Source of the DNA: Phytoactinopolyspora halophila
GTDB lineage: Bacteria; Actinomycetota; Actinomycetes; Jiangellales; Jiangellaceae
DNA length: 64,000 nt
Assembly (NCBI RefSeq): GCF_003287285.1
Contig: NZ_QMIG01000006.1
Location: 62,001-126,000 of the forward strand
Reading direction: 5' to 3'
Shown here: positions 1 through 64,000 of the stretch, piece after piece
Position numbering within the stretch: position 1 is the stretch's first letter
Layout: each line of letters opens with the position of its first letter
Translations under genes and position numbers: made by a program
Notes under the pieces: model-generated
Told to the model about the DNA's origin: nothing
Databases searched by the model: none
Seen by the model: the letters and a program-made list of their open reading frames with translations, nothing else

Positions 1-925
1 CCGGGTGCGCCCGCGCCACGCTCTGCATCTCCGCCAGCAGGTAGCCCATGGCCTCGGTGTGCACGCCGTCGCGTCCGAGCTTGCCGGCCACTCCCGGGAT
101 CGGTGCCACCTCGGGGCGCTCCAGGCTCGCCGCCTTGAGTACCTGGGCGAGGACGTCGTCGAACTCGGAACGCAGCGTGCCCGGATCGATCGCGACCGCA
201 GGCGCCGTATCGTGATCGCCGCCACGAGCACCGTCGCCATTGCCCTCGGCTGCCTGGACGGCGAGGCGCTGCTCCACCGGGTGCGCGGTGAACAGCTCGT
301 CGACGTAGGGCCAGACCGCCTCCAACGCGGCGCGCATCCGCCGGTGCGACTCGTCCGTGCCGTCTCCGAGCCGGACCGTCCACTGTGCGGCGTAGTCGCG
401 GTGATACGTGATCTCCTTGACGCCCTTGGCCGCGATCGCCGCCAGGACGGGATCGCGGGAGACCCGCAGCCGGTCCAGCAGCGCGAGCCGCCACGTGGAG
501 AAGACGAGCAGCCGGGTGACGAGCTCGGCGAAGTCGCCGTTCTCCAGCTCGACCAGGCGGACGTTGCGGAACTCGTGCTCGGGGCGGAAGAACGCGTAGT
601 AGTCCTCCCCGTGACCACCGCCGTCGGCCGCTCCGGCCCGGGTCAACAGGAGGCGTGCCTGTCCGAGCAGGTCCAAAGCGATGTTGGCAACCGCGACTTC
701 CTCTTCGAGCTCGGGCAGCCAGGTGCACCACTGCTGCAACCGGTGCGACATGATGAGAGCATCGTCGCCCAGCATCACGCAGTACGCCGCCAGGTCAGCG
801 CCGTCCACACCGTCGGGCAGCGTCGTGTCGACACCGGAGAGCGGATCCTCGAACCCGGTGCCGAACGCCCACCGCGCATCGTCCTGACCTTCGGTCAGTG
901 CCTCGTACGCGTTGTCGAAACCCAT
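1..925 (-). CDS. paaC: Phenylacetyl-CoA epoxidase subunit PaaC, cut by the window edge
   Basis: PaaC is the structural partner of the catalytic subunit PaaA in the cytoplasmic multicomponent monooxygenase that converts phenylacetyl-CoA to its ring 1,2-epoxide. The frame reads from ATG at 925 and stays open to base 1 (308 codons visible). It shows the ferritin-like helices of the family, for example ANIALDLLGQARLLL near residue 75, and near the left edge a HTEAMGYLLAEMQ segment that normally lies close to the PaaC C-terminus, so few residues should be missing. A polar, Gly/Asp-rich stretch around residues 215-235 looks like an insertion relative to short PaaC proteins. It follows paaB by 8 bases, and paaE (reductase) would be expected beyond the left edge. 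The assignment rests on family recognition and operon context. Confidence 0.93.
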   Translation of the reverse strand, partial: MGFDNAYEALTEGQDDARWAFGTGFEDPLSGVDTTLPDGVDGADLAAYCVMLGDDALIMSHRLQQWCTWLPELEEEVAVANIALDLLGQARLLLTRAGAADGGGHGEDYYAFFRPEHEFRNVRLVELENGDFAELVTRLLVFSTWRLALLDRLRVSRDPVLAAIAAKGVKEITYHRDYAAQWTVRLGDGTDESHRRMRAALEAVWPYVDELFTAHPVEQRLAVQAAEGNGDGARGGDHDTAPAVAIDPGTLRSEFDDVLAQVLKAASLERPEVAPIPGVAGKLGRDGVHTEAMGYLLAEMQSVARAHP

Positions 926-933
926 CGGCGACC

Positions 934-1224
934 TCACATGTGCGGCACGTTCTCGGGAATGTCGTAGAAGGTGGGATGGCGATACACCTTGTCCGCGGCC
1001 GGAGCGAAGAAGGGATCTTTCTCGTCCGGGCTGGACGCCGTGATGTCCGACGCCTTCACGACCCAGATGCTCACACCCTCGTTGCGCCGGGTGTAGACGT
1101 CGCGCGCGTGGCGCAGTGCCATCTCGGCGTCACCTGCGCGCAGCGAACCGACGTGCACGTGGTTCAATCCACGCTTGCTGCGGACGAACACCTCGTAGAG
1201 TGGCCACTCGCCTCGTTCACTCAT
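934..1224 (-). CDS. paaB: Phenylacetyl-CoA epoxidase subunit PaaB
   Basis: PaaB is the small subunit of the PaaABCE ring-epoxidising complex and helps bridge PaaAC heterodimers. The 96-residue product matches the family in length. It has the typical opening (WPLYEVFVRSKRGLNHVHVG), a central ALRHARDVYTRR helix, the motif GVSIWVVKASDI and a proline-rich C-terminal tail. The ATG at 1224 is preceded on the minus strand by a GGAGG-like sequence. It lies between paaA (80 bases upstream) and paaC (8 bases downstream), so the three subunits should be made from one transcript. Confidence 0.95.
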   Translation of the reverse strand: MSERGEWPLYEVFVRSKRGLNHVHVGSLRAGDAEMALRHARDVYTRRNEGVSIWVVKASDITASSPDEKDPFFAPAADKVYRHPTFYDIPENVPHM

Positions 1225-1304
1225 CTCTCGCTCACTTCCTCCCGGCGACGTCCCCGCTGATCATCAACGATCGTCACCATCATCATGTGCCGGATCGTCA
1301 ATGA

Positions 1305-2291
1305 TCACGACACCGCGGCGTGGCTGTGCTTGGCGGCGTGGGCGGCCGCGGCCTCACGCACCCACGCTCCGTCCTCATGGGCGCGACGACGGTGGGCCAA
1401 ACGCTGCGCGTTGCACGGCCCGTTGCCGGAGATGACCTGTTTGAACTCGCTCCAGTCGATCTCGCCGAAGTCGTAGTGGCCGCGCTCGTCGTTCCAGGCC
1501 AGCTCCGGGTCCGGCAGGGTCACGCCCAGAGCCTCCGCCTGCGGCACGGTCATGTCGACGAAGCGCTGGCGCAGCTCGTCGTTGGTGTGCCGTTTGATCT
1601 TCCACTCCATCGACTGGGCGGTGTTCGGGGAGTCGTGATCCGGCGGGCCGAACATCATCAACGACGGCCACCACCACCGGTCGGTGGCGTCCTGCACCAT
1701 CTGCCGCTGTTCCTCGGTGCCGCGCATCATGGTCATCAGTAGCTCGTAGCCCTGCCGCTGGTGGAACGACTCCTCCTTGCAGATACGCACCATGCCTCGC
1801 GCGTACGGGCCGTACGAGCTGCGGCACAGCGGCACCTGGTTGCAGATCGCCGCGCCGTCGACGAGCCAGCCGATCACTCCGACGTCGGCGAAATTCAGCG
1901 TCGGGTAGTTGAAGATCGACGAATACTTCTGCCGGCTGTCGATGAGTTTCTCGGTCATCTCCGTCCGGTCGGCCCCCAGCGTCTCGGCCGCCGAGTAGAG
2001 GTAGAGCCCGTGGCCGGCTTCGTCCTGCACCTTGGCCAGCAGGATCGCCTTGCGGCGCAACGACGGGGCACGCGTGATCCAGTTGGCCTCCGGCTGCATG
2101 CCGATGATCTCCGAGTGGGCATGCTGCGCGATCTGGCGGACCAGCGTCTTGCGGTAACCGTCGGGCATCCAATCCCGGGGCTCGATCCGCTGGTCCCGGG
2201 CGATGATCTCGTCGAAGTGCCGCTCCAGATCCTGCTCGGATGGCGTCGCGGTCGGACTCGTGGTCGGGCTCGCGGCCTGGCTCGTCGTCAT
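1305..2291 (-). CDS. paaA: Phenylacetyl-CoA epoxidase catalytic subunit PaaA
   Basis: PaaA is the di-iron catalytic subunit of the epoxidase, activating oxygen to form the 1,2-epoxide of phenylacetyl-CoA. The protein (328 residues from this start) carries the carboxylate/histidine di-iron motifs of a ferritin-like monooxygenase: [13 protein letters not shown] near residue 95, and [13 protein letters not shown] near residue 175. I chose ATG 2291, not the in-frame ATG at 2300, because it overlaps the paaZ stop in an ATGA junction, a common sign of translational coupling in this window. The first 25 residues are Thr/Ser/Pro-rich and not conserved. Confidence 0.96.
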
Positions 2292-4324
2292 GGGGTCCAC
2301 TCCTTTGCCACGAGAGTCAGCACGTCATAGCGCGCGACCACCTCGTCGTCGGCGTTGGTGACGTCGGCGTTCCACCGCACCTCGCCGTAATCGGCGTCGA
2401 CACGCGGCGTGATCTGCTTGGCGGTGAGCGTGACGGTCAGCTCGTCACCGGGATACACGGGCGTGAGGAAGCGCAGGTTCTCCAACCCGTAGTTGGCCAG
2501 CACCGGGCCGGGTTCGGGATCGACGAACAGGCCGGCAGCAAGCGAGACGACGAGGTAACCGTGCGCGACGACGCCATCGAAGAACGGGTTAGCCGCGGCG
2601 GCGTCCGCGTCGGTGTGCGCGTAGAAATGGTCACCGGTGAACTCGGCGAAATGATCGATGTCCTCGCGTGTCACGGCTCGCGGGCCAGCGACGACGGTGT
2701 CGCCAACATTCAGCTCGGCCAGCGACTTGCGGAACGGGTGGGTCTCGGTGTCGCCGTGCGGGGCGCCGTTCACCCACTGGTTGGTGACAGAACCGAGCAC
2801 CTTCGGAGTCGCCTGGACGGCCGTACGCTGCATGTGGTGCAGCACACCCCGGATGCCGCCCAGTTCCTCGCCGCCACCGGCACGCCCGGGACCACCGTGG
2901 GTGAGTACCGGCAGCGGGGAGCCGTGTCCGGTGGATTCCTTGGCGTTCTCCGCGTCGAGCACGAGCAACCGCCCGTGCCAGGGCGCGACGCCGAGCACGA
3001 CGTCACGGGCGAAGTCGGCATCGGCGGTGACAACGGATCCGACCAGGCTGCCCGCGCCCCGGGCCGCGGCGTCGATCACCTGATCCGTCGAGGTGTACGG
3101 CAGCAGCGTCGAGACCGGGCCGAACGCCTCCACCTGGTGCGGCTCGGGGCGATCGGGGTCCTGGGCGCGCAGCAGAATCGGCGAGATGAACGCGCCCCGT
3201 TCGGGATCCGCGTCGACGATGTCGGGCCGCTCCGGGTCACCGAAGACCAGGCTTCCGGCGTCCATGAGCGCCTTGAGCGAGCGGCGGACCTCCTCGCGCT
3301 GTTCCAGGCTGGCCAGCGCGCCCATCCGCACGTCGGGGTTAGCCGGGTTCCCGACGGCGACCTTGCCAAGCCGATCCACGGCCGCCTGTGCCACGTCGTC
3401 GACCCGTTCTGCGGGGACGAACGCCCGGCGGATCGCCGTGCACTTCTGGCCGGTCTTGACGGTCATTTCGGTGACCAGTTGCTTGACGAACAGATCGAAC
3501 TCGTCGGTCCCGGGTGTGGCGTCGGGTCCGAGCACGGAGAGGTTGAGCGAGTCGGCCTCGGCGTTGAACCGCACGGCGTTGCGAACGATGCCGGGATGGG
3601 TCCGCAGCCGTTGCGCCGTGGACGCCGAGCCGGTGAACGACACCAGGTCCTGCTCGGTCAGGTGATCGAGCAGGTCACCGGCACTCCCGCACACCAGCTG
3701 CAACGATCCTTCGGGTAGCAGGCCGGAGTCGATGATCAACTCGACGAGTTTCGCGGTCAGGTAAGCCGTCGGGCTGGCCGGCTTCACGAGGGTGGGCACC
3801 CCGGCGAGGAACGCCGGGGCAAGCTTTTCCAGGGGACCCCAGACGGGGAAGTTGAACGCGTTGATCTGGACGGCCACTCCGCGCCGCGGCGTCAGGATGT
3901 GCTGGCCGACGAAGGTCCCGCCCTTACCCAGCGGCTCCACCGGGCCTTCGACGTAGACCGTGTCGTTCGGCAGTTCCCGCCTGCCCTTGCTCCCGTAGGA
4001 GAACAGCACGCCGATCCCGCCATCGACGTCGAACTTCGCATCGTAGCGAGTGGCTCCAGAGTGGTAAGAGAGCTCGTAGAGCTCCTCGCGGTGCTCCTGC
4101 AAATGCAGGGCCAGCTGCTTCAGCAAGAGCGCCCGCTCGTGAAACGTCAGCTCACGTACCGGCGGGCCGCCGATCCGCCGTCCATAGTCCAGGGCTGCCG
4201 CCATGTCGATGCCGGCCGACGATACGCGAGCTACCTCCTCGCCGGTCACCGCATCGTGCAAGGGAGCGCCCTCGTCGGGTGGCGTGTGCCATTGGCCACG
4301 GACGTAACTGCGTAATGCGCTCAT
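2288..4324 (-). CDS. paaZ: Bifunctional PaaZ: aldehyde dehydrogenase / oxepin-CoA hydrolase
   Basis: PaaZ opens the oxepin-CoA ring and oxidises the resulting semialdehyde to 3-oxo-5,6-dehydrosuberyl-CoA. The 678-residue product has the full two-domain layout. The aldehyde dehydrogenase domain fills about residues 1-520, with the general-base region FNAEAD near residue 256 and the catalytic cysteine in GQKCTAIRR at residue 295. The C-terminal MaoC-type hydratase domain contains the TGDHFYAH motif near residue 561, the Asp/His pair expected for the hydrolase. It is the first gene of the minus-strand operon paaZ-paaA-paaB-paaC and diverges from a thiolase gene across a 266-base region with a TetR-type site. 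Confidence 0.95.
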
Positions 4325-4370
4325 CTGGCGGCCGACCTCCTCGTCGCTCGGGATCCCACCGGGCCGAATT

Positions 4371-4388
4371 ACCGACCGAACGTTCAGG
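4371..4388. promoter_or_regulatory. Probable TetR (PaaR) operator between paaZ and thiolase
   Basis: The divergent paaZ/thiolase promoter holds ACCGACCGAACGTTCAGG. Its inner part (4376-4387) is a near-perfect palindrome around AACGTT, and it shares the ACYGACCGAAYG core with the site at 12343-12360 in the other divergent paa promoter. TetR repressors of phenylacetate genes bind ACCG-containing palindromes in such positions, and a TetR gene lies in the cluster at 14190. The site is seen; the link to that regulator is inference. Confidence 0.5.
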
Positions 4389-4590
4389 AATTAATGGTAA
4401 CGCAGCCACCATCACGACGAAAAGATTCGGCACGAACGACGGCTCGCTCCCGCGCGGTCCGGCACATCCGCATCGTCATACCCGACCGCGCTGTGTTGTT
4501 CCGCCCGGTGTCCGTCGGCTAGCTTTCGAAGAAACCCCCATCACGAACCGCAGCGACTCATCCCAGCCCGCCGACACCAGGAGTCCCGCC

Positions 4591-5754
4591 ATGCGCAGTG
4601 CCGTGATCGTCGACGTCATCCGTACCGCCTCCGGGAAGGGAAAGGCCGGTGGGGCGCTCTCCGGCGTACACCCCACCGAATTGCTCGCCTCGGTCCTGCG
4701 CTCCCTGATCGCACGCAACGACGTCGACCCCGCAGCCATTGACGACGTCCTGACCGGCTGCGTATCCCAGGTCGGCGAGCAGTCGTTCAACATCGCCCGG
4801 AACGCGCTCCTCGCCGCAGGTCTGCCCGAGTCCGTACCCGGCACCACGATCGACCGCCAGTGCGGATCCAGCCAGCAGGCAGCGCATTTCGCCGCACAAG
4901 GAGTCATGGCCGGTGCGTACGACGCCGTCATCGCCTCCGGCGTGGAGTCCATGAGCCGGATCCCGATGTTCAGCAACATGCAGGGCCAGGACCCCTACGC
5001 GCCGCTCGCCGCCCGCTACCCGGAGGGCCTGGTTCAGCAGGGCATCAGCGCCGAACTCATCGCCGCCCGGTGGAAGATGGTCCGGGACGAGCTCGACGCC
5101 TTCGCCGCACGTTCACACCAGCGCGCTGCGAAGGCCACCGAAGCGGGCTGGTTCGCCGACGAGATCGTCGCCGTCGACGGGCACGCCATCGACGAGTCCG
5201 TACGGCCATCCACAACAGTCGAGCGCCTGGCCGAACTGGAGCCAGCGTTCACCGACGCCGCGATCGCCGAACGGTTCCCGGAGATCTCCTGGTCGATCAC
5301 GCCGGGGAACTCATCACCCCTCACCGACGGCGCGTCGGCGGCGCTCATCATGAGCGAGGAGCGCGCCACCCAGCTGGGGCTGCGCCCGCGGGCACGGTTC
5401 CACGCGTTCGCCGTGACCGGCAGCGATCCGATCACGATGCTGACCGGCATCATCCCGGCCACACACAAGATCCTCGACCGTTGCGGTCTGGACATCCACG
5501 ACATCGACGCGTACGAGGTCAACGAGGCGTTCGCACCCGTGCCCCTGGCATGGCAACACGAGTTCGGCACCGACCCGGAGCGGCTCAACCCGCGCGGCGG
5601 CGCCATCGCCCTCGGCCACCCGCTCGGCGCCTCCGGCACCAAGCTGCTCACCACCCTGGTCAATCACCTCGAACGCACCAGCGGCCGGTACGGCCTGCAG
5701 ACCATGTGCGAGGGCGGCGGCATGGCCAACGCGACCATCATCGAGCGGCTGTAG
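4591..5754 (+). CDS. Thiolase (acetyl-CoA acyltransferase) near paa operon
   Basis: This 387-residue thiolase cleaves or forms 3-ketoacyl-CoA. The active-site cysteine lies in DRQCGSSQQA near residue 91. The second half has the NEAFAPVPL segment, the GHPLGASGTKL histidine motif and the final CEGGGMANA motif with the second cysteine, so the catalytic set is complete. ATG 4591 follows AGGAG at a good distance and the domain starts at once (MRSAVIVDVIRTASGKGK); the frame is open further upstream but that part is unlike thiolases. Its QCGSSQQA signature differs from the NRLCASGL signature of the thiolase at 11065, so the two are probably not interchangeable. It diverges from paaZ, which suggests a role in the last beta-oxidation steps, but its acyl chain cannot be told. 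Confidence 0.9.
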   Translation: MRSAVIVDVIRTASGKGKAGGALSGVHPTELLASVLRSLIARNDVDPAAIDDVLTGCVSQVGEQSFNIARNALLAAGLPESVPGTTIDRQCGSSQQAAHFAAQGVMAGAYDAVIASGVESMSRIPMFSNMQGQDPYAPLAARYPEGLVQQGISAELIAARWKMVRDELDAFAARSHQRAAKATEAGWFADEIVAVDGHAIDESVRPSTTVERLAELEPAFTDAAIAERFPEISWSITPGNSSPLTDGASAALIMSEERATQLGLRPRARFHAFAVTGSDPITMLTGIIPATHKILDRCGLDIHDIDAYEVNEAFAPVPLAWQHEFGTDPERLNPRGGAIALGHPLGASGTKLLTTLVNHLERTSGRYGLQTMCEGGGMANATIIERL

Positions 5755-5840
5755 CCGGGTCGGCCCGGCCGGCACTTCGATATTCACACGTGCGGAAATA
5801 CCGCCGGATCGGCGGATAAGCGCACGCCTGAGGGTCGAAG

Positions 5841-5871
5841 TCACCCCGCACTCTCCGGAGTTATGCGGTGA
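5841..5871. terminator. Possible bidirectional terminator between convergent genes
   Basis: Between the thiolase stop and the convergent FtsX gene, TCACCCCGCA (5841-5850) can pair with TGCGGTGA (5864-5871) with a small bulge. A second short stem, CCGCCG/CGGCGG, lies just before it. There is no clear T-run, so this is a structural guess only. Confidence 0.3.
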
Positions 5872-5898
5872 CCCCGCCAACAACTCCGACATGTGGAG

Positions 5899-8193
5899 CT
5901 ATTCGAAGCGAGTTTGTTCGACAGCCGTTATTTTGTTGACGGCTGGTAGGGCTATTCCAACAACGGTCATCGTGAAGACGAGGCCAGCAAGAACGGGGAG
6001 CAGGAGATGCCCCCATGGCAGGGACGCGAGGTTGCCACCCGCGTCGACGATAAAGTGCCCGATGATAATGCCGAGCAGTGCAGATATCACGGACATCACG
6101 GTGAGTGGCGCAGCGGCTTCGAGAAACAAGGTGCGTCGCAGGGTGGGCAGTGGCGTGCCGGCTGCACGCAGCAACGCGAAAGGACGCCGCCGTTCGAGTA
6201 GGCCAATGGTGACGGCGACGATGAGTCCACACCCCGCGACAAGGAAGACCGCCACCGTGGCAATGGTGAGGGTTTGGTACAGCTGTCGCACGCTGCCACT
6301 GAATCCCTCGTAAGAGGTTTCGCGCGTGGATACGTCAGCATCGGGCGCCCGTCGCAGAACGGTAGTGCGGACAGCTTCCAAGGCGTCGACGGAGTGATAA
6401 CGAGCAAGGAGCAACGTGGGTCGCAGCTGCGGAAGGACGGAGCCAAGTGCATCTGGGGTGACGATCACTGCGGGCATGTCCACTCCCTCGTGGGAAGGCA
6501 TGATCGCGGCGTCGTCGACCCGGACCGTAGCCGTCTCGATCTGATCCTCATCTGGCGCTGTGGTGTTTGAGACGGGCGTGGCAGGAGAGAGGCTGTGCAG
6601 CTCGACCACGCCATCCGGGTTATCGATCAGCTCACGTTGATCGTCAGCAACAATGACCGATGCCTGGTCACACGGGACACCGTCGAGCCGTCCGGCGGCA
6701 ACGACGGCAGAACAGTCACCAATCCAGACCTTGACCGCATCCTGCCCGGTCTGGGCCAGCGCCTCGTAGACCGGCGTCGGAGAATCAACGCCGTCGACGG
6801 ACTCGAGCTCGTCGATCGTCACCTCAGTTTCGGCAATGGTGCTGGTCGGAAGGGATACGTGGACGGTGCCGGTGCGCTGGCCGATGACCTCCGTGTCGCG
6901 AAGGGACGCTGCCGCAGCAGGGGTCGTGGCGACGAACATCGTCGTGATCAACACTGTGAGAATCACACCGCCTACGGCGCGGAACCCGGCACGAGGATCG
7001 TTGGAGAGCCTGCGCCCGGCTAGTAGCAACGCCGGCTTGGAAGAGCGCGTCATCAGCAGACCGACACCCCGGGTGAACCACGGCCCCGCCAACGTGAGTG
7101 CTAGCAGCAGGATCAGAAAAGCGGCGGCGGTGATCTCTCCACGACTACCGGCTATGTCCTGCGCAGTACCGGTCGTGAGTAGAAGACCGAGTCCCAGCAC
7201 GGCCACGGCCAGGGGAATGACCCGGTAGGCCGTCACGGGCTTGCGATCGGCACGACGGCTGACCATTAACGGTGAACGGGCCACCCTGGCAAGAGCGACC
7301 TGGCTCGCGGTCGCCGTCACAGCAGGCACGCCGACCACAACAATTATGTACCCAGCGACACTCGGATCAAGGTCAGTGGGGAACCATCGCCCGCCATCGT
7401 AGGTGATGTGCGCAGCTAGTGGGCGTGCAGTGAAGAACAGGCCCACGCCGAGGACGAGCCCACCCGCGCCGGCGATCAGCGTTTCGACCATGGCGAGCTG
7501 GCGAACCTGCCGGGCCGTAGCTCCGGCCAACCGGAGTGCGGCCAACCGGCGGTCCCTGCTGGCAGCGGACAGTCGGGTGATCATTGCCACGAACAGCGCG
7601 ATCGGTGCGAGCAAGGCCACGCCGCCGAGTACGATCAACAACCGTAAAACGCCTTCTAGCTGGACCACCTCGCCGTGATGATCGAACTCGACCACCGGGA
7701 GACCGAATAGTCTGGCCTCATCGCTGCTTACTCCACGAATTGCCAGCAGGTGGTCCGGCCCAGCCAGCGCGTCGTCGCCGACTTCGCCCACGACGTCGCC
7801 ATAGCGATCCCCGAGCACCGGAGCGCGCATCATCAGTTCCGCTAACGCCGGTGACACAACTACCTCGCCCTCGCGAGGCAATGAGTCGATGCCGGGAGGT
7901 ACGGGTGCGTCGGTCCCAACCCCGGCCATGCTGACGACGTCGATGTCGGCCTGGTGGTAATTGTCTTCAACGACATCGACCAGCGTGTACGACTCGGAGT
8001 CGTCCGCCTCTTTCGCCCAGTCGTAGGAGTCCATCCACGCCGTGCGATCCGCGCGTGCCTGCATGGCCGGTACCGCGCTCAACGCCAACAGCAACAAAGC
8101 CGTGCCAACGGCCACCGCAGCCGTGGTGACAGCGGCCAGGCCCCACGCGGTCCGGCCACCTGCCACTGCCAGGCGCATCCCCAAGCGAATCAT
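5899..8193 (-). CDS. FtsX-like ABC transporter permease
   Basis: A 764-residue membrane protein of the MacB/FtsX permease class, which works with an ATPase to move lipids, peptides or other hydrophobic substrates, or to act as a mechanotransmitter. It has an N-terminal membrane helix (about residues 12-40), an extracytoplasmic domain, a first FtsX membrane bundle (about 175-330, including RLAGATARQVRQLAMVE), two more helices, a second extracytoplasmic domain and a C-terminal bundle (about 640-755) with the similar RAAGTPLPTLRRTLFLE. The two copies of this coupling-helix motif show an internal duplication. The ATG overlaps the ATPase stop (ATGA), so it is the last gene of a PadR-ATPase-permease operon. 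No substrate can be assigned. Confidence 0.88.
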   Translation of the reverse strand: MIRLGMRLAVAGGRTAWGLAAVTTAAVAVGTALLLLALSAVPAMQARADRTAWMDSYDWAKEADDSESYTLVDVVEDNYHQADIDVVSMAGVGTDAPVPPGIDSLPREGEVVVSPALAELMMRAPVLGDRYGDVVGEVGDDALAGPDHLLAIRGVSSDEARLFGLPVVEFDHHGEVVQLEGVLRLLIVLGGVALLAPIALFVAMITRLSAASRDRRLAALRLAGATARQVRQLAMVETLIAGAGGLVLGVGLFFTARPLAAHITYDGGRWFPTDLDPSVAGYIIVVVGVPAVTATASQVALARVARSPLMVSRRADRKPVTAYRVIPLAVAVLGLGLLLTTGTAQDIAGSRGEITAAAFLILLLALTLAGPWFTRGVGLLMTRSSKPALLLAGRRLSNDPRAGFRAVGGVILTVLITTMFVATTPAAAASLRDTEVIGQRTGTVHVSLPTSTIAETEVTIDELESVDGVDSPTPVYEALAQTGQDAVKVWIGDCSAVVAAGRLDGVPCDQASVIVADDQRELIDNPDGVVELHSLSPATPVSNTTAPDEDQIETATVRVDDAAIMPSHEGVDMPAVIVTPDALGSVLPQLRPTLLLARYHSVDALEAVRTTVLRRAPDADVSTRETSYEGFSGSVRQLYQTLTIATVAVFLVAGCGLIVAVTIGLLERRRPFALLRAAGTPLPTLRRTLFLEAAAPLTVMSVISALLGIIIGHFIVDAGGNLASLPWGHLLLPVLAGLVFTMTVVGIALPAVNKITAVEQTRFE

Positions 8194-8939
8194 GAGGCCC
8201 GTACCGTGCGCGCTGTATCCGGCGAGGTGACCATGCCGTCACGCACCAAGACGGTACGTTCGGCATACGCGGCCACTCGAGCATCGTGAGTCACTAGCAC
8301 CACGGCCACACCACGAGAACGGACGGCGCCGGTGAACTCGTCCAGTACCGCCACACCCGCCGCCGAATCCAATGACCCGGTCGGCTCATCGGCGAAGATC
8401 ACCCGCGGATCCGTCACCAAGGCCCGGGCGACTGCGACACGCTGCGCCTCACCTCCAGACAACTCGCCAGGACGTCGCTTCTCCAGCCCGGCCAACCCGA
8501 ACGTCTCCAGCCACGCCTGCGCGACAGCAACCGCCTCACGCCGACGGCGACGTTCCAGCAACAGCGGCAACGCCGTATTCTCGACTGCCGTCAGCTCCGG
8601 CACCAATTGCCCGAACTGATACACGAACCCGAAGTCCGTACGACGCAGCCGGCTCCGCTCGGCGTCACTCATCGCATCCAGTCGCTGCCCGTCGTACTCC
8701 ACAAGCCCCTGATCCGGCAGCAACACTCCGGCCAGGCAATGCAACAAGGTCGACTTACCGGAACCGCTCGGCCCCATCACCGCGACGATTTCGCCAGCAC
8801 TTACACACAACTCGCCGCCATGCAGCGCGACTGTAGGACCGAACGATTTCGTCACATCCGAGGCCCGCAACAACCCTCGTTTGCCTGGGCAAGACTCATC
8901 AGCGCGGACGAACGCCGGCGAAGCCTCCATCGACGTCAT
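8190..8939 (-). CDS. ABC transporter ATP-binding protein (LolD/MacB type)
   Basis: The 249-residue ATPase powers the FtsX-like permease encoded next. It has Walker A GPSGSGKS near residue 55, the ABC signature LSGGEAQRVAVARAL near residue 160, Walker B VIFADEPTGSLD directly after, and the H-loop VTHD. The ADEPTGSLD sequence and short length are typical of the LolD/MacB/FtsE group rather than importers. Its ATG overlaps the padR stop and its stop overlaps the permease start (both ATGA), so all three proteins should be made together. Confidence 0.92.
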   Translation of the reverse strand: MTSMEASPAFVRADESCPGKRGLLRASDVTKSFGPTVALHGGELCVSAGEIVAVMGPSGSGKSTLLHCLAGVLLPDQGLVEYDGQRLDAMSDAERSRLRRTDFGFVYQFGQLVPELTAVENTALPLLLERRRRREAVAVAQAWLETFGLAGLEKRRPGELSGGEAQRVAVARALVTDPRVIFADEPTGSLDSAAGVAVLDEFTGAVRSRGVAVVLVTHDARVAAYAERTVLVRDGMVTSPDTARTVRAS

Positions 8940-9487
8940 GACAGCCTCCGGGCGCTATTCACATGTCGGTTGAGCTCGACCTGAATATCGTCGACACGCG
9001 CCGCAGTAAACTCCAACCATCGCAGGTCCGCCTCCAGATGAAACAACGCGTACTCCGCCAACACCGCGCGGGCGGTATCACCGCTCTGGCGCAGGCCGGT
9101 CAGCTCGCGCATCCGACCCAGATGTGCCTCCCGCTGCACATCCAGCATCTGCTCCACCGAACGACCCGCGAGCAGCGCCAGCACCACCTTCGTATACAGC
9201 ACCGTGTGCAGTCGCGGCTCCGGCTCAACCGGCCCCCACAGCCACTCGTCCAGCTCACGCTCGCCTTCACCGGTGATCTCAAACGTGCGCCGCTCCGGAC
9301 CTGACTCCTGATCAACCTGCGCCACGCGCACCAGCCCGTCGCGTTCCAGCCGCTTCAACGTGGAATACACCTGCGGCGCTTGCACCAACCGGGTCGGGTC
9401 CAGCAACTCGTCATACCGTGTCTTCACCTCATACCCATGACTGGCTCGATCACGGATCAAGCCCAACAGCTCGAACTTCAAGCTCAC
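8936..9487 (-). CDS. PadR family transcriptional regulator
   Basis: This 183-residue regulator has the PadR winged helix in residues 1-90 (LLGLIRDRASHGYEVKTRYDEL, then QVYSTLKRLERDGLV) and a C-terminal helical Vir domain for dimerisation. I used GTG 9487 because GAAGGG lies at a correct distance and the domain begins at once; an upstream in-frame start would add 33 residues translated from the operator palindrome. PadR proteins next to ABC exporters normally repress their own operon and respond to a drug or other ligand. The palindrome at 9523-9547 just upstream fits autoregulation. Confidence 0.9.
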   Translation of the reverse strand: MSLKFELLGLIRDRASHGYEVKTRYDELLDPTRLVQAPQVYSTLKRLERDGLVRVAQVDQESGPERRTFEITGEGERELDEWLWGPVEPEPRLHTVLYTKVVLALLAGRSVEQMLDVQREAHLGRMRELTGLRQSGDTARAVLAEYALFHLEADLRWLEFTAARVDDIQVELNRHVNSARRLS

Positions 9488-9522
9488 CGGTAACCCTTCG
9501 CCGCGCCAGTACCACACGTTAG

Positions 9523-9560
9523 GTGTTAGTAACTGGGTTACTAACACTATTATTAGTAAC
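9523..9560. promoter_or_regulatory. Palindromic operator upstream of padR-ABC operon
   Basis: GTGTTAGTAAC (9523-9533), a 3-base spacer and GTTACTAACAC (9537-9547) form a perfect 11-base inverted repeat. A third half site TTAGTAAC follows at 9553-9560, 27 bases from the first. It lies 36-60 bases upstream of the padR start, where a promoter would be expected. Binding by the PadR protein is inferred from position. Confidence 0.6.
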
Positions 9561-9785
9561 CCAGATGAACCCGCTACGCAACCCACGAGCTGGCTGTTCG
9601 CGAACCGAGACCCCGACGAACTACTGCGATGCCGAGAAGGTGCCGCAGATCAACGAGATCTGTATCGAGCGGCGGCACGCGTCAGCGACCGAAAACCGTC
9701 ACTCCATCTCATGGTCAAGCTCGTCGTTAAGATCAACGCTAGTTGCCAGAGGCCATGCGGAAAGATCTCGACGGAGGGGACGCGC

Positions 9786-10073
9786 GTGCGAACCGTCCAC
9801 CCAACGTCCCAGTTCACATCCCGCGAACTCGACATTCTTGCCCTACTCGCAACCGGCGACTCCAACGCAGAGATCGCAACCAAGCTGTACCTGAGCGTCG
9901 ACACCATCGCGTACCACGTTCGAGCCATGCTCCGACGAACAGGAGCCCGCAACCGGGTTGAACTCGCCACTCGCTCCCTGGCAGAAGGAGTGCTACAGGC
10001 ATCGCCATGGCCACCAGCCGTCGCCACAAGGCGCCCGCTGAAGACGAATTCCGATGATTCCGCGAGTGGTTGA
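9786..10073 (+). CDS. Small stand-alone LuxR-type HTH protein
   Basis: The product (95 residues from GTG 9786) is almost only a LuxR C-terminal DNA-binding domain: FTSRELDILALLATGDSNAEIA, then KLYLSVDTIAYHVRAMLRR, then a short tail. No receiver or ligand-binding domain is present, which makes it a DNA-binding-only protein like GerE-type regulators. GGAGGGG about 7 bases upstream supports the GTG; an in-frame ATG at 9711 would add 25 unconserved residues. It stands alone between the PadR operon and paaH. Its target is unknown. Confidence 0.7.
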   Translation: MRTVHPTSQFTSRELDILALLATGDSNAEIATKLYLSVDTIAYHVRAMLRRTGARNRVELATRSLAEGVLQASPWPPAVATRRPLKTNSDDSASG

Positions 10074-10122
10074 TCACGTCCGACCTCGAGACGACAACGA
10101 GGCCACGGGCCCGGAGCTGGGG

Positions 10123-11016
10123 TCAGGACCAGGTATAGAAGCCCTGGCCAGACTTGCGTCCCAGCTCGCCCCGGCCCACCTTGTCTCGCAGCAGTTGCGG
10201 CGGAGCGAAGCGCTCGCCCAGCGTCGACTGCAAATACTCCGCGACGGCGAGGCGCACGTCCAGGCCCACCAGATCACTCAAGCGCAGCGGGCCCATCGGG
10301 TGGCGGTATCCGAGCTCCATGGCGTTGTCGATGGCTTCCGCATCGGCCACGCCGTCTTCGAGCATGCGGATGGCTTCCAGCCCGAGCGTGACGCCAAGCC
10401 TGCTGGTGGCGAAACCTGGGGAATCGCGGACGACGACGTCGGTCTTGTCGAGTGCCCGCACCCAGGACACGGCCTGGTCGCGAGCCCAGGCAGCCGTCGG
10501 CTCAGCGACGACGATCTCGACCAGCTTGGAGGCGGGTACCGGGTTGAAGAAATGCATGCCGAGGAAGCGCGACGGGTCGTCGAGCGCCGCGCCGAGTTCG
10601 GTGATCGACAGCGAGCTGGTGTTGCTGGCGAGCACCGTCGACGAGTCGGTCGCCTGCTCGGCTGCCGCCAGCACGGCGACCTTGAGGTCGGGTTTCTCCG
10701 GCACGGCCTCGATCACGACATCCGTGGCCCGGTCGATCTCGTGCACGTCGCTCGCGAACCGGATCCGTGCGAGCACCTCGTGCGGATCCTGATCCAGCTT
10801 GCCGCGTTCGACCGCGCGTCCCAAGCTGGTCACGATCCGGTTCCGGGCCGCATCGACCTGGGTCGCTTCGCTCTCGACCACCACGACGTCGGTGCGCGCT
10901 GCAGCCAGGACGTGCGCGATGCCCGCGCCCATCGTGCCGCCGCCGATCACCGCAGCCGTTGCCGGTGCCGAGGTCTCTGCCGCGCCGGTTTCGTCTGACA
11001 TCCTCTCCTCCGGCAT
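10123..11016 (-). CDS. paaH: 3-hydroxyacyl-CoA dehydrogenase PaaH
   Basis: PaaH oxidises 3-hydroxyadipyl-CoA to 3-oxoadipyl-CoA with NAD. The N-terminal Rossmann fold shows VIGGGTMGAGIAHVLA near residue 22, the middle has the catalytic motif GMHFFNPVPASKLVEIV with the active histidine, and the C-terminal helical domain ends with GELGRKSGQGFYTW, typical of the family. Length (297 residues) is normal for the single-domain enzyme. Two starts are possible, 11016 and 11001, both with GGAGG 5 bases upstream. It is followed on the same strand by nothing and preceded by the thiolase at 11065, 48 bases away, so the two are probably co-transcribed. Confidence 0.92.
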   Translation of the reverse strand: MPEERMSDETGAAETSAPATAAVIGGGTMGAGIAHVLAAARTDVVVVESEATQVDAARNRIVTSLGRAVERGKLDQDPHEVLARIRFASDVHEIDRATDVVIEAVPEKPDLKVAVLAAAEQATDSSTVLASNTSSLSITELGAALDDPSRFLGMHFFNPVPASKLVEIVVAEPTAAWARDQAVSWVRALDKTDVVVRDSPGFATSRLGVTLGLEAIRMLEDGVADAEAIDNAMELGYRHPMGPLRLSDLVGLDVRLAVAEYLQSTLGERFAPPQLLRDKVGRGELGRKSGQGFYTWS

Positions 11017-11064
11017 CGTCGCCTCCAGCTCGTCACTCCCCCGACGCCTCCGCCGCGTGGCGTG

Positions 11065-12285
11065 TCAGGCCGCTTCCACGAGCATCGACACACCCTGTCC
11101 CACACCGACGCACAGGGTGGCAAGACCCCGGTGAGCGTCCTCGCGCTCCATCCGGCCGAGAAGCGTCACGAGGATCCGTGCGCCCGAACAACCGAGGGGA
11201 TGGCCCAGGGCGATGGCGCCGCCGTCGGCGTTCACCTTCTCATCGTCGAGGCCGAGACGCTTGATTACCGCGAGACTCTGCGCCGCGAACGCCTCGTTGA
11301 GCTCGATGGCGTCAACATCACTGATACCCAGGCCGGTCCGGGCGAGCAATTTCTCGGTGGCCGGCACCGGTCCCAGCCCCATCAGGTGGGGTGGCACCCC
11401 GGCACTCGTGCCACGCACGACCCGCGCCCGCGGTGTCAGGCCGTAGCGCCGCACCGCCTCCTCGCTCGCCAGCACCACGGCCGCGGCGCCGTCGGCGAGT
11501 GCCGACGACGAGCCGGCGGTGACGATCCCGTCGCGACGGAACACCGGCCGCAGCGCGGCGAGCTTCTCCATCGTCGTGGTCCTGCGCGGCCCCTCGTCCA
11601 CGCTGATCTCGCCGTCCTTCGTCGAGACCGGGACGATCTCGGACGCGAAGCGTCCCGCGTCGGTGGCGGCCAGGGCACGCTGGTGACTGCGCAACGCGAA
11701 TTCGTCGGACTCCTCGCGCTGCACACCGTCGAGCGCAGCCACCTCTTCCGCGGTCTCGCCCATCGACAGCGTGACCTTCCGGGTTTCGGGCCCCGCACTA
11801 TCCGGAACAGCGCGGTCCGCATCGGCGAACACCGGGTTGGTGAAGCGCCACCCCAGCGACGTGTCGCTGACTTCGCCCGGCCGCGCCCACGGGGTGCCTG
11901 GCTTGGCCATCACCCACGGTGCCCGCGTCATCGATTCCACTCCCCCGGCAACGACGACGTCGGCCTCGCCTGCCCGGATGCTCTGCGCCGCCGACGCTGC
12001 CGACGTCAGGCCGCTGGCGCACAGCCGGTTCACCGTGTACCCGGGCACGTCGTCGGGAAGGCCGGCGAGCAGCACCGCCATCCGTGCCACGTTGCGGTTG
12101 TCTTCGCCCGCCTGGTTGGCCGCACCGAGGATCACCTCGTCGACCGCCTCGGCGGGGGCGTCGGAGCGCCGGATCGACTCGCCGACAACGAGCGCGGCGA
12201 GATCGTCCGGGCGGACTCCGGCAAGCACGCCTCCATATCGCCCCTGTGGTGTGCGGACACCGGCAACGAGATACACCTCAGGCAT
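11065..12285 (-). CDS. paaJ: 3-oxoadipyl-CoA / 3-oxo-5,6-dehydrosuberyl-CoA thiolase
   Basis: This 406-residue thiolase fits the PaaJ/PcaF group that releases acetyl-CoA in the last steps of phenylacetate breakdown, giving succinyl-CoA. The catalytic cysteine is in NRLCASGLTSA near residue 89, and the C-terminal half has NEAFAAQSLAV, GHPLGCSGARI and the LCVGVGQG motif with the second cysteine. Start ATG 12285 opens directly into the domain (MPEVYLVAGVRTPQGRYGG). It faces paaI across a 95-base divergent promoter containing a PaaR-like operator. PaaJ versus PcaF (beta-ketoadipate pathway) cannot be separated by sequence alone; paa context favours PaaJ. Confidence 0.88.
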   Translation of the reverse strand: MPEVYLVAGVRTPQGRYGGVLAGVRPDDLAALVVGESIRRSDAPAEAVDEVILGAANQAGEDNRNVARMAVLLAGLPDDVPGYTVNRLCASGLTSAASAAQSIRAGEADVVVAGGVESMTRAPWVMAKPGTPWARPGEVSDTSLGWRFTNPVFADADRAVPDSAGPETRKVTLSMGETAEEVAALDGVQREESDEFALRSHQRALAATDAGRFASEIVPVSTKDGEISVDEGPRRTTTMEKLAALRPVFRRDGIVTAGSSSALADGAAAVVLASEEAVRRYGLTPRARVVRGTSAGVPPHLMGLGPVPATEKLLARTGLGISDVDAIELNEAFAAQSLAVIKRLGLDDEKVNADGGAIALGHPLGCSGARILVTLLGRMEREDAHRGLATLCVGVGQGVSMLVEAA

Positions 12286-12338
12286 GGGCCGCTCCTCTTG
12301 ACATCGGCAGATGTGCTGCCTTTACTTGGCACCACATT

Positions 12339-12360
12339 ATTAACCGTCCATTCGGTCAGT
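12339..12360. promoter_or_regulatory. Probable PaaR operator between paaJ and paaI
   Basis: The minus strand reads ACTGACCG, six bases, CGGTTAAT, a 22-base imperfect palindrome with 6 of 8 arm positions matching. It fits the ACTNACCG...CGGT form I recall for actinobacterial PaaR sites, and its core resembles the site at 4371-4388. It lies between the divergent starts of paaJ (12285) and paaI (12381), where it could repress both. Confidence 0.6.
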
Positions 12361-12380
12361 AAGCAAGGCGGAGGGCATTC

Positions 12381-12818
12381 GTGGCATCGGCGCCCCGGGA
12401 CGGCAGGAATCCAGCGCGGGCCATGCTCGACGCGGACGCCGCGTCGAGCACCCTCGGCATCGAGCTGGTCGATGTCGGTCCCGGTGCGGCAACCGCCACT
12501 ATGACGGTCACGGCGACGATGGTAAACGGCCACGACGTCGCGCACGGCGGCTACCTGTTCCTGCTCGCAGATACCGCGTTCGCATGTGCATGCAACAGCT
12601 ACGGCCCCGTCACCGTCGCCGCAGGCGCCGAGGTCTCGTTCGTCGCATCCGCGCGTCTCGGCGACCAGCTCACAGCCGTCGCGCACGAGCGCACCCGTTA
12701 TGGGCGAAACGGCATCTACGACGTGACCGTGTACCGCGAGACGGCCGCCGGGAGAGACGTCGTTCTCGAATTCCGCGGGCGCAGCCGCACCATCGAGCGA
12801 GAGGGTGATGAGGCATGA
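12381..12818 (+). CDS. paaI: Hydroxyphenylacetyl-CoA thioesterase PaaI
   Basis: PaaI is a hot-dog-fold thioesterase that hydrolyses dead-end CoA esters formed during phenylacetate breakdown, freeing CoA. The 145-residue product has the family motif NGHDVAHGGYLFLLADTAFA (about residues 48-67), with the Asn/His/Gly catalytic loop and the Asp on the long helix, followed by the conserved beta strand VSFVASARLGDQL. The GTG start at 12381 has GGAGG about 7 bases upstream. Its stop overlaps the paaK ATG (ATGA). Confidence 0.92.
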   Translation: MASAPRDGRNPARAMLDADAASSTLGIELVDVGPGAATATMTVTATMVNGHDVAHGGYLFLLADTAFACACNSYGPVTVAAGAEVSFVASARLGDQLTAVAHERTRYGRNGIYDVTVYRETAAGRDVVLEFRGRSRTIEREGDEA

Positions 12819-14167
12819 CCAGCTCCGCCGCAGGCGCCGGATCGGCTGGAACGGGCTCGCCGGGCAGCGCCGACACGCACGAGTGGTGGGACACCGCCGA
12901 GCGGCTTGACCCCGAACAGATGCGCGAGCTCCAACTCGAACGCCTCCAGCAAACACTGCGACACGCGTACGACAACGTGCCCCACTATCGGCGCACGTTC
13001 GACGAGGCCGGCGTGCATCCCAGCGATTGCAAGAGTCTCGAGGACCTCGCGGCATTCCCGTTCACCACGAAGGACGACCTGCGCGAGAATTACCCGTTCG
13101 GGATGTTCGCCGTGCCGCGCACCGACGTCAATCGCATCCACGCCTCCAGCGGCACCACCGGAAAGCCGACCGTCGTCGGGTACACGGCGCAAGACCTCGA
13201 CATGTGGGCGGACGTCATGGCGCGATCGATCCGCGCCGCCGGTGGCCGGCCCGGACACATCGTGCACGTTTCCTATGGCTATGGCCTGTTCACCGGCGGG
13301 CTCGGCGCCCATGACGGGGCCGAGAAGCTCGGGTGCACCGTCGTTCCCGCGTCCGGCGGAATGACGGCTCGCCAGGTGCAGTTGATCAACGACTTCCGGC
13401 CGGAGATCATCATGATCACCCCGAGCTACATGCTCACCCTGCTCGACGAGTTCGAGCGCCAGGGCCTCGACCCGCGCGAATCGTCGTTGCAGGTGGGCAT
13501 TTTCGGCGCGGAACCGTGGACGGAATCCATGCGCGCGGAGATCGAAGAACGCGCACGGCTCGATGCGGTCGACATCTACGGGCTGTCCGAGGTGACCGGT
13601 CCCGGCGTCGCCCAGGAATGTGTCGAGACGAAGGACGGCCTGCACATCTGGGAGGACCACTTCTACCCCGAGGTCGTCGACCCGCTCGGTGAGGACGTTC
13701 GCTCCGACGGAGAGAGTGGGGAGCTGGTCTTCACCTCGTTGACGAAGCAGGCCATGCCGGTGATCCGGTACCGCACCCGCGATCTCACGCGGCTGTTGCC
13801 CGGCACGGCACGCCCCGCGTTCCGGCGGATGGAGAAGATCACCGGACGCAGCGACGACATGATCATCCTGCGTGGCGTGAACCTGTTCCCCACGCAGGTC
13901 GAGGAGATCGTTCTCGGTGTCGATGGACTTGCTCCGCACTTCCAGCTCGTCCTGACCCGCCAGGACCGGATGGATCACATGACGGTGATGGTCGAGGCCG
14001 AGCCCGGATCCACAACCGACCGCCGAGCAGACGCGGCGTCCGAGGTGGTCCGGGCCGTTAAAGACCAGATCGGGGTGACCGTGGACGCCGACGTCGTGGA
14101 CCCCGACACGCTCGAACGCTCGATGGGCAAGCTGCGACGGATCAAAGATCGACGCGCCGAATCGTGA
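12815..14167 (+). CDS. paaK: Phenylacetate-CoA ligase PaaK
   Basis: PaaK activates phenylacetate to phenylacetyl-CoA with ATP, the entry step of the pathway. The 450-residue product has the adenylate-forming P-loop SSGTTGKPTVVGYT near residue 112, the AMP-binding region GIFGAEPWTESMR and DIYGLSEVTGPG (about 225-260), and the hinge plus C-terminal domain beginning at GRSDDMIILRGVN (about 345). Length matches the family (about 430-450). The ATG overlaps the paaI stop, and paaR follows after 22 bases, so paaI-paaK-paaR form one operon. Confidence 0.95.
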   Translation: MTSSAAGAGSAGTGSPGSADTHEWWDTAERLDPEQMRELQLERLQQTLRHAYDNVPHYRRTFDEAGVHPSDCKSLEDLAAFPFTTKDDLRENYPFGMFAVPRTDVNRIHASSGTTGKPTVVGYTAQDLDMWADVMARSIRAAGGRPGHIVHVSYGYGLFTGGLGAHDGAEKLGCTVVPASGGMTARQVQLINDFRPEIIMITPSYMLTLLDEFERQGLDPRESSLQVGIFGAEPWTESMRAEIEERARLDAVDIYGLSEVTGPGVAQECVETKDGLHIWEDHFYPEVVDPLGEDVRSDGESGELVFTSLTKQAMPVIRYRTRDLTRLLPGTARPAFRRMEKITGRSDDMIILRGVNLFPTQVEEIVLGVDGLAPHFQLVLTRQDRMDHMTVMVEAEPGSTTDRRADAASEVVRAVKDQIGVTVDADVVDPDTLERSMGKLRRIKDRRAES

Positions 14168-14189
14168 ACGGATTGCCATACTCGGACCC

Positions 14190-14855
14190 ATGACCGTCAC
14201 CGATCCGCCGCAGCCATCCCGGTCATCGCGACCAGCTCAGCCAGGTCGCCGCGGCAGGCCCGGATACGATCTCGAGTCGTTGCTGCACGTCGCCGTCGAG
14301 CTGTTCAACGAGCGCGGTTACGACGGCACCAGCATGGAAGATCTCTCCCGGCGGCTCGGCATCACGAAATCGGCCATCTACCACCACGTGCCCAGCAAGC
14401 AGGAACTTCTTCGGCTCGCGGTCGATCGCGCCATCGGCGGGCTGTTCGACGTCGCCGAGGAGGTCCGCACGATGCCGGGGCCGGCGATCGACCGGCTCGA
14501 ACACCTGGTGCGGGGCAGCGTCCACGTACTCGTCGATCGCTTGCCGTTCGTCACACTACTGCTGCGCGTGCATGGCAACACCGAGGTCGAGCGAGACGCT
14601 CTGGCACGGCGGCGCGAGTTCGATCGATTCGTCGCAGACCTGGTGAAGGATGCCGAGGCCGAGGGCGACATCCGGCCAGACATCGACCCCGCCCTCACCG
14701 CACGCCTGTTGTTCGGACTCGTCAACTCGTTGATCGAGTGGTATCGCCCGCAACGCGGTATCGACTGCACGGAACTCGCGGACGCGATATGCAAGATTAC
14801 GTTTGACGGAATGCGAATTCGTTCTTTCGCGGCGTCTCCACAGGAGACGTCGTGA
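14190..14855 (+). CDS. paaR: TetR family regulator of phenylacetate genes (PaaR-like)
   Basis: The 221-residue protein has an Arg/Pro-rich N-terminus, a TetR helix-turn-helix at about residues 30-75 (AVELFNERGYDGTSMEDLSRRL, then KSAIYHHVPSKQELL) and an all-helical ligand domain. In actinobacteria, TetR-type PaaR represses phenylacetate genes and is released by phenylacetyl-CoA. Its position as third gene after paaI-paaK and the TetR-type sites at 4371 and 12339 support this role. The symbol is by context; the ligand is not shown by the sequence. Confidence 0.82.
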   Translation: MTVTDPPQPSRSSRPAQPGRRGRPGYDLESLLHVAVELFNERGYDGTSMEDLSRRLGITKSAIYHHVPSKQELLRLAVDRAIGGLFDVAEEVRTMPGPAIDRLEHLVRGSVHVLVDRLPFVTLLLRVHGNTEVERDALARRREFDRFVADLVKDAEAEGDIRPDIDPALTARLLFGLVNSLIEWYRPQRGIDCTELADAICKITFDGMRIRSFAASPQETS

Positions 14856-15025
14856 TGACAAAGAGCCACCACAGAGAATGAGATCACGCCGGGACGGATC
14901 GGAATCTCCTGGGCCGATTTGGCACCATTCGCTATGATTCCTGCGGAATTGCCATATGCATTCACGCATATCCAACATCTCCGCAAGGGGGCGGGGGAGC
15001 ACTCACACATCGCACGGGGGATTCA

Positions 15026-15652
15026 ATGCTCGAGCCTGTTGGCGTACGCACGTGGAATGGCATTTCGCTGCCCACGCCCGGAACCTTCACCATCGACGCC
15101 GCACACACGACCGTCGGGTTCGTCGCACGACACCTCATGGTCACCCAAGTTCGAGGCCGCTTCGAACAGGTCGAGGGTCGTATCGACGTGGCTGATGATC
15201 CTCTCCGGTCCCGGGCGAGTGCTGTGATCAGCACGGCCAGCATCGTGACAGGTGCGGATGATCGTGACGCGCACCTTCGCAGCGCCGATTTTCTGGACGT
15301 CGACCTGTTTCCCACCATGACGTTTACATCCCGGGAGATCGTCGCCGATTCGGATGCGAAATGGGCAATGGTGGACGGCAGATTGGTCCGGCGCCGGCGC
15401 GGAGCCGGGCGCTTCACCGTGATCGGCGATCTCACCATCAAGAGCATCACCCGGCCGGTGACGCTGCACCTCACCATCGACGGCGTCACACCCGACCCGT
15501 GGGGCGGCGAGCGGCTGGCACTCAGCGCGAACGGGGAAATCGATCGCGAAGATTACGACATGACCTGGAACGTCGCCCTCGAAGCCGGTGGCTGGCTGGT
15601 GTCACAGAAGATCCAGATCGAGATCCGGGCACAAGCGGTCCGGACGAGCTAG
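15026..15652 (+). CDS. YceI family protein
   Basis: YceI proteins are lipocalin-like beta barrels that bind isoprenoid or other lipids. The 208-residue product shows the family landmarks: the opening FTIDAAHTTVGFVARHLMVTQVRG, the ASIVTGADDRDAHLRSADFLD segment, FPTMTFTS, and GDLTIKSITRPVTLHLT. No signal peptide is seen before residue 20, so this is the cytoplasmic form common in actinobacteria. The ATG at 15026 is placed just after a short purine-rich region. It stands alone and ends at a compact hairpin. Confidence 0.88.
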   Translation: MLEPVGVRTWNGISLPTPGTFTIDAAHTTVGFVARHLMVTQVRGRFEQVEGRIDVADDPLRSRASAVISTASIVTGADDRDAHLRSADFLDVDLFPTMTFTSREIVADSDAKWAMVDGRLVRRRRGAGRFTVIGDLTIKSITRPVTLHLTIDGVTPDPWGGERLALSANGEIDREDYDMTWNVALEAGGWLVSQKIQIEIRAQAVRTS

Positions 15653-15659
15653 AAACTCC

Positions 15660-15675
15660 AGCCGCCGTGGCGGCT
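15660..15675 (+). terminator. Short GC hairpin after yceI
   Basis: AGCCGCC (15660-15666) and GGCGGCT (15669-15675) form a 7-base stem with a 2-base loop, 8 bases after the YceI stop. There is no T-run. It would serve as a terminator or 3' end stabiliser. Confidence 0.4.
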
Positions 15676-15743
15676 AGTGCCTGCCCCGGTTACGGGACGG
15701 CGAGCAGGACGGCTCGTCGGCGATGCTGGCAGACAGGCCGACA

Positions 15744-15792
15744 TGATCGTGAACACTAACCGGCTACATTGGTCTACTAGTGTTCATGATCA
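15744..15792. repeat. Long palindrome, left copy, upstream of DUF3592 gene
   Basis: Arms TGATCGTGAACACTA (15744-15758) and TAGTGTTCATGATCA (15778-15792) pair with one mismatch around a 19-base centre. The same element recurs at 16711-16765 with the same centre length and 14 of 19 centre bases identical. The right arm ends 16 bases before the ATG of the DUF3592 gene. Confidence 0.75.
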
Positions 15793-15808
15793 CGGGGAGG
15801 TACGGGAG

Positions 15809-16708
15809 ATGCCGTGGCAGGCTGTCATGGTGGTGGCGGGCATGGGCGTGGTTTTCACCGTCGCCGCCGGCTACCGGCTCCTGCGGGAACGAGCGCTGCG
15901 GAGCAATGGCAAAAGGACGCTCGCCCAGGTCGTCGATCAGGACGAGCACTTCCACGGCACCGGCGGCGGCGTCGGAGCTCGCAACAGATCACAAGATCCG
16001 GGCCAGCCCACCAAGCGTCCATGGTCTGTGTCGACGAACGACCGTGGCCTCGTGCAAACACCGATCGTGGAATTCACCACGGCCGACGGTGAAACCATAC
16101 GCACCAGGTCGGCAGTGAGCTCGAACGTCAGCTCCGCCATCCCCGGACGTGTCATGACCGTCTATTACAACCCCGCCAATCCTTCCGAAGTGGCGATCGT
16201 CGGGCACGGCCTGGCCACGCTGCGCCTGTTCCTGGTGATCGGCATCGTGCTGCTGGCCGCGGCTGTGGCGATGGTCACCGCCTCCACCGAGACCATCGAG
16301 AATGTGGCGCCGCTTCTCGCACCCTTCGTTCTCGGAGCCGCGCTACTCGGAGTGGGCGGATACGGCATCAGCCGGGTGTGGGAGCTTCGCCGACGGGGCG
16401 TCGTCGCCGAGGGAACCGTCGTCGGCGAGACGACCTCGAGCACGCGGGAAGGCATGACCCTGCACCATCCCGTCGTCCGTTTCTCCGTGCACACCGGACA
16501 CGAGATCGAGACCGCCTCCCAGCGGGGACGCGTGGCGCGGCGCGCGCATACCGGCGAGCACGTGCGCGTGCGTTACCACCCGAATGATCCCTACCGCATG
16601 CTGCTCGTCGGTGACGGCGCCCGCCCACTGTTCTGGATCTTCGCCCTGGCGGGCATCGTGGTGCTGGCCCTCGGAACGGTGATCACCGGCTACATCCTCA
16701 CCAACTAA
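15809..16708 (+). CDS. DUF3592 domain membrane protein
   Basis: The protein (299 residues from ATG 15809, after a GGGGAGG sequence) has an N-terminal membrane helix (MVVAGMGVVFTVAAGYRLL), a DUF3592 beta domain (about 25-120, including VEFTTADGETIRTRS and VYYNPANPSEVAIVG), two central helices (about 130-185), a second DUF3592 domain (about 190-265, with RYHPNDPYRMLLV) and a C-terminal helix. The family has no known function; such proteins are membrane anchored with small beta domains. An earlier in-frame ATG (15677) would place the left palindrome inside the gene and is less likely. The gene is bracketed by two copies of one palindrome. Confidence 0.8.
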   Translation: MPWQAVMVVAGMGVVFTVAAGYRLLRERALRSNGKRTLAQVVDQDEHFHGTGGGVGARNRSQDPGQPTKRPWSVSTNDRGLVQTPIVEFTTADGETIRTRSAVSSNVSSAIPGRVMTVYYNPANPSEVAIVGHGLATLRLFLVIGIVLLAAAVAMVTASTETIENVAPLLAPFVLGAALLGVGGYGISRVWELRRRGVVAEGTVVGETTSSTREGMTLHHPVVRFSVHTGHEIETASQRGRVARRAHTGEHVRVRYHPNDPYRMLLVGDGARPLFWIFALAGIVVLALGTVITGYILTN

Positions 16709-16710
16709 CC

Positions 16711-16765
16711 CGCTGATCATGAACACTAACCGACTACATAGAACCACTAGTGTTCATGATCAGCG
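16711..16765. repeat. Long palindrome, right copy, after DUF3592 gene
   Basis: Arms CGCTGATCATGAACACTA (16711-16728) and its exact complement (16748-16765) form a perfect 18-base inverted repeat with a 19-base centre, 3 bases after the DUF3592 stop. The right arm contains the stop codon of the convergent gene at 16760. It could act as a terminator for both genes, but the left copy stands in front of a gene, so termination does not explain both. Confidence 0.8.
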
Positions 16766-17698
16766 GTGAGGGAGCGTGAGCAGTGCCTGCACCCCGAGGT
16801 GATCCGACGGGAACTGCCCACCAGCCGCGAAGGGATTGATGGCGGCTGCCTCCACGGTGATGCCCGCAGTGGTGAGGATCCAGTCGATGCGGACGCCACC
16901 GACGGCGGGTTCCTTATACCCCGCAAACGTCGCATACGCGGGCGTGCGCTGGTCCTTGGCCGCGAGCCACGTATCGGACAGCTCCGTGTCGGCGACGAGA
17001 ACCCGGTAGGGCTCGCTGGACTCCGCAGCCGTGTTGAAGTCGCCGGTCACGATCACCGGTGTGGCACCGAACGACTCGACCATGCGCGCGAGGAACGTGG
17101 CGCCGCGGATCCGGGCAGTCGCCGAATGGTTGTCCAGGTGCGTATTGACGACGACGAATTCCGCCGCCATGCCGGTTTCGGTGCGGGTACGGGCGCCGCT
17201 GGCCGTACCGGCGCTCGTACTTGTGCTCGTGCCGGCGGATCGAGTGTCGGCGAATCGCACCCACGTGGCCATCCGCGGGGCGGCATTGCCCCACGTCGTC
17301 GAGCCGGGCACATGCGGCGTGTCGGACAGCCAGACGTGTCCGTGCTCGCGAGGCGCCAGGTGCCGGGAGTCGTAGAAGATCGCCATGTGCTCGCCCCGAC
17401 CGCCACCTTCCCGCCCCTCACCGATCCACTCGTACCCGCCTGGCAGGTCGGCGGCGATATCCCGGATCTGGTTCAGGTGCCCTTCTTGCGTACCGAGGAC
17501 GCACGGCCGTTCCCGATCCAGCAGCGCGGCCATGACGGGACGACGCTGCTCCCACAGATGTCCGGGATCCGGCGCCGGATACCGGAGATTCTGCGTCATC
17601 ACATGCAGGTGCCCGTCGGCTGCCGGCCCGATGATCGGACCTTGCGGAAAATCGGCGCTCACGTCAGCCCTTCCACAGTCGGCGCGTACGAGTACCAT
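16760..17698 (-). CDS. Endonuclease/exonuclease/phosphatase family protein
   Basis: A 312-residue member of the EEP (DNase I-like) fold, which hydrolyses phosphodiesters in nucleic acids, inositol phosphates or lipids. It shows the first strand MTQNLRYPAPD with the metal-side Asn, the CVLGTQEGHLNQI glutamate motif, ITGDFNTAAES (Asp/Asn of the active site) and the final SDHLGVQALL histidine motif. No signal peptide is evident. I chose ATG 17698 because the frame further upstream overlaps the lysE gene and is unlike the family; the true start could be a few codons later. Its stop lies in the right arm of the palindrome at 16711-16765. Confidence 0.8.
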   Translation of the reverse strand: MVLVRADCGRADVSADFPQGPIIGPAADGHLHVMTQNLRYPAPDPGHLWEQRRPVMAALLDRERPCVLGTQEGHLNQIRDIAADLPGGYEWIGEGREGGGRGEHMAIFYDSRHLAPREHGHVWLSDTPHVPGSTTWGNAAPRMATWVRFADTRSAGTSTSTSAGTASGARTRTETGMAAEFVVVNTHLDNHSATARIRGATFLARMVESFGATPVIVTGDFNTAAESSEPYRVLVADTELSDTWLAAKDQRTPAYATFAGYKEPAVGGVRIDWILTTAGITVEAAAINPFAAGGQFPSDHLGVQALLTLPHR

Positions 17699-17750
17699 TA
17701 TCACGGAGCCGACAATGCACAGCCGGGACAACCTCCTGCTTCGTCGGGGA

Positions 17751-18431
17751 TCACCCGACGACGGCGATGACGGGCGGAAGCGCCACCCAGACGGCGAATC
17801 CCAGGAATGCGATGCCCGACACGGCATCCATGATCCTGCGCGCCCGCACGCTGCTCAGCCACCGGGCGGCGCGGCTCCCGAGCTGGACGATCCCGATCCA
17901 CCACAGCGCCGAGGTCACCATGGTCGTCGCCGTCAGAATCAGCGTCTGGACGGTGACGTGGCCCGATGCCGAGACGAACTGTGGCAAGAGCCCGATGAAG
18001 AACAGGAGCGCCTTGGGGTTGAGGGCGTTGGTAGCCATCCCGTCCCGGAAGGGATGGCCGTCGATTGTCCCGGGCTCCGAGCTCGCTGCGCCGTTGCTGG
18101 CGGGTACGCGGTCACCAACGCCATGCGGGATGTGGTGACGGGATCGCGCCAGGCACGCGCGCAACGCCGCCGTCCCCAGCCACGCGAGGAAGGCCGCGCC
18201 CGCGAGCCGGAGCGTGTCCAGCAGCCATGGCCGCGCGGCAATCAACGCGGCTAGACCGACGGCGGCCACGATCGTGTGCAGTGAGAGGCCGCCGACGATG
18301 CCGGCTACGGCACGGTAGCCGGCACGGGTACCCAACAGCGAATACCGCAGCACGACGACGAAGTCCGGGCCCGGCGTGCAGAGCACCACCAGGAGCACCA
18401 CGAGGAATGCTGGCCAATGTTCGGGCAGCAT
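17751..18431 (-). CDS. LysE/RhtB family amino-acid exporter
   Basis: The 226-residue membrane protein has the LysE layout: a first helix with the signature PGPDFVVVLRYSLLGTRAGYRA (TPGP start near residue 19), GLAALI and LRLAGAAFLAWLG helices, a polar loop, then NPKALLFFIGLLPQF (about 135-150) and two terminal helices. LysE proteins export amino acids or their derivatives. It diverges from an Lrp-type regulator 100 bases away, the classic arrangement in which the regulator senses the amino acid and switches on export. The polar loop (about residues 95-125) is longer than usual. Substrate unknown. Confidence 0.88.
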   Translation of the reverse strand: MLPEHWPAFLVVLLVVLCTPGPDFVVVLRYSLLGTRAGYRAVAGIVGGLSLHTIVAAVGLAALIAARPWLLDTLRLAGAAFLAWLGTAALRACLARSRHHIPHGVGDRVPASNGAASSEPGTIDGHPFRDGMATNALNPKALLFFIGLLPQFVSASGHVTVQTLILTATTMVTSALWWIGIVQLGSRAARWLSSVRARRIMDAVSGIAFLGFAVWVALPPVIAVVG

Positions 18432-18531
18432 CGCTCCCTCCCCGCTTCTGACGCCATCGCATGCCAGCTATTGCGCATACAGTTCGCCACTGTCCGGAAC
18501 TTTGCAAGCGTCGCCGGATAGCATCCGAGGA

Positions 18532-19008
18532 ATGACAGAATATCCAGATCTGGATCCGGTCGACTGGCGGATTTTGGCCATCCTTCAGGACGATGCGTCG
18601 ATCACCAACAAAGCCCTCGCCGAGCGCGTCGGCCTGCCGACGTCCTCGTGTCACGAGCGGGTGCGACGGCTGCGCCGCACCGGCGTGATCACTGGTGTGC
18701 GTGCCGTGGTCGATCCGGCAGCCGTCGGGCGCGGCCTGCAGGCGATTATCGCCGTGCAACTACGGCCGCACAGCCGAGATCTGGTGGACGTGTTCACCTC
18801 GGCCGTCCTCGCCCTGCCCGAGACGATCGCCCTGTACAACGTGTCTGGCCCGGAAGACTACTTCCTCCACGTGGCGGTCGCCAACAGCACCGACCTGCAG
18901 CGAATCATCGTCGACCATCTCGCGACGCGCCCGGAAGTCGGCCATTGCCAGACGCATCTCATCTTCGGCCGCCCGCTGACCGCACCAGTGCGAGCCAGGA
19001 GACAGTGA
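18532..19008 (+). CDS. Lrp/AsnC family transcriptional regulator
   Basis: This 158-residue protein has the Lrp N-terminal HTH (LDPVDWRILAILQDDASITNKALAERVGLPTSSCHERVRRL is spread over residues 6-46) and a C-terminal RAM domain that binds amino acids. ATG 18532 begins right at the domain; an in-frame ATG 52 codons earlier overlaps lysE and is not conserved. The divergent lysE neighbour suggests it controls that exporter. The ligand cannot be told from sequence. Confidence 0.88.
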   Translation: MTEYPDLDPVDWRILAILQDDASITNKALAERVGLPTSSCHERVRRLRRTGVITGVRAVVDPAAVGRGLQAIIAVQLRPHSRDLVDVFTSAVLALPETIALYNVSGPEDYFLHVAVANSTDLQRIIVDHLATRPEVGHCQTHLIFGRPLTAPVRARRQ

Positions 19009-19068
19009 CGGCTCGACCTCGCCGAGCACTCGACGTCGTCGCGCCCGCACCCGGGGCGTCCTCGTGAC

Positions 19069-20037
19069 CTATGCCCGTGCCGCCAGGCGATCGGTCGCAC
19101 CGACGAGAGCTTCGGCCATGCCCGGATCGCTCGCTCCGTGCCCCGCTTCGTCGATCAACACGAGCTCGCTGCCGGGCCAGGCGTGCGCCAGCTCCCACGG
19201 CGTGCCGACGAGATTTCCCAAGTCCAGGCTGCCCTGCACGAGAATGCCGGGGATACCCTCGAGACGCCCGGCGTTCTGCAGCACCTCGCCTTCCTCCAAC
19301 CACGACCCATGCCGCCAGTAGTGCGTGACCAGCCGTGCGAACGCCATGCGGAAGGCGGGATCGTCGAAACGGGGGTTAGGGCCGGGAGCTGTCGGAACGA
19401 TCGCGTCCTCCCATTCGCACCAGCGGCGCGCCGCCCGGTCCCGCACGGCGGGGTCGGGATCGGAGAGGAGGCGGTGGTAGGCGTCGGCGAGGTCGCCGTC
19501 GCGTTGCGCTTCCGGAAGCATGTCACAGAACCGTTCCCACGCCTCCGGAAACAGTGCCCCGAGTCCGCGTGTCAGCAAGTCCGTCTCGACGCGCCTCCCG
19601 GTGGCCAGCGCCATGAGGACCATCTCGCTCACACGTTGCGGGAATCGCTCGGCATAGACCAAGCCCAGCACCGACCCCCACGAGCCGCCGAAGACGAGCC
19701 ACCGTTCGATCCCGAGGTGTTCACGTAGCTGTTCGATGTCGGCCAGGAGGTTTCCGGTCGTATTCGACGTCAGGTCCGTTGCCGGGTCACTGGCGTGCGG
19801 CGTGCTCCGCCCGCAGTTTCGCTGATCGAACAGAACGACGCGGTACGCCGCCGGGTCGAAGTACCGGCGCATACCTGCATTGCTCCCGCTTCCCGGTCCC
19901 CCGTGCAGGAAGAGAGCAGGCTTACCTCGGGGATTTCCGCATTCTTCCCAATAGACGAGGTTTCCGTCACCGACGTCGAGCCAACCGTGGCGATACGGCT
20001 CGATCGGGGGATACAGCGCCGGATCGTTCGATGCCAT
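19069..20037 (-). CDS. pip: Prolyl aminopeptidase
   Basis: Prolyl aminopeptidase (peptidase family S33) removes N-terminal proline from peptides in the cytoplasm. The 322-residue alpha/beta hydrolase has the oxyanion motif LFLHGGPGSGS, the nucleophile elbow GGSWGSVLGLVYA (Ser near residue 112), the LVQGSLDLGNLVGTP aspartate region and the C-terminal GHGASDPGM histidine. FDQRNCGRSTPHA is diagnostic for the proline-specific group. The start ATG 20037 is supported by AGGAGG 8 bases upstream. It is a single gene facing an unrelated gene. Confidence 0.92.
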   Translation of the reverse strand: MASNDPALYPPIEPYRHGWLDVGDGNLVYWEECGNPRGKPALFLHGGPGSGSNAGMRRYFDPAAYRVVLFDQRNCGRSTPHASDPATDLTSNTTGNLLADIEQLREHLGIERWLVFGGSWGSVLGLVYAERFPQRVSEMVLMALATGRRVETDLLTRGLGALFPEAWERFCDMLPEAQRDGDLADAYHRLLSDPDPAVRDRAARRWCEWEDAIVPTAPGPNPRFDDPAFRMAFARLVTHYWRHGSWLEEGEVLQNAGRLEGIPGILVQGSLDLGNLVGTPWELAHAWPGSELVLIDEAGHGASDPGMAEALVGATDRLAARA

Positions 20038-20250
20038 GCCGAGCCTCCTGTCTGGTCGAAAGTACTGAACAAGCGTTCGCTCCCACCGCAGTTTCCCGAC
20101 GCGGCGTTTCGCCCGTGACGTGGTCCGTCGTCGTCCGATCCGCGCTGCGCATGATGGAATCGAACCATGCCCGGCCGCGTTATTGTTTCGCGGGCTGCTG
20201 TGGTGCCGCATACGTTGTATCAGAGTGGTTAATGGCAGGAGGTGAAACCG

Positions 20251-21483
20251 ATGACGCCCCAGCGATGCGTATTGCTGAAGTACGGAGAGCTGGTCTTGAA
20301 GGGCCGCAATCGAGGCGCATTCGAACGGCACCTCCTGCACAACGTGACGCACGCGCTCGGCGGCGGCGAGGACGATCCGCGAATCTTGCAGCGGGGCAAC
20401 GTCCTCGCGGTCTTGTCCCGGCTTCCGCACGACGAGCTCATCAGGCGGCTATGTGAGGTCATCGGCATCAGCGTGGTGCAGCCGGCGCTTCGTGTCTCCA
20501 AGACCCCCGACGCGATGATCTCCGCTGCCCTCCAGCTCCTGCATGAACACATCGAGCACACCGACACCACGGCAGAGCCGCCAACGTTCGCCGTCCGCGC
20601 TCGCCGGCGGAGCAAGAAATTTCCGCTCACCTCCGACCAGATCGCCGTGCAGCTCGGCGACCGGATTCGCCGCGAGATGGATTGGCCCGTGCGCCTGGAC
20701 GCGCCCGACATCGAGGTCAACGTCGAGGTCGACTACCGTGAGGTGTTCGTTTCGGTCGAACGCCACCGAGGCCAGGGAGGCCTGCCGGTGGGGTCCACCG
20801 GCCGGGCGCTGGCCATGCTCTCCGGCGGATTCGACTCTCCAGTTGCCGCCTACCGCGCCATGCGCCGGGGTCTGGCCTGTGATTTCGTGCACTTCACGGG
20901 AGCGCCGCTCACCGGTCCGTCGTCCGCCTACAAGGCATACGCGCTGGCCCGCGAACTCAACCGGTTCCAGCCGAACTCGCGCGTGCACGTGGTCCCCATC
21001 GGAACTGCCCAGCGAACCCTGGCGACCGCTGGCTCCGGACAGTTGCAGATCGTGGCGCAACGCAGGCTCATGGTCCGGGCCGCCGCCACTCTCGGACACG
21101 AGCTCGGGGCGGAGGCGCTGGTCACCGGGGACAGCCTCGGGCAGGTCTCCAGCCAGACACTCAGCAACATGGCCACGGTGGAGCAGGCGTCGACGCTGCC
21201 CCTGCTGCGGCCGCTGGTGGCCTGGGACAAGGAAGAGATCATCGCCGAGGCGAACCGCATCGGCACGGCGGAGATCTCGAAGCTGCCCGACGAGGACTGC
21301 TGCACCCTGCTCACGCCGCCTCGTGTAGCCACCAGCACGACGGAAGAGCAGCTTTCCGTCGTGGAAGGCCGGGCACAGATCGACGAACTGGTTGCGAAGG
21401 TTCTGGCCAATACCCAAGTCATGAGCCCGGCCGACATGGGCGAGTCCGTCGCCCCCGAGGAAAGGGCACCGGTCGCGGACTAG
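20251..21483 (+). CDS. thiI: tRNA 4-thiouridine synthase ThiI, rhodanese-less
   Basis: ThiI adenylates U8 of tRNA and transfers sulfur to make 4-thiouridine; it can also serve thiamine thiazole synthesis. The 410-residue protein has an N-terminal ferredoxin-like part (LLKYGELVLKGRNRGAFE), a THUMP domain (about 60-170) and the PP-loop ATP pyrophosphatase motif SGGFDSPVAAYRAM near residue 190. It ends without a C-terminal rhodanese domain, like many Gram-positive ThiI, so sulfur should come directly from a cysteine desulfurase. The DEDCCTLLTPP motif near residue 350 carries the conserved catalytic cysteine region. ATG 20251 follows AGGAGG by about 9 bases. Confidence 0.9.
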   Translation: MTPQRCVLLKYGELVLKGRNRGAFERHLLHNVTHALGGGEDDPRILQRGNVLAVLSRLPHDELIRRLCEVIGISVVQPALRVSKTPDAMISAALQLLHEHIEHTDTTAEPPTFAVRARRRSKKFPLTSDQIAVQLGDRIRREMDWPVRLDAPDIEVNVEVDYREVFVSVERHRGQGGLPVGSTGRALAMLSGGFDSPVAAYRAMRRGLACDFVHFTGAPLTGPSSAYKAYALARELNRFQPNSRVHVVPIGTAQRTLATAGSGQLQIVAQRRLMVRAAATLGHELGAEALVTGDSLGQVSSQTLSNMATVEQASTLPLLRPLVAWDKEEIIAEANRIGTAEISKLPDEDCCTLLTPPRVATSTTEEQLSVVEGRAQIDELVAKVLANTQVMSPADMGESVAPEERAPVAD

Positions 21484-21626
21484 ATTCACTGACTTCCCGG
21501 TCCGGGACGGGCAACCTTGGCGCGTTGATTGCCGCCCGTTGCTGAGCCGCGTCCCAGCTGCATATATCCCTATACGGCCAGTTTGACGTTCGGCTAGGCG
21601 CACATTAATTTGCCCCCATCGCACAC

Positions 21627-23762
21627 ATGACCGTTCCGTCGCGCCTGGTCGCCGTTGCTGCAGCGGCCATGCTGTCTGCTGTTTTTCTGTTGCCGGGCCA
21701 CGCATCGGTGACGGACGATCCGTCGTCGGCACCCGCCTCCACCCCGAGCGCAAGCGCCAGCCCTAACCCCGGTGCCACTGCCAGCCCCGGTGCCAGTGCC
21801 AGCCCTAGCCCCAGCCCTAGTGCCAGCACCGAGTCGCCACAAACGCGCGAACTGACGGTGCTGAGCTACAACATCAACTGGGCCCAAGGCGGGGACGTCG
21901 CGGAGCGCACGCTCGATTACATCCGCGAAAACGAGCCCGACGTCGTGACGTTCACCGAAATCTGCAAGCCCACGTTCGAGCGCTATGTCGACGAGCTCAC
22001 GGAGCTCGGCTACGCCGGCAATTTCCTTGAGGTCAACACGACGTTGAATTGCGGCCTCGATGGGTTCGGCTTCGGGAAACAGGGTTCCGCCGTGTTCGTC
22101 GCCGGTGGCGCCCAGCCCGGCAGCGAGGAATCCTATCCGGATGTCGGTCAAGGTGTGCCCTGCATCACCAGCGACTCCAACCCTCCGGTGCGGGCATGCT
22201 CCGTCCACCTGCCGTCCGGTCCCCGCGACGCCCAGCGCGAACTGGCCCAGCTCCGCGAAGACATCATACCGGCCAGCCACGACCAGCCCCTGGTGCTGGG
22301 CGGTGACTTCAACCTGGAGGTGACGGACTGGGAGACCGAGCAGGTCAAGCCGTACAACCAGGCGATGCAGGACTTCTACGACGACTTCTACGAAGTCGAC
22401 ATGCACGATCCGATGTGCCGCGACACACAGCCCGCCGAGTACGAGGGACAGTTCGGCGGCGCCTGCACGGCAGAGCACCCGGAACAGGGCAAGAAGAAGA
22501 TCGATTACGCCTTCGTCGACAACGTGCACTTCACATCGGACGTGTCGGGAGAGATCCTCGACCTCGGCCCGTGCACCGACATCATCATCGGTCCCGAGCA
22601 CAGGACCCGGGACGTACCGTGCTCCGACCATGAGGCGTTGACCGGTACCGCATCCTTCGACCCGGAGGCCTTTCCCGAGCCGGAGCTGACCCTACGCCGT
22701 TACGGAATCTCCACCGCGTCGGAGCTGACCGGTTCCGGCCTGATCAGCTTCGGTCTGTCATCGGGTTCGCTGTCCCGTATCCAGGATCGGCTGAGTGCTG
22801 CCTTGGGGCCAACGTCGTACTCGGTCAACGCGGACGGCGCGGCTCCCGAATGCGCCGACCAGGTCGACGACTACGTCGTCTGGGGATCACGCAGCCAGCC
22901 CGAGCTGGCTATCGCGGTGGCCGATCGCGGCGACGGGCCCGCGCTGGTCGGCTACCGCCTCTACGAGAACATCCCCACGGTCCAGCTGCCCGACGAGGCA
23001 CGCATCGGTGCCGCCCGCACCGCACTACCGACGACGTACATGTTCCTCGACCTCGGACTGGAACTGATCGAGTCACAAGACGGCGTCAGCTACCGGCTCA
23101 CCGGGCCGCATTTGTCCCCTGACGTGGGCGCCCTCGACGGCAAGGCCGAGGACGCTCCGATCCTCGAGCGCGGCGCCGGCGAGCAATGCAGGCTCGACAC
23201 GCTGGTCAGCGACCCGCTGGTCGAGCCGATACCCGAGGGGACGTGGCGTTGGACGCTGCGCGATCAGATCGACACCAACTGCTTCAACGACGTCATCCTC
23301 GAATGCACCCAGCTCGCCTGGGAGGGCGAGATGGAGCTGCATGACGACGGCACCATCACCGGCGAAGGTGAGCTGGACTGGAAAGACGGTCTCGGATGCG
23401 CCCGAAAGGCGATCGGCCGGATCGATACAATCACCGTGACGGCCAAGCAGCCGGTCACGCTCCGCGGACAGGTGAACGGCAATCGCGCAGAGGTGGAGCT
23501 GAGTTTCGGCGAGCCACACGTCGAGCATGACCCCGTCCCGAACTGCCTCCACGAGAAGGGCGAGCTCTACACGCCAGATATCCTGCTGGAATCGATCGAC
23601 GAGTTCGAGCAGTTCCTCACCATCGACGAACCGATCCGTATCACGCAGGGTGACCAGCAATGGTTCGGCCCGCTGCCCGACTTCCGCACCTCCGTCGACG
23701 TAGCCGGCCGACCGTTCCAGTTCACCGAAACGTTCGAGTGCGCTAACGCGCAATGTGACTAG
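21627..23762 (+). CDS. Secreted endonuclease/exonuclease/phosphatase protein with extra C-terminal region
   Basis: A 711-residue exported protein. Residues 1-28 form a signal peptide (VAVAAAAMLSAVFLLPGHA), followed by a Ser/Ala/Pro linker with repeated SASPSP units (about 30-72). The EEP domain spans about 73-350, with LSYNINWAQ, TFTEICKP (metal glutamate), GGDFNLEVTDWE and the final PCSDHEALTGT histidine motif. About 360 further residues, with several cysteines and a duplicated feel of beta-rich segments, are not recognised. The EEP part resembles secreted nucleases or phosphodiesterases. It is a single gene. Confidence 0.8.
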   Translation: MTVPSRLVAVAAAAMLSAVFLLPGHASVTDDPSSAPASTPSASASPNPGATASPGASASPSPSPSASTESPQTRELTVLSYNINWAQGGDVAERTLDYIRENEPDVVTFTEICKPTFERYVDELTELGYAGNFLEVNTTLNCGLDGFGFGKQGSAVFVAGGAQPGSEESYPDVGQGVPCITSDSNPPVRACSVHLPSGPRDAQRELAQLREDIIPASHDQPLVLGGDFNLEVTDWETEQVKPYNQAMQDFYDDFYEVDMHDPMCRDTQPAEYEGQFGGACTAEHPEQGKKKIDYAFVDNVHFTSDVSGEILDLGPCTDIIIGPEHRTRDVPCSDHEALTGTASFDPEAFPEPELTLRRYGISTASELTGSGLISFGLSSGSLSRIQDRLSAALGPTSYSVNADGAAPECADQVDDYVVWGSRSQPELAIAVADRGDGPALVGYRLYENIPTVQLPDEARIGAARTALPTTYMFLDLGLELIESQDGVSYRLTGPHLSPDVGALDGKAEDAPILERGAGEQCRLDTLVSDPLVEPIPEGTWRWTLRDQIDTNCFNDVILECTQLAWEGEMELHDDGTITGEGELDWKDGLGCARKAIGRIDTITVTAKQPVTLRGQVNGNRAEVELSFGEPHVEHDPVPNCLHEKGELYTPDILLESIDEFEQFLTIDEPIRITQGDQQWFGPLPDFRTSVDVAGRPFQFTETFECANAQCD

Positions 23763-24128
23763 ACGCGGCCGGTCCGTGTGCTGCGGGCTTCGGGACGAGT
23801 TCGACGTCACGCCGGACTGTCAGGACTTTCTACGGGTTCTCTTAGGTTGACGACACAGAATGGTGAACCAGTCGGCGGGTAATCCTCCTGAGAGGAGATC
23901 CAGATGTACACGACGTCGACACAACCGCCGAGGGCCTGCCAGTAGCGCGGTGTCTGGCCGACCCGAAACCCGGCGAACCGAGACCGACGCGGAACCGTTC
24001 GGTCACACCCACGACACCGGTGCCCTGCGCGAGCAGATGATCGTGCTCGCTGACAAGGGCCTGCCCGGCACATAGCTGGAACGCAAACCCGTCAGTTCGG
24101 AATCATCGGTCCAGAGGAGGTGAGCACC
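23763..24128. other. Intergenic stretch with a possible leader ORF
   Basis: No full gene is seen in these 366 bases. At 23904-23945 a 13-codon frame (MYTTSTQPPRACQ, then stop) follows GAGAGGAG by 5 bases. Its SD lies in a small palindrome, CTCCT-GAG-AGGAG (23885-23897). A 41-codon frame from GTG 23952 ends at 24075 without a ribosome-binding site. Neither is supported beyond this. Confidence 0.3.
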
Positions 24129-25292
24129 GTGACGGAGACGGTACGTCTCGGCACCATCGCCGGCGTCCGGGTTGGTCTGCATTGGAGCGTGCTCGGCATC
24201 GTCGTCCTTCTTGTATTCGGTCTCGCCGGTGGCGTACTGCCAACTCAGTTCCCCGACCATGCGCCTGTTGCCTACATCGCCGCCGCCATCGTCGCCACCG
24301 CACTGTTCGTTCTCTCGTTGCTCGCGCACGAAGTAGGGCACGCCGTGGTGGCGCAGCGAAACGGCATCACCGTCGACGGCATCACGTTGTGGTTGCTCGG
24401 TGGGGTCGCCCGGTTGCGCGGCGACGCGCGAGACGCCGCGACGGACTTCCGCATTGCCGCTGTCGGGCCCGCCATCAGCTTCATCCTCGGCCTCGGATTT
24501 GCCGGGGCGACGTGGCTGGTCACCGGAATCGGAGCGACCAACCTCGTTGCCGGCGTCCTGAGCTACCTGGCCGTCATCAACGTGCTGCTCGCCGTGTTCA
24601 ACCTGATCCCTGCGGCTCCGCTGGACGGCGGGCGGATCTTGCGCTCCCTCCTGTGGGCGTGGCGGGGCGACCGGCAGCAGGCACAGATCTGGTCAGCCCG
24701 TGCTGGCCGGGTATTCGGCCTGCTACTCATCGCCCTCGGCATCTTCTCGCTGTTCAGCGACTACGGCGGCGGCCTGTGGTGGGTTCTGATCGGCCTGTTC
24801 ATCGTGACCATGGCCTCGGCCGAAGAACAGCACGCACGTACGGGCGCGGTTCTCGGAAACCTCACTGCCCGGGACATCATGACGTCCGATCCGGACACGG
24901 CCGATGCTCGTCAGAGCATCGCGGATTTCGTCCGCGACGTGGTCATGGTGCGGCGCCACTCCGCGTTCCCGCTTCTCGGTTCCTCCGGAGAGGTGGAAGG
25001 GATGGCGACACTGAACCGCATCCGTGCGGTGCCTCCGGAGCAGCACGCCGACACCATGGTCAGCGACGCGGCGTGCCCGCTCGACGAGGTTCCGATCGTG
25101 CGGCCGGACGACCTGGTGTCCGACATCCTCGGACGACTCGGCGGCTGCGCCGACGGCCGTGCGCTCGTGATGGACGGCGGACGTCTCGTGGGCATCATCT
25201 CGCCGAGTGACATCAGCCGTGCCATGTCGTTGAAGGGCATCGGAGTGGAACCGTTCGGCGGTGCTGATCTGAACTACTCCGACCGCCGCTGA
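24129..25292 (+). CDS. Site-2 protease (M50) with CBS domains
   Basis: An intramembrane zinc metalloprotease of the S2P/M50 family. The 387-residue protein has HEVGHAVVA near residue 68 (zinc-binding HExxH) and NLIPAAPLDGGRIL near residue 160 (third zinc ligand), spread over about six membrane helices in residues 1-230. A cytoplasmic CBS pair follows (about 245-375), which usually binds adenosyl nucleotides and may regulate activity. This is the Rip3-like group of actinobacteria. I chose GTG 24129, 8 bases after AGGAGG; the GTG at 24120 overlaps that AGGAGG. Substrate unknown, probably a membrane-bound regulator. Confidence 0.88.
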   Translation: MTETVRLGTIAGVRVGLHWSVLGIVVLLVFGLAGGVLPTQFPDHAPVAYIAAAIVATALFVLSLLAHEVGHAVVAQRNGITVDGITLWLLGGVARLRGDARDAATDFRIAAVGPAISFILGLGFAGATWLVTGIGATNLVAGVLSYLAVINVLLAVFNLIPAAPLDGGRILRSLLWAWRGDRQQAQIWSARAGRVFGLLLIALGIFSLFSDYGGGLWWVLIGLFIVTMASAEEQHARTGAVLGNLTARDIMTSDPDTADARQSIADFVRDVVMVRRHSAFPLLGSSGEVEGMATLNRIRAVPPEQHADTMVSDAACPLDEVPIVRPDDLVSDILGRLGGCADGRALVMDGGRLVGIISPSDISRAMSLKGIGVEPFGGADLNYSDRR

Positions 25293-25484
25293 CGAACATT
25301 CTCGGGCACATACCACCGCGTACTCAGTGGGATCGTGTCTCTATCCAGCTCGAAGAGCTGTCTCCAGAATCGAGCACACAGATCGGCAGCCGGAAGCGCC
25401 GCCAAATTCGGTCAAACAGAAGCTGTCAGACCCAGGTGGCATTATACGAACATACGATCGAACGCTCACAAACAGACGTGGGCA

Positions 25485-25517
25485 GGGCTGCACGAAGACA
25501 GCACCTTCGTGCAGCCC
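25485..25517. other. Strong hairpin before the HTH gene
   Basis: GGGCTGCACGAAG (25485-25497) and CTTCGTGCAGCCC (25505-25517) form a perfect 13-base stem with a 7-base loop, 26 bases before the ATG at 25544. No T-run follows. It may end transcription from the protease gene or structure the 5' end of the next mRNA. Confidence 0.55.
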
Positions 25518-25543
25518 CTCGATCACCACCTGATGGGAGGCAG

Positions 25544-25966
25544 ATGACCGTGGGACACAACCTACCCGACCACCACTACACGAGCACGGCCGTGCGGCAA
25601 GGTCGTCATTGGCAGACCCGGTGTGATCAGTATCCAGGAGTCAGCTGCCAAGCTCGCACTCTCCACCAGGCCGCCGAACAGCAACGACGTTCCCTCGCAC
25701 ACGTCACGGACATGCCCGAGGCAAGCATCACGGTTGAGGTCGTCCCCGTACTCCCCGACGCCGTACGCCGGCGGCTCTCCCGCGCGAAAGAACTGCGCCG
25801 AATGGCGACGTGGGCGAACCACGCGGCGGCAACCGAGATTCGGGCTGCTGCCCGCGAGCTCGCTCGGATGGAGCTGTCGTTACGCGATATCGGGTCCATC
25901 CTCGGTGTCTCTCACCAGCGAGCACACCAGCTCGTCAGCTACGGCACGGAGCCCGAGAAACGGTAG
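25544..25966 (+). CDS. Small HTH protein (sigma-70 region-4-like)
   Basis: The 140-residue product ends with a clear helix-turn-helix, MELSLRDIGSILGVSHQRAHQLVS (about 111-134), like sigma factor region 4.2 or small RNA polymerase-binding proteins. The middle contains an AAATEIRAAARELARME helix. The N-terminal third is polar and rich in His. GGGAGG lies 4 bases before ATG 25544 and 9 bases before GTG 25550; the GTG is equally plausible. I do not recognise a named family and give no function. The gene follows a strong hairpin and converges on the DUF2993 gene. Confidence 0.65.
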   Translation: MTVGHNLPDHHYTSTAVRQGRHWQTRCDQYPGVSCQARTLHQAAEQQRRSLAHVTDMPEASITVEVVPVLPDAVRRRLSRAKELRRMATWANHAAATEIRAAARELARMELSLRDIGSILGVSHQRAHQLVSYGTEPEKR

Positions 25967-25996
25967 TCCGGGCCGCCTCGCTTTACGCCGACATCG

Positions 25997-26027
25997 GACA
26001 CGGTGCCCGGCATCCGGGCACCGTGTC
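25997..26027. terminator. Bidirectional terminator hairpin
   Basis: GACACGGTGCCCGG, a 3-base loop and its exact complement make a perfect 14-base stem between two convergent genes (stops at 25966 and 26056). Position and symmetry fit a terminator for both strands, though no T-run is present. Confidence 0.7.
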
Positions 26028-26055
26028 GTTCGCAGGGGTGGAAGGCCAGCGGGCC

Positions 26056-26730
26056 TCAGCCTGAGTCCAGGGTGAGCAGCACTCCTTCGTCGATGACCGT
26101 CAATCCGGTCGGAGACAGGCCAAGCGGCAGGTCGGAAAGCTCACTGATGCTGTAGGTGGAACCTTCACCGAATCCCAGATCGAGCTCAGGCAGTGACCCG
26201 CCGAGTTGAACGTCGTCGATCTCGATGATCACGGCGTCTCCTTCCAAGCTGGGCGTGACCAGAAGGGTCACAGCTAGCTGCTGCCCCGACGCCAGCTCCA
26301 TCTGCTGGCTCTCCGGAAGCGACGAGATGGCGACGTCAGTAAGATCGACAGGAAGCGAATCGCTCACGGCCTGTTCCAGGCCCTCAGCTGGGACGTTGAT
26401 CTCCATACGCGAGCGGGATGCCGAAACGTCGTTCCCGTCCCACCGAACGTTCTCCAGCTCGGCGTGCCCACTGATGCCCGTCATCGAATTGTAGGCGGCG
26501 TCCCGGATATCGAGTTCGACCGAAGACAACTCGTCCGACAGCAACTGTGGCAAGACGAGGGTAGAGCTCACAGCAGCATCCGCGGTTCCACCCCACTCGG
26601 ATTCGACGCGGGCGGCGATACGGTCCTCCACCAGCCCGCGGACGAGTAGCTCCGCCGCCGCGGCAGCCACGGCCACGATGAGGAGGAAACCGACAAGAAG
26701 CGGCCAGCGCCGCCGTCGAGAACGTGCCAT
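26056..26730 (-). CDS. DUF2993 (LmeA-like) envelope protein
   Basis: A 224-residue membrane-anchored protein. Residues 1-30 form a basic start and one membrane helix (RRRRWPLLVGFLLIVAVAAAAAE region), and the rest is an exported beta-rich domain of the DUF2993 family. In mycobacteria, LmeA of this family binds phospholipid and helps elongate the mannan of lipomannan. ATG 26730 (MARSRRRRW) gives a normal signal-anchor; an earlier start would add 16 residues. The C-terminal GLSPTGLTVIDEGVLLTL matches the typical family ending. It is monocistronic. Confidence 0.78.
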   Translation of the reverse strand: MARSRRRRWPLLVGFLLIVAVAAAAAELLVRGLVEDRIAARVESEWGGTADAAVSSTLVLPQLLSDELSSVELDIRDAAYNSMTGISGHAELENVRWDGNDVSASRSRMEINVPAEGLEQAVSDSLPVDLTDVAISSLPESQQMELASGQQLAVTLLVTPSLEGDAVIIEIDDVQLGGSLPELDLGFGEGSTYSISELSDLPLGLSPTGLTVIDEGVLLTLDSG

Positions 26731-26807
26731 GACAAAGCACGATACGCATACCCGGGCAGATGGCCGGCATTTCGCCACATCGTGAAAGCTGGCCTGCTCC
26801 TCGCGTG

Positions 26808-27686
26808 TCAGTCGACCAGCACGGTGCGAGCGCTATGCACGGTGAAGGTTTCCCGGGCGTCATAGATCAACGGCTCGATGTCTGTGATCGGCGGGATCCC
26901 ATCCACCGTCAAGGTGATCGACCACGTAGCCGTCAGGTCAACATGTGCCTCTCCGGAGCGGCTGTAAACGGCACGAACGGGGTAATGATCTGGATGAGAT
27001 ATCGGGTCCGTCCCGTCATACCCGCGCCCCGGGCCGGTGCCGCTCGTGCCATCACTCCAGTTCCAGTCATACTCCGGCGATGCCTCGACCGTGCCGGGCA
27101 GCGGATTCTCGATCGCGAACTGCACCGATCCGGCGTCTTCTGTCGCTGCCAGCACCGGCAAATTCACCACCGCGTTCGCCGGCGGAGCAAGGTCGATCTC
27201 GGGCCGAGAGATCGCCTCATAATGCTCTTCGAGCACGGATATGATCTCCGCTTCCACGTCTTCTAGCGGTATTGGCTCACCCCCGTCATACGCCCAGCAC
27301 ACCCTTTCCCTGCCGGGCCACGGCTCCCACTCGTCGGCAGCGCTCTGTCGCCGAAACACCTGGGCGTAGAAGCCGAAGAAGCCATCCGACTCACAGGTGG
27401 CATCGACACACACCTCGTCGACCGGACGCTCAGGATTGTTGAACCCACACAAGACGACGTAGCGAACCGACCAGACGACTCCATCGTGATGCTCTGATCC
27501 CCCACCATCTGAGGGGTTCGGGTAGAACGTCTGTGTTTCGCCATCGTAGCTGTAGCCAACACCACCCTGGTCAGAACAAGGCAGCGGCACGCCATAACGA
27601 TCAGTTCCACATTCGGAGACTGGAAGTGCACCTCCTGATAGGGATGCAACCAAGATCATTAGCAGTGGCATCATAAACTTATTCAC
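26808..27686 (-). CDS. Exported cysteine-containing protein, function unknown
   Basis: A 292-residue exported protein. The N-terminal 25 residues (VNKFMMPLLMILVASLSGGALP) form a signal sequence. The mature part has paired cysteines early on (ECGTDRYGVPLPCSDQGG, then VLCGFNN...CVDATC) and a PKD-like or Ig-like ending rich in Thr, Pro and Asp (PEYDWNWSDGTSGTGPGRG, then AVYSRSGEAHVDLTATWSITLTVDG). GTG 27686 overlaps the stop of the upstream lipoprotein gene (GTGA) and has GGGGA about 9 bases before it, so I prefer it to the ATG at 27716. The two genes form a small operon of lower GC than their surroundings. No function is recognised. Confidence 0.7.
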   Translation of the reverse strand: MNKFMMPLLMILVASLSGGALPVSECGTDRYGVPLPCSDQGGVGYSYDGETQTFYPNPSDGGGSEHHDGVVWSVRYVVLCGFNNPERPVDEVCVDATCESDGFFGFYAQVFRRQSAADEWEPWPGRERVCWAYDGGEPIPLEDVEAEIISVLEEHYEAISRPEIDLAPPANAVVNLPVLAATEDAGSVQFAIENPLPGTVEASPEYDWNWSDGTSGTGPGRGYDGTDPISHPDHYPVRAVYSRSGEAHVDLTATWSITLTVDGIPPITDIEPLIYDARETFTVHSARTVLVD

Positions 27687-28279
27687 TGCAGAACGTCCCC
27701 TTTTATTATGATCCACTGCTCGCCTGATGCGCGCTGGACCTGATACACAATCTGGCTTCCAATATTGGCTTGAAACTCTCGGACCAGATTTCCTTCAGAA
27801 TCGATCAGTTGCGCCGCAGGGGCATCGATTTGAATTAATACTGACGCTAATTCGCCGTCGAAATTTGTCAGACTAATATTGACGATTTTTCCAGGATCTC
27901 CGACGAACGAAAGATCGTCTTCGACAGATTCAGCCGCCAATTCATATCCAGCCAGGCATATATCACAACTGTCGGCAAACATATCACGACGACGATCTAA
28001 TGCTTTGCTGGATTCCCAGCTCTTATCAGACGTTTCTATATACTCTTTGAAGAACTCGGTTATCTCTTGCTCGATAGTCTCCGTCGAGTCACCACCGAGT
28101 GTCTGCTCGCTGGTGGGGTCATCCGTTGGCGTGGTCTCGTCAGAAGGCTCCGTGGGTGTGGCGTCTGGAAGGGTTCCTGGTGCCCCGTCGTCGTTTTCGC
28201 CGGCACACCCGGACACGAGCAGCCAGATGATGACAGATGATAGGAACCATCTGATGGTAAGCGAGTCACGGTCGAGCAT
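27683..28279 (-). CDS. Lipoprotein, DUF6318-like
   Basis: A 198-residue exported lipoprotein: a short basic start, a hydrophobic core and the lipobox LLVSGC with Cys near residue 25. A Thr/Pro/Asp/Glu-rich linker (about 27-65) follows, then a compact domain (about 68-198) beginning with EITEFFKEYIETSDKSW and containing two cysteines (SCDIC). Small lipoproteins of this layout in actinobacteria are assigned to DUF6318; the match is by general look. Its stop overlaps the start of the next exported protein, so they are probably surface partners. Base composition here is clearly AT-richer than in the flanking genes. Confidence 0.7.
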   Translation of the reverse strand: MLDRDSLTIRWFLSSVIIWLLVSGCAGENDDGAPGTLPDATPTEPSDETTPTDDPTSEQTLGGDSTETIEQEITEFFKEYIETSDKSWESSKALDRRRDMFADSCDICLAGYELAAESVEDDLSFVGDPGKIVNISLTNFDGELASVLIQIDAPAAQLIDSEGNLVREFQANIGSQIVYQVQRASGEQWIIIKGDVLQ

Positions 28280-28367
28280 GACCGAAGCTTAGGCGCTCCG
28301 ATCTGGTCACGCCAGGCCCAAGCCGAAGTTGTCCACAGTCTGCTCGTCTACGGGGCAGACGATGGCG

Positions 28368-28781
28368 TCATTGCTGGAAGTATTGCGCAAACTCGCCTGA
28401 CGGCGGGACCTCGGTGATGATATCGACGAGTACGCCTGACGGATCAGCGACGATGAAATGGCGCTGGCCGAACTCCTCGGTCCGCAATGGAAGCACCTCA
28501 GCCAATCCCGCACCGTCGACCAACTTACGGTGCTCGGCATCGACATCCTCGACTTCGAAGTTCAACAGCAGACCAGCAACAGGCTGGCGATATGCCTCCG
28601 GAAGTGTCGGATGGCCTGCATCCAGCACCGCCAGCTCGTATGACGGATCGCCGCTGCGGCGCAGGCTCACGTACCAGCCGGCATCGAAGACGATCTCGAA
28701 GTCGAAGTGACGCGTGTAGAAGTCCCGGGTCTCCGTGACCCTCGACGTGCAGATGACCGGATAGAAACTGGACAGTTTCAT
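28368..28781 (-). CDS. VOC family (glyoxalase/bleomycin-resistance-like) protein
   Basis: A 137-residue vicinal-oxygen-chelate protein made of two beta-alpha-beta-beta-beta modules. The opening [22 protein letters not shown] and the ending [14 protein letters not shown] are typical. VOC proteins act as metal enzymes or bind small toxic compounds such as bleomycin. ATG 28781 follows GAGGAGAG, better than the ATG at 28796. It diverges from a TetR gene with operator palindromes between them, so it is probably an inducible detoxification gene. Confidence 0.82.
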
Positions 28782-28803
28782 GGCTCTCCTCAGCATGAGA
28801 TTA

Positions 28804-28855
28804 ACATACCGTCGGTATGTATCTGGTCAAACACTAGACGCATACCGTTGGTACG
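28804..28855. promoter_or_regulatory. Two TetR-type operators between VOC and tetR genes
   Basis: ACATACCG-T-CGGTATGT (28804-28820) is a perfect 8+1+8 palindrome. A weaker copy, CATACCGTTGGTACG, lies at 28841-28855. The pair is spaced about 36 bases apart and fills the 94-base divergent promoter, so binding would block both genes. Confidence 0.75.
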
Positions 28856-28875
28856 TCAACTAGTACGATCGCACC

Positions 28876-29475
28876 ATGCCTCCGCACACGCGCCCTCGCA
28901 CCAAAGCAGAACAGCGTGAAGAAACGACGCAGAACCTCGTCGAACACGCCCGCGAGCTCTTTGCCACCTACGGCTACGCCAAGGTCAGCCTCAGTCAGAT
29001 CGTGACGGCAGCGGGCGTCACCAAGGGAGCTCTCTACCACCACTTCGCAGGCAAGGAGGACCTCTTCCAGGCCGTCCTCACCCAGGTCCACCAGGAGGTA
29101 GCAGACCGTGTGGCGTCAGCGGCCCCAGACGCTGACCTGTGGACGCAGTTCATCGCTGGATGTCGGGCATTCCTGACTGCCAGCACCGAGCCACGGATTC
29201 AGCAGATCATGCTGGTCGACGCACCGTCGGTGCTCGGATGGGGGGTCTGGCGCGAAATCGACGCCTCCACGTCAAGGCAACATCTCGAGGAGATCGTCAC
29301 GCAGCTGATCGAACAGGATCTGATCAGCAAGCAACCCGTCGCACCGCTCGTTCATTTGCTGTCCGGGGCCATGAACGAGGCGGCGCTGTGGCTTACGACG
29401 TCGACCACTCGCGCACACGACGTCGAGGCGACGATGGCGGCCTTGACGAATTTGCTCAAGTCGCTGCGGACGTAG
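28876..29475 (+). CDS. TetR family transcriptional regulator
   Basis: A 199-residue TetR repressor. The HTH lies at about residues 15-62 (ARELFATYGYAKVSLSQIVTAAGVTKGALYHHFAGKEDLF region), followed by a helical ligand and dimer domain of the TetR_C type with VDAPSVLGWGVWREID. It probably controls itself and the divergent VOC gene through the sites at 28804-28855. The inducer is unknown. Confidence 0.88.
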   Translation: MPPHTRPRTKAEQREETTQNLVEHARELFATYGYAKVSLSQIVTAAGVTKGALYHHFAGKEDLFQAVLTQVHQEVADRVASAAPDADLWTQFIAGCRAFLTASTEPRIQQIMLVDAPSVLGWGVWREIDASTSRQHLEEIVTQLIEQDLISKQPVAPLVHLLSGAMNEAALWLTTSTTRAHDVEATMAALTNLLKSLRT

Positions 29476-29489
29476 GCGTGGGCTGGCCA

Positions 29490-30317
29490 CTAACCGACGT
29501 TGCACAGCATTCGCAACGCCGCGCGTGCAAAGCGCTCACCGTCGGCCGTCGGCCTGGCTACCTCGACAGCGCCTTCGGAGATGGGCTGTAGGCACCCCAT
29601 CAGCCGCAACACCCGATGCGTCTCCAGCGCGGCGTCCACCGCGTCCCACGTAGTCGGCGCCGCACCGTCATCCTTCACCCACCCCAGCGCATCCAGGAGT
29701 TCGGCAAGGCGAGCGGCAAGTCCACGCTTGCTGCCGGACGCCACGAGACCGAGAAGGGCCAAGCCAGCCTCGTAGGAAAGCGGATGAGCTGATTCCGCAG
29801 GGAGGCTTCGCGCGAGATGCCACCACAGCCCGATTGGACGCGAGCACAACCATCGCCCACGTGGTGTGGCGACCAGCTTCCGGCCGACCCGTTCCGCCAG
29901 CCCGGTCGCCGCAGCAGACACGCGCAGCTCGTGGATGAGCGCGGCGCTGTCCTCGTGGCTATTCCTGCGTTGTTCGTCAGCAAGACCGATCTCGTTGATC
30001 CCCGCACGAATGTGCACGGGTGGAAGCCGCCCAACGAGGGTCAGTGTCACGCCTGCCGGCTCCAATCGCCGCAGCAGCCAGACATAGCGCCGAACCATTC
30101 GACGAGCCGTCCACACGTCGAGCTGAACCGGCTCGTCGGACGTTGCCGCGTCGAGTAGCTGGCGAAGCGCCGAGTGGGGATGCACGACGCGTCTCGATCC
30201 AGCTAGCGTGGCCGCGGCCTGGGGCCGTTCCGGACACGAGAACGGGGCCGCGCCGGACTGTGCGGAAGTTTCATTGATCCATTCATAAATTTTGCCCTGG
30301 CGTCCAACCACAGCCAT
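29490..30317 (-). CDS. Uncharacterised protein resembling pRiA4b-ORF3-associated regions
   Basis: A 275-residue cytoplasmic protein without membrane segments. It contains GVTLTLVGRLPPVHIRAGINEIGL and, later, RKLVATPRGRWLCSRPIGLWWHLARSL, which recall the winged-helix-like C-terminal regions found in long pRiA4b ORF-3 type proteins of actinobacteria; this link is from memory and tentative. The last 100 residues look helical. The first 40 residues may not be translated; a later start is possible. It converges with the TetR gene (14-base gap). No function is assigned. Confidence 0.6.
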   Translation of the reverse strand: MAVVGRQGKIYEWINETSAQSGAAPFSCPERPQAAATLAGSRRVVHPHSALRQLLDAATSDEPVQLDVWTARRMVRRYVWLLRRLEPAGVTLTLVGRLPPVHIRAGINEIGLADEQRRNSHEDSAALIHELRVSAAATGLAERVGRKLVATPRGRWLCSRPIGLWWHLARSLPAESAHPLSYEAGLALLGLVASGSKRGLAARLAELLDALGWVKDDGAAPTTWDAVDAALETHRVLRLMGCLQPISEGAVEVARPTADGERFARAALRMLCNVG

Positions 30318-30444
30318 GGAGACACGTTACTCAGCGAACAGCGTTCGACTCAGGCAAACCCGGAAACTGCCTCGTCGCAGATTCCCTCAGTGTCGGGCAC
30401 TCCGCGCGAAGCCGGTTGTCAGTACCTTCCCTTACGCTGTCGGC

Positions 30445-31212
30445 ATGCCAACACAGCTAGATCTCGGCCAGCACATCACCGCACTGGCCGAGAGCGGAGC
30501 CCTGCTGCGAAGCGTCGCCGGCGAGATCGCTCTCGACGCACCGGTGCCTACGTGCCCGAGCTGGAGGGTTGCGGACCTCGTCACACACCAAGGAATGGTC
30601 CATCGCTGGGCGGCGGCCAACCTTCGCGGCGAAGACGATCACCAGCCCGCGAGTTCGCAAGAGGCAGCTGCGGCCGCGTCCGACCTGCTCGCCTGGTACG
30701 ACGACGGCCTCGACGATCTCCTCACCACACTGCGCGAGACGCCCGACGACGCGAACGCAATGGTGTTCTTAAAAGATGCGCCCGCCCCGAAACAGTTCTG
30801 GGCGCGCCGGCAAGCACACGAGACAACCATGCACGGCGTCGATGCCATCTCGGCTGCTCTCGGCAGGTCGCCGCAGACGGTCGACGTCACCATCCCGGCC
30901 GAGCTGGCCTCCGATGGGATCGATGAACTGCTGTGCGGTTTCGTTCCCCGCCGCAAAGGGAAGCTGCGATCGTCCGAACCATTCACCGTCGTGGTCCGCA
31001 CGTCGGATACCGGCCACGCATGGACCCTGCACGTCAGCGACGCTCCTGTTGTCACCACAGTCGGCGCCTCAACCGCCGCAGATGCCACCTTGAGCGGCAC
31101 CGCCGTGCAGCTTTACCTCGGCTTGTGGAATCGCGGCGACGAGATCGTGGCCGACGGCCGCCTAGACGTGCTCGACCAATGGCGCTCTCACGTCCAAGTT
31201 CGCTGGGGTTGA
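30445..31212 (+). CDS. Maleylpyruvate isomerase N-terminal domain (DinB-like) protein
   Basis: A 255-residue member of the actinobacterial TIGR03083-type family: a DinB-like four-helix bundle with the signature VPTCPSWRVADLVTHQGMVHRWA (about 35-58) whose histidine is a metal ligand in mycothiol-dependent enzymes, followed by a second domain (about 150-255). Such proteins are thought to be mycothiol-dependent isomerases or transferases. I chose ATG 30445, which opens at the domain; the 51 upstream codons are not conserved. There is no clear SD, so it may be leaderless. Confidence 0.78.
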   Translation: MPTQLDLGQHITALAESGALLRSVAGEIALDAPVPTCPSWRVADLVTHQGMVHRWAAANLRGEDDHQPASSQEAAAAASDLLAWYDDGLDDLLTTLRETPDDANAMVFLKDAPAPKQFWARRQAHETTMHGVDAISAALGRSPQTVDVTIPAELASDGIDELLCGFVPRRKGKLRSSEPFTVVVRTSDTGHAWTLHVSDAPVVTTVGASTAADATLSGTAVQLYLGLWNRGDEIVADGRLDVLDQWRSHVQVRWG

Positions 31213-31272
31213 CGCCCGTATGCAACATCGATCCAACCCGTACGGGCAATCTATCGTGCAGGGACCATCGAC

Positions 31273-32457
31273 ATGATGCGAGTCAGCAGCCAGCAACGAC
31301 GCGATCGGCTGATGCGGCGTCATTGCCTCGCCCCGGAGTCGACGGCACCTTCGCCGCAGGCAAGCGCGTCGTCCATCGTCGCGCTACACGCGACCGATCC
31401 CGCCACCGTGTATCTTTCCGTGCTGGCTCGCTGCCCCGAAGCGTCCCTCGCGGATGTCTCGTCGGCGCTGTATGAAGACGTCACGCTGGTGAAGATGATC
31501 GGCATGCGGCGCACCATGTTCGTCGTGCCGACCGAATTCGCGCCGATCATGCACAGCGCCGCGGGCGTGGAGATCGCGGCGCGCCTGCGCCGGCGGCTCG
31601 TCAAGCAGCTCAGCACAACGCCCACCGATCCCCCGCTGGGCACTGATATCGAGTCCTGGCTGGCCGATGTGGAAGACGGCGCCGAGAAAGCGCTACTCGC
31701 GCGCGGCCCGGCATTCGCCAGTGAGCTGTCGGAAGACGAGCCGCGCCTACGAACAGCCCTGCTACCCACGACGAACAAGGCATGGGACGTCAAGCAGAAC
31801 ATCACCAGCCACGTGCTGACATTGCTGGGTGCCGAGGGCCGGCTCGTGCGCGGACGCCCTGGTGGGTCATGGGTGTCGCGCATGCACCGGTGGGTACCCT
31901 CCCGCCAGATCTGGCCCGAGGGCATGCCTCACGTCGATCAGGACGTCGCTCGTACACGCCTGGCGCAGGCGTGGCTTCGGGCATTCGGTCCGGCAAGCGT
32001 CGACGATCTGCGCTGGTGGACAGGCTGGTCGCAAGGAACGGTCCGCCGGGTCGTCGCCGAGCTCGATGTCATCGATGTCGAGCTCGATGGGCTCGACGGG
32101 ATCATGCTCGCCGACGACACCGAGCCGGAGGAACCGCTAGCGCCCGCGGCGGCGCTTCTACCTGCGCTGGATTCGACGCCGATGGGCTGGAAACACCGTG
32201 ACTTCTTTCTCGGTAATCATGGCCAGCAGCTCTTCGACCGTAATGGGAACATCGGGCCCACAGTGTGGTGGCACGGGCGCATTGTGGGTGGCTGGGGCAT
32301 GCGCGGGCCGGAGATCGTCTGGCGGCTACTCGAGGACGTCGGCGTCGAGGGTGAGACGGCGGTCACCAGCGCCGCAGAGCGGCTGCAAGAAAGGCTGGAA
32401 GGAACGCCGGTCACACCAACGTTCCGGACGCCACTCGAACGTGATCTTTCTGCGTGA
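31273..32457 (+). CDS. Winged-helix HTH_42 protein, AlkZ-like DNA glycosylase family
   Basis: A 394-residue member of the HTH_42 (YcaQ/AlkZ) family, made of three tandem winged-helix domains. AlkZ unhooks crosslinks formed by azinomycin, and related proteins repair other bulky lesions. Here the features are the early ALHATDPATVYLSVLAR segment, TMFVVPTEFAPIMHSA, WLRAFGPASVDDLRWWTG (about 236) and the closing VWWHGRIVGGWGMRG near residue 333. It does not show the AlkZ QxQ/QxD catalytic motif clearly, so activity is uncertain. ATG 31273 or 31276 are equally good starts. Confidence 0.72.
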   Translation: MMRVSSQQRRDRLMRRHCLAPESTAPSPQASASSIVALHATDPATVYLSVLARCPEASLADVSSALYEDVTLVKMIGMRRTMFVVPTEFAPIMHSAAGVEIAARLRRRLVKQLSTTPTDPPLGTDIESWLADVEDGAEKALLARGPAFASELSEDEPRLRTALLPTTNKAWDVKQNITSHVLTLLGAEGRLVRGRPGGSWVSRMHRWVPSRQIWPEGMPHVDQDVARTRLAQAWLRAFGPASVDDLRWWTGWSQGTVRRVVAELDVIDVELDGLDGIMLADDTEPEEPLAPAAALLPALDSTPMGWKHRDFFLGNHGQQLFDRNGNIGPTVWWHGRIVGGWGMRGPEIVWRLLEDVGVEGETAVTSAAERLQERLEGTPVTPTFRTPLERDLSA

Positions 32458-32560
32458 ACGTCCCACCTTATTCAAGATCATAGAATTTGGCTGACGAATC
32501 TATATTTTCAAAATGAGCCACCATCAGTTATGATGGCAATGTGCCTCGTAAGCGGAGCGG

Positions 32561-32752
32561 TCATCTCTCCGCATCACCACGCGTGTCGCCCCGCCGGTAG
32601 GGCCAGTCGGCGGGGCGATACACCTGATTGGACCCTTCGAAACCACCAGTCTCGATTTCGACGAAACCTCCGTGACGGGCCATGACGAAATGGTCCTCAG
32701 GCATGCACAAATCATCAAGATCAACGCGATTCGGTTGCGATCCGTCAACCAT
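32561..32752 (-). CDS. Possible small gene or gene remnant, unknown
   Basis: The minus strand carries a 63-codon frame whose product (with RVDLDDLCMPEDHFVMARHGG and QVYRPADWPYRRGDTRGDAER) has a protein-like composition and normal GC-rich third positions. There is no clear ribosome-binding site, and the frame is open upstream into the start of the GNAT gene. It could be the end of a larger decayed gene. I do not recognise it. Confidence 0.3.
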   Translation of the reverse strand: MVDGSQPNRVDLDDLCMPEDHFVMARHGGFVEIETGGFEGSNQVYRPADWPYRRGDTRGDAER

Positions 32753-32819
32753 GCTGACGGCCGCCCACGCGCGGGGTACGGTGCCAATACGTACCGGGGA
32801 GCGGGTGGAGGAGATCAAC

Positions 32820-33467
32820 ATGATTGCGAGCTACCCAGCCAACCCCATGTCTATCGAGCTGACATTCGGGCATCGCCGTTTCTGGTGGCAGGACAACGAC
32901 AATCCACCACCACATCACGTCGACGTCTCCGCTGATGTCTGGGAGTACATCGAATGTCCCCCAGAACTCCGGCACGTCGGTGACCTGACCCTGGCCATAG
33001 CTGACCTCGAATACCCGTCGAGCGAGCTGGATTCGGTTTCGGTCGGCGAACATGCCATGATGTTCTTGACCCAACGAGGCGTCAGCCCAGACGGTACGCT
33101 ACATCCCGATCTTGACGATCTGATCAGCCCTGGACCGCCACGCGCGATCGTGCTGCGCTGGGTCGAGCTGTCCTCTTACTGGCGAGGACGCGGCGTCGGC
33201 CCGGGACTCGTGGCCGCGGCACTGACAACCTTCAAGAAGTCGGCACGACTCGGATTGTGTCACCTCACGGCCGCCGACATCGAAGAGTACTATCCGGATC
33301 GCAGCGACGCCGAGGAGATGGTCGAGCATCTCGCGACGCTGCTGAAGAGCCTCGGGTTCATTCCCTGGGGCGACGCCTACGTCATCGACCTCCGGAACGA
33401 TTCCCTCACCCAGGCCAGGCGGCGCACCATCGAACGCTTCGAACGGTATTTCAGCGACTTCAATTGA
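32820..33467 (+). CDS. GNAT-like acetyltransferase
   Basis: A 215-residue protein whose C-terminal half has the acetyl-CoA-binding motif YWRGRGVGPGLVAAAL (about 125-140) of GNAT enzymes, then a helix and LLKSLGFIPWGDAYVIDL, a typical last strand. The N-terminal part is less conserved. ATG 32820 follows GGAGGAG; upstream in-frame ATGs are not supported. Substrate unknown. Confidence 0.65.
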   Translation: MIASYPANPMSIELTFGHRRFWWQDNDNPPPHHVDVSADVWEYIECPPELRHVGDLTLAIADLEYPSSELDSVSVGEHAMMFLTQRGVSPDGTLHPDLDDLISPGPPRAIVLRWVELSSYWRGRGVGPGLVAAALTTFKKSARLGLCHLTAADIEEYYPDRSDAEEMVEHLATLLKSLGFIPWGDAYVIDLRNDSLTQARRRTIERFERYFSDFN

Positions 33468-33562
33468 CAGCACCGGCCGAGCGTGCCGTCTAAAGCACAC
33501 ATTGCGACCGCGCCACCGTGATCCGCCGGCATGGCAAACACGACCACATCAGCCTAAACATC

Positions 33563-34681
33563 TCATGCGCCCGCATCTTTCAAGGCCACGCCCGCCGTCT
33601 CATTCCAGGAGACACCGACACATTCGCCCGGCTTGACGACCTTTTCCGAGAGCGCGCGCACGTCACCTATCTCCGTCCCTACGACGACCTCGGTACGGTG
33701 CCCCAGGAACGTCGACGTTCGCACCGGACCCACCAATACTCCTTGCGCAGGCGGCACTAGGCTTACCTCTTCTGGCCGGAGCAAGAGTCGGCCATGTGTT
33801 CCCGCTACCGCATCGGCACACCTTGCGCTTATCACACTCCCAGCGACCTCAACCACCACCTTCTCGCCCCTTCTCTCCTTGAATAGGGCCGGCAGCAGCG
33901 ATCCCGTCCCAATAAACTGTGCCGCGAACAACGAGGACGGTTGCTGATAGAGCGTATGTGGATCGGCCAACTGCTCGACACAACCGTCACGCATCAGGGC
34001 GATCGAATCCGACATGCTAAGTGCCTCTTCCTGATCATGCGTCACCAGCAAGAACGTTGTTCCCGTGGCCGCGTGGATGCGTAGCAGTTGTTCACGCATC
34101 ATCAGCCGAACATGCCGATCAAGCGCCGCCATCGGTTCATCCAACAGGAGCAGTCTCGGCCGGTTGATCAGCGCTCGTGCAAGTGCCACGCGTTGGGCTT
34201 GCCCGCCGCTGAGCTCACTCGGCATTCGATCCCCCAGGCCGTCAAGCTCCACCAACCGCAGTGCCTCGTTCACCTCCTCCACCAGCGCCGACCTCTTCCG
34301 CCGGCCCGACCGTTGCACACGGGGCCCGAACGCGATGTTGTCTGCCACAGTCAGATGTGGGAACAGCGCATAGGTTTGGAAGACCAGATTGAACGGCCGA
34401 CGCTCAGGAGCCGTTCCGCGTATCGACTTCCCATCAAGGACGATGTCGCCACTCGTAGGTCGCTCCAAGCCGGCGATGATTCTCAGTAGTGTCGTTTTCC
34501 CGCATCCACTCGGACCCAGAAGACTGAAAAACGCACCTTCCGGTATATCTAATGAGACGTTATCGATAGCTGATACGTATCCGAACTGTTTGGTAAGGCC
34601 CTTGATCTCAACCAGGGACTTGAGTACGCCACCCGATTCATGCTCAGCCATCTCGTGATCGTATTTATCACTCTGTATCAT
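33563..34681 (-). CDS. ABC importer ATPase, PotA type
   Basis: The ATPase (372 residues) of a PotABCD-type importer. Residues 1-240 form the nucleotide-binding domain with Walker A GPSGCGKTT near residue 52, signature LSGGQAQRVALARAL near residue 150 and Walker B LLLLDEPMAALDRH. The C-terminal part (about 280-370) is the TOBE/OB regulatory domain seen in PotA. ATG 34681 (MIQSDKY) follows the permease stop by 2 bases with GGAG before it; an upstream frame overlaps the permease gene. It is the last gene of the minus-strand transport cluster. Substrate is not indicated by this subunit. Confidence 0.9.
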   Translation of the reverse strand: MIQSDKYDHEMAEHESGGVLKSLVEIKGLTKQFGYVSAIDNVSLDIPEGAFFSLLGPSGCGKTTLLRIIAGLERPTSGDIVLDGKSIRGTAPERRPFNLVFQTYALFPHLTVADNIAFGPRVQRSGRRKRSALVEEVNEALRLVELDGLGDRMPSELSGGQAQRVALARALINRPRLLLLDEPMAALDRHVRLMMREQLLRIHAATGTTFLLVTHDQEEALSMSDSIALMRDGCVEQLADPHTLYQQPSSLFAAQFIGTGSLLPALFKERRGEKVVVEVAGSVISARCADAVAGTHGRLLLRPEEVSLVPPAQGVLVGPVRTSTFLGHRTEVVVGTEIGDVRALSEKVVKPGECVGVSWNETAGVALKDAGA

Positions 34682-34683
34682 TC

Positions 34684-35493
34684 TCACTCCCGACTCCGGG
34701 CCGAAACCAACACGCTTCCCGCCCCAAACGACCTTTTCATGACCAGAGCGGAAAGCCCCAGCGCTATCCATGGGATAAGTAATAGAACTGTTGCCACCGC
34801 GTTCACCGACGGATCGACGGTTCGTCGCAGCTTCGAAAGCACATATACGGTCAATGTCGGATCGTTACCAGAGACAAAATTCGTTATGTATATCTCATCG
34901 AACGACAGACCGAACGTGAGAAGCGCCGCTCCACCAACAGCAGGAAGTATCACCGGTATCGTCACCCTGCGCAGCGTCTGAGCCGGCGTCGCACCGAGGT
35001 CCCGCGCAGCGTGCTCGAGTTGCATATCAAAACCTCGCAAGCGTGCGCCGACGACGATGAGCACATAAGGAATGATGAAGATCACATGACCAGCGACGAT
35101 CGTCGCCAGAGACAAGGATATCTCCAGTGCCGCAATCGTGGTCAGAAGTGATACCCCAATCAAAAGCGGAGGCAGCATGATTGGAAGTCGTGAAACCGCC
35201 GCGACCGGTGCCAGCCACCACCGTCGCTGTCGCTCAAGAATAATTGCGCCCAATCCGCCCACGACAGTCGCGATAGCTGTGCTCGTCACCGCAGCCTTTA
35301 TGCTCATCATAAACGCACCACGGAAGCCGCTGTCATTGAATATAGCATCAAACCAGCGGAGCGAAATTCCGTCTATCGGCCACGTGAGACCGGCGCCCGA
35401 ATTGAATGCAAAAAGCACCACCAATAGCACCGGAAGATAAAGGAATCCCATCAAGAATATCGCAACGAGCGTCAATGTCGGCGGTCTCTTCAT
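34684..35493 (-). CDS. ABC importer permease, PotC type
   Basis: A 269-residue inner-membrane permease with six predicted helices and the cytoplasmic coupling motif EHAARDLGATPAQTLRRVTIPVILPA (near residue 165), the EAA loop that contacts the ATPase. It overlaps the PotB-type permease by 4 bases (ATGA) and is followed by the ATPase after 2 bases. Together they form the heterodimeric channel. Confidence 0.9.
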   Translation of the reverse strand: MKRPPTLTLVAIFLMGFLYLPVLLVVLFAFNSGAGLTWPIDGISLRWFDAIFNDSGFRGAFMMSIKAAVTSTAIATVVGGLGAIILERQRRWWLAPVAAVSRLPIMLPPLLIGVSLLTTIAALEISLSLATIVAGHVIFIIPYVLIVVGARLRGFDMQLEHAARDLGATPAQTLRRVTIPVILPAVGGAALLTFGLSFDEIYITNFVSGNDPTLTVYVLSKLRRTVDPSVNAVATVLLLIPWIALGLSALVMKRSFGAGSVLVSARSRE

Positions 35494-36365
35494 GTACTTG
35501 CACCTCCCCCGCGTTTCGGGAGAATCCCCACGCCGCGCATGGCAACTCGCACGATGATATAAACGACTATAAAGGCGCCAATCATCACGAACGACAAAGC
35601 GCTACCCAACGGACGATTTCCCGTAAGTCTCAGCTGATCTGATATCGCCGTACCAAACGTAGACGAGTCCGCCCCGCCGAGTATTAGCGGCGTCAAATAG
35701 TCACCTGCACTGAGCATGAACGTCAACGTAATCGCGCCGAGTAGCGCGGGACCGGCGAGAGGCAACGTTACGCGCCCAAAAACAATGATCGGACGAGCGC
35801 CCAGATCGCGCGCAACGGCCCGCAGCTGCGGCGAAATCCCAACGAGCCCGGCGAACATGACGAGCGTCGTGAACGGTAGCAAAAAATTGACCTGTGCGAC
35901 GACTATGCTGAACCGAGAGAACAGAAGGAAGTCCGGAGCGCCGGACTCGCTGCCCAAACTTCGCAGTATGCTGGAGAGCATTCCCTCTTGGCCGAATAAA
36001 GTACGCCAAGCATACGTCCGCGCCAAGTAACTGGCGAGCATGGATATGACGACGAGAACGATAAGTACTGCCCGTTGTCGCGGTTGGCGCTGGACGATGA
36101 AGTATGCAAGTGCGAACCCACTACAGACAGCCAATATTGTGGTTGGGACGGCAATCTTGGCCGTGTTGGCCATCAAGTCGCGATAGCTTTGATCAGTAAC
36201 CGCTAATACATAGTTATCTAAACTGAAAGCGCGGATGATCTCAAGGTTTTCGAACTCAAAGAATGACAGTACGAAAAACAGGCCAGCCGGAATTATGATG
36301 GTGGCGACGAGAACTGCGGCAAGTGGCGCAACTGCTGCGAGCGCGGCGCGGCGCGAGTAGAACAT
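35490..36365 (-). CDS. ABC importer permease, PotB type
   Basis: A 291-residue permease with six or seven helices. The first is LAAVAPLAAVLVATIIIPAGLFFVLSFF and the coupling EAA loop is RAVARDLGARPIIVFGRVTLPLAGPA (near residue 187). Typical of PotB/PotH subunits. It starts 15 bases after the PotD-type gene stop and overlaps the next permease. Codon use is richer in A and T than in the paa genes. Confidence 0.9.
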   Translation of the reverse strand: MFYSRRAALAAVAPLAAVLVATIIIPAGLFFVLSFFEFENLEIIRAFSLDNYVLAVTDQSYRDLMANTAKIAVPTTILAVCSGFALAYFIVQRQPRQRAVLIVLVVISMLASYLARTYAWRTLFGQEGMLSSILRSLGSESGAPDFLLFSRFSIVVAQVNFLLPFTTLVMFAGLVGISPQLRAVARDLGARPIIVFGRVTLPLAGPALLGAITLTFMLSAGDYLTPLILGGADSSTFGTAISDQLRLTGNRPLGSALSFVMIGAFIVVYIIVRVAMRGVGILPKRGGGAST

Positions 36366-36380
36366 AATTGTCCACCGATT

Positions 36381-37535
36381 CTAGGCAGCCTTCACTTCAT
36401 CCCAAGCGGCCAATGCCTCATCGAAGGTCACGTAGTCGCTTTCCGAACGTGGCAGCCCAGTTGGGAACACGACGTTGTCAAACAGCGAATCGAGATCGTC
36501 ATAAGGCAGGATCTCGCGCGTTTCCGGCGCAAGCGAATCAACGAGCGACGGGACGCTGACGCCACCCGCGAACGAATCGAACGCCTGAGCTGCGGCACGC
36601 CCTTCAGAAAGCATTTGACACCATTCCAAGGCGGTAGAACGATTATCCGCGTTCGGTGGAATGAACATGGCGTCGTTGAATCCCAAGCCACCTTCTTTCG
36701 GAATGACTGTCTTGCAGCGCTCATTCTGCTCTTGAATGAACAGATCGGAAGCGCTCCAGCCAAGATAGACTGCGTCGACTTCACCGCTTGCCAGGAGATT
36801 GATGTAATCACCGACTGCCGAGGCAAACGTTCGCACCTGTCCAAGTAGCTCAATCAGCCATTCTTTGACATGCTCCAGTTCATCATGCGTAAGCGCGTCC
36901 GGGTCGTACCCGAGAATGATTGAAGCAAGAAGAATATTTTGCTGAGGATCGTCCAGCATCGTCACGCGCCCGGTGAGCGTGGGATCGAAAAGTGCTTCCC
37001 AGCTGTCCGGCTCGTCCATGCGATCCGGAGCGTAGATCAAGCCCAGGACGCCCCAAGACCAAGGCACGCAATTGAACGTCCCATCTTCGTTCTTGTAAGG
37101 CGCCTGGTCGAACTGCGGATAGAGGTTGTCCAGCGCTGGCACCTCTTCGGGTGTGATGGGAGAGAGGATTCCTAGTTCCTTGTAATAATTTATGTAGGCC
37201 TGATTGACCGAGCTGACGTCTATCCCCTCTCCTGCTGGCGAGGCGATCCGTGCCTGAACGTCGTCCTGGATGCCAATATAGTTCGCCTTGACCGTGACAC
37301 CGTTCTCTTTCCGCCATTCAGCAGTGGCGTCAGGTGCGTCGTAGCCTTCCCAGGTGTAGAGATTCAACTCGCCGCCGACCTCGTTGTCCGAGAGATCCTC
37401 GGTATCGTCGTTGCATCCTAGGAGAAGGGACGCCAGTCCCGCCCCTGTCGCGGCAAGTGCGGTCCGACGTGTCAACGGCTGACCGATCATACCGTCATAG
37501 ACCGTTCTCGTTTCTCGCTTAAATTCTGCACCCAT
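36381..37535 (-). CDS. Extracytoplasmic solute-binding lipoprotein, PotD/PotF type
   Basis: A 384-residue binding protein. The N-terminus has a twin-arginine motif and lipobox (LTRRTALAATGAGLASLLLGC, Cys near residue 41), so it is likely exported folded and lipid anchored. The mature domain starts with ELNLYTWEGYDAPD, the usual opening of PotD-like proteins, and has the FDQAPYKNEDGTFNCVPWSWG segment (family 'VPY/W' hinge). PotD family members bind polyamines, but related ones bind other small cations or acids. The neighbours (mutarotase, lactonase-like and dehydrogenase genes) suggest a non-polyamine ligand. The start could also be ATG 37490. Confidence 0.86.
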   Translation of the reverse strand: MGAEFKRETRTVYDGMIGQPLTRRTALAATGAGLASLLLGCNDDTEDLSDNEVGGELNLYTWEGYDAPDATAEWRKENGVTVKANYIGIQDDVQARIASPAGEGIDVSSVNQAYINYYKELGILSPITPEEVPALDNLYPQFDQAPYKNEDGTFNCVPWSWGVLGLIYAPDRMDEPDSWEALFDPTLTGRVTMLDDPQQNILLASIILGYDPDALTHDELEHVKEWLIELLGQVRTFASAVGDYINLLASGEVDAVYLGWSASDLFIQEQNERCKTVIPKEGGLGFNDAMFIPPNADNRSTALEWCQMLSEGRAAAQAFDSFAGGVSVPSLVDSLAPETREILPYDDLDSLFDNVVFPTGLPRSESDYVTFDEALAAWDEVKAA

Positions 37536-37973
37536 GTCCGCTCTGCTTTCCTGTCTCGATTATTGGCGATTACTTCACGCTGCTGACTACCGTCGTTTGA
37601 GGCGTCGACGGAATCTTGGACGCGCGTGGCGTCGTGACCGTTAGTGTCAGAATTCGTCCCGGCCCTCCGCCTCGGCCGATTCGATAGGAACCTGCAATAG
37701 TGTGACGGTGATGCCGTTCGGACCACGGCGGGAGCGGGCTCATCTATCCGCGCTCCCACTCGTGAATCCGAACGGCATGGAGAAGGTGTGGCAGTACGCG
37801 ATCCCGCAGCCGTTGGAAGATTGGCGTGTAGCCGCCGGACGTTAAGCAGGGACGGCCGTTGCGATACTGTAAATCTCCATCTCCACGAGCGCTGCAGGAG
37901 ATTCGATCAGGGGATCAGGTCGAGCGCACCGTACGGTCGGCCATAGTGAAACAGGCGTATAATTGTGGCTGTG
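37536..37973. other. Intergenic stretch with nested inverted repeats
   Basis: These 438 bases between the transport genes and the mutarotase hold the potD-type promoter region and one nested inverted repeat: outer arms ATGCCGTTCGGA (37711-37722) and TCCGAACGGCAT (37767-37778), inner arms GGGAGCG (37730-37736) and CGCTCCC (37751-37757). A 44-codon frame from ATG 37711 to 37845 on the plus strand crosses it; it is not recognised and may be chance or a remnant. Confidence 0.5.
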
Positions 37974-38288
37974 TCATAGCGACCAGACCTCCGTGAGTTG
38001 TTCTGGCCACCCGGTTTCCGGATCGGCGTTGGGAAACGTGAGAATGTCCGATAGCTCCTGTTCCCAACGCTCGGCGATAGGATCGGAATTGTACTCCGCT
38101 ACGAGCCGCTCATAGTCCTCGACCGCGATGTGGCCGAAGACGGTATCGCCCCACAGATAAATTGAGTATGACCGTACGCCAGCCTTCCGAAGTAATGCTT
38201 CAATCTCCGGCCAAACAGTCTTGTGGCGCCGCACGTATTCGTCCGCCTTGCCTGGACGCACCTTGTAAACGTGACCGATATATTGCAT
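37974..38288 (-). CDS. L-rhamnose/L-fucose-type mutarotase
   Basis: A 104-residue member of the rhamnose mutarotase family (RhaM/FucU-like dimeric alpha-beta fold), which interconverts anomers of a deoxy sugar so that the right form enters catabolism. It shows the typical RPGKADEYVRRHKTVWPEIEALLRKAGV, the SIYLWGDTVFGH strand with its histidine, and the tryptophan-rich ending. ATG 38288 starts 2 bases after the amidohydrolase stop, so they are one operon. The family name points to a 6-deoxyhexose, but the substrate is not proven. Confidence 0.85.
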   Translation of the reverse strand: MQYIGHVYKVRPGKADEYVRRHKTVWPEIEALLRKAGVRSYSIYLWGDTVFGHIAVEDYERLVAEYNSDPIAERWEQELSDILTFPNADPETGWPEQLTEVWSL

Positions 38289-38290
38289 GT

Positions 38291-39184
38291 TTAGGAATCC
38301 TCCAAACTGAAGATTCGTGTAGCGTTTCCATAGAACAAGGCTTGCTGTTCGCGAGGCGTGAGTTCGGCGGCGAGTTCCTCATACGTGTCGAGTACGTCAC
38401 CGTATGAGCTATACAGCCGATCGACGGGCCAGTTGGTGCCAAAAAAGCATCGTTCAACGCCGAATGCTTCGATGCATTCAGTGAACCATGGTCGAAGTGA
38501 CTGCGCCGTGAACCAGTGATCCGACATCCCTAAACCGGAAATTTTCATCACGACATTTTCCGCTCGTGCAAGCTCTCGAATTCCGGCACGCCATGCGTTG
38601 AAATCTGCCTGCTCCGGCACCCGGGGGTTCCCACCCGATCCCGGGTATGCGGCGTGATCGATACAGAGCGTCACACCGGGGAAGTCTTCCGCCAAGGCAC
38701 GTGCGGCTGGCATCTCTTCGATCAAGGGATCGTCGCAGCAGACCAATCCCTCGAGGAGTCCGTACCCGCGTCGCCACGCCTCGTTGGTGAGATAGTCGTC
38801 CCACCGCAGATCTCGAATTCCGCGGAAGTTGGGATACTGGCGATGACGCTCAATGGTTTCCTCGGCGTCGGGCTGCGCAAGATCCGCATAGCCGATGATG
38901 CCGTCCGGCATCGCCAGACGGTCAACAAATCCTTGAAGCCACCGCGTCTCGTCCACGGGATCTGCCGTTCCGATAGCGGCCTGTACATGCACCACCTTGC
39001 TAACGTTTTGAAATCGTGTTTCGGCAAGGAAGTCGTCCGCCCAATACCGTTGCGCGCGCATAGCACCGTCGGGTCCCACTACCGGATCGACCTCCGCCTC
39101 AGGCTCGAGCCATTCGTACCGGAGATCGGGGTGGGCCATGTCGTAGAAATGAACATGTGTGTCCACAAAGGGAAGAGATGCCAT
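38291..39184 (-). CDS. Amidohydrolase family 2 protein (lactonase-like)
   Basis: A 297-residue TIM-barrel metal-dependent hydrolase of the amidohydrolase_2 family. It has VDTHVHFYD (metal histidines, residues 8-14), RGIRDLRW, LCIDHAAYP, VVMKISGLG and the C-terminal FGTNWPVDRLYSSY aspartate-region motif. Members include L-fuconolactonase and L-rhamnono-lactonase, which fit the mutarotase and dehydrogenase neighbours. Its ATG overlaps the stop of the upstream SDR by one base (TGATG). Best guess: hydrolysis of a sugar lactone. Confidence 0.82.
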   Translation of the reverse strand: MASLPFVDTHVHFYDMAHPDLRYEWLEPEAEVDPVVGPDGAMRAQRYWADDFLAETRFQNVSKVVHVQAAIGTADPVDETRWLQGFVDRLAMPDGIIGYADLAQPDAEETIERHRQYPNFRGIRDLRWDDYLTNEAWRRGYGLLEGLVCCDDPLIEEMPAARALAEDFPGVTLCIDHAAYPGSGGNPRVPEQADFNAWRAGIRELARAENVVMKISGLGMSDHWFTAQSLRPWFTECIEAFGVERCFFGTNWPVDRLYSSYGDVLDTYEELAAELTPREQQALFYGNATRIFSLEDS

Positions 39185-39981
39185 CAGTTCACCCCCGGGG
39201 TAGCGCCAAGATGTGCTCCGCCGTCGACATCCAGACTCACGCCTGTGAGAAAGCTGGCCGAGTCGGAGATGAAGAAGAGCACGGCGTCGGTTACGTCTGT
39301 TTCTGTCGCGTTCCGTCCCAACGGATTTGTTTGTGCCGCGGCACGGATAATGTCATCAGATGATTGCGTTCCGTCAGCGGTCTTCTGCCGCACGACCTCC
39401 TGCCCCATTCCCGTCGTGGGGCAGCCGACAGGACAGACGCAGTTGACGGTGACAGCATCTGCCGCAAACTCTGCTGCGAGTGCTTCGGTCACCCCGACGA
39501 GCCCGAACTTTGATGCCGTATAAGGAAGCAGGCCGGGAAAGCCACGTCTACCGGCATCCGAGCCTATCGCTACGATGCGGCCCCGTTGGCTTTGCCTGAG
39601 ATCTGTCAGCGCAGCTTGAGCGGTGAAGAACGCACCTTTCAGGTTGACGTCCACGACGCGGTCCCAATCAGTCTCACTGATGTCCGCGCTCGGCCCCATG
39701 TGGAATACGCCGGCTGCAATCACGAGAGTGTCGAGACCACCGAGTTCGGCCGAGCACTGCCGAACCGCGTTTTCCGTGTCTACGACGTTGCGGACGTCAG
39801 CGGTAAATCCAAGGACATCGGGGCCCAGTTCCTTGGCCGTATCGCGGACATGTTGCTCGTTGATGTCAAGAATCGCTACCTGAGCACCGGACTCGTGGAG
39901 CCGACGAGCGATCTCCCTGCCGAAACCTGAGGCGCCGCCAGTGATGAGCGCTTTTCGCCCCGTTGCGATTTCCATAGGCAA
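39184..39981 (-). CDS. Short-chain dehydrogenase/reductase
   Basis: A 265-residue SDR. It has the NAD(P)-binding motif TGGASGFGREIARRL (residues 14-28), the DILDINE/TADVRN acidic residues that favour NAD, NAAG-equivalent VIAAGVFH, the Ser in IGSDAGRRG and the YTASK catalytic pair near residue 155. In sugar non-phosphorylative pathways such enzymes oxidise the sugar to the lactone or a later intermediate. It is second in the operon, 27 bases after the other SDR. Confidence 0.87.
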   Translation of the reverse strand: MPMEIATGRKALITGGASGFGREIARRLHESGAQVAILDINEQHVRDTAKELGPDVLGFTADVRNVVDTENAVRQCSAELGGLDTLVIAAGVFHMGPSADISETDWDRVVDVNLKGAFFTAQAALTDLRQSQRGRIVAIGSDAGRRGFPGLLPYTASKFGLVGVTEALAAEFAADAVTVNCVCPVGCPTTGMGQEVVRQKTADGTQSSDDIIRAAAQTNPLGRNATETDVTDAVLFFISDSASFLTGVSLDVDGGAHLGATPGVN

Positions 39982-40008
39982 CTCCTTTGTACAGTGCGGA
40001 CTATCGCG

Positions 40009-40812
40009 TTAAACGGAGGTGAACTCGTACGTGGCCGAGGAGTCGAAGTCGAAGGTCGTCGTCAGTCCGCCATCGACTGTGACTTCGGCACCAGACATTC
40101 CTGATGCGTCACTAGTGACCAGGAAGCGGACCACCGACGCCACCTGCTCTGGTTGGAGAATCTGCCCGGTGGGAATCCGTCGTTCAAGTGCACTAAGTAT
40201 GCTGGCGGAGTCCTCGAGAGAGTCCAAGTGCCGGCGGAGAAGTGGAGTGTCGACGGCACCCGGGCATACGGCGTTAATCCTGATACCTTTAGCCGCATAT
40301 TCCAGCGCGGCCGAGCGTGCAGCGTTGAGCAGTGCAGCCTTGCTGGTGGAATACGCACTGAGTTGATCTTCGGCAAATAGCGAGTTGACGCTACATACGA
40401 TGGCGATCGAGCCGCGGCCTTGGCTCAACATCGGTGGAATGAAAGCTTGCATGCCGCGAACGGCGCCAAGCACGTTGATGTCAAGCAAGCGTTTCCAGTT
40501 CTCGATCGGTGTATCGAGAAATGCGTCCACGACGACGTCGGCCGCACAGCTTACGAAGCAATCTGCGCCGAGAGAATCGAGTGCGGAGGCTCGAGCGGTA
40601 GCGGCATCCCACGTGTCACCGATGGATACGTCGCCTTGGACCCAAGTGGACTCGGGGTCGTCAGGCCATGACGGCGGAGGTTCGGCGACGTCGACCCCGA
40701 TCACCAAGGTACCGACCTGCCGTAGGGCGGATGCGACCGCATTCCCAACGCCCGATGCGGCTCCGGTGACCACCGCCGTTCGCGGTATTCCCGTCGAATC
40801 GTCAACCATCAT
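40009..40812 (-). CDS. Short-chain dehydrogenase/reductase
   Basis: A 267-residue SDR: TGAASGVGNAVASAL (about 16-30), GVDVAEPP acidic residue, CAADV in place of the usual NNAG, VCSVNSLFAED, and YSTSKAALLNA with the catalytic Tyr and Lys near residue 155. The NAAG motif is replaced by SCAAD, slightly unusual. It begins the minus-strand operon and diverges from the IclR gene. The two SDRs differ enough to act on different steps. Confidence 0.87.
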   Translation of the reverse strand: MMVDDSTGIPRTAVVTGAASGVGNAVASALRQVGTLVIGVDVAEPPPSWPDDPESTWVQGDVSIGDTWDAATARASALDSLGADCFVSCAADVVVDAFLDTPIENWKRLLDINVLGAVRGMQAFIPPMLSQGRGSIAIVCSVNSLFAEDQLSAYSTSKAALLNAARSAALEYAAKGIRINAVCPGAVDTPLLRRHLDSLEDSASILSALERRIPTGQILQPEQVASVVRFLVTSDASGMSGAEVTVDGGLTTTFDFDSSATYEFTSV

Positions 40813-41163
40813 CGCTTCACCCGTTCCTCTCGAGGTTTCGGCGAACCCGCTGTTTCGCCAATGCTTCAGAGGACCGTAACAGGGCTATCGTATCGAGACA
40901 AGAACATCATATTATGATAATCGCCCTGGTGTAGAGTTCGTTGGTGATACATGAAGATCAGATACTGATGAGCTTTGTATATGCTGCGACGACAGATACA
41001 AGCGCCTCGCCACGACAGACGGCTATGCGGTGTTGCGGGATCTCGAGCCAACGCTTACGAGGTGAGGCGAGGTCGGCTCACGACCGGCGACATGCAGCAG
41101 GCCCTCAACCCGATAACCATTCGTCACGTCCAGGCCGCCAGCGCAGACAGGAAGGAGAGAATC

Positions 41164-41961
41164 TTGAAGCCAGGCAATGACGCTCAGTCGTCGAACGATG
41201 AACAATCGAGACCGCGGCCTCGGGTGCAATCAGCGGCCCGAACAGTGGAGATACTGCTTGCCATTGCACAGAGTGAGAGGGGTTTGACGACCAAGGAAAT
41301 CGGTGAGCAAGTCAACATTGGCCGGCAGGCGGTGTATCACCTCCTGCATACACTGACCACCACAGGGATGGTCACCCGGGTGGACGACAATCGCTTCGTT
41401 CTAGGCCTTCGCGTCGGAACGCTGGCGCAAGGCTTCGAACGACAGCTTGCACCGTCGGAGCACCTTGCTCCGTTGGTTCGGGCATTGTCTCGACAAACCG
41501 AGGAGACTGCGTACGCGGCGGGATGGCGGTTCGGGGAAATCACAGTTCTTGCCGTCGCGCGTGGCACGAATCCAGTTCAGGCCGCAGAGACACCACAAGG
41601 CCACACAGGCAATGCACACGCCCGTGCATCGGGGAAGCTGCTCTTGGCGTTCGCTTCCCGTGCGACTCGGCAGGCCTATCTCGATACCCACCCGCTTGCA
41701 GAACTGACGTCGACGACGATCACCGATCCCGCGGAGCTCAACCGAGAACTCGACGCCGTTCGAGCCCAGGGCTATGCGGTCGACAATGAGGAGTTTGCAC
41801 CGGGCCTCTGCTGCTTGGCCGTGCCGTTCGACGCCGGGCACTCTCCCTTCGTTCTGGCCCTATCCGCTCCAAAGGACCGGTTCTTACAACACTTCAATCG
41901 AAACCTATCGATCATGCAGCATCTTGCGGAGCATCGCACGTATCCAGCGCTGGATACGTAA
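41164..41961 (+). CDS. IclR family transcriptional regulator
   Basis: A 265-residue regulator with the IclR winged helix (about 20-85: SAARTVEILLAIAQSERGLTTKEIGE, then GRQAVYHLLHTLTTTGMV) and the C-terminal effector-binding domain, including HARASGKLLLAFA, ELNRELDAVRAQGYAVDNEEFAPGLCCLAVP. I chose TTG 41164 with GGAAGGAG about 7 bases upstream; the frame is open to 40975, but the extra 63 codons are not family-like. It diverges from the SDR-lactonase-mutarotase operon and probably controls it together with the transport genes. IclR regulators often sense sugar acids or aromatic acids. Confidence 0.87.
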   Translation: MKPGNDAQSSNDEQSRPRPRVQSAARTVEILLAIAQSERGLTTKEIGEQVNIGRQAVYHLLHTLTTTGMVTRVDDNRFVLGLRVGTLAQGFERQLAPSEHLAPLVRALSRQTEETAYAAGWRFGEITVLAVARGTNPVQAAETPQGHTGNAHARASGKLLLAFASRATRQAYLDTHPLAELTSTTITDPAELNRELDAVRAQGYAVDNEEFAPGLCCLAVPFDAGHSPFVLALSAPKDRFLQHFNRNLSIMQHLAEHRTYPALDT

Positions 41962-42042
41962 CCTCACCGTGACGGCGTCCGGTCACCGCAGCTTCCGCTG
42001 CGGCTCTCACCGGGGCCTCCAGGTGCGCTGGTCGCGGAGCCC

Positions 42043-42180
42043 TCACAGCGCGAAGACATCGGCACGGTCAAGGACGAGCCGGTCGTCGCCCATCGCGCCG
42101 ACGCTACGAGGCGGCGCACTAGGCGTCCGGTTGGTGAACAGATCTATCTTCGTTCTGTACGGGGTGCCCCTCGACGTCAC
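42043..42180 (-). CDS. Possible small protein after DUF6907 gene
   Basis: A 45-codon frame with a GTG start at 42180, 57 bases after the DUF6907 stop. The end, GDDRLVLDRADVFAL, looks protein-like. The ribosome-binding site is weak. I cannot name it. Confidence 0.25.
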   Translation of the reverse strand: MTSRGTPYRTKIDLFTNRTPSAPPRSVGAMGDDRLVLDRADVFAL

Positions 42181-42237
42181 CCGGCTCTTGCCGTCACAGC
42201 CTGATTCTCGTACGAGGTGGTGTGATGGCTCCGCCCG

Positions 42238-42609
42238 CTATACCTCTCTGGGCCGCCGATCTGTCCCCGACCCGTTCCTCATCCGAGCGGCCACCTGCCG
42301 GTCGCGTGGTGTGGCACGACCGGAGAACTCGCGGTGGGCATCTACCATGAGGCCAATCAACCGCTCACATGCCGGCCAGTCTAGGGTCGTTCCTGCGTAT
42401 GCGCGGTGTCCGAGAAATCCCGTCGTGATCGCCAGACGGGGAACCAGCTGATCGGGCTCGGAATCCAGGAAGAGCCTGACAAACGTCTCGTCCGATCGCA
42501 CTTCGCCCAGACTGCGGGTGTGACGGTGCCCCCACTCGTGTTCTTGCTCGCACCAGTTCGGACAGGCGTATTCTGGCTGGTCGCTGGCTGGTCTGTGCCC
42601 CCTCGTCAT
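42238..42609 (-). CDS. DUF6907-type small protein
   Basis: A 123-residue protein with a Cys/His metal-site-like start, CPNWCEQEHEWGHRH (about 16-30), followed by a beta-rich domain ending in MVDAHREFSG. It resembles actinobacterial DUF6907 proteins often seen near mobile DNA and small GntR-type regulators, as here. The frame begins at 42609; a real start a few codons later is possible. Function unknown. Confidence 0.6.
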   Translation of the reverse strand: MTRGHRPASDQPEYACPNWCEQEHEWGHRHTRSLGEVRSDETFVRLFLDSEPDQLVPRLAITTGFLGHRAYAGTTLDWPACERLIGLMVDAHREFSGRATPRDRQVAARMRNGSGTDRRPREV

Positions 42610-42754
42610 AACCGCTTACCGCCCTTGACGAACAGCTGGTAGTTGCTCACACAAATATACATCTCCGCGTCTCGCTTGTCCCATGTTGTCTCATGTCGTC
42701 ATCAGACAGCCGCAGCACTCATGAGCTGGATGGGGCCGTCTAGCGTGTCTTGCC

Positions 42755-42991
42755 ATGACGGAACTAGATCCTGACCTGCCCGTTACTCTCTGGCGCCAGC
42801 TGGCCAACGTACTCCGCGCTCAGATCGAAGCGGGCGAGCTACAAGGGCTGATCCCCTCGGAGCCGACCCTGTGCCAGCGATACGGCGTCAGCAGAGCCAC
42901 CGTGCGGACAGCAAAGGCCTCCCTCATAGAAGAGGATCTATTGACCGTCGTCAAAGGTCGAGGAACGTTCGTAAAATCTTCTAGAGAGTAA
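42755..42991 (+). CDS. Stand-alone GntR-type winged-helix protein
   Basis: A 78-residue protein made only of a GntR DNA-binding domain: LWRQLANVLRAQIEAGEL, IPSEPTLCQRYGVSRATVRTAKASL and the wing VVKGRGTFV. It lacks the effector domain of full GntR regulators. Such mini-GntR genes are common in actinobacterial integrative plasmids (KorSA-like) and near DUF6907 genes. It may regulate the neighbour or be left over from an integrated element. Confidence 0.72.
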   Translation: MTELDPDLPVTLWRQLANVLRAQIEAGELQGLIPSEPTLCQRYGVSRATVRTAKASLIEEDLLTVVKGRGTFVKSSRE

Positions 42992-43661
42992 GAAATTTCG
43001 ACGTATTCACAGAGATCGAGCATCTCCTTCTGCACTGAGTCGATCACAACTGCAATTGATCCACATTGAGTCTGTTTGGAATCTTTATTCTCGCCTGGGT
43101 CCAAGCATGGTCATTATAAGTGCGCTGACTTGTCTCCAACTTCCGCCTCCTGGAGAAGCGGTCGTAAGAGTGTATTAGATTCGATAGGACTTGTCACCAC
43201 ACAATCTTCATGGATCTGACCTGGTAAGAATGGGTTCACGTGCGCGAAACGTCCGCCGCATGAACACCACCCAACACCAGGAAGACAATCCAGCGTTCAC
43301 ATGAGTCCTCCGATGTCGCCGAACGACGTCGTTGAGCTTGTCACGAGTTACCGAGACAGGTCCGACCTCGAATGCGGTAGGACGCAGTGCGGGGCAGTTC
43401 GTCGCGTCAGCCGACTCGGATTCCAGCGACCACGGCCAGGGCTGCCGAAAGGTCCATGAGCTGATGCTGTGACCAGGATGAGAATGCGCTCATAAACAAG
43501 CACAGCCGCCTATATGGCGGGTAAACCTTGAAGGGACCGAACGACACCGACCCGCGAAAGGTCCCGGATGATGCGCCCGATAGCCGCACCCCTCGCCACC
43601 TTCGGCAGTGGACTGTCGCTCGACGATGTGACGGCCAACGAGCAACACGTATCCGACGTTG
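42992..43661. other. Gene-free stretch, AT-richer in part
   Basis: In 670 bases I see no convincing gene, RNA or repeat. The first 150 bases are AT-rich for this window. A 52-codon frame at 43301-43459 on the plus strand is unsupported. Confidence 0.5.
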
Positions 43662-44591
43662 CTACGTCTGGTGCACTTCGTATTCGCCGTGGCTGCCATC
43701 CGGAAAGCCGAGCTGACCCGTCGTCGCCGCCTCGGGCTGGGAGTCGCGGTCCCAGTCGAGCACGGCTGCAAACCCCAGGGTCAGATGTCGGGTATCGCGG
43801 CGTGCGAGATCACCAGGACCATCGGGGCCACCCACGAGCGACACCGGCATGCTGTCCGCATCGGCCGGCCACCCGTACCGCACGGCCTTGGCAACGTACT
43901 CGGCTGGTGCATCCGTGGGCGGCTCAAAGTGGCACAACAGCGTTCCATCCGGCACCGATACGGGATCCTGCGGTTGCCAGTCGCGCAGCTCGTCCGATAC
44001 CGCGTCACCCGGGTACAGGACGAGCCCGTGCTGAATTCCCGCCTGCCCGAGAACGACGGCGACATACCGGGCAGCGACGTCGTCGACCGTAAGCACGAGG
44101 TCGAGACGGACGGCGTCGGACCATCGTTCCCACGGGGCCGCCTGGCGATACTGGTCGGCCAGTGCGAAGAACAGGTACCAGTCATCCTGGTTGGGAAACT
44201 CGTCGGGCTGACGGCGTCCTGCCATATGCCCCACGAGCGAGTCGACGATGTCCTCGGCCTCGTTTCCGGGAACGACCTCGACCACGGACGGGACCCTCTG
44301 CGCGCCGAACACCTGCTCAAGCCTGGCCCCGACAGCCTCGACATGGTCCTCACCGCACAACAGCTGCTCAGGTGGGACCGGTTCGTGTAGCTCCGTGGCC
44401 CTCGTCACCGCCTTCGTCAATGCATCCTGACATGCGTCCTGGCTGGTCGACCCCGCCGACACTCCGTGCATCCGGCCGGTATCCACATCGAGCACGACAG
44501 AGGCGATCACCGTCGATTGGCCGCTGATGCGGACCGCGTGAGAGATGTCGCGGACCATCACCATCCACGTTGTGCCGGCGTCTTCACCCAT
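43662..44591 (-). CDS. Uncharacterised protein (DUF6930/DUF7309-like)
   Basis: A 309-residue soluble protein. It has an N-terminal region with VRISGQSTVIASVVLDVDTGRMHG and a later region with WERWSDAVRLDLVL and VVLGQAGIQHGLVLYPG, features I associate from memory with actinobacterial DUF6930/DUF7309 proteins. The region PGNEAEDIVDSLVGHM precedes FPNQDDWYLFFALADQYRQA. Function unknown. It is monocistronic between a gene-free region and the APH-like gene. Confidence 0.6.
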   Translation of the reverse strand: MGEDAGTTWMVMVRDISHAVRISGQSTVIASVVLDVDTGRMHGVSAGSTSQDACQDALTKAVTRATELHEPVPPEQLLCGEDHVEAVGARLEQVFGAQRVPSVVEVVPGNEAEDIVDSLVGHMAGRRQPDEFPNQDDWYLFFALADQYRQAAPWERWSDAVRLDLVLTVDDVAARYVAVVLGQAGIQHGLVLYPGDAVSDELRDWQPQDPVSVPDGTLLCHFEPPTDAPAEYVAKAVRYGWPADADSMPVSLVGGPDGPGDLARRDTRHLTLGFAAVLDWDRDSQPEAATTGQLGFPDGSHGEYEVHQT

Positions 44592-44646
44592 GGGCCGAAG
44601 TCTGCCAGACCCCGGTGCCCTGTAACAGCGCCGCCATGGGCTTCTC

Positions 44647-45474
44647 TCAGGTGATGTCCCAGATCAGACGGTAGAAGGCGATGCGTTCGGGGTCGGGATC
44701 GACGCCATACGCGTCATACACGATCTCCTCGTAGCCTGGACCGTAGTTCCACACCGTGCTCCAGGCGGCGACGGCGAGATCCGCCCAACGGTCGGCCACA
44801 CCGAGCGAACCGAGATCGACGTGGGCGGCGAACGTGCCGTCGTCGTGAAGGAGCGTGTTGGGAGCGCACGCGTCCCCGTGGCAGACGACGGCGACGTCGG
44901 TGGGAGGCGGTTCGGCGATGAGCGCGTTCGGGTCGGAGACATCGGGATGCTGGTCCGGATCGAGCCGGTCCACGAGCTGCTCACCGTCGGAGAGGCGCTC
45001 GCGCGCACGAGCGAGCCGTTGCTCGACGCTCCAGTCGAACGGGCACTGCTCCACGGGGAGAGTGTCGTGGACCATGCGCAGCCCGCGGCCGACCGCGGTG
45101 GCCGCAGACGTCGGATCGACGATCCACTGCGGCGCCACTGCCGATTGGCCCGGAACGGGCAACGTGACCAGCCAGGAACCATCGTCGTCGATACCGTGCT
45201 CGATGACCCGTGGCACCGTGATCCAGCGCTGTGCCCAGCTCAGGCGCCGCGCCTCGTCGTCGAGGTTCAGCTCCGGAGTGTCCGGTGGCGCCCACTTGAC
45301 GTAACGCGTGGCACCGTCGGGCCCACCGTCCAGGCGGAAGGTCAGGCCACCGAGCTCGTTCTCCCAGACCGGCGTGATCGTGTCGTCACCGGCGAGCTTG
45401 ACGACGATCTCTGGCACGGCGACCGAAGCGTCGGGGAATCCGGAGATGACTGGGCGACTCACCGTACCGATCAT
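44647..45474 (-). CDS. Aminoglycoside phosphotransferase-like kinase (APH(3') type)
   Basis: A 275-residue APH-fold kinase. It has the N-lobe ending in TRYVKWAP, the Brenner-type catalytic loop VVCHGDACAPNTLL near residue 198 with Asp and Asn, and the metal motif HVDLGSLGVADRWADLA, the same arrangement as APH(3') enzymes, which phosphorylate kanamycin-type drugs. Environmental homologues may act on other substrates. I prefer ATG 45474, which overlaps the end of a 15-codon leader frame (ATGA); the alternative GTG 45534 would add 20 residues. The upstream region holds two HipB-like operators, so control by the hipBA module is likely. Confidence 0.82.
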   Translation of the reverse strand: MIGTVSRPVISGFPDASVAVPEIVVKLAGDDTITPVWENELGGLTFRLDGGPDGATRYVKWAPPDTPELNLDDEARRLSWAQRWITVPRVIEHGIDDDGSWLVTLPVPGQSAVAPQWIVDPTSAATAVGRGLRMVHDTLPVEQCPFDWSVEQRLARARERLSDGEQLVDRLDPDQHPDVSDPNALIAEPPPTDVAVVCHGDACAPNTLLHDDGTFAAHVDLGSLGVADRWADLAVAAWSTVWNYGPGYEEIVYDAYGVDPDPERIAFYRLIWDIT

Positions 45475-45518
45475 CGCCGACGGACGTTCCGGACGCGAAC
45501 ACCACAACCGATCCCCAT
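45471..45518 (-). CDS. Possible leader peptide coupled to the APH-like gene
   Basis: From ATG 45518, with AGGGG 5 bases upstream, a 15-codon frame (MGIGCGVRVRNVRRR) ends in TGA whose first bases overlap the APH-like ATG at 45474 (ATGA). The APH start itself has no ribosome-binding site. This looks like translational coupling through a short Arg-rich leader. It is a reading of the sequence only. Confidence 0.4.
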   Translation of the reverse strand: MGIGCGVRVRNVRRR

Positions 45519-45578
45519 CATCTCCCCTCGTCACTAACTCTCACGTCTGGCGGAACTCCTGAAACCGGAACTCGAGAT

Positions 45579-45620
45579 GTGACCGTTCGATCACACTACG
45601 AGATGTTGTCGAACGACCAC
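45579..45620. promoter_or_regulatory. HipB-like operator pair upstream of the APH-like gene
   Basis: GTGACCGTTCGATCAC (45579-45594) and GTTGTCGAACGACCAC (45605-45620) match, base for base in most positions, the two operators in front of hipB at 47267 and 47293. They have the same 26-base start-to-start spacing and the same TT-centre then AA-centre order. They lie 45-86 bases before the APH-like frame. Confidence 0.7.
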
Positions 45621-45682
45621 ACGCGTAACTAACGGGCACCTTTGCCTATCGCTGCCAAATTGGTTGCCCACATCCGCGCCAA

Positions 45683-46972
45683 TCAGGGTTTCAGCACGCC
45701 GAACGCACCGCGCCTGTCCTCAATGTGCGCCGTGACGAGCTCCGAGATCCACGTCGCGCGTTCCTTCAATGCTCCAGGAACCGCGTCCTCATGGGCCGCA
45801 CGATGGAACGCATCCGGAATCGCCGCTCTCAGCGTCGCCACCCGCTCGAGCGACTCCTCCACCGACAGACCAAGTCGTGTCGCCACGGTCGCCCAGTCGC
45901 TTTCCGACACCTTGTGTAGGAGCCAGGTGCTCCCGATCTTCATCGCCGACTTCGCCCCCAGCTGCTGCTCATACGGCACGATGGTCGCCACGTCATACAA
46001 AGGACCCAGCTGGGTTCGGGAATTGGAAGCAAGAAGCAACGAGTAGTTCTTGGCGTGCGCGTCAGTCGCACCAATCAAGACATTGAACGCCAGTGCATCG
46101 AAGAAGCGCTTGGCACTTGCTTGCCGGTCACGAGCAACGAGGCCGCGCAGAAGTTGGGCGATTTCAGCCACACCCGGTCCGCCGTCGCTCTGATATTTCA
46201 TATGTGGGTGCACAGCAAGAGCCTGACAGAGGTCCTCCTGGTGAATCCGCCGCCACCGCCCGTCAACGAACACGCGATCATAGCGCCGACTGATAAGTAC
46301 CTCGGTGGCACCATGTGTGATGATCTCAGTCTCAGCAGCGGGCAGACCGACCAATTGGGCAGCACGCAAACACAGGTGCTCGTTGAGATGGTGATGTTCC
46401 AAGCCGGGGATAGATGGTTTGAGAATATGCGTGGTCGGTGTCGAGTCGCGTGGTATTCCCCACCGGCCGTCGTCGCCTCTGAACAGCGCGACTTTGCTCT
46501 GCGCACCAGCAAGACTCCATCGACCGGTATGGCGGCCGGGGTTCCAGTCAGAGCGATGTGCAGCTATCTCATCAAGGATGCCATCGATGTCATTCGTAGC
46601 AAGCCACTCGATGTCACCATGTCGGGAAGCCGCATCCGTCGACGCCTCGTCTTCGGGGAGCACTTGAACGGCGCCAGCCGCGTCCCGACCGACGTGTGCA
46701 AGCAGAGCAAAGGGATTGCGAGGAGACACCCCGAACTGCCGACCCCAGCGCTCGAGCGTGGATTCGCTGTCTGGCAACAGGCCCGCGAGAAATGCGTTCA
46801 CTGCCTTCGGCGGGAACGTGGTTCGTCCAAGCGGAAGAGACAGCGACAAGGGCACTGAGGATGGATCGTTGTATTCCGCGAGGTAGTTGAAATCAACCCG
46901 TCCCGTCGTGCTCTGAGTGAGCGTGCCCACCGGCGTGCCATCGAGATAGACAGCTAATCGCCGCTCGGCCAT
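45683..46972 (-). CDS. hipA: HipA-type serine/threonine kinase toxin
   Basis: A 429-residue HipA-fold kinase. In the best-known system, HipA phosphorylates glutamyl-tRNA synthetase and stops growth, and HipB neutralises it. Present here: the N-subdomain-1 opening LAVYLDGTPVGTL, the HipA_N region LPLGRTTFPPKAVNAFLAGLLPD, the nucleotide-loop motif WSLAGAQSKVAL (about 152-163), and the catalytic loop GATDAHAKNYSLLL (Asp 304, Asn 309), followed by the metal Asp in LYDVATIVPY. All key residues are present, so it should be active. The ATG follows CGGAGG and overlaps the end of hipB by 19 bases. Confidence 0.92.
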   Translation of the reverse strand: MAERRLAVYLDGTPVGTLTQSTTGRVDFNYLAEYNDPSSVPLSLSLPLGRTTFPPKAVNAFLAGLLPDSESTLERWGRQFGVSPRNPFALLAHVGRDAAGAVQVLPEDEASTDAASRHGDIEWLATNDIDGILDEIAAHRSDWNPGRHTGRWSLAGAQSKVALFRGDDGRWGIPRDSTPTTHILKPSIPGLEHHHLNEHLCLRAAQLVGLPAAETEIITHGATEVLISRRYDRVFVDGRWRRIHQEDLCQALAVHPHMKYQSDGGPGVAEIAQLLRGLVARDRQASAKRFFDALAFNVLIGATDAHAKNYSLLLASNSRTQLGPLYDVATIVPYEQQLGAKSAMKIGSTWLLHKVSESDWATVATRLGLSVEESLERVATLRAAIPDAFHRAAHEDAVPGALKERATWISELVTAHIEDRRGAFGVLKP

Positions 46973-47253
46973 GTCGACCTCCGCTCAGTCAGCCTGCCCA
47001 AGATGTCGTCGAACACATCCCCAGCGGATTCCTCGGCACCGCCCTCCGTGACAGCCACGCTGAGTCCGACGCCCACAGCGGCCAAAGCGTCGAGGACCAG
47101 TTGGGCTTCGAGTCGCGGATAGCCCTTTTCGAGGCGGACTACCCACTCCCGCGAGACGCCGACCGCCGCCGCGAGCTCCGCTTGAGTGAGACCCTTCTGC
47201 CTGCGTGCCTCCCGCACCACAGCGCCGAGATCTCGCATCGTGCGCGCTTGCAT
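46954..47253 (-). CDS. hipB: HipB-type antitoxin, XRE-family repressor
   Basis: A 99-residue Cro/C1-type HTH protein (LGAVVREARRQKGLTQAELAAAVGVSREWVVRLEKGYPRLE over about residues 9-49) with a short C-terminal tail, matching HipB: it binds DNA operators and the HipA toxin. I chose ATG 47253; the in-frame TTG at 47265 would adjoin the operator. Two 16-base operators lie directly upstream (47267 and 47293). It is translated with hipA. Confidence 0.9.
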   Translation of the reverse strand: MQARTMRDLGAVVREARRQKGLTQAELAAAVGVSREWVVRLEKGYPRLEAQLVLDALAAVGVGLSVAVTEGGAEESAGDVFDDILGRLTERRSTWPSGD

Positions 47254-47266
47254 AGCCACCTTCAAT

Positions 47267-47308
47267 GTGATCGTTCGACCACTTTATCATATGTGATCGA
47301 ACGATCAC
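47267..47308. promoter_or_regulatory. HipB operator pair in front of hipBA
   Basis: GTGATCGTTCGACCAC (47267-47282) and GTGATCGAACGATCAC (47293-47308) are two near-palindromes, each with arms GTGATCG/CGATCAC around TT or AA. Their starts are 26 bases apart. The nearer one ends 14 bases before the hipB ATG, so binding would block transcription. Confidence 0.8.
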
Positions 47309-47360
47309 ATTAGCGGCCATGCAACCCTGTGCTTAGACCACGATCATCCGACGAGCGACG

Positions 47361-47609
47361 CTACGGTCGAAGCGCACCGATCGGAACGACGTCGACGCCG
47401 TCGGGACGTTGGTACGCGTACTCACCTGCGGTTACCACCACGAGCGCCTCTGGCTCGTGCGCGACTCGCCGTTCGGCGAGTCTGCGAAGTGATGCGGCGG
47501 CAGCGTCGATGTCGCGTCCGAGCTTGACCTCGATACCGATCCAGCTACCATCCCGACCCTCAATGATCAGAGAAGATACAGCAGAACTAGCAGCTCTAGC
47601 ACTGTAGAA
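47361..47609 (-). pseudogene. Remnant of a DUF4143-type AAA ATPase (C-terminal end)
   Basis: An 82-codon frame ends in a normal stop but lacks its beginning. The protein reads GSWIGIEVKLGRDIDAAAASL and later EALVVVTAGEYAYQRPDG then VDVVPIGALRP, the usual C-terminal nuclease-like end of ATPases with DUF4143. There is no start or ATPase domain upstream, so it is a decayed fragment. Nothing else is seen up to mazF (47610-47804) but short repeats and a partial frame. Confidence 0.75.
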
Positions 47610-47804
47610 CTAGCAGGAACTTGGTGACGCGCGAGCTCATGGCCTACGCCAGCTGAGACGACCAATCCAGCAATCCGACTCCAAGACATCGCCGCCCATA
47701 ACCGCACCGAGGGCGTTGACCGTGGACATAAGCAGCCTCCCCGAACTCGGCCTCAGAGTGCACAGACTGACATGCTTTACGATTCGCCGACGCGCAGCGC
47801 CGCG

Positions 47805-48149
47805 TTACAGGGCGAGAACCCGGCGCAGCCCTTCGTCAACGTCGCTCATGAGATACACAGGCACGCAGTCGACGTACTCGGCGAGGTCTTCCTTGTTGAT
47901 AGTGATGAGCGCAGTGACGTTGACGACCGAGTCCTTGGGTAGACCCGTGGAACTCGCTGGCAGGAACACGTTGCCAGGCATGGCGGCCAGGCTGGTAGCC
48001 GATGTGAGGACGACAACGATTGCTGTAGCGAGCTCACTGTCATTGAACGGATCCGACTGGACGACGAGGACCGGCCGACGCTTGGCCGGCCTGCTCCCCG
48101 TAGGAGTTTCGAGGTCTGTCCAATACACCTCGCCCCGGCGGATCACCAC
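47805..48149 (-). CDS. mazF: MazF/PemK-type endoribonuclease toxin
   Basis: A 114-residue MazF-fold toxin that cleaves mRNA at short sequences. It opens with IRRGEVYWTDLETPTGSRPAKRRPVLVVQ, the classic strand-loop with the catalytic arginine, and has LPASSTGLPKDSVVNVTALITI, the second conserved segment with the catalytic threonine region. Length and motif set are complete. It overlaps the antitoxin gene by 7 bases. Confidence 0.93.
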   Translation of the reverse strand: MVIRRGEVYWTDLETPTGSRPAKRRPVLVVQSDPFNDSELATAIVVVLTSATSLAAMPGNVFLPASSTGLPKDSVVNVTALITINKEDLAEYVDCVPVYLMSDVDEGLRRVLAL

Positions 48150-48388
48150 TCGTCGTCACTCGCCTCAAGGCGGCTCGTGCCGGCAAGCGCAGCAAGTTCG
48201 TTGGAATCATCCGTTCCAGTGGCCGCGAGCGCTCGATTGATCTGCTCCGTGACGGTGGCCGCCTCAACCTGCTCCAGGTACCGCTCGGCCGCCGAGGCAA
48301 AAAACTCGGAACGACTGATGCCCAGGCGGGCGGCGCACTTGGAGACACGCTCGAACGTGCTGTCTGGCACAGAGATCGCTGTCTTCAT
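48143..48388 (-). CDS. mazE: MazE-type (ribbon-helix-helix) antitoxin
   Basis: An 81-residue antitoxin. The N-terminal MKTAISVPDSTFERVSKCAARLGISRSEFFASAAERYLEQ region is a ribbon-helix-helix DNA-binding domain and the acidic C-terminus (LEASDDEW) is the part expected to bind the toxin. Ribbon-helix-helix antitoxins paired with MazF are common in actinobacteria. It is the first gene of the pair and probably represses it through the site at 48395-48413. Confidence 0.88.
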   Translation of the reverse strand: MKTAISVPDSTFERVSKCAARLGISRSEFFASAAERYLEQVEAATVTEQINRALAATGTDDSNELAALAGTSRLEASDDEW

Positions 48389-48394
48389 GCCGCC

Positions 48395-48413
48395 AGTATA
48401 ACCCAGTAATACT
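48395..48413. promoter_or_regulatory. Possible MazE operator
   Basis: AGTAT (48395-48399) and ATACT (48409-48413) form an inverted repeat 6 bases upstream of the mazE start, overlapping the expected promoter and start region. A ribbon-helix-helix antitoxin would bind such a short palindrome. Confidence 0.4.
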
Positions 48414-48460
48414 CACGTCAGCGGCCGGTCTCCTCCCGACAGGCACGGCACCGCGCGTAG

Positions 48461-48661
48461 TCAGCTCTGTCTGTCGACCATCTCCTTGATCCAGGCCGGC
48501 GCGAACGGTGAGGTGCATCCGCTGGGGACGGGGTAGTCGCGGTACATGCCAAGTTTCTCGCCGATGGCGATGGCTCGCTCGCGGTGTTCGGGGTCGTGGA
48601 TCCCGATCCCTGCCAGACTGAAGTTCATCGTCCACTGCACTTCCGGAGCGGCGTCAGGCAT
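48461..48661 (-). pseudogene. Remnant of an AlkD-like DNA alkylation repair protein
   Basis: A 66-codon frame whose ending is that of AlkD-like DNA glycosylases: MNFSLAGIGIHDPEHRERA, then IAIGEKLGMYRDYPVPSG, CTSPFAPAWIKEMV. No start or N-terminal repeats are present upstream beyond about ten residues, so this is a truncated, probably inactive copy. Confidence 0.7.
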
Positions 48662-48781
48662 CTCGGTTTCGATGCTGCGGCTGCTCTTCCGAGAACGCAG
48701 GAGCCTCCGCGATATTCGCCTTCCGGCCGTGGGCCGTCGCTATTCCACGACCGGAGCAGTGTGCCGAGCAGGAGGGCTCGT

Positions 48782-49144
48782 CTAGCCGCTGCGGTAGAGG
48801 CTGATCCAGGTTCCGACTGTGGCCACAGCGGCCGGGAGAAAGAACAGGCCGATCGACGGCAGTGAGATAACTACGCCCAGACACAGGACGACAGAGCTGA
48901 GGCCCACCAGCCCGAGCCGTCGTCCCCAGGAAGCCAACCCGGTAGCGAAACCCGCAAGAGTAACCACGATAAGCAGGAGCATCGCGAAGAAGTTGAGGTC
49001 ATCGACGAGGCCAGAGGTTGTTGAGCCGTTGGAAGTGGAAGTCGTCTGGATCGGGCCAAATAGGACGAGCAGAACGGCGAGCACCGTCAACACGGGAGTG
49101 ATGATGGCCCATGATCGACATGCCGTCGGTGTTTCCGTGGTCAT
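48782..49144 (-). CDS. Small membrane protein, unknown
   Basis: A 120-residue protein with about four hydrophobic segments: IITPVLTVLAVLLVLFG (near residue 15), FFAMLLLIVVTLAGFATGL (near 50), LGLVGLSSVVLCLGVVISL (near 78) and LFFLPAAVATVGTWISL (near 100). ATG 49144 gives a compact start; a longer frame begins at 49192. No family is recognised. It lies between the AlkD remnant and the second hipBA pair and may be on the same transcript as neither. Confidence 0.55.
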   Translation of the reverse strand: MTTETPTACRSWAIITPVLTVLAVLLVLFGPIQTTSTSNGSTTSGLVDDLNFFAMLLLIVVTLAGFATGLASWGRRLGLVGLSSVVLCLGVVISLPSIGLFFLPAAVATVGTWISLYRSG

Positions 49145-49297
49145 CACCTCCTCCTCTGCGTCTCCGAATGCACGTGCGGACACCGGCGCCACCGGACAAG
49201 GGTGAACGCTGGCCAGGACTGTACCTTCAGCACACTGTACTTAGGTACAGCTCTCTGAGCTGCGGCGACGGTAGCCGGTTGAGGCCACGATCTTGAA

Positions 49298-50596
49298 TCA
49301 TCGCGTAGCCGTCGACTCGGATCGGTCGTCGAGCCGGGCCGTCAACTGCTTGACATGAGCAGCAATCGGATCGATCGAGCGCGCCCTTATCTCCCCCGCC
49401 TCCGGCGTGCCCACCTGAACCAGGGCGTCCGCGAAGGCGTCGGGAAACGTGTCGGCCATATGCCGTACGCGTTCCCGATAACGCTCTGGTGGGATGCCAA
49501 GCGTGCTCGCAGCCCTTTCCCAGTGCTTGCCGAGTATCTGGCCGAACTTTCGCCGACCTCCAACGGCAATCGCTAGCTCGCGGAGCGCGGAGTTGCCGGC
49601 GTAAGGAAGGCCTGTTGCCAGGTCATAGAACGGAGCCACCTTCGTCTCGCGCGGCAGGAGAAGGAGAGAGATGTTCTTCGAGTGCCCGTCCGGTGCTCCC
49701 GCCACATAGTTGAACGCTGCAAAGTCTCCGAGCGCCGCCATTCCCGAACTGCGCTCATGGACATTCTGTTCGACGATTCGAGCCATATCAGCCAAGGTCG
49801 GCCCGCCGTGCGCCTCATATTTCCTCGCCGGCAGTCGTCCGCTGGCCGAGCAGAAGTCCTCCTGGTGGATGCGTAAGACGGTCTCGTCTTCCAAGATGAG
49901 CCGGTCGTAGCGCTCGACCACAATCGCTGGCTCGCTTTCACCGAAGTGAGTGAAATCTGTGTGCGCCACATCCAATCCGATCTTGCGAGCGGCACGCATC
50001 GTCGCATGTTCAACGAGTGCCTGGTGATGCAGCCGGCCGATACCGGGCTTGACGATGTGGGTAGTTGGAGCAGCCCCTCGCGCCTCGTACCACCCGCTCG
50101 GCACGTTGACCAGAGCGATCTTTGACTGTTGCCCGGCAAGGGACCAGTGCTCGTCCGGCAGCGTCCACGATGCGGCGTCGCGAGTACGCAGAGACTTCAG
50201 CCTCTCCGCGATGTGAGTTTCGGTCACGGGCTCGAGCTGCTGGTTCCGTGATTGCATCTCGTCGAGTGAGTCAGGTGCGCAGAACTGCACCGCTCCTGGG
50301 CAGTCCCAGCCCATCCGAGAAAGGATCGCCACGGTGTCACCCGGGTCGACGCCGAGCATCGCGCCCCATTGGTTGCGGGTTTCCGGATCCTCGGGAAGCA
50401 GGCCTTCGAGGAAAGCACGGACGCTTTTGCCCCGATACGTGATGTCCGCAACCGGCATTCGAGTTCCCAGGGGAGTGGCGCCTGAAGCCACATAGGACGG
50501 GTCGTACGTGAACTCTGGCTCGGCGGTTGGGGAACGCTGGTCAATCCGCCCGACGACGGCTCCATATAAGACGACGAGCAGCCGACGAGGAGCCAT
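49298..50596 (-). CDS. hipA: HipA-type kinase toxin, second copy
   Basis: A 432-residue HipA-fold kinase, clearly different in sequence from the one at 45683. It keeps MPVADITYRGKSVRAFLEGLLPED, WSLAGQQSKIALV (about 151-163), and the catalytic GAPDGHSKNISLLL (Asp 303, Asn 308), so the kinase appears intact. It starts directly at the stop of its hipB partner (TGATG, one-base overlap). Confidence 0.9.
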   Translation of the reverse strand: MAPRRLLVVLYGAVVGRIDQRSPTAEPEFTYDPSYVASGATPLGTRMPVADITYRGKSVRAFLEGLLPEDPETRNQWGAMLGVDPGDTVAILSRMGWDCPGAVQFCAPDSLDEMQSRNQQLEPVTETHIAERLKSLRTRDAASWTLPDEHWSLAGQQSKIALVNVPSGWYEARGAAPTTHIVKPGIGRLHHQALVEHATMRAARKIGLDVAHTDFTHFGESEPAIVVERYDRLILEDETVLRIHQEDFCSASGRLPARKYEAHGGPTLADMARIVEQNVHERSSGMAALGDFAAFNYVAGAPDGHSKNISLLLLPRETKVAPFYDLATGLPYAGNSALRELAIAVGGRRKFGQILGKHWERAASTLGIPPERYRERVRHMADTFPDAFADALVQVGTPEAGEIRARSIDPIAAHVKQLTARLDDRSESTATR

Positions 50597-50865
50597 CAGC
50601 TTTCCTTCCGAGCCGCGAGAGCAGCCAGCAGTGCCGCCTCGCCTTCGGACGTCTTGGGCGTGGCGAGCTCGAGAGCAAGCCCGAGCGCCCGCAACACCAG
50701 GAAGACCTGCTCGACACTGGCTGCAGGATGGCCGGCCTCGAACCTTGCGAGCCAGGCGCGAGACACTCCGGCATGCGCAGCGAACGACACCTGCGACATC
50801 CCGCGTCGCTTGCGTTCAGCACGCACTGCAGCGCCAAGTTGCCGCGCATCCGTGATACTCGCCAT
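50596..50865 (-). CDS. hipB: HipB-type antitoxin, second copy
   Basis: An 89-residue XRE-family HTH protein: LGAAVRAERKRRGMSQVSFAAHAGVSRAWLARFEAGHPA (about 9-47) and a short tail. ATG 50865 with CAGGAGG before it is the best start; an in-frame ATG at 50898 lies in the operator. Three operator palindromes spaced 26 bases apart lie directly upstream, the nearest 11 bases from the ATG. Confidence 0.88.
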   Translation of the reverse strand: MASITDARQLGAAVRAERKRRGMSQVSFAAHAGVSRAWLARFEAGHPAASVEQVFLVLRALGLALELATPKTSEGEAALLAALAARKES

Positions 50866-50876
50866 CGACGCCTCCT

Positions 50877-50944
50877 GTCTGCGTACGCAGACATTCAAAA
50901 TTGTCCACGTACGTAGATACTACTAAATGCCTGCGTTCGTAGAC
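50877..50944. promoter_or_regulatory. Three HipB operators at exact 26-base spacing
   Basis: GTCTGCGTACGCAGAC (50877, perfect palindrome), GTCCACGTACGTAGAT (50903) and GCCTGCGTTCGTAGAC (50929) share the GTCTGCGTACGCAGAC pattern. Starts are 26 bases apart, as in the first hipBA pair, though the sequence differs. They cover the promoter and the region before the ribosome-binding site. Confidence 0.78.
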
Positions 50945-51217
50945 AATCGTCGAAGTTGAGGTAGCGGGATCGAACAAACCCCCGCGAACTCGACCTACTC
51001 AACCAGGCCTGACCACTGGCATCACTCCAAGCCAACCTGCTCGAACTAGCCCGCCACCACGGGCAAATCGAACACCGCGCCAAGACCAACCACGTCTATC
51101 CCAGCCGACGCAAGATACCCACCAACACCCGGGCATCTTGACGTCAGGCAACAGGGCCAGATCAAGCCGCCACCGCCGTGGCTCGAATACCGGTACGATC
51201 AACAGCGCGAAGATAGA

Positions 51218-51364
51218 CTGTCCCGAGCGGCGTTGCTCACAACGTCGAAGCAGGTCTCCTGCCCGACCACCCGCGCCTACGTCGAGCGCCGCACCGCTGA
51301 AGGTCGCACCAAGCCGGAGATCCGCCGCTGCCTGAAACGGCACATCGCACGCCAGCTCTTGTGA
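51218..51364 (+). pseudogene. Remnant of an IS110-family transposase C-terminus
   Basis: A 48-codon frame ends in PTTRAYVERRTAEGRTKPEIRR and CLKRHIARQLL, resembling the C-terminal end of actinobacterial IS110 transposases. The rest of the gene is not found, and neither ends nor direct repeats are seen, so it is an old fragment. From 50945 to 51546 nothing else is recognised except this fragment. Confidence 0.55.
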
Positions 51365-51546
51365 CAGATGTGCGCTGGCGGCTTGACACGAGCCATAGAA
51401 GCGTCACTATGAGGGACTCAACTACGCACCGCGCCGGTTCTCAATGTGCGCCGTGACGAGCTCCGAGATCCGCGTCGGGCACTCCAGATCGCATCGTGCC
51501 GGTAAACGCCCGCTCTGCATCCGTGCGAGAGTCGCCCAGCGGTCCA

Positions 51547-51939
51547 TCACTTAGTTCGGCTCGTCGACGCCGACGGCGGAATTCGTCGTCCCACTTCGTC
51601 GAGCTTCTCGTGTGCCGCACTGACGAGATCGACGTCAAGAACTGCAGCCAGACGAACGAGGTAGTTGGTGACATCCGCGAGTTCCGAGCGGATCCGCGCC
51701 GCTCTTGCGGGGTCGTGGGACATGACGGCGATCGACTCATCGGGTGTGAGCCACTGGAACTCGGCCAACACCTCTCCGGCCTCTCCGGCAAGCGCCATGG
51801 CCAGGTTTTTCGGTGTGTGGAATTGTTCCCAATCCCGCTCGGCGGCGAACGCCTCTAGTCGCTCAGCGAGTTCGGTGAGGCGGTCAGCTGCTGCACCGCC
51901 GCCAGAGGTCGCAGGATCTTCTTCACGTTTCCCGTCCAC
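51547..51939 (-). CDS. MazG-like nucleotide pyrophosphohydrolase
   Basis: A 130-residue all-helical nucleotide pyrophosphohydrolase of the MazG/RS21-C6 type, which removes pyrophosphate from (d)NTPs such as modified or excess dCTP. The motifs are FHTPKNLAMALAGEAGEVLAE (about 40-60, first metal-binding glutamates) and ELADVTNYLVRLAAVLD (about 85-101, EAxD-like second motif). It directly follows the DUF2075 gene on the minus strand (81 bases), a pairing that is common in defence-like loci. Confidence 0.82.
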   Translation of the reverse strand: MDGKREEDPATSGGGAAADRLTELAERLEAFAAERDWEQFHTPKNLAMALAGEAGEVLAEFQWLTPDESIAVMSHDPARAARIRSELADVTNYLVRLAAVLDVDLVSAAHEKLDEVGRRIPPSASTSRTK

Positions 51940-52020
51940 CGTCCATTCCTACCAGCTGCCCCTTTCGAGTCCAGCCAACGATTCCGAGACCTCAGTCATG
52001 ATCCCGTCGCGGAAGCACGA

Positions 52021-53910
52021 TCACGCCGACGCGGGCCTGCGCACGCCTTCAATGAGCTCAGCCAGAAACTCGCGCGTATGCCGATCGGTCGCATAGACGA
52101 CTGTGCCGACCATGCCACGCGTGAGGAGCACCTTGTAGACGTTACGGACGTTCCGATCGAACTCCGCGTCGCTCACAGAGTTGCGGTTCCGGAATGCCGG
52201 ATCGCGGTTCTCACTTCGCACTGAAGTCAGCTCACCGTCTCGGGCCACCAGGTCAGGACCAATGATGACGCCAGACCAGTCGTATTCGAATCCTTGAGCC
52301 GTATAGATGCAGCCCACTTGGCCGAATCCCGCCGGGTCAGTCGCCCAGTAAGAACGACCCGGCGCCCCGCCAACGGAGCGCTCGCTCTTGACGTTCCACG
52401 GGCGTGCCCAGTCCCCGATCTGCACGTCAGCAACGAGCGAACCGTCGGGTCGCGGGTTACTCCACGGCCAGCAGAAGCCGGCGGACATCCTCGCCGAATA
52501 GCCTTCATCCCGCTTGGTGGCCAGGATGGCCTCGAGATCAGACGGCGAATCCGCGACTTGTACCTCGAATCGCTCGTCCCCCTCCCACGGAGCCGGGCCA
52601 CCTGGCTCAAGGCCAAGCAGGCGCTTCACCCAGCGCTCATACACCGCGCTGCCGCCGCATCTGAACTGTCCCTCGAGATCAACAGGGATCACTTCAAGAC
52701 CGCGACGCGCTGCGGCCTCCTCAATGGCTTCGTAGGTCCCGATCTCACCTGGCTTGACGACCTGGTGCTCGTCGAGCAGGAACACTGGCACACTCGCGAC
52801 GGAGATGAGTTCCTCCACCTGAGGTCGTCCGGTACGGTCCGAGGCCTTGGTGAATCTGTTCTCTGACGTTGCCCTGATGCGATGCGCCTCGTCGGCGATG
52901 AGCACATCGAGGCTGTTCGCCGACTCCTTCATGAAGCTGTTGAAGTACCTGAACAGGTTCTTGAGCCGCGTCGACCCCTTGCCCGCGTACTTGCGCAGCG
53001 TCTCAGTGAATGATTTCGAGCCCGTCGCGTGCACGACGGTGCGGCCTCGGCGAGAAAGCTCGCCGAGGATCGAGAGTGCGATGACGCTCTTCCCGCTACC
53101 AGGGCCGCCCTTCACGACGATGACGCGCTTGCTGTCCTGCTCATGTGCATGCTCAACGGCGTGGAGGACATGCTCATAGGCCACCCTCTGCTCGTCCAGA
53201 AGCGTGAACCGTTCCCGCTCCTTGATCTCCTCCGCCGCGACAGCCAACAGTTGCCGGCTGGGGCGGATCGCACTGGAGAGAAACCGGTCCGCCGCGGGCG
53301 CACCCGGCGCAGGAGAAAGGTGTGTCTGCAGGTAATCCAAGAACTCACCCCGACGCTGAGCGGTGAACACTCGACTGTGTTCGTCCTGGCTCTGGTCAAG
53401 CACATCCCTGACCGCATGGTCGGTGGCGTTGTGGAGATAGGCCACGCCCTTCACGACATCAGAACGACCACGCAGCGACGCCGTGAAGTCCGCGATGAGC
53501 TCACAATAGCCGTGCACCTGAGTAGCGGGATTTAAACGTGGTCCCCGATGCCGGCCTTCAACGAGTACGAGTTCGTCATTGTCCTCCCAAGCTTCAGCAC
53601 TGCTCCACTGCTTCAGTTCGACTACGACGTACGAGTCCTCGCCAGTCCGTGGATGGACACCCGCCACGATGGCGTCAACGCGCTTACTCGTAAGAGGAAG
53701 CCGGTGCTCGACAAGGATCTCCACCGAGCCAAGACCAGCGTCGACGAGATCGCGAGCGAGTACCGGCAAGCTACGTTCCCAGGACCGCATCTCCGCATCC
53801 GACGCCCGCGCTCCTGTTGCGTATCGGACATGCTCAGCGATCCGAACCGGCAATGTACTCTCCAGCGCCAACGCAGCCAAGCTTTCGGCGGATGCGCGAA
53901 ACGCCGACAT
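52021..53910 (-). CDS. DUF2075 nuclease-helicase
   Basis: A 629-residue protein. Residues 60-110 look like a PD-(D/E)XK nuclease core: KRVDAIVAGVHPRTG then SYVVVELKQW (Asp 79, Glu 98, Lys 100). The DUF2075 ATPase follows with Walker A KGGPGSGKSVIAL (about 267-279), Walker B VLIADEAHRI (340-343) and the later motifs DLEGQFRCGGS and CIYTAQGFEYDWSGVIIGPD, then VYKVLLTRGMVGTVVY. This is the Schlafen-group-3/DUF2075 helicase type, often in defence islands. It is immediately upstream of the MazG-like gene. Role in antiviral defence is inference. Confidence 0.83.
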   Translation of the reverse strand: MSAFRASAESLAALALESTLPVRIAEHVRYATGARASDAEMRSWERSLPVLARDLVDAGLGSVEILVEHRLPLTSKRVDAIVAGVHPRTGEDSYVVVELKQWSSAEAWEDNDELVLVEGRHRGPRLNPATQVHGYCELIADFTASLRGRSDVVKGVAYLHNATDHAVRDVLDQSQDEHSRVFTAQRRGEFLDYLQTHLSPAPGAPAADRFLSSAIRPSRQLLAVAAEEIKERERFTLLDEQRVAYEHVLHAVEHAHEQDSKRVIVVKGGPGSGKSVIALSILGELSRRGRTVVHATGSKSFTETLRKYAGKGSTRLKNLFRYFNSFMKESANSLDVLIADEAHRIRATSENRFTKASDRTGRPQVEELISVASVPVFLLDEHQVVKPGEIGTYEAIEEAAARRGLEVIPVDLEGQFRCGGSAVYERWVKRLLGLEPGGPAPWEGDERFEVQVADSPSDLEAILATKRDEGYSARMSAGFCWPWSNPRPDGSLVADVQIGDWARPWNVKSERSVGGAPGRSYWATDPAGFGQVGCIYTAQGFEYDWSGVIIGPDLVARDGELTSVRSENRDPAFRNRNSVSDAEFDRNVRNVYKVLLTRGMVGTVVYATDRHTREFLAELIEGVRRPASA

Positions 53911-54426
53911 CGGCGACAGAACCCCCAGGGCAGCACGAAGTCACTCGTGCGGGTGGGGGCATGTCCGCCAGAGGCAGAAGCCCGTCGGGCCGCATCATGT
54001 ACGGATTCGACCTTAGCGAACCGCGTGATCAGATCAGACATCTGCGTCAGCACGGCCAGTCTCCGGAAGCCGCCAATCGACGGTCAATCGGTGACAGTTC
54101 TGTACGGAGTGGCTTCTACGGTGTCGCGATCCAGCAACGAAAGGTGCTGTTTCACCCGTCGCCGTGTCGTTCACAGGACTATCGACTTCTGTCCGGCGTT
54201 TCATGAAACGATCTTCTATTCGGTCGGATGATTGCCGAAAGCTCAGCGCCCCTTATGAAAGCTAAAGTTAGCCCCCCTGCACGTTTCTGCTGGTCACAGG
54301 ATTATCTTCTTTTATGCGGCGTGGTGCACGAGCACGGTGCTTGCCGTAAAGAGCTAGATGCTCATGCCTGCGTTGTCTCTAGCCACGTCGGGCGAACCGC
54401 CAGTCACGACCATGCTGGTGCGCGCC
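53911..54426. other. Gene-free stretch between the DUF2075 and giant helicase genes
   Basis: No supported gene in 516 bases. A weak repeat of TCACAGGACTATC/TCACAGGATTATC (near 54170 and 54295) and runs of short open frames are seen. This space holds the 3' end of the giant gene and the promoter of the DUF2075 gene. Confidence 0.5.
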
Positions 54427-57400
54427 TCAGGCAACGATCAGCTCATCTGGACCGCGTTCAAGCCGGCCGGAGCTGAGGCCCAGCTCGATAGCTCGGTCCA
54501 AGCGCTCACTGACGCGTTCAGTCATCCGACGCCCACCGAAGATGTTCATTGCCTCGCGTTTCAGCTCCGGTTCGAGCATGCCAGCTGACTGGGTACACAG
54601 CGCTGCCATCGCGTTGATCATTTCGCGCAGGCTGACGTGATCGAACTTGCGCTCGTCACCGTCAACACTGGCGCGGAAGCCGGTCCAGGTCCGATAATCC
54701 AGTGAACCCGGCCACGCTACACTCTCCGCCGAGTCCGGCATATATCTCTTCGGAAGCTGCTGAAGGATCGCATCGCGACGGCTGGCGTGGACCTTGCTGA
54801 GCCCGAACGCGCTCGCCACCAGCTTCACAAGGCGGTCGATGTGCACCGGACCCTCGGCCTCGATCACCTGCTCAAGGACCGCTGCGACAGCGTTGTTGCT
54901 CGCCGCGGACCGACCAAGCCCGTCGAGAGTCTCGACCGTGCCGAGGATGCGCGGTGTCCATGGCACGTATGTGGACTGTCCGGGGAGCGCACCAGGTTCA
55001 GCTGGCAAGGACGACCGCGGCTCAGAATCAACGACGGCGGCGGACGCGATCGGGCTGGCGATCGCTGGCTCAGCCTCGGCGCGCCATTCTACAGCCTCGT
55101 CGACCACGTTGAACTCGTTCGTGGAAGGACGGGCTGGCTCCGGGTTCGCAGGTGCCGAAGGCTCGGCAGGACCGAACGAGTTCTCATCGTTGTCATTACT
55201 CTCCCGCCGCGTGCCGGACAGTACGTCGTCCACAGCACGCACGAGACGGTCAACGACGGCATCCGGGCCGTCGAGCCACGCTGGAAGCCACACCCGCTCC
55301 ACGGCAGGCCAGTGCAGCAGCTGGACCAGCACCTCCGACGGCAGCCCGTCCCGGTCACCCACGGTCCGTCGGGCGGCCCACGCCGGCCCGTCCAACAACA
55401 CCGCGAGAAGCGCATGCTCCGGCGCGTCCGCACTCGCCACGCTAATGTCCACCTTGAAGTCCGAAAGACCGACGTTGGTGATCACCGCCAGACCACGGTC
55501 GCGCAGGCGGGCCGCGATGTCCTCGGCGTGCCGGTCCGCCACCGTCGCCGCGTACGGGTTGTTCGGCAACGTCGCCGTTCCCTGTTCCGCCATGTCCAGG
55601 TATGCGCGCAGGTGCTTGATCCCGACCGACGACGTCTCCTCCGCGCGCAGCTGCGACGGGTCGAACGACGAGAACACGATCACCCGGCGGCGCGCTCGGG
55701 TTATGGCCACGTTGAGCCTCCGTTCCCCGCCGGCCCGGTTCAGCGGTCCGAAGTTCAGCGGCAGGACACCACGGTCGTTCACGCTGAACGCCGTGGAGAA
55801 GAGAATCACATCTCGCTCGTCGCCCTGGACATTCTCCAGGTTCTTGACGAACAGCCCTTCCTCGTCAGATCCGTCCAATGCCTCCGCCAGGCGCGGATCG
55901 TCGCTGTCCCGGATCAACGCCTCGATGTATGCACGCTGCTGCTGGTTGAACGTCACCACACCCACCGACGGGGCCGCGTCGGACGATGCGTCGAACCGTC
56001 GCTGGATCTCGGCCACAACGGCCTCGGCCTCCACCGGGTTGGTCCGAAGCAGCTTGCCCTTCCCGGTGCGGTGGAAGTGACCGTCCACGCGCTCAAGAGT
56101 GACACCGTGGTCCGCGCTTCCCAGCGCAGACGGCGCTGGGAAGGTCGACAGCTTGTTCTCGTAGTACTGGTGGTTGCTAAACGCGATCAGCGACTCGTCC
56201 TGGCTGCGATAGTGCCATGAGAGCCACTGCTGCGTGACGCGCGCCTGCACGCACTCGGAGAGAATGCTCTCTTCGTCCTCCACCGCGCCTTCAGCCATGC
56301 TCTCGTCATCGTCCCCGGGCGTCGACGGCTCGGCGAACGACGTCGGCGGCATCTGCTTGCTGTCACCCACCACGACGACGGACTTAGCCCGCCCGATGGC
56401 ACCGATCGCGTCCGCGACTCGGATCTGTGACGCCTCGTCGAACACCACCAGGTCGAACTGCGCTGCCCTCGGCGGGAAGAACCGGGCCAACGAATCCGGA
56501 CTCACCAGCACGCACGGCATCGCTCCGGCGACCAGGTCCCCGTACTTCTCCATAAGCTTGCGGACGCTCAGTCCGCGCCTTTGCTTTCCGATCTCCCGCC
56601 GCAACTCACCAACGCGTCCTAGGCTCGTCTCCGGGTCGAACGGACGCGCTCGGATAACGTGTGCCGGGGTCGCGTCGCTCATGGCGTTGCGGACGGCGCC
56701 GGCTGCCGTGGTGAAACGGCTGATCGCCCGCTCATGTCCGTGCGCGTCGAAGTCCACCAGGCCGGTGGCTGCCCTACGCTCTTCGACCGACGACTCGGCG
56801 ATCCCGCGCTCGAAGGCCTGCACTGCGTCATCGGCGTCCACTGCACCGGATAGCAAGGCCCGCCGCGCGTCCATCATCCCGGTGACGCGCAGCGGCTCGA
56901 CGTGGGCCAGCAGGTCGAGCCACCGGCGCAGGCTCCACATCTCCGGCGACGCCGTGTCACGCCCGTCGCGTGTCTGCTGCCACCGTGCGACGAGTCCATC
57001 ACCGCCGGACCAGGCCGCGAGACCTGAATCTTCGATGAGGCAGACATCCGCCAGGCGCGAGGTGGCATCCCGGAGGCGAACCGCGAGCTCGGACTCGGCG
57101 GAGGAGAAGGGATTCGACTTCAGCGCCTGCCTCAACGCCAGGATGAACTCGCCCGAGGGATCGCCGTCCGCACGCTCACGGATGGCACCACCTACCCACC
57201 GCAGCCAGTTCAGCTGCTCATCGACCAGGTCACGACCTTCGTCGGTCAACGGATTCCATGTCGCGGGCAGCAAGATCCCGGGTACGGTCGCTGCGTCGGC
57301 CGCCAGGCCCTGCACGGCGGCCTGCACGCGCAGGAGCGCTTCTGTCAGTGCAGGCAGTTGCTTCGGCTTCACCGAGCCGCCACGCCGCATGACCCCCTCG

Positions 57401-60400
57401 AGCTCGTCTCGCACGGCGACCAGCCGCTTCTTGCGTCCGAAGAAACCGGAGGCCGCCGCAGCCTGCGCCCGCGCATGAATATCCGGCAACGGCAGGTCGA
57501 GCGCTGCTGCTGTCACCGGGCCTAGCGCCGGCGTGTGTGTCGCGGCGAACTGCGCCAGCTGCTGTGTGAAGGCGGCCGCGGCCGACTCCCACTGGGGAGA
57601 CGGCACCTGGTCGAGCACCTCCAGCGACCTGTGCGGCGCGGATGCAAAGGCGGCTAGGACGACGAGGTCGTCCATGGTACGAACGGCGCGCACCACGTCA
57701 GCCAACGGACCCGTAGCCGGTATGGAGTCGACCGCAGCGTCCAGCTCGAGCACCGCGTCCCGGACCGCCGCGACGTCGATCGATCCGGCCTGCGGGCTGT
57801 CGATGAACCCCCATGGATGGTGTGGCCGTGGACGCGCCACATCGGCCACCTCCGGCAGCCCGTTCAGCACATGCCGTATTTCGGCCACCGTGTCTGCAGC
57901 CGACGATGTCAGCAGCTCACGCGGCACGTGCAGCGCTGGAACGGAGGAGTCCATGGCCAGGCGCTGGGTGTGCGCGCTGTAGAGCGACAGCCCTGCCGCG
58001 TTCTCCTCGTGCAGGTATCGCGCGTAGCGGTCCAATGTCCGCCGCGCCGAACGCAATTCTTGCTCGCGGGCGGACAGACCCTGCCAGTCGACCGCCACCG
58101 AGTGTTCCAGCGCCTGCTTGATCTGTGCCCGAACTGCCGCCGGTTTGCTTCCCTTGTCGTGCAGGTCGAGTGAGAACGACGTCATGCCCACACGGTCCAG
58201 ACGCCCTTTGACGACGTCGAGCGCGGCCCGCTTCTCGGCGACGAACAGCACCCTCTTGCCCTCCGCGACGGCGCGGATGAGGAGGTTCGTGATCGTTTGC
58301 GACTTGCCCGTTCCCGGTGGGCCTTCCAGCACGAACGTCGCCCCGCCGACGGCTGTCGCCACCGCCTCGAGTTGGGACGCGTCGCCGGGAACGGGACAAC
58401 GCTCGGCGACCTGGTCCAGGTCGACCTGTTCCGCATCGAACGCGCACGGATCCTCGAAGGGATCCATCGGCGATTTGACCAGGTGCGAGACGAGCGGACT
58501 CTTCGACAGCTCCTGCCAGTGCTCGTCCAGGTCCTTCCAGAGCCTGAACTTCGAGAACTGCAGGATGGCCAGGTGAGCGGTGGGTTCCACGTGGAATGGG
58601 AGTCGCCGTTCGGCCAGGGCCACCCGCATCGCGTCGAACGCGGCGTCCAGATCGATTCCGGCGCCGTCCTCACTCGGCTCGGCGAGGCCGGGGATTTCCA
58701 TACCGTGCCGCTGGCGCAACTTCTCCAGCAGGCAGTAGTTAGGTGTGCTGGTGCCACTGTCATCCAGCTCGATCCGGTAGACGGTCTGGCGCGACAGGGT
58801 CGTCAGCCTGACCGGCACAAGCACCAGCGGTGAGCGCAGGTCCCGGCCGTCCAGCGTCCACACGAGCGAGCCCAGCGCGAGGTAGAGGTTGTTTGCGCCG
58901 GTCTCCTCGATGATGGTTCTGGCCTTGTACGCGAGGTTGCGCATTCTGGTCCGGTACGCGGCCGAGCTCACGTCGGTGTACGTGGCTCGCTTGGCCGAGA
59001 GCATTCCGGCGAGATGGTCGGCGGGCAGGTCGCGACCTGCCCGGGCCCCGCGCTCGTAGTGGATGCTGTCGAACTGGTCGCTCGGGAGAAGCTGGACGGC
59101 CGTGCCTTCGTGCAGCATGTCCTCGACCATCGGCAGGTGGCCATCGGGAACGGCGAGTTCCAGGGCCGTCCGCTCGGTGAAGTTGATCAACCGGTTCCGC
59201 AGGCTCAGGTCCAGCAGCGAGTTCTTCCACGCCTGAATCCGCTGCGGCACGGCCGGACCCGTGGATGTGCTCTGCTCCGGCCGCTGCTCTGCCCGCGCCG
59301 GTGCCGGAGTCGCGTGTTCGGCGGCACGGTACTCGACGACGGTGACCGACCCACCGGCGTCACGCACGCGGGCGGGCAACGGGACGATCCCCGCCAGGCG
59401 CGCCTGCCGCACGTCGGTGATCCCGATGACACTGGAGAGATCACCAGTGAGGTACGTCGCGGCAGGTGTTTGGTGCGTTGCGGCGAACGGCACCGCACCG
59501 TCGCTCGCGGTCACGGCCGTCGTCTCGACTAGGCGGATCATGCCGAGATGCATGAGGTTGACAGCGTCTCCGGCATCGGCGGAGGCGGCACCATCCAGCG
59601 CGTGCTCCTCGCGCCAGTAGCCGAGGAACGCATGCCCGTCGACGATCCACAACAGCGGGCGGACGCCCGCCTGCTCGAGCGCCGCTGCCATGACGACGAC
59701 CAGGTCAAGGCAGGTGCCGACCCGATCCTCCAGAACCTCGCTCGGCGTCCGAATCTTCTGACCGACGTCCGACCAGCTCGCCGGCGGCTCGCTGTACCGG
59801 ATGCCGCGGGCCTGCATCGCCTCGTAGATGGCTTGAGCGATCGCGTCGACCCGTTCCGGACCGCCTTGGTAGCCGTCGACCGATGCCCGGCCGGTCCGCC
59901 GTTCCAGGATGTCCGACGCCTCGGAGACCAGCTGCGCCACGGCGGGATGGTTGGGCATGACGAACGCGGCGAGCATTTCGAGCGCCAGGGAAACCGGTTC
60001 GGTGCGCCACTGGTGTGCGGCCAGCATGGTGACCTGGATCTGTCGTTCCGCCAGTGGCGACCCGTCGTCGTACAGCGCCAGCCGGATGGCGGCGGGACGC
60101 TGTTCTTCCACCTGGAGCATGGCCGCCGGATCGACTGTCAGATCGAGATCCGTGAGCACCGACGGCCCGGAGGCGTCGAGGTCGACCAGCCTGTCCTGCG
60201 ATGTTCCGAGTACGCCGTCGGCGTCACGGATCTCCATCCGCATCTTTGCCCCGCGGATCGTCGTCGTCGCGCCGCTTACGGTGACCCGGTTCACCACCGG
60301 AACCTGGTTGTGAGCCATGGGGTAGCTCAGAATGGACGCGGCTTCGGCGTCGATCGTGATCAAGCTTTGTGGTTCCACCCGTTCTTCATCCGCCAGGGGA

Positions 60401-61647
60401 TCGGGGAGGCCGGATGCCACACTGATCTCGTCGGGCGATCCACTGAGTCTGCGCTCCAGCATCCGCGCAAACGTTGCTTCGTCGATGATCGGTACCCCCA
60501 GCTCCCGTGCTCGCCGCGCCTTCCCTGACATCGTGTCGGTATCGGCAGCCACCATCATCGTTGTACTGGAAGTGACTGCATCCTCCGGACGCAGGCCGTG
60601 AAGAGCGGCGCGCCGCTTCCATTCGTCGCGACTCAACTCCATCTGACCGGTGAAGACAACACCATCGCCGGGTCGCAGCTCGAAACGCCCGTGCCCGGAT
60701 TCCGGCTCGGCCATGTCCCGAGCGGCCGATAGGGCGTCGTCCACGGACGCGTCTGCTAGCCCCAGCAACCACGCGACCGCGACCAGGTCCTCTCGCTCGT
60801 TATCGGTCACGACACCGTCGGCCAGTGCGGCCCTCGCCAGGTCCGTGAGATACACGTCGTGCAGCTGCTCGACGGCGGCACGAGACAGCTCGAGTTCTGC
60901 CGCCACGTCCAGCAGAGCGTCGGCCTCGGTGACGGAGATATGTCGATCGAGCAGAGCTTGGTCCAGAACGGTCAGATAGGCGTCGGCGTTGGGCATCTCA
61001 GCATGGCGTGGCAGATGCTCGGAAATGCGAGCAAGGAAGTGCTTGGCGGCGTGTTTCGAAGCCGCTCCACGCTTGACCGGCTGAACCGGCGCGCCATCGA
61101 TCGCAGGCCATGCGTGCGGAATACCGCCCAGCTCGCCGTTGCCGTTGCTTCGGCCAAGGCGGATGTAATGGGAAAGGAGCAGGGCCGCGGCGAGCGCGTC
61201 GGCCTCGGCAGCGTGCCAGGGCGCAGGCTCGATGCCCGCTGCGGCACAGCAGTCAGCCAACGTCCGACCGCTTCCCGGCAGGTACGTCCCGGCTAGCTCC
61301 ATGGTGCAGAGACCGTGCTGGCGCGGTACTGGAACGGTGTACCCGATCCGCCCGTACTCGGCGTGCATGAATCCCAGGTCGAACGTGATGTTGTGCGCCA
61401 CAAAGATCCGCGACGAGAGCATGTCCGAGACGTGTCCGGCCACCTGCGAGAAGGTCGGCGCGTAGAGAACATCACTCGCCGAGATTCCGTGAATGTGCTG
61501 CGCACCGAGATCGCGTTCAGGGTTGAGCAGGGTGCACCATCGCCGCTCGATTTCGCCATGCTTGTCGACGAGAACGATCGCTAGTTCGACGATGCGGTTT
61601 CGCTGCGGAGAAAGCCCCGTTGTCTCCAGATCAACGACTGCGTACAC
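54427..61647 (-). CDS. Giant multi-domain nuclease-helicase
   Basis: A 2,406-residue protein (2,416 from ATG 61677; I prefer GTG 61647, with GGGGG upstream and the exonuclease motif starting at once). Positions count from the ATG. Domains: DEDDh exonuclease (11-165: Asp 16, Glu 18, HNITFD, HAAEAD); TerB-like helices (230-320); BRCT (335-410); unassigned beta-rich part (430-550); transglutaminase-like (610-690: Cys 656 in GTCLDL, His 682 in GHAFLGYW); DUF4011 (812-1080); SF1 helicase with Walker A GPPGTGKS (1119-1126), a helical insert (1200-1680), DEAS (1747) and GDERDVILFSTAF; Vsr/MTES-type nuclease (2045-2155: DFKVDISVA); Pro/Ser linker; DUF3320 (2255-2400). It stands alone. Helicase-nuclease plus DUF4011 resembles Hhe-like defence proteins; the N-terminal half is unusual. 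Cellular role unknown. Confidence 0.85.
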   Translation of the reverse strand: MYAVVDLETTGLSPQRNRIVELAIVLVDKHGEIERRWCTLLNPERDLGAQHIHGISASDVLYAPTFSQVAGHVSDMLSSRIFVAHNITFDLGFMHAEYGRIGYTVPVPRQHGLCTMELAGTYLPGSGRTLADCCAAAGIEPAPWHAAEADALAAALLLSHYIRLGRSNGNGELGGIPHAWPAIDGAPVQPVKRGAASKHAAKHFLARISEHLPRHAEMPNADAYLTVLDQALLDRHISVTEADALLDVAAELELSRAAVEQLHDVYLTDLARAALADGVVTDNEREDLVAVAWLLGLADASVDDALSAARDMAEPESGHGRFELRPGDGVVFTGQMELSRDEWKRRAALHGLRPEDAVTSSTTMMVAADTDTMSGKARRARELGVPIIDEATFARMLERRLSGSPDEISVASGLPDPLADEERVEPQSLITIDAEAASILSYPMAHNQVPVVNRVTVSGATTTIRGAKMRMEIRDADGVLGTSQDRLVDLDASGPSVLTDLDLTVDPAAMLQVEEQRPAAIRLALYDDGSPLAERQIQVTMLAAHQWRTEPVSLALEMLAAFVMPNHPAVAQLVSEASDILERRTGRASVDGYQGGPERVDAIAQAIYEAMQARGIRYSEPPASWSDVGQKIRTPSEVLEDRVGTCLDLVVVMAAALEQAGVRPLLWIVDGHAFLGYWREEHALDGAASADAGDAVNLMHLGMIRLVETTAVTASDGAVPFAATHQTPAATYLTGDLSSVIGITDVRQARLAGIVPLPARVRDAGGSVTVVEYRAAEHATPAPARAEQRPEQSTSTGPAVPQRIQAWKNSLLDLSLRNRLINFTERTALELAVPDGHLPMVEDMLHEGTAVQLLPSDQFDSIHYERGARAGRDLPADHLAGMLSAKRATYTDVSSAAYRTRMRNLAYKARTIIEETGANNLYLALGSLVWTLDGRDLRSPLVLVPVRLTTLSRQTVYRIELDDSGTSTPNYCLLEKLRQRHGMEIPGLAEPSEDGAGIDLDAAFDAMRVALAERRLPFHVEPTAHLAILQFSKFRLWKDLDEHWQELSKSPLVSHLVKSPMDPFEDPCAFDAEQVDLDQVAERCPVPGDASQLEAVATAVGGATFVLEGPPGTGKSQTITNLLIRAVAEGKRVLFVAEKRAALDVVKGRLDRVGMTSFSLDLHDKGSKPAAVRAQIKQALEHSVAVDWQGLSAREQELRSARRTLDRYARYLHEENAAGLSLYSAHTQRLAMDSSVPALHVPRELLTSSAADTVAEIRHVLNGLPEVADVARPRPHHPWGFIDSPQAGSIDVAAVRDAVLELDAAVDSIPATGPLADVVRAVRTMDDLVVLAAFASAPHRSLEVLDQVPSPQWESAAAAFTQQLAQFAATHTPALGPVTAAALDLPLPDIHARAQAAAASGFFGRKKRLVAVRDELEGVMRRGGSVKPKQLPALTEALLRVQAAVQGLAADAATVPGILLPATWNPLTDEGRDLVDEQLNWLRWVGGAIRERADGDPSGEFILALRQALKSNPFSSAESELAVRLRDATSRLADVCLIEDSGLAAWSGGDGLVARWQQTRDGRDTASPEMWSLRRWLDLLAHVEPLRVTGMMDARRALLSGAVDADDAVQAFERGIAESSVEERRAATGLVDFDAHGHERAISRFTTAAGAVRNAMSDATPAHVIRARPFDPETSLGRVGELRREIGKQRRGLSVRKLMEKYGDLVAGAMPCVLVSPDSLARFFPPRAAQFDLVVFDEASQIRVADAIGAIGRAKSVVVVGDSKQMPPTSFAEPSTPGDDDESMAEGAVEDEESILSECVQARVTQQWLSWHYRSQDESLIAFSNHQYYENKLSTFPAPSALGSADHGVTLERVDGHFHRTGKGKLLRTNPVEAEAVVAEIQRRFDASSDAAPSVGVVTFNQQQRAYIEALIRDSDDPRLAEALDGSDEEGLFVKNLENVQGDERDVILFSTAFSVNDRGVLPLNFGPLNRAGGERRLNVAITRARRRVIVFSSFDPSQLRAEETSSVGIKHLRAYLDMAEQGTATLPNNPYAATVADRHAEDIAARLRDRGLAVITNVGLSDFKVDISVASADAPEHALLAVLLDGPAWAARRTVGDRDGLPSEVLVQLLHWPAVERVWLPAWLDGPDAVVDRLVRAVDDVLSGTRRESNDNDENSFGPAEPSAPANPEPARPSTNEFNVVDEAVEWRAEAEPAIASPIASAAVVDSEPRSSLPAEPGALPGQSTYVPWTPRILGTVETLDGLGRSAASNNAVAAVLEQVIEAEGPVHIDRLVKLVASAFGLSKVHASRRDAILQQLPKRYMPDSAESVAWPGSLDYRTWTGFRASVDGDERKFDHVSLREMINAMAALCTQSAGMLEPELKREAMNIFGGRRMTERVSERLDRAIELGLSSGRLERGPDELIVA

Positions 61648-61881
61648 ACCGATACACCCCCTGCCAGCACGGAACACTATCCTGTGCCTGCTAACTCCCC
61701 CTCGACCTATTCCACCCTGCGCCCTGAATCACCTCGGAACGGCCCGACGCAGAATATCGGCCACCCACGACACATGGAATACGTTCGTGCGCTTCACTCA
61801 GCTATTCGCTTGTCGGACATATCCCAGCCAAAGGCGCCGAATAGTCCAGCACAACACTGACGGTCGGTGCATCGCGGCATG

Positions 61882-62382
61882 TCATGACCGCCCCTCGAGG
61901 ATGATCGTCAGGCCGTTGTCCGGGTGATAGCTCCACGACGCGGCCACGTCGTCCCAGGACGCATCAAGAGTGCCGTCCAAGGCGCGCGTCGACGTCATGC
62001 GCGACACCGTGGACTCCGGCACCGCGAGCTCGTCCAGCACGCAGAAGACCTCGTCCAGCGTCGCACCCGGGCGTTCCTCTCCCGCACCGAGGACCTCCAG
62101 CGCTGATCCGTCGTCAAGCACAGTGATGTACGACGACTCCGCCGCACACGCATCTTTGGCAGCTTCGAACCTGCTCGACTCCGCTGCAGTGTCGTCCGCG
62201 GACTCGGCTACTGCGAGGTCACCCTCCGTATCGGAGTCGAACGCCGTCGCACCGATAACCAGCCCGATCCCGATGCCGACCACCATGACGGCACAGGTAA
62301 CCGCGATCAGCGCCTGCTGCGTCACCCGCCCGTCGCCGGCCGGCTCGCCCGCCGTCCTACCTGTCTGGTCATGCTCATCCAT
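61882..62382 (-). CDS. Membrane-anchored protein, unknown
   Basis: A 166-residue protein with one membrane helix (ALIAVTCAVMVVGIGIGLVIGATAF, about 24-48) and an acidic extracytoplasmic part with two cysteines (DACAAES and EVFCVLDEL) and repeated Glu/Ala. ATG 62382 follows GGGGAG; the longer frame from 62505 is less likely. The final SWSYHPDNGLTIILEG repeats a common ending of small actinobacterial sensor-like or lipid-binding domains, but I cannot name it. Confidence 0.6.
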   Translation of the reverse strand: MDEHDQTGRTAGEPAGDGRVTQQALIAVTCAVMVVGIGIGLVIGATAFDSDTEGDLAVAESADDTAAESSRFEAAKDACAAESSYITVLDDGSALEVLGAGEERPGATLDEVFCVLDELAVPESTVSRMTSTRALDGTLDASWDDVAASWSYHPDNGLTIILEGRS

Positions 62383-62836
62383 GGCCAGCTCCCCTCGCCG
62401 TCGTAACTCGCCGCAACGTCCACACGCCCGCGCGGCATCCTTCGACGGCGAGCATGGCACCAACCCCGGACACAAACGCTCCGCATAGCCATCCGGATCA
62501 CGCACAACAGTGACGCCATCCAGATACCAACCCCATCTCGCATTCAGTCTTGATACACAGTCGACGGAGTACTCGAACTAAATGCTGTGTTTATTATCGA
62601 TACATGCTTGACGGCGCAATGGCCGACGATGGCACGGCTGGAGACGATCATCCACCGGGCCCGCGCAGTCTGGCGCACTGGCCCATTGCTCATGACCAGC
62701 ATGGGTGACCACCGAAAGGGCTGCCGACCTACCCCCTGCGACCGCGCGACACAGCAGCGGTCGCAGGGACCATCCCCCGTCAACATGCAGATCCCTACTG
62801 GGATATGAGCAACAGAGCCCCTGCTATGGTGTGCCG
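62383..62836. other. Divergent intergenic stretch with a strong hairpin
   Basis: No supported gene in 454 bases. CCCTGCGACCGC (62734-62745) and GCGGTCGCAGGG (62757-62768) form a perfect 12-base stem with an 11-base loop, about 68 bases before the VOC start. Both flanking genes point away, so it is not a simple terminator for either and may be part of a leader or a remnant. Confidence 0.5.
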
Positions 62837-63269
62837 ATGTCATCGATCAAGCAGTTCCAGGTCACCTTCGACTGCGCAGAACCTGAGCGTGTCTCGTTTT
62901 TGGTGCGAGGTGTTGGGGTACGTCGTACCGCCGCCACCGGAGGGGTTTGCTACGTGGGACGATTTCAATCGCTCGCTGCCGCCTGAGCGTCGGGATTCAG
63001 CGTTCGCCTGCATGGATCCCTCAAGTGTGGGCCCACGATTATTCTTCCAACGCGTTCCCGAAGGCAAGGTCGCCAAGAATCGGCTGCATCTTGACGTGCG
63101 GGTCGGTACCGGGCTCGTGGGTGAAGAGCGCCTCGCCACACTCGAGGCGGAGTGCGAACGACTGGTCGCGCTCGGCGCGGTACGCGTGCGACTGCTACCT
63201 GCCGATGGCCAGAACGAGTCGTGCATCGTGATGCAGGACATCGAGGGCAACGAGTTCTGTCTCGACTGA
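62837..63269 (+). pseudogene. VOC family protein with a frameshift
   Basis: The first 19 codons (ATG 62837: SSIKQFQVTFDCAEPERVS) and the rest (SRFWCEVLGYVVPPPPEGF, then PRLFFQRVPEGKVAKNRLHLDVRVG and the final QDIEGNEFCL) are one VOC/glyoxalase-like protein split between two frames. The change lies at about 62892-62899. The match to the family pattern (PERxxRFW) suggests loss of two bases (one CG) at TCGCGT. The rest of the domain is intact. It is a recent break or a sequencing error. Confidence 0.75.
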
Positions 63270-63276
63270 GCATCCT

Positions 63277-63520
63277 CCTTCCAAACTGGTAGTTCGATCT
63301 GGCCGCGTTCGCAGCGGTGGAGATGATCAGGCCGGTGTCCCGATAGCCGCCGTCCGCGATGACCGTGGTCCGGCCGACTGCGACCTTCCCACCGGACAGT
63401 TCCCACGCCTTGCAGCCGTTGCGGTTTCCGGCGACCGGCTGGCGGACGGCCCACGACGAGTCGGGTATGGGCGTCGATGACGACCTGGTGGCTGGTCGAC
63501 ACCACCGAACGGCTCATTGA
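63277..63520 (-). pseudogene. IS5-family transposase remnant
   Basis: The minus strand carries pieces of an IS5-type DDE transposase in two frames: VVSTSHQVVIDAHTRLVV in one, then VAGNRNGCKAWELSGGKVAVG, TTVIADGGYRDTGLII in the next, and CERGQIELPVWKEDAQ back in the first. This is the middle catalytic part (with the DGGYR motif) with at least two frameshifts, and both ends of the gene are missing. It adjoins the RecB-like fragment and a 22-base palindrome. Confidence 0.72.
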
Positions 63521-63536
63521 ACGGCATGTACCACGA

Positions 63537-63558
63537 GTCCCAGTCATATGACTGGGAC
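63537..63558. repeat. Perfect 22-base palindrome
   Basis: GTCCCAGTCAT is followed directly by its reverse complement, giving a loop-free palindrome between the IS5 remnant and the nuclease fragment. It could mark an element end or a joining scar. No second copy is seen here. Confidence 0.6.
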
Positions 63559-63589
63559 GACAGAGTACGGTCGCGAGGTCGCGTCGGCA

Positions 63590-64000
63590 CAGACCGTACT
63601 CGACCGCTCTCGAGGGGCGCACGAACAGCAGCACGCTGCAGCTCACCCGCTCTCCACTCGCGTCGGCAACGGCCCGCGCGTACACCTCCAGCTGCGTTCC
63701 ATGCGCTGCGATCGCTTCGGCACCGGTCGACGCGGCCGTCTTGAAATCACGATCACCAGCCCCACGTCGCGGAACATCAGATCGGCGTAGCCCTCGACCA
63801 GCACGCCGTCCACAAGCGTCCGGACATATGCCTTCCGCCAGCGCAGCGAACCGGCGGCCGCACCGGTGGCGATCCGTACGGCGAGCTCGATCTTGATCGG
63901 CTCAGTGTTCTGCAACTCATCGAGAAGCAACCGTTGATACCGCCTGATCAGGCGATCCCGCGTTTCCGCGTCGCTTCCGACCAGCCGCCGGGCGGGCACC
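63590..64000 (-). pseudogene. C-terminal end of a RecB-like PD-(D/E)XK nuclease (UvrD-type helicase), frameshifted
   Basis: Entering from the right edge, the frame reads LRWRKAYVRTLVDGVLVEGYADLMFRD, the usual start of a RecB-like nuclease (GYADL with the metal Asp), and continues VGLVIVI. The next frame gives FKTAASTGAEAIAAHG and TQLEVYARAVADASGERV, then LLFVRPSRAVEYGL. The two join as V-D-F-K-T, the nuclease DxK motif, if one G is restored near 63753. So the gene is broken at its catalytic lysine. The upstream helicase part lies outside the window. Confidence 0.65.

Follow-up and report, generated by a model that had tools for sequence, protein, structure and literature searches.

A predicted ProA-type phage-defence helicase with an exonuclease module fused in front in Phytoactinopolyspora halophila

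The open reading frame and its neighbourhood

The window, a 64,000-nucleotide stretch of the Phytoactinopolyspora halophila genome, carries on its reverse strand (to which all coordinates below refer) an open frame of 2416 codons with a GTG start and without any internal stop (54427..61677). The true start is probably a GTG at 61647 (residue 11), giving a protein of 2406 amino acids; this codon is favoured because an AGGGGG Shine-Dalgarno-like stretch lies just upstream. An earlier note on this DNA had read the frame as a protein of about 2,400 residues with eight recognisable regions, and the open reading frame check and Pfam searches largely bear this out.

Downstream lies a gene for a Schlafen-group-3 helicase protein (52021..53910; PF09848, E 2e-86; weak match to PADLOC PDC-S41), a possible member of a defence island, followed by a HipA-type kinase toxin gene (49298..50596; HipA_C, E 1e-45) and a second HipA-type gene (45683..46972; HipA_C, E 2e-49); another DEDDh-BRCT gene is also nearby. 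The neighbourhoods of ProA, by which the earlier note would have judged a link to defence, are mixed: the window copy has the genes just listed near it, whereas in Geodermatophilaceae ProA sits amid ordinary chromosomal genes, which counts against the reading favoured below.

The N-terminal module

The first module opens with a DEDDh 3'-5' exonuclease domain (residues ~11-173; 61159..61647; Pfam RNase_T/DEDDh, residues 14-167, E 6e-21), whose fold resembles those of the DinG exonuclease, Pol III epsilon and RNase T in structure comparison and in which the DEDDh residues D16, E18, D100, H155 and D160 are all intact. It is followed by a TerB-like helical region (residues ~214-323; 60709..61038), where the Pfam TerB match at ~280-317 (16.6 bits) falls under the cut-off of 24.4 while the helices are visible in the structure model, and by a BRCT domain of the NAD+ DNA-ligase (LigA) type (residues ~337-413; 60439..60669). 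The latter scores 19.9 bits in Pfam (residues 341-401), under the cut-off of 21.3, and is identified by the secondary structure of the model and by PDB matches to the NAD+ DNA ligase BRCT domains 1l7b and 9vse (E 5e-4 and 1e-3).

The earlier note had taken this exonuclease-TerB-BRCT part as novel; it already exists as the PADLOC candidate family PDC-S48, the whole model of which is covered here (515.5 bits over residues 11-409, profile 5-407 of 411). PDC-S48 is usually a separate gene of ~410 amino acids, whereas here it is fused, and its stand-alone relatives are at most 48% identical to the window module.

The ProA core

Residues ~438-2416 (54427..60366) form a complete ProA, matched end to end by the curated NCBIfam equivalog NF058533, "anti-phage protein ProA" (1773.7 bits against a cut-off of 1500; residues 452-2384, profile 2-1903 of 1903), and also recognised by PADLOC PDC-S37; the N-terminal DEDDh-TerB-BRCT module is what the window protein adds. 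For these residues an undescribed system is ruled out by the match over cut-off. The core begins with a beta-sandwich domain (residues ~440-551; 60025..60360), modelled by AlphaFold with pLDDT mostly >90, whose Foldseek matches are beta sandwiches of Ig-like and RhoGDI type. A transglutaminase-like domain comes next (residues ~562-755; 59413..59994), with a Pfam match under cut-off at ~612-675 and, as the best though weak matches of its AlphaFold model among solved structures, a putative protease and transglutaminase 3 (Foldseek). The earlier note had placed this domain in a novel N-terminal half, an assignment refuted by the span of the ProA model. Further on are DUF4011 (residues 821-987; 58717..59217; Pfam, E 6.6e-35), an SF1 helicase of Upf1/SMUBP-2-like type, placed by Pfam and alignment, in which a long insert separates motifs I and II (residues 1099-2003; 55669..58383), a Vsr/MTES_1575-type nuclease domain (residues 2052-2148; 55234..55524) at 44 bits in Pfam, barely over the cut-off of 38.2, and a DUF3320/winged-helix region (residues 2259-2296; 54790..54903; Pfam, 33.9 bits), for which the wHTH assignment comes from PMC3710099.

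The active sites of this core differ in their conservation. The SF1 helicase motifs are intact, with Walker A K1125 and D1747/E1748 conserved, and the motifs GPPGTGKS and DEASQ are kept in 44-45 of 45 alignment rows. Both C656 and H682 of the transglutaminase-like domain are present in the window protein, but position 656 is C in 28 rows, P in 15, A in one and a gap in one, the cysteine being absent in 16 of 44 relatives. The C-terminal nuclease retains D2077, D2096 and TxxDRD, yet it has L for E at 2094 and A for H when compared with the D...ExD...H of proteobacterial relatives, a loss of Glu and His common to every actinobacterial ProA examined. The Glu/His pair appears not to define ProA, because it is altered in actinobacterial ProAs, some sharing the family. 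Among the residues singled out by the earlier note, D16, C656 and K1125 are therefore in place and the nuclease domain exists, with its E and H gone; this clade-wide alteration weakens the proposal of two nucleases in one chain, just as the missing cysteine weakens that of a protease.

The junction and the partnership of the two modules

The two complete modules meet end to end at residues 414-437 (60367..60438), since stand-alone PDC-S48 proteins end at ~410 and other actinobacterial ProAs begin at window residue ~425-438 or have HEPN instead. In some other ProAs this N-terminal position is taken by HEPN, another nuclease type, which counts for the favoured reading. Fused homologues were sought in genomes of the family, order, class and phylum, in genome contigs, plasmids and viral contigs; none was found among 77 ProA loci or ~800 genomes, so that the fusion rests on one genome, a point against the favoured reading. 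The apparent extensions upstream of ProA at three loci (L068, L081 and L062) seem to be read-through of non-coding sequence.

As separate genes, the two partners recur together. In three other genomes a PDC-S48-type gene lies <1 kb from an SF1-helicase/MTES_1575 gene (three pairs against 0.009 expected by chance), on the same strand in G064 and G267 and convergently in G012; in a fourth, G125, the distance is 6.7 kb, and in all four the partner is always SF1-helicase/MTES_1575. Modestobacter caceresii also has a PDC-S48-type gene at a distance of 2.6 kb from its ProA, and in one Blastococcus clade the two genes are neighbours, the PDC-S48-type one with an eroded active site. As the DEDDh residues are lost in the Blastococcus neighbour and, judged by motif, likewise in that of G267, catalysis is not what is conserved in these pairs, which counts against the favoured reading. 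So do two further observations: most PDC-S48 genes have no adjacent helicase-nuclease gene, and the exonuclease of G012 itself forms the C-terminal portion of a larger DEAD-helicase protein. On a Microbacterium plasmid (L146), a supposed "3'-5' exonuclease" next to a broken ProA was set aside, being UvrD/RecB-like, not DEDDh.

Proposed mechanism and alternative explanations

On balance, we think it somewhat more probable than not that the product of this gene is an anti-phage helicase-nuclease of ProA type, to whose N-terminus a PDC-S48-type exonuclease has been fused, and that it works as follows, the DNA substrate, the order of events and the anti-phage role being what we infer. Most likely, the helicase would load on foreign DNA and pass this DNA to the 3'-5' exonuclease fused to it. 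Recognition of the invading DNA may fall to DUF4011 and the C-terminal winged-helix/DUF3320 region; the SF1 helicase would translocate along this DNA while unwinding it; the DEDDh domain would degrade the exposed 3' end, with the LigA-type BRCT holding the exonuclease there, and the C-terminal Vsr-like domain may nick or bind DNA. The transglutaminase-like domain would be mainly a structural or regulatory part.

A host helicase-exonuclease for genome maintenance, serving repair or replication stress instead of defence, seems unlikely, although it would suit the ordinary chromosomal surroundings in which Geodermatophilaceae retain ProA, a ProA tree that broadly tracks host genera, the repair-type character of DEDDh and LigA-type BRCT domains, and the SbcD/Mre11-like exonuclease genes that adjoin some proteobacterial ProAs. 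Against it stand the curation of the family as anti-phage by NCBIfam, the fact that ProA turned up, at the search sensitivity used, in no more than 3 of the 22 genomes from the window's family, the many plasmids that carry DUF4011/DUF3320 relatives, and the BrxHI-like and ABC-3C-type genes that neighbour the PDC-S48 gene of G125. It is similarly doubtful that the exonuclease acts as an abortive-infection toxin which, like HEPN in the same position of other ProAs, destroys host nucleic acid upon infection and kills the cell, a suicidal action proposed for HEPN in 2013 (PMC3710099). The HipA genes close by would fit such a role, but no antitoxin or silencing partner was seen. Moreover, a DEDDh exonuclease depends on free 3' ends and by itself makes a poor killer, which counts against abortive infection.

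That two adjacent genes, PDC-S48 and ProA, are translated separately across a stop-less in-frame junction, or that the frame is an assembly artefact, we regard as quite improbable. The single fused copy found in the genomes searched would agree with this, as would an in-frame GTG at codon 421, near the start of other ProAs, and a GC3 of ~0.66-0.76 in residues 11-413 against ~0.80-0.88 in residues 441-2150; but that codon lacks a clear Shine-Dalgarno sequence, all 2416 codons are open, only ~24 residues separate the end of one family from the start of the other, and a recently gained module would also give the GC3 difference. The novel sensor-effector with protease or amidase activity proposed in the earlier note finds C656/H682 and a transglutaminase-like fold in the model on its side; it is nonetheless very unlikely, as 16 of 44 relatives have Pro or Ala in place of the cysteine while their helicase motifs stay intact.

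Returning to the fused ProA-exonuclease, the fusion suggests that two separately listed defence candidates can work together. More tentatively, and with a little less than even confidence, PDC-S48 and PDC-S37/ProA-type proteins may constitute a single defence machine whose effector (DEDDh-TerB-BRCT or HEPN), either N-terminal or encoded next to it, can be exchanged; of this, the fusion would be the Rosetta-stone case, and the exonuclease may replace a C-terminal nuclease changed or decayed in Actinobacteria. Such compensation is not well supported, many altered-motif actinobacterial ProAs having no extra nuclease module. Two uncharacterised candidates kept apart in databases are now linked, which offers a direct test of their joint working, and ProA-like proteins seem able to exchange their N-terminal effector, having none, an HEPN RNase or a DEDDh exonuclease. 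As the transglutaminase and Vsr-type sites of the family are not conserved in Actinobacteria, the way in which the mechanism should be tested changes.

Comparison with known systems

Literature searches on ProA, PDC-S48 and TerB with BRCT returned nothing relevant. The giant layout of HEPN, transglutaminase, SF1 helicase, Vsr and wHTH (MTES_1575) was published in 2013 by Anantharaman et al. (PMC3710099), who had already suggested that such proteins recognise invader DNA and have a suicide function. The order of core domains is the same in the window protein, which has exonuclease-TerB-BRCT where those proteins have the HEPN RNase; an N-terminal HEPN_Swt1, found in three ProA loci (L039, L041 and L045), was absent from the window protein in the Pfam domain search. 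PDC-S37 (DUF4011, SF1 helicase and MTES nuclease) matches residues 810-2410 with 923 bits, its model lacking the transglutaminase half and the exonuclease, both of which the window protein has. The defence-type single-gene nuclease-helicase recognised by the earlier note is confirmed, and it is related to Hhe, the DUF4011 anti-phage protein with which it has DUF4011, the SF1 helicase and the Vsr-type nuclease in common; membership of Hhe (NF042953) is nevertheless ruled out by a score of 599.2 bits, far under the curated cut-off of 2000. A further parallel is offered by DinG with an N-terminal DEDDh domain, whose helicase is SF2 of the XPD kind, not SF1, and which is not known to have a BRCT. 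In S. aureus DinG (8zef), DEDDh and helicase are fused as in the window protein.

Calling the whole an undescribed system was too strong, with residues ~438-2416 being ProA and 11-413 the PDC-S48 candidate family. The earlier note's view that its N-terminal half lies outside named systems stands for the exonuclease-BRCT part, found with this helicase in no named system, and fails for the transglutaminase, which belongs to ProA. As judged from its sequence, the protein is a ProA-type helicase, predicted to act in phage defence, with an exonuclease and DNA-end-binding module fused in front, and its newness lies in joining two families already catalogued.

Architecture and active sites of the giant protein

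The minus-strand ORF at 54427-61677 is open throughout its 2416 codons, and its likely start is a GTG at 61647 (residue 11) with AGGGGG just 5' of it. In Pfam, its domain order is DEDDh exonuclease, TerB, BRCT, transglutaminase, DUF4011, SF1 helicase, MTES_1575 nuclease and DUF3320, the matches to TerB, BRCT and transglutaminase being weak. PADLOC divides the protein between two candidate families, PDC-S48 (DEDDh-TerB-BRCT exonuclease) at residues 11-409, which backs the weak domain calls, and PDC-S37 (DUF4011-SF1 helicase-MTES nuclease) at 810-2410; the BRCT call is further backed by matches to solved DNA-ligase BRCT structures. A model of residues 1-430 matches DinG, Pol III epsilon and RNase T, while a confident model of residues 425-840 consists of a beta sandwich and then a transglutaminase-like domain and finds its best, though weak, matches in a putative protease and transglutaminase 3. 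Together these results confirm the eight-region protein, from exonuclease to DUF3320, proposed in the earlier note. The NCBIfam model of the anti-phage protein ProA (NF058533) is spanned in full by residues 452-2384, with 1773.7 bits against a cut-off of 1500. Assignment to Hhe (NF042953) was rejected, the NCBIfam score lying far under the cut-off of that family.

The DEDDh residues are intact and the helicase motifs are kept in 44-45 of 45 alignment rows. In the Vsr-like nuclease, the window protein carries L for E and A for H of most proteobacterial relatives; D2077, D2096 and TxxDRD are retained in 43-44 of the 45 rows, and this site may therefore have retained the ability to bind metal or DNA. 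A protease-like site had also been suggested, and the transglutaminase C656 is indeed present, yet 16 of 44 relatives have Pro or Ala in its place, which speaks against an essential protease role.

Rarity and genomic setting of the fusion

ProA relatives normally start at window residue ~425-438 (77 loci). Searches of 22 genomes from the family and order, 394 from the class and 396 from the phylum yielded exonuclease-TerB-BRCT genes of ~410 aa and ProAs, each standing alone, and no second exonuclease-ProA fusion. The two modules join end to end through a junction of ~24 residues, and the exonuclease module has a lower GC3 than most of the ProA core, consistent with its recent acquisition. In the tree, the window ProA is sister to that of Phytoactinopolyspora halotolerans.

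The region contains two HipA genes, a Schlafen-type helicase and another DEDDh-BRCT gene 2.6 kb upstream of the start, and looks like a defence-type island. The neighbourhood evidence is nevertheless mixed, because the Geodermatophilaceae ProA sits among ordinary chromosomal genes. At 43662-53910, two different HipA genes sharing 36% identity stand in a row with an aminoglycoside-phosphotransferase-like gene and a Schlafen-group-3 helicase, and GC is 0.56-0.60 at about 34 to 42 kb, below most of the window. The second DEDDh-BRCT protein (328 aa; L139:18322-19308, plus strand) is encoded just beyond the window end, divergent from the giant gene; it is without the TerB region, and its exonuclease part is ~31% identical to that of the giant protein. 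On the same contig, ~100 kb from the giant gene, a DUF4011/SF1-helicase protein of PDC-S37 type (1336 aa; G000:C69:11837-15847) has a nuclease motif that looks degenerate.

Exonuclease-helicase partnership in other genomes

In the class survey, a full-length PDC-S48 adjoins an SF1-helicase/MTES_1575 gene on the same strand in genomes G064 (gap of at most ~120 nt) and G267 (~80-160 nt); in G012 the two are convergent with ~25 nt between them, the exonuclease forming the C-terminal portion of a DEAD-helicase protein, and in G125 they lie 5-7 kb apart. Every partner has both the SF1 helicase and MTES_1575 domains. Three pairs less than 1 kb apart were observed against 0.009 expected from a rough uniform-placement model, which takes no account of the tendency of defence genes to gather in islands. 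Beyond the class survey, ProA of Modestobacter caceresii lies 2.6 kb from an intact DEDDh-TerB-BRCT gene, a HipA gene separating the two, and in one Blastococcus clade (loci L014, L016, L026, L031, L066, L068, L071 and L074) ProA adjoins a divergent DEDDh-TerB gene without BRCT, D100 being gone and D16 gone in most. The L014 gene model has a hydrophobic helix at its N-terminus. Since most PDC-S48 genes stand elsewhere, the link to helicase-nucleases is recurrent, not obligatory. Helicase-exonuclease pairing is seen again where SbcD/Mre11-like exonuclease genes adjoin some proteobacterial ProAs; on Paraburkholderia and Rhizobium plasmids (L144 and L164) AAA/YhaN-like ATPase genes accompany them, possibly forming a multi-gene ProA system. 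The L183 island holds PDC-S48, a BrxHI-like helicase, an ABC-3C C-terminal-domain gene and an SF1-helicase/MTES_1575 gene.

Proposed mechanism and relation to known systems

In the mechanism that we infer to be most likely, foreign DNA would be recognised via the C-terminal region, the SF1 helicase would travel along it, opening it, and the fused exonuclease would degrade it from 3' ends, with BRCT holding DNA ends or nicks. Rival explanations are that the giant protein serves in host repair or that it acts by abortive infection. A third rival is that the exonuclease and ProA parts are translated separately, in favour of which an in-frame GTG lies inside the giant ORF at codon 421, making re-initiation possible.

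A HEPN-transglutaminase-SF1 helicase-Vsr nuclease-wHTH order was already reported in 2013 by Anantharaman et al. (PMC3710099). In their proposal, invading DNA is recognised by the wHTH, and the HEPN RNase serves as a suicide arm. Several of the homologues found here carry an N-terminal HEPN_Swt1, whereas in the window protein the exonuclease module occupies the place of HEPN, making it a ProA whose N-terminal effector has been exchanged.
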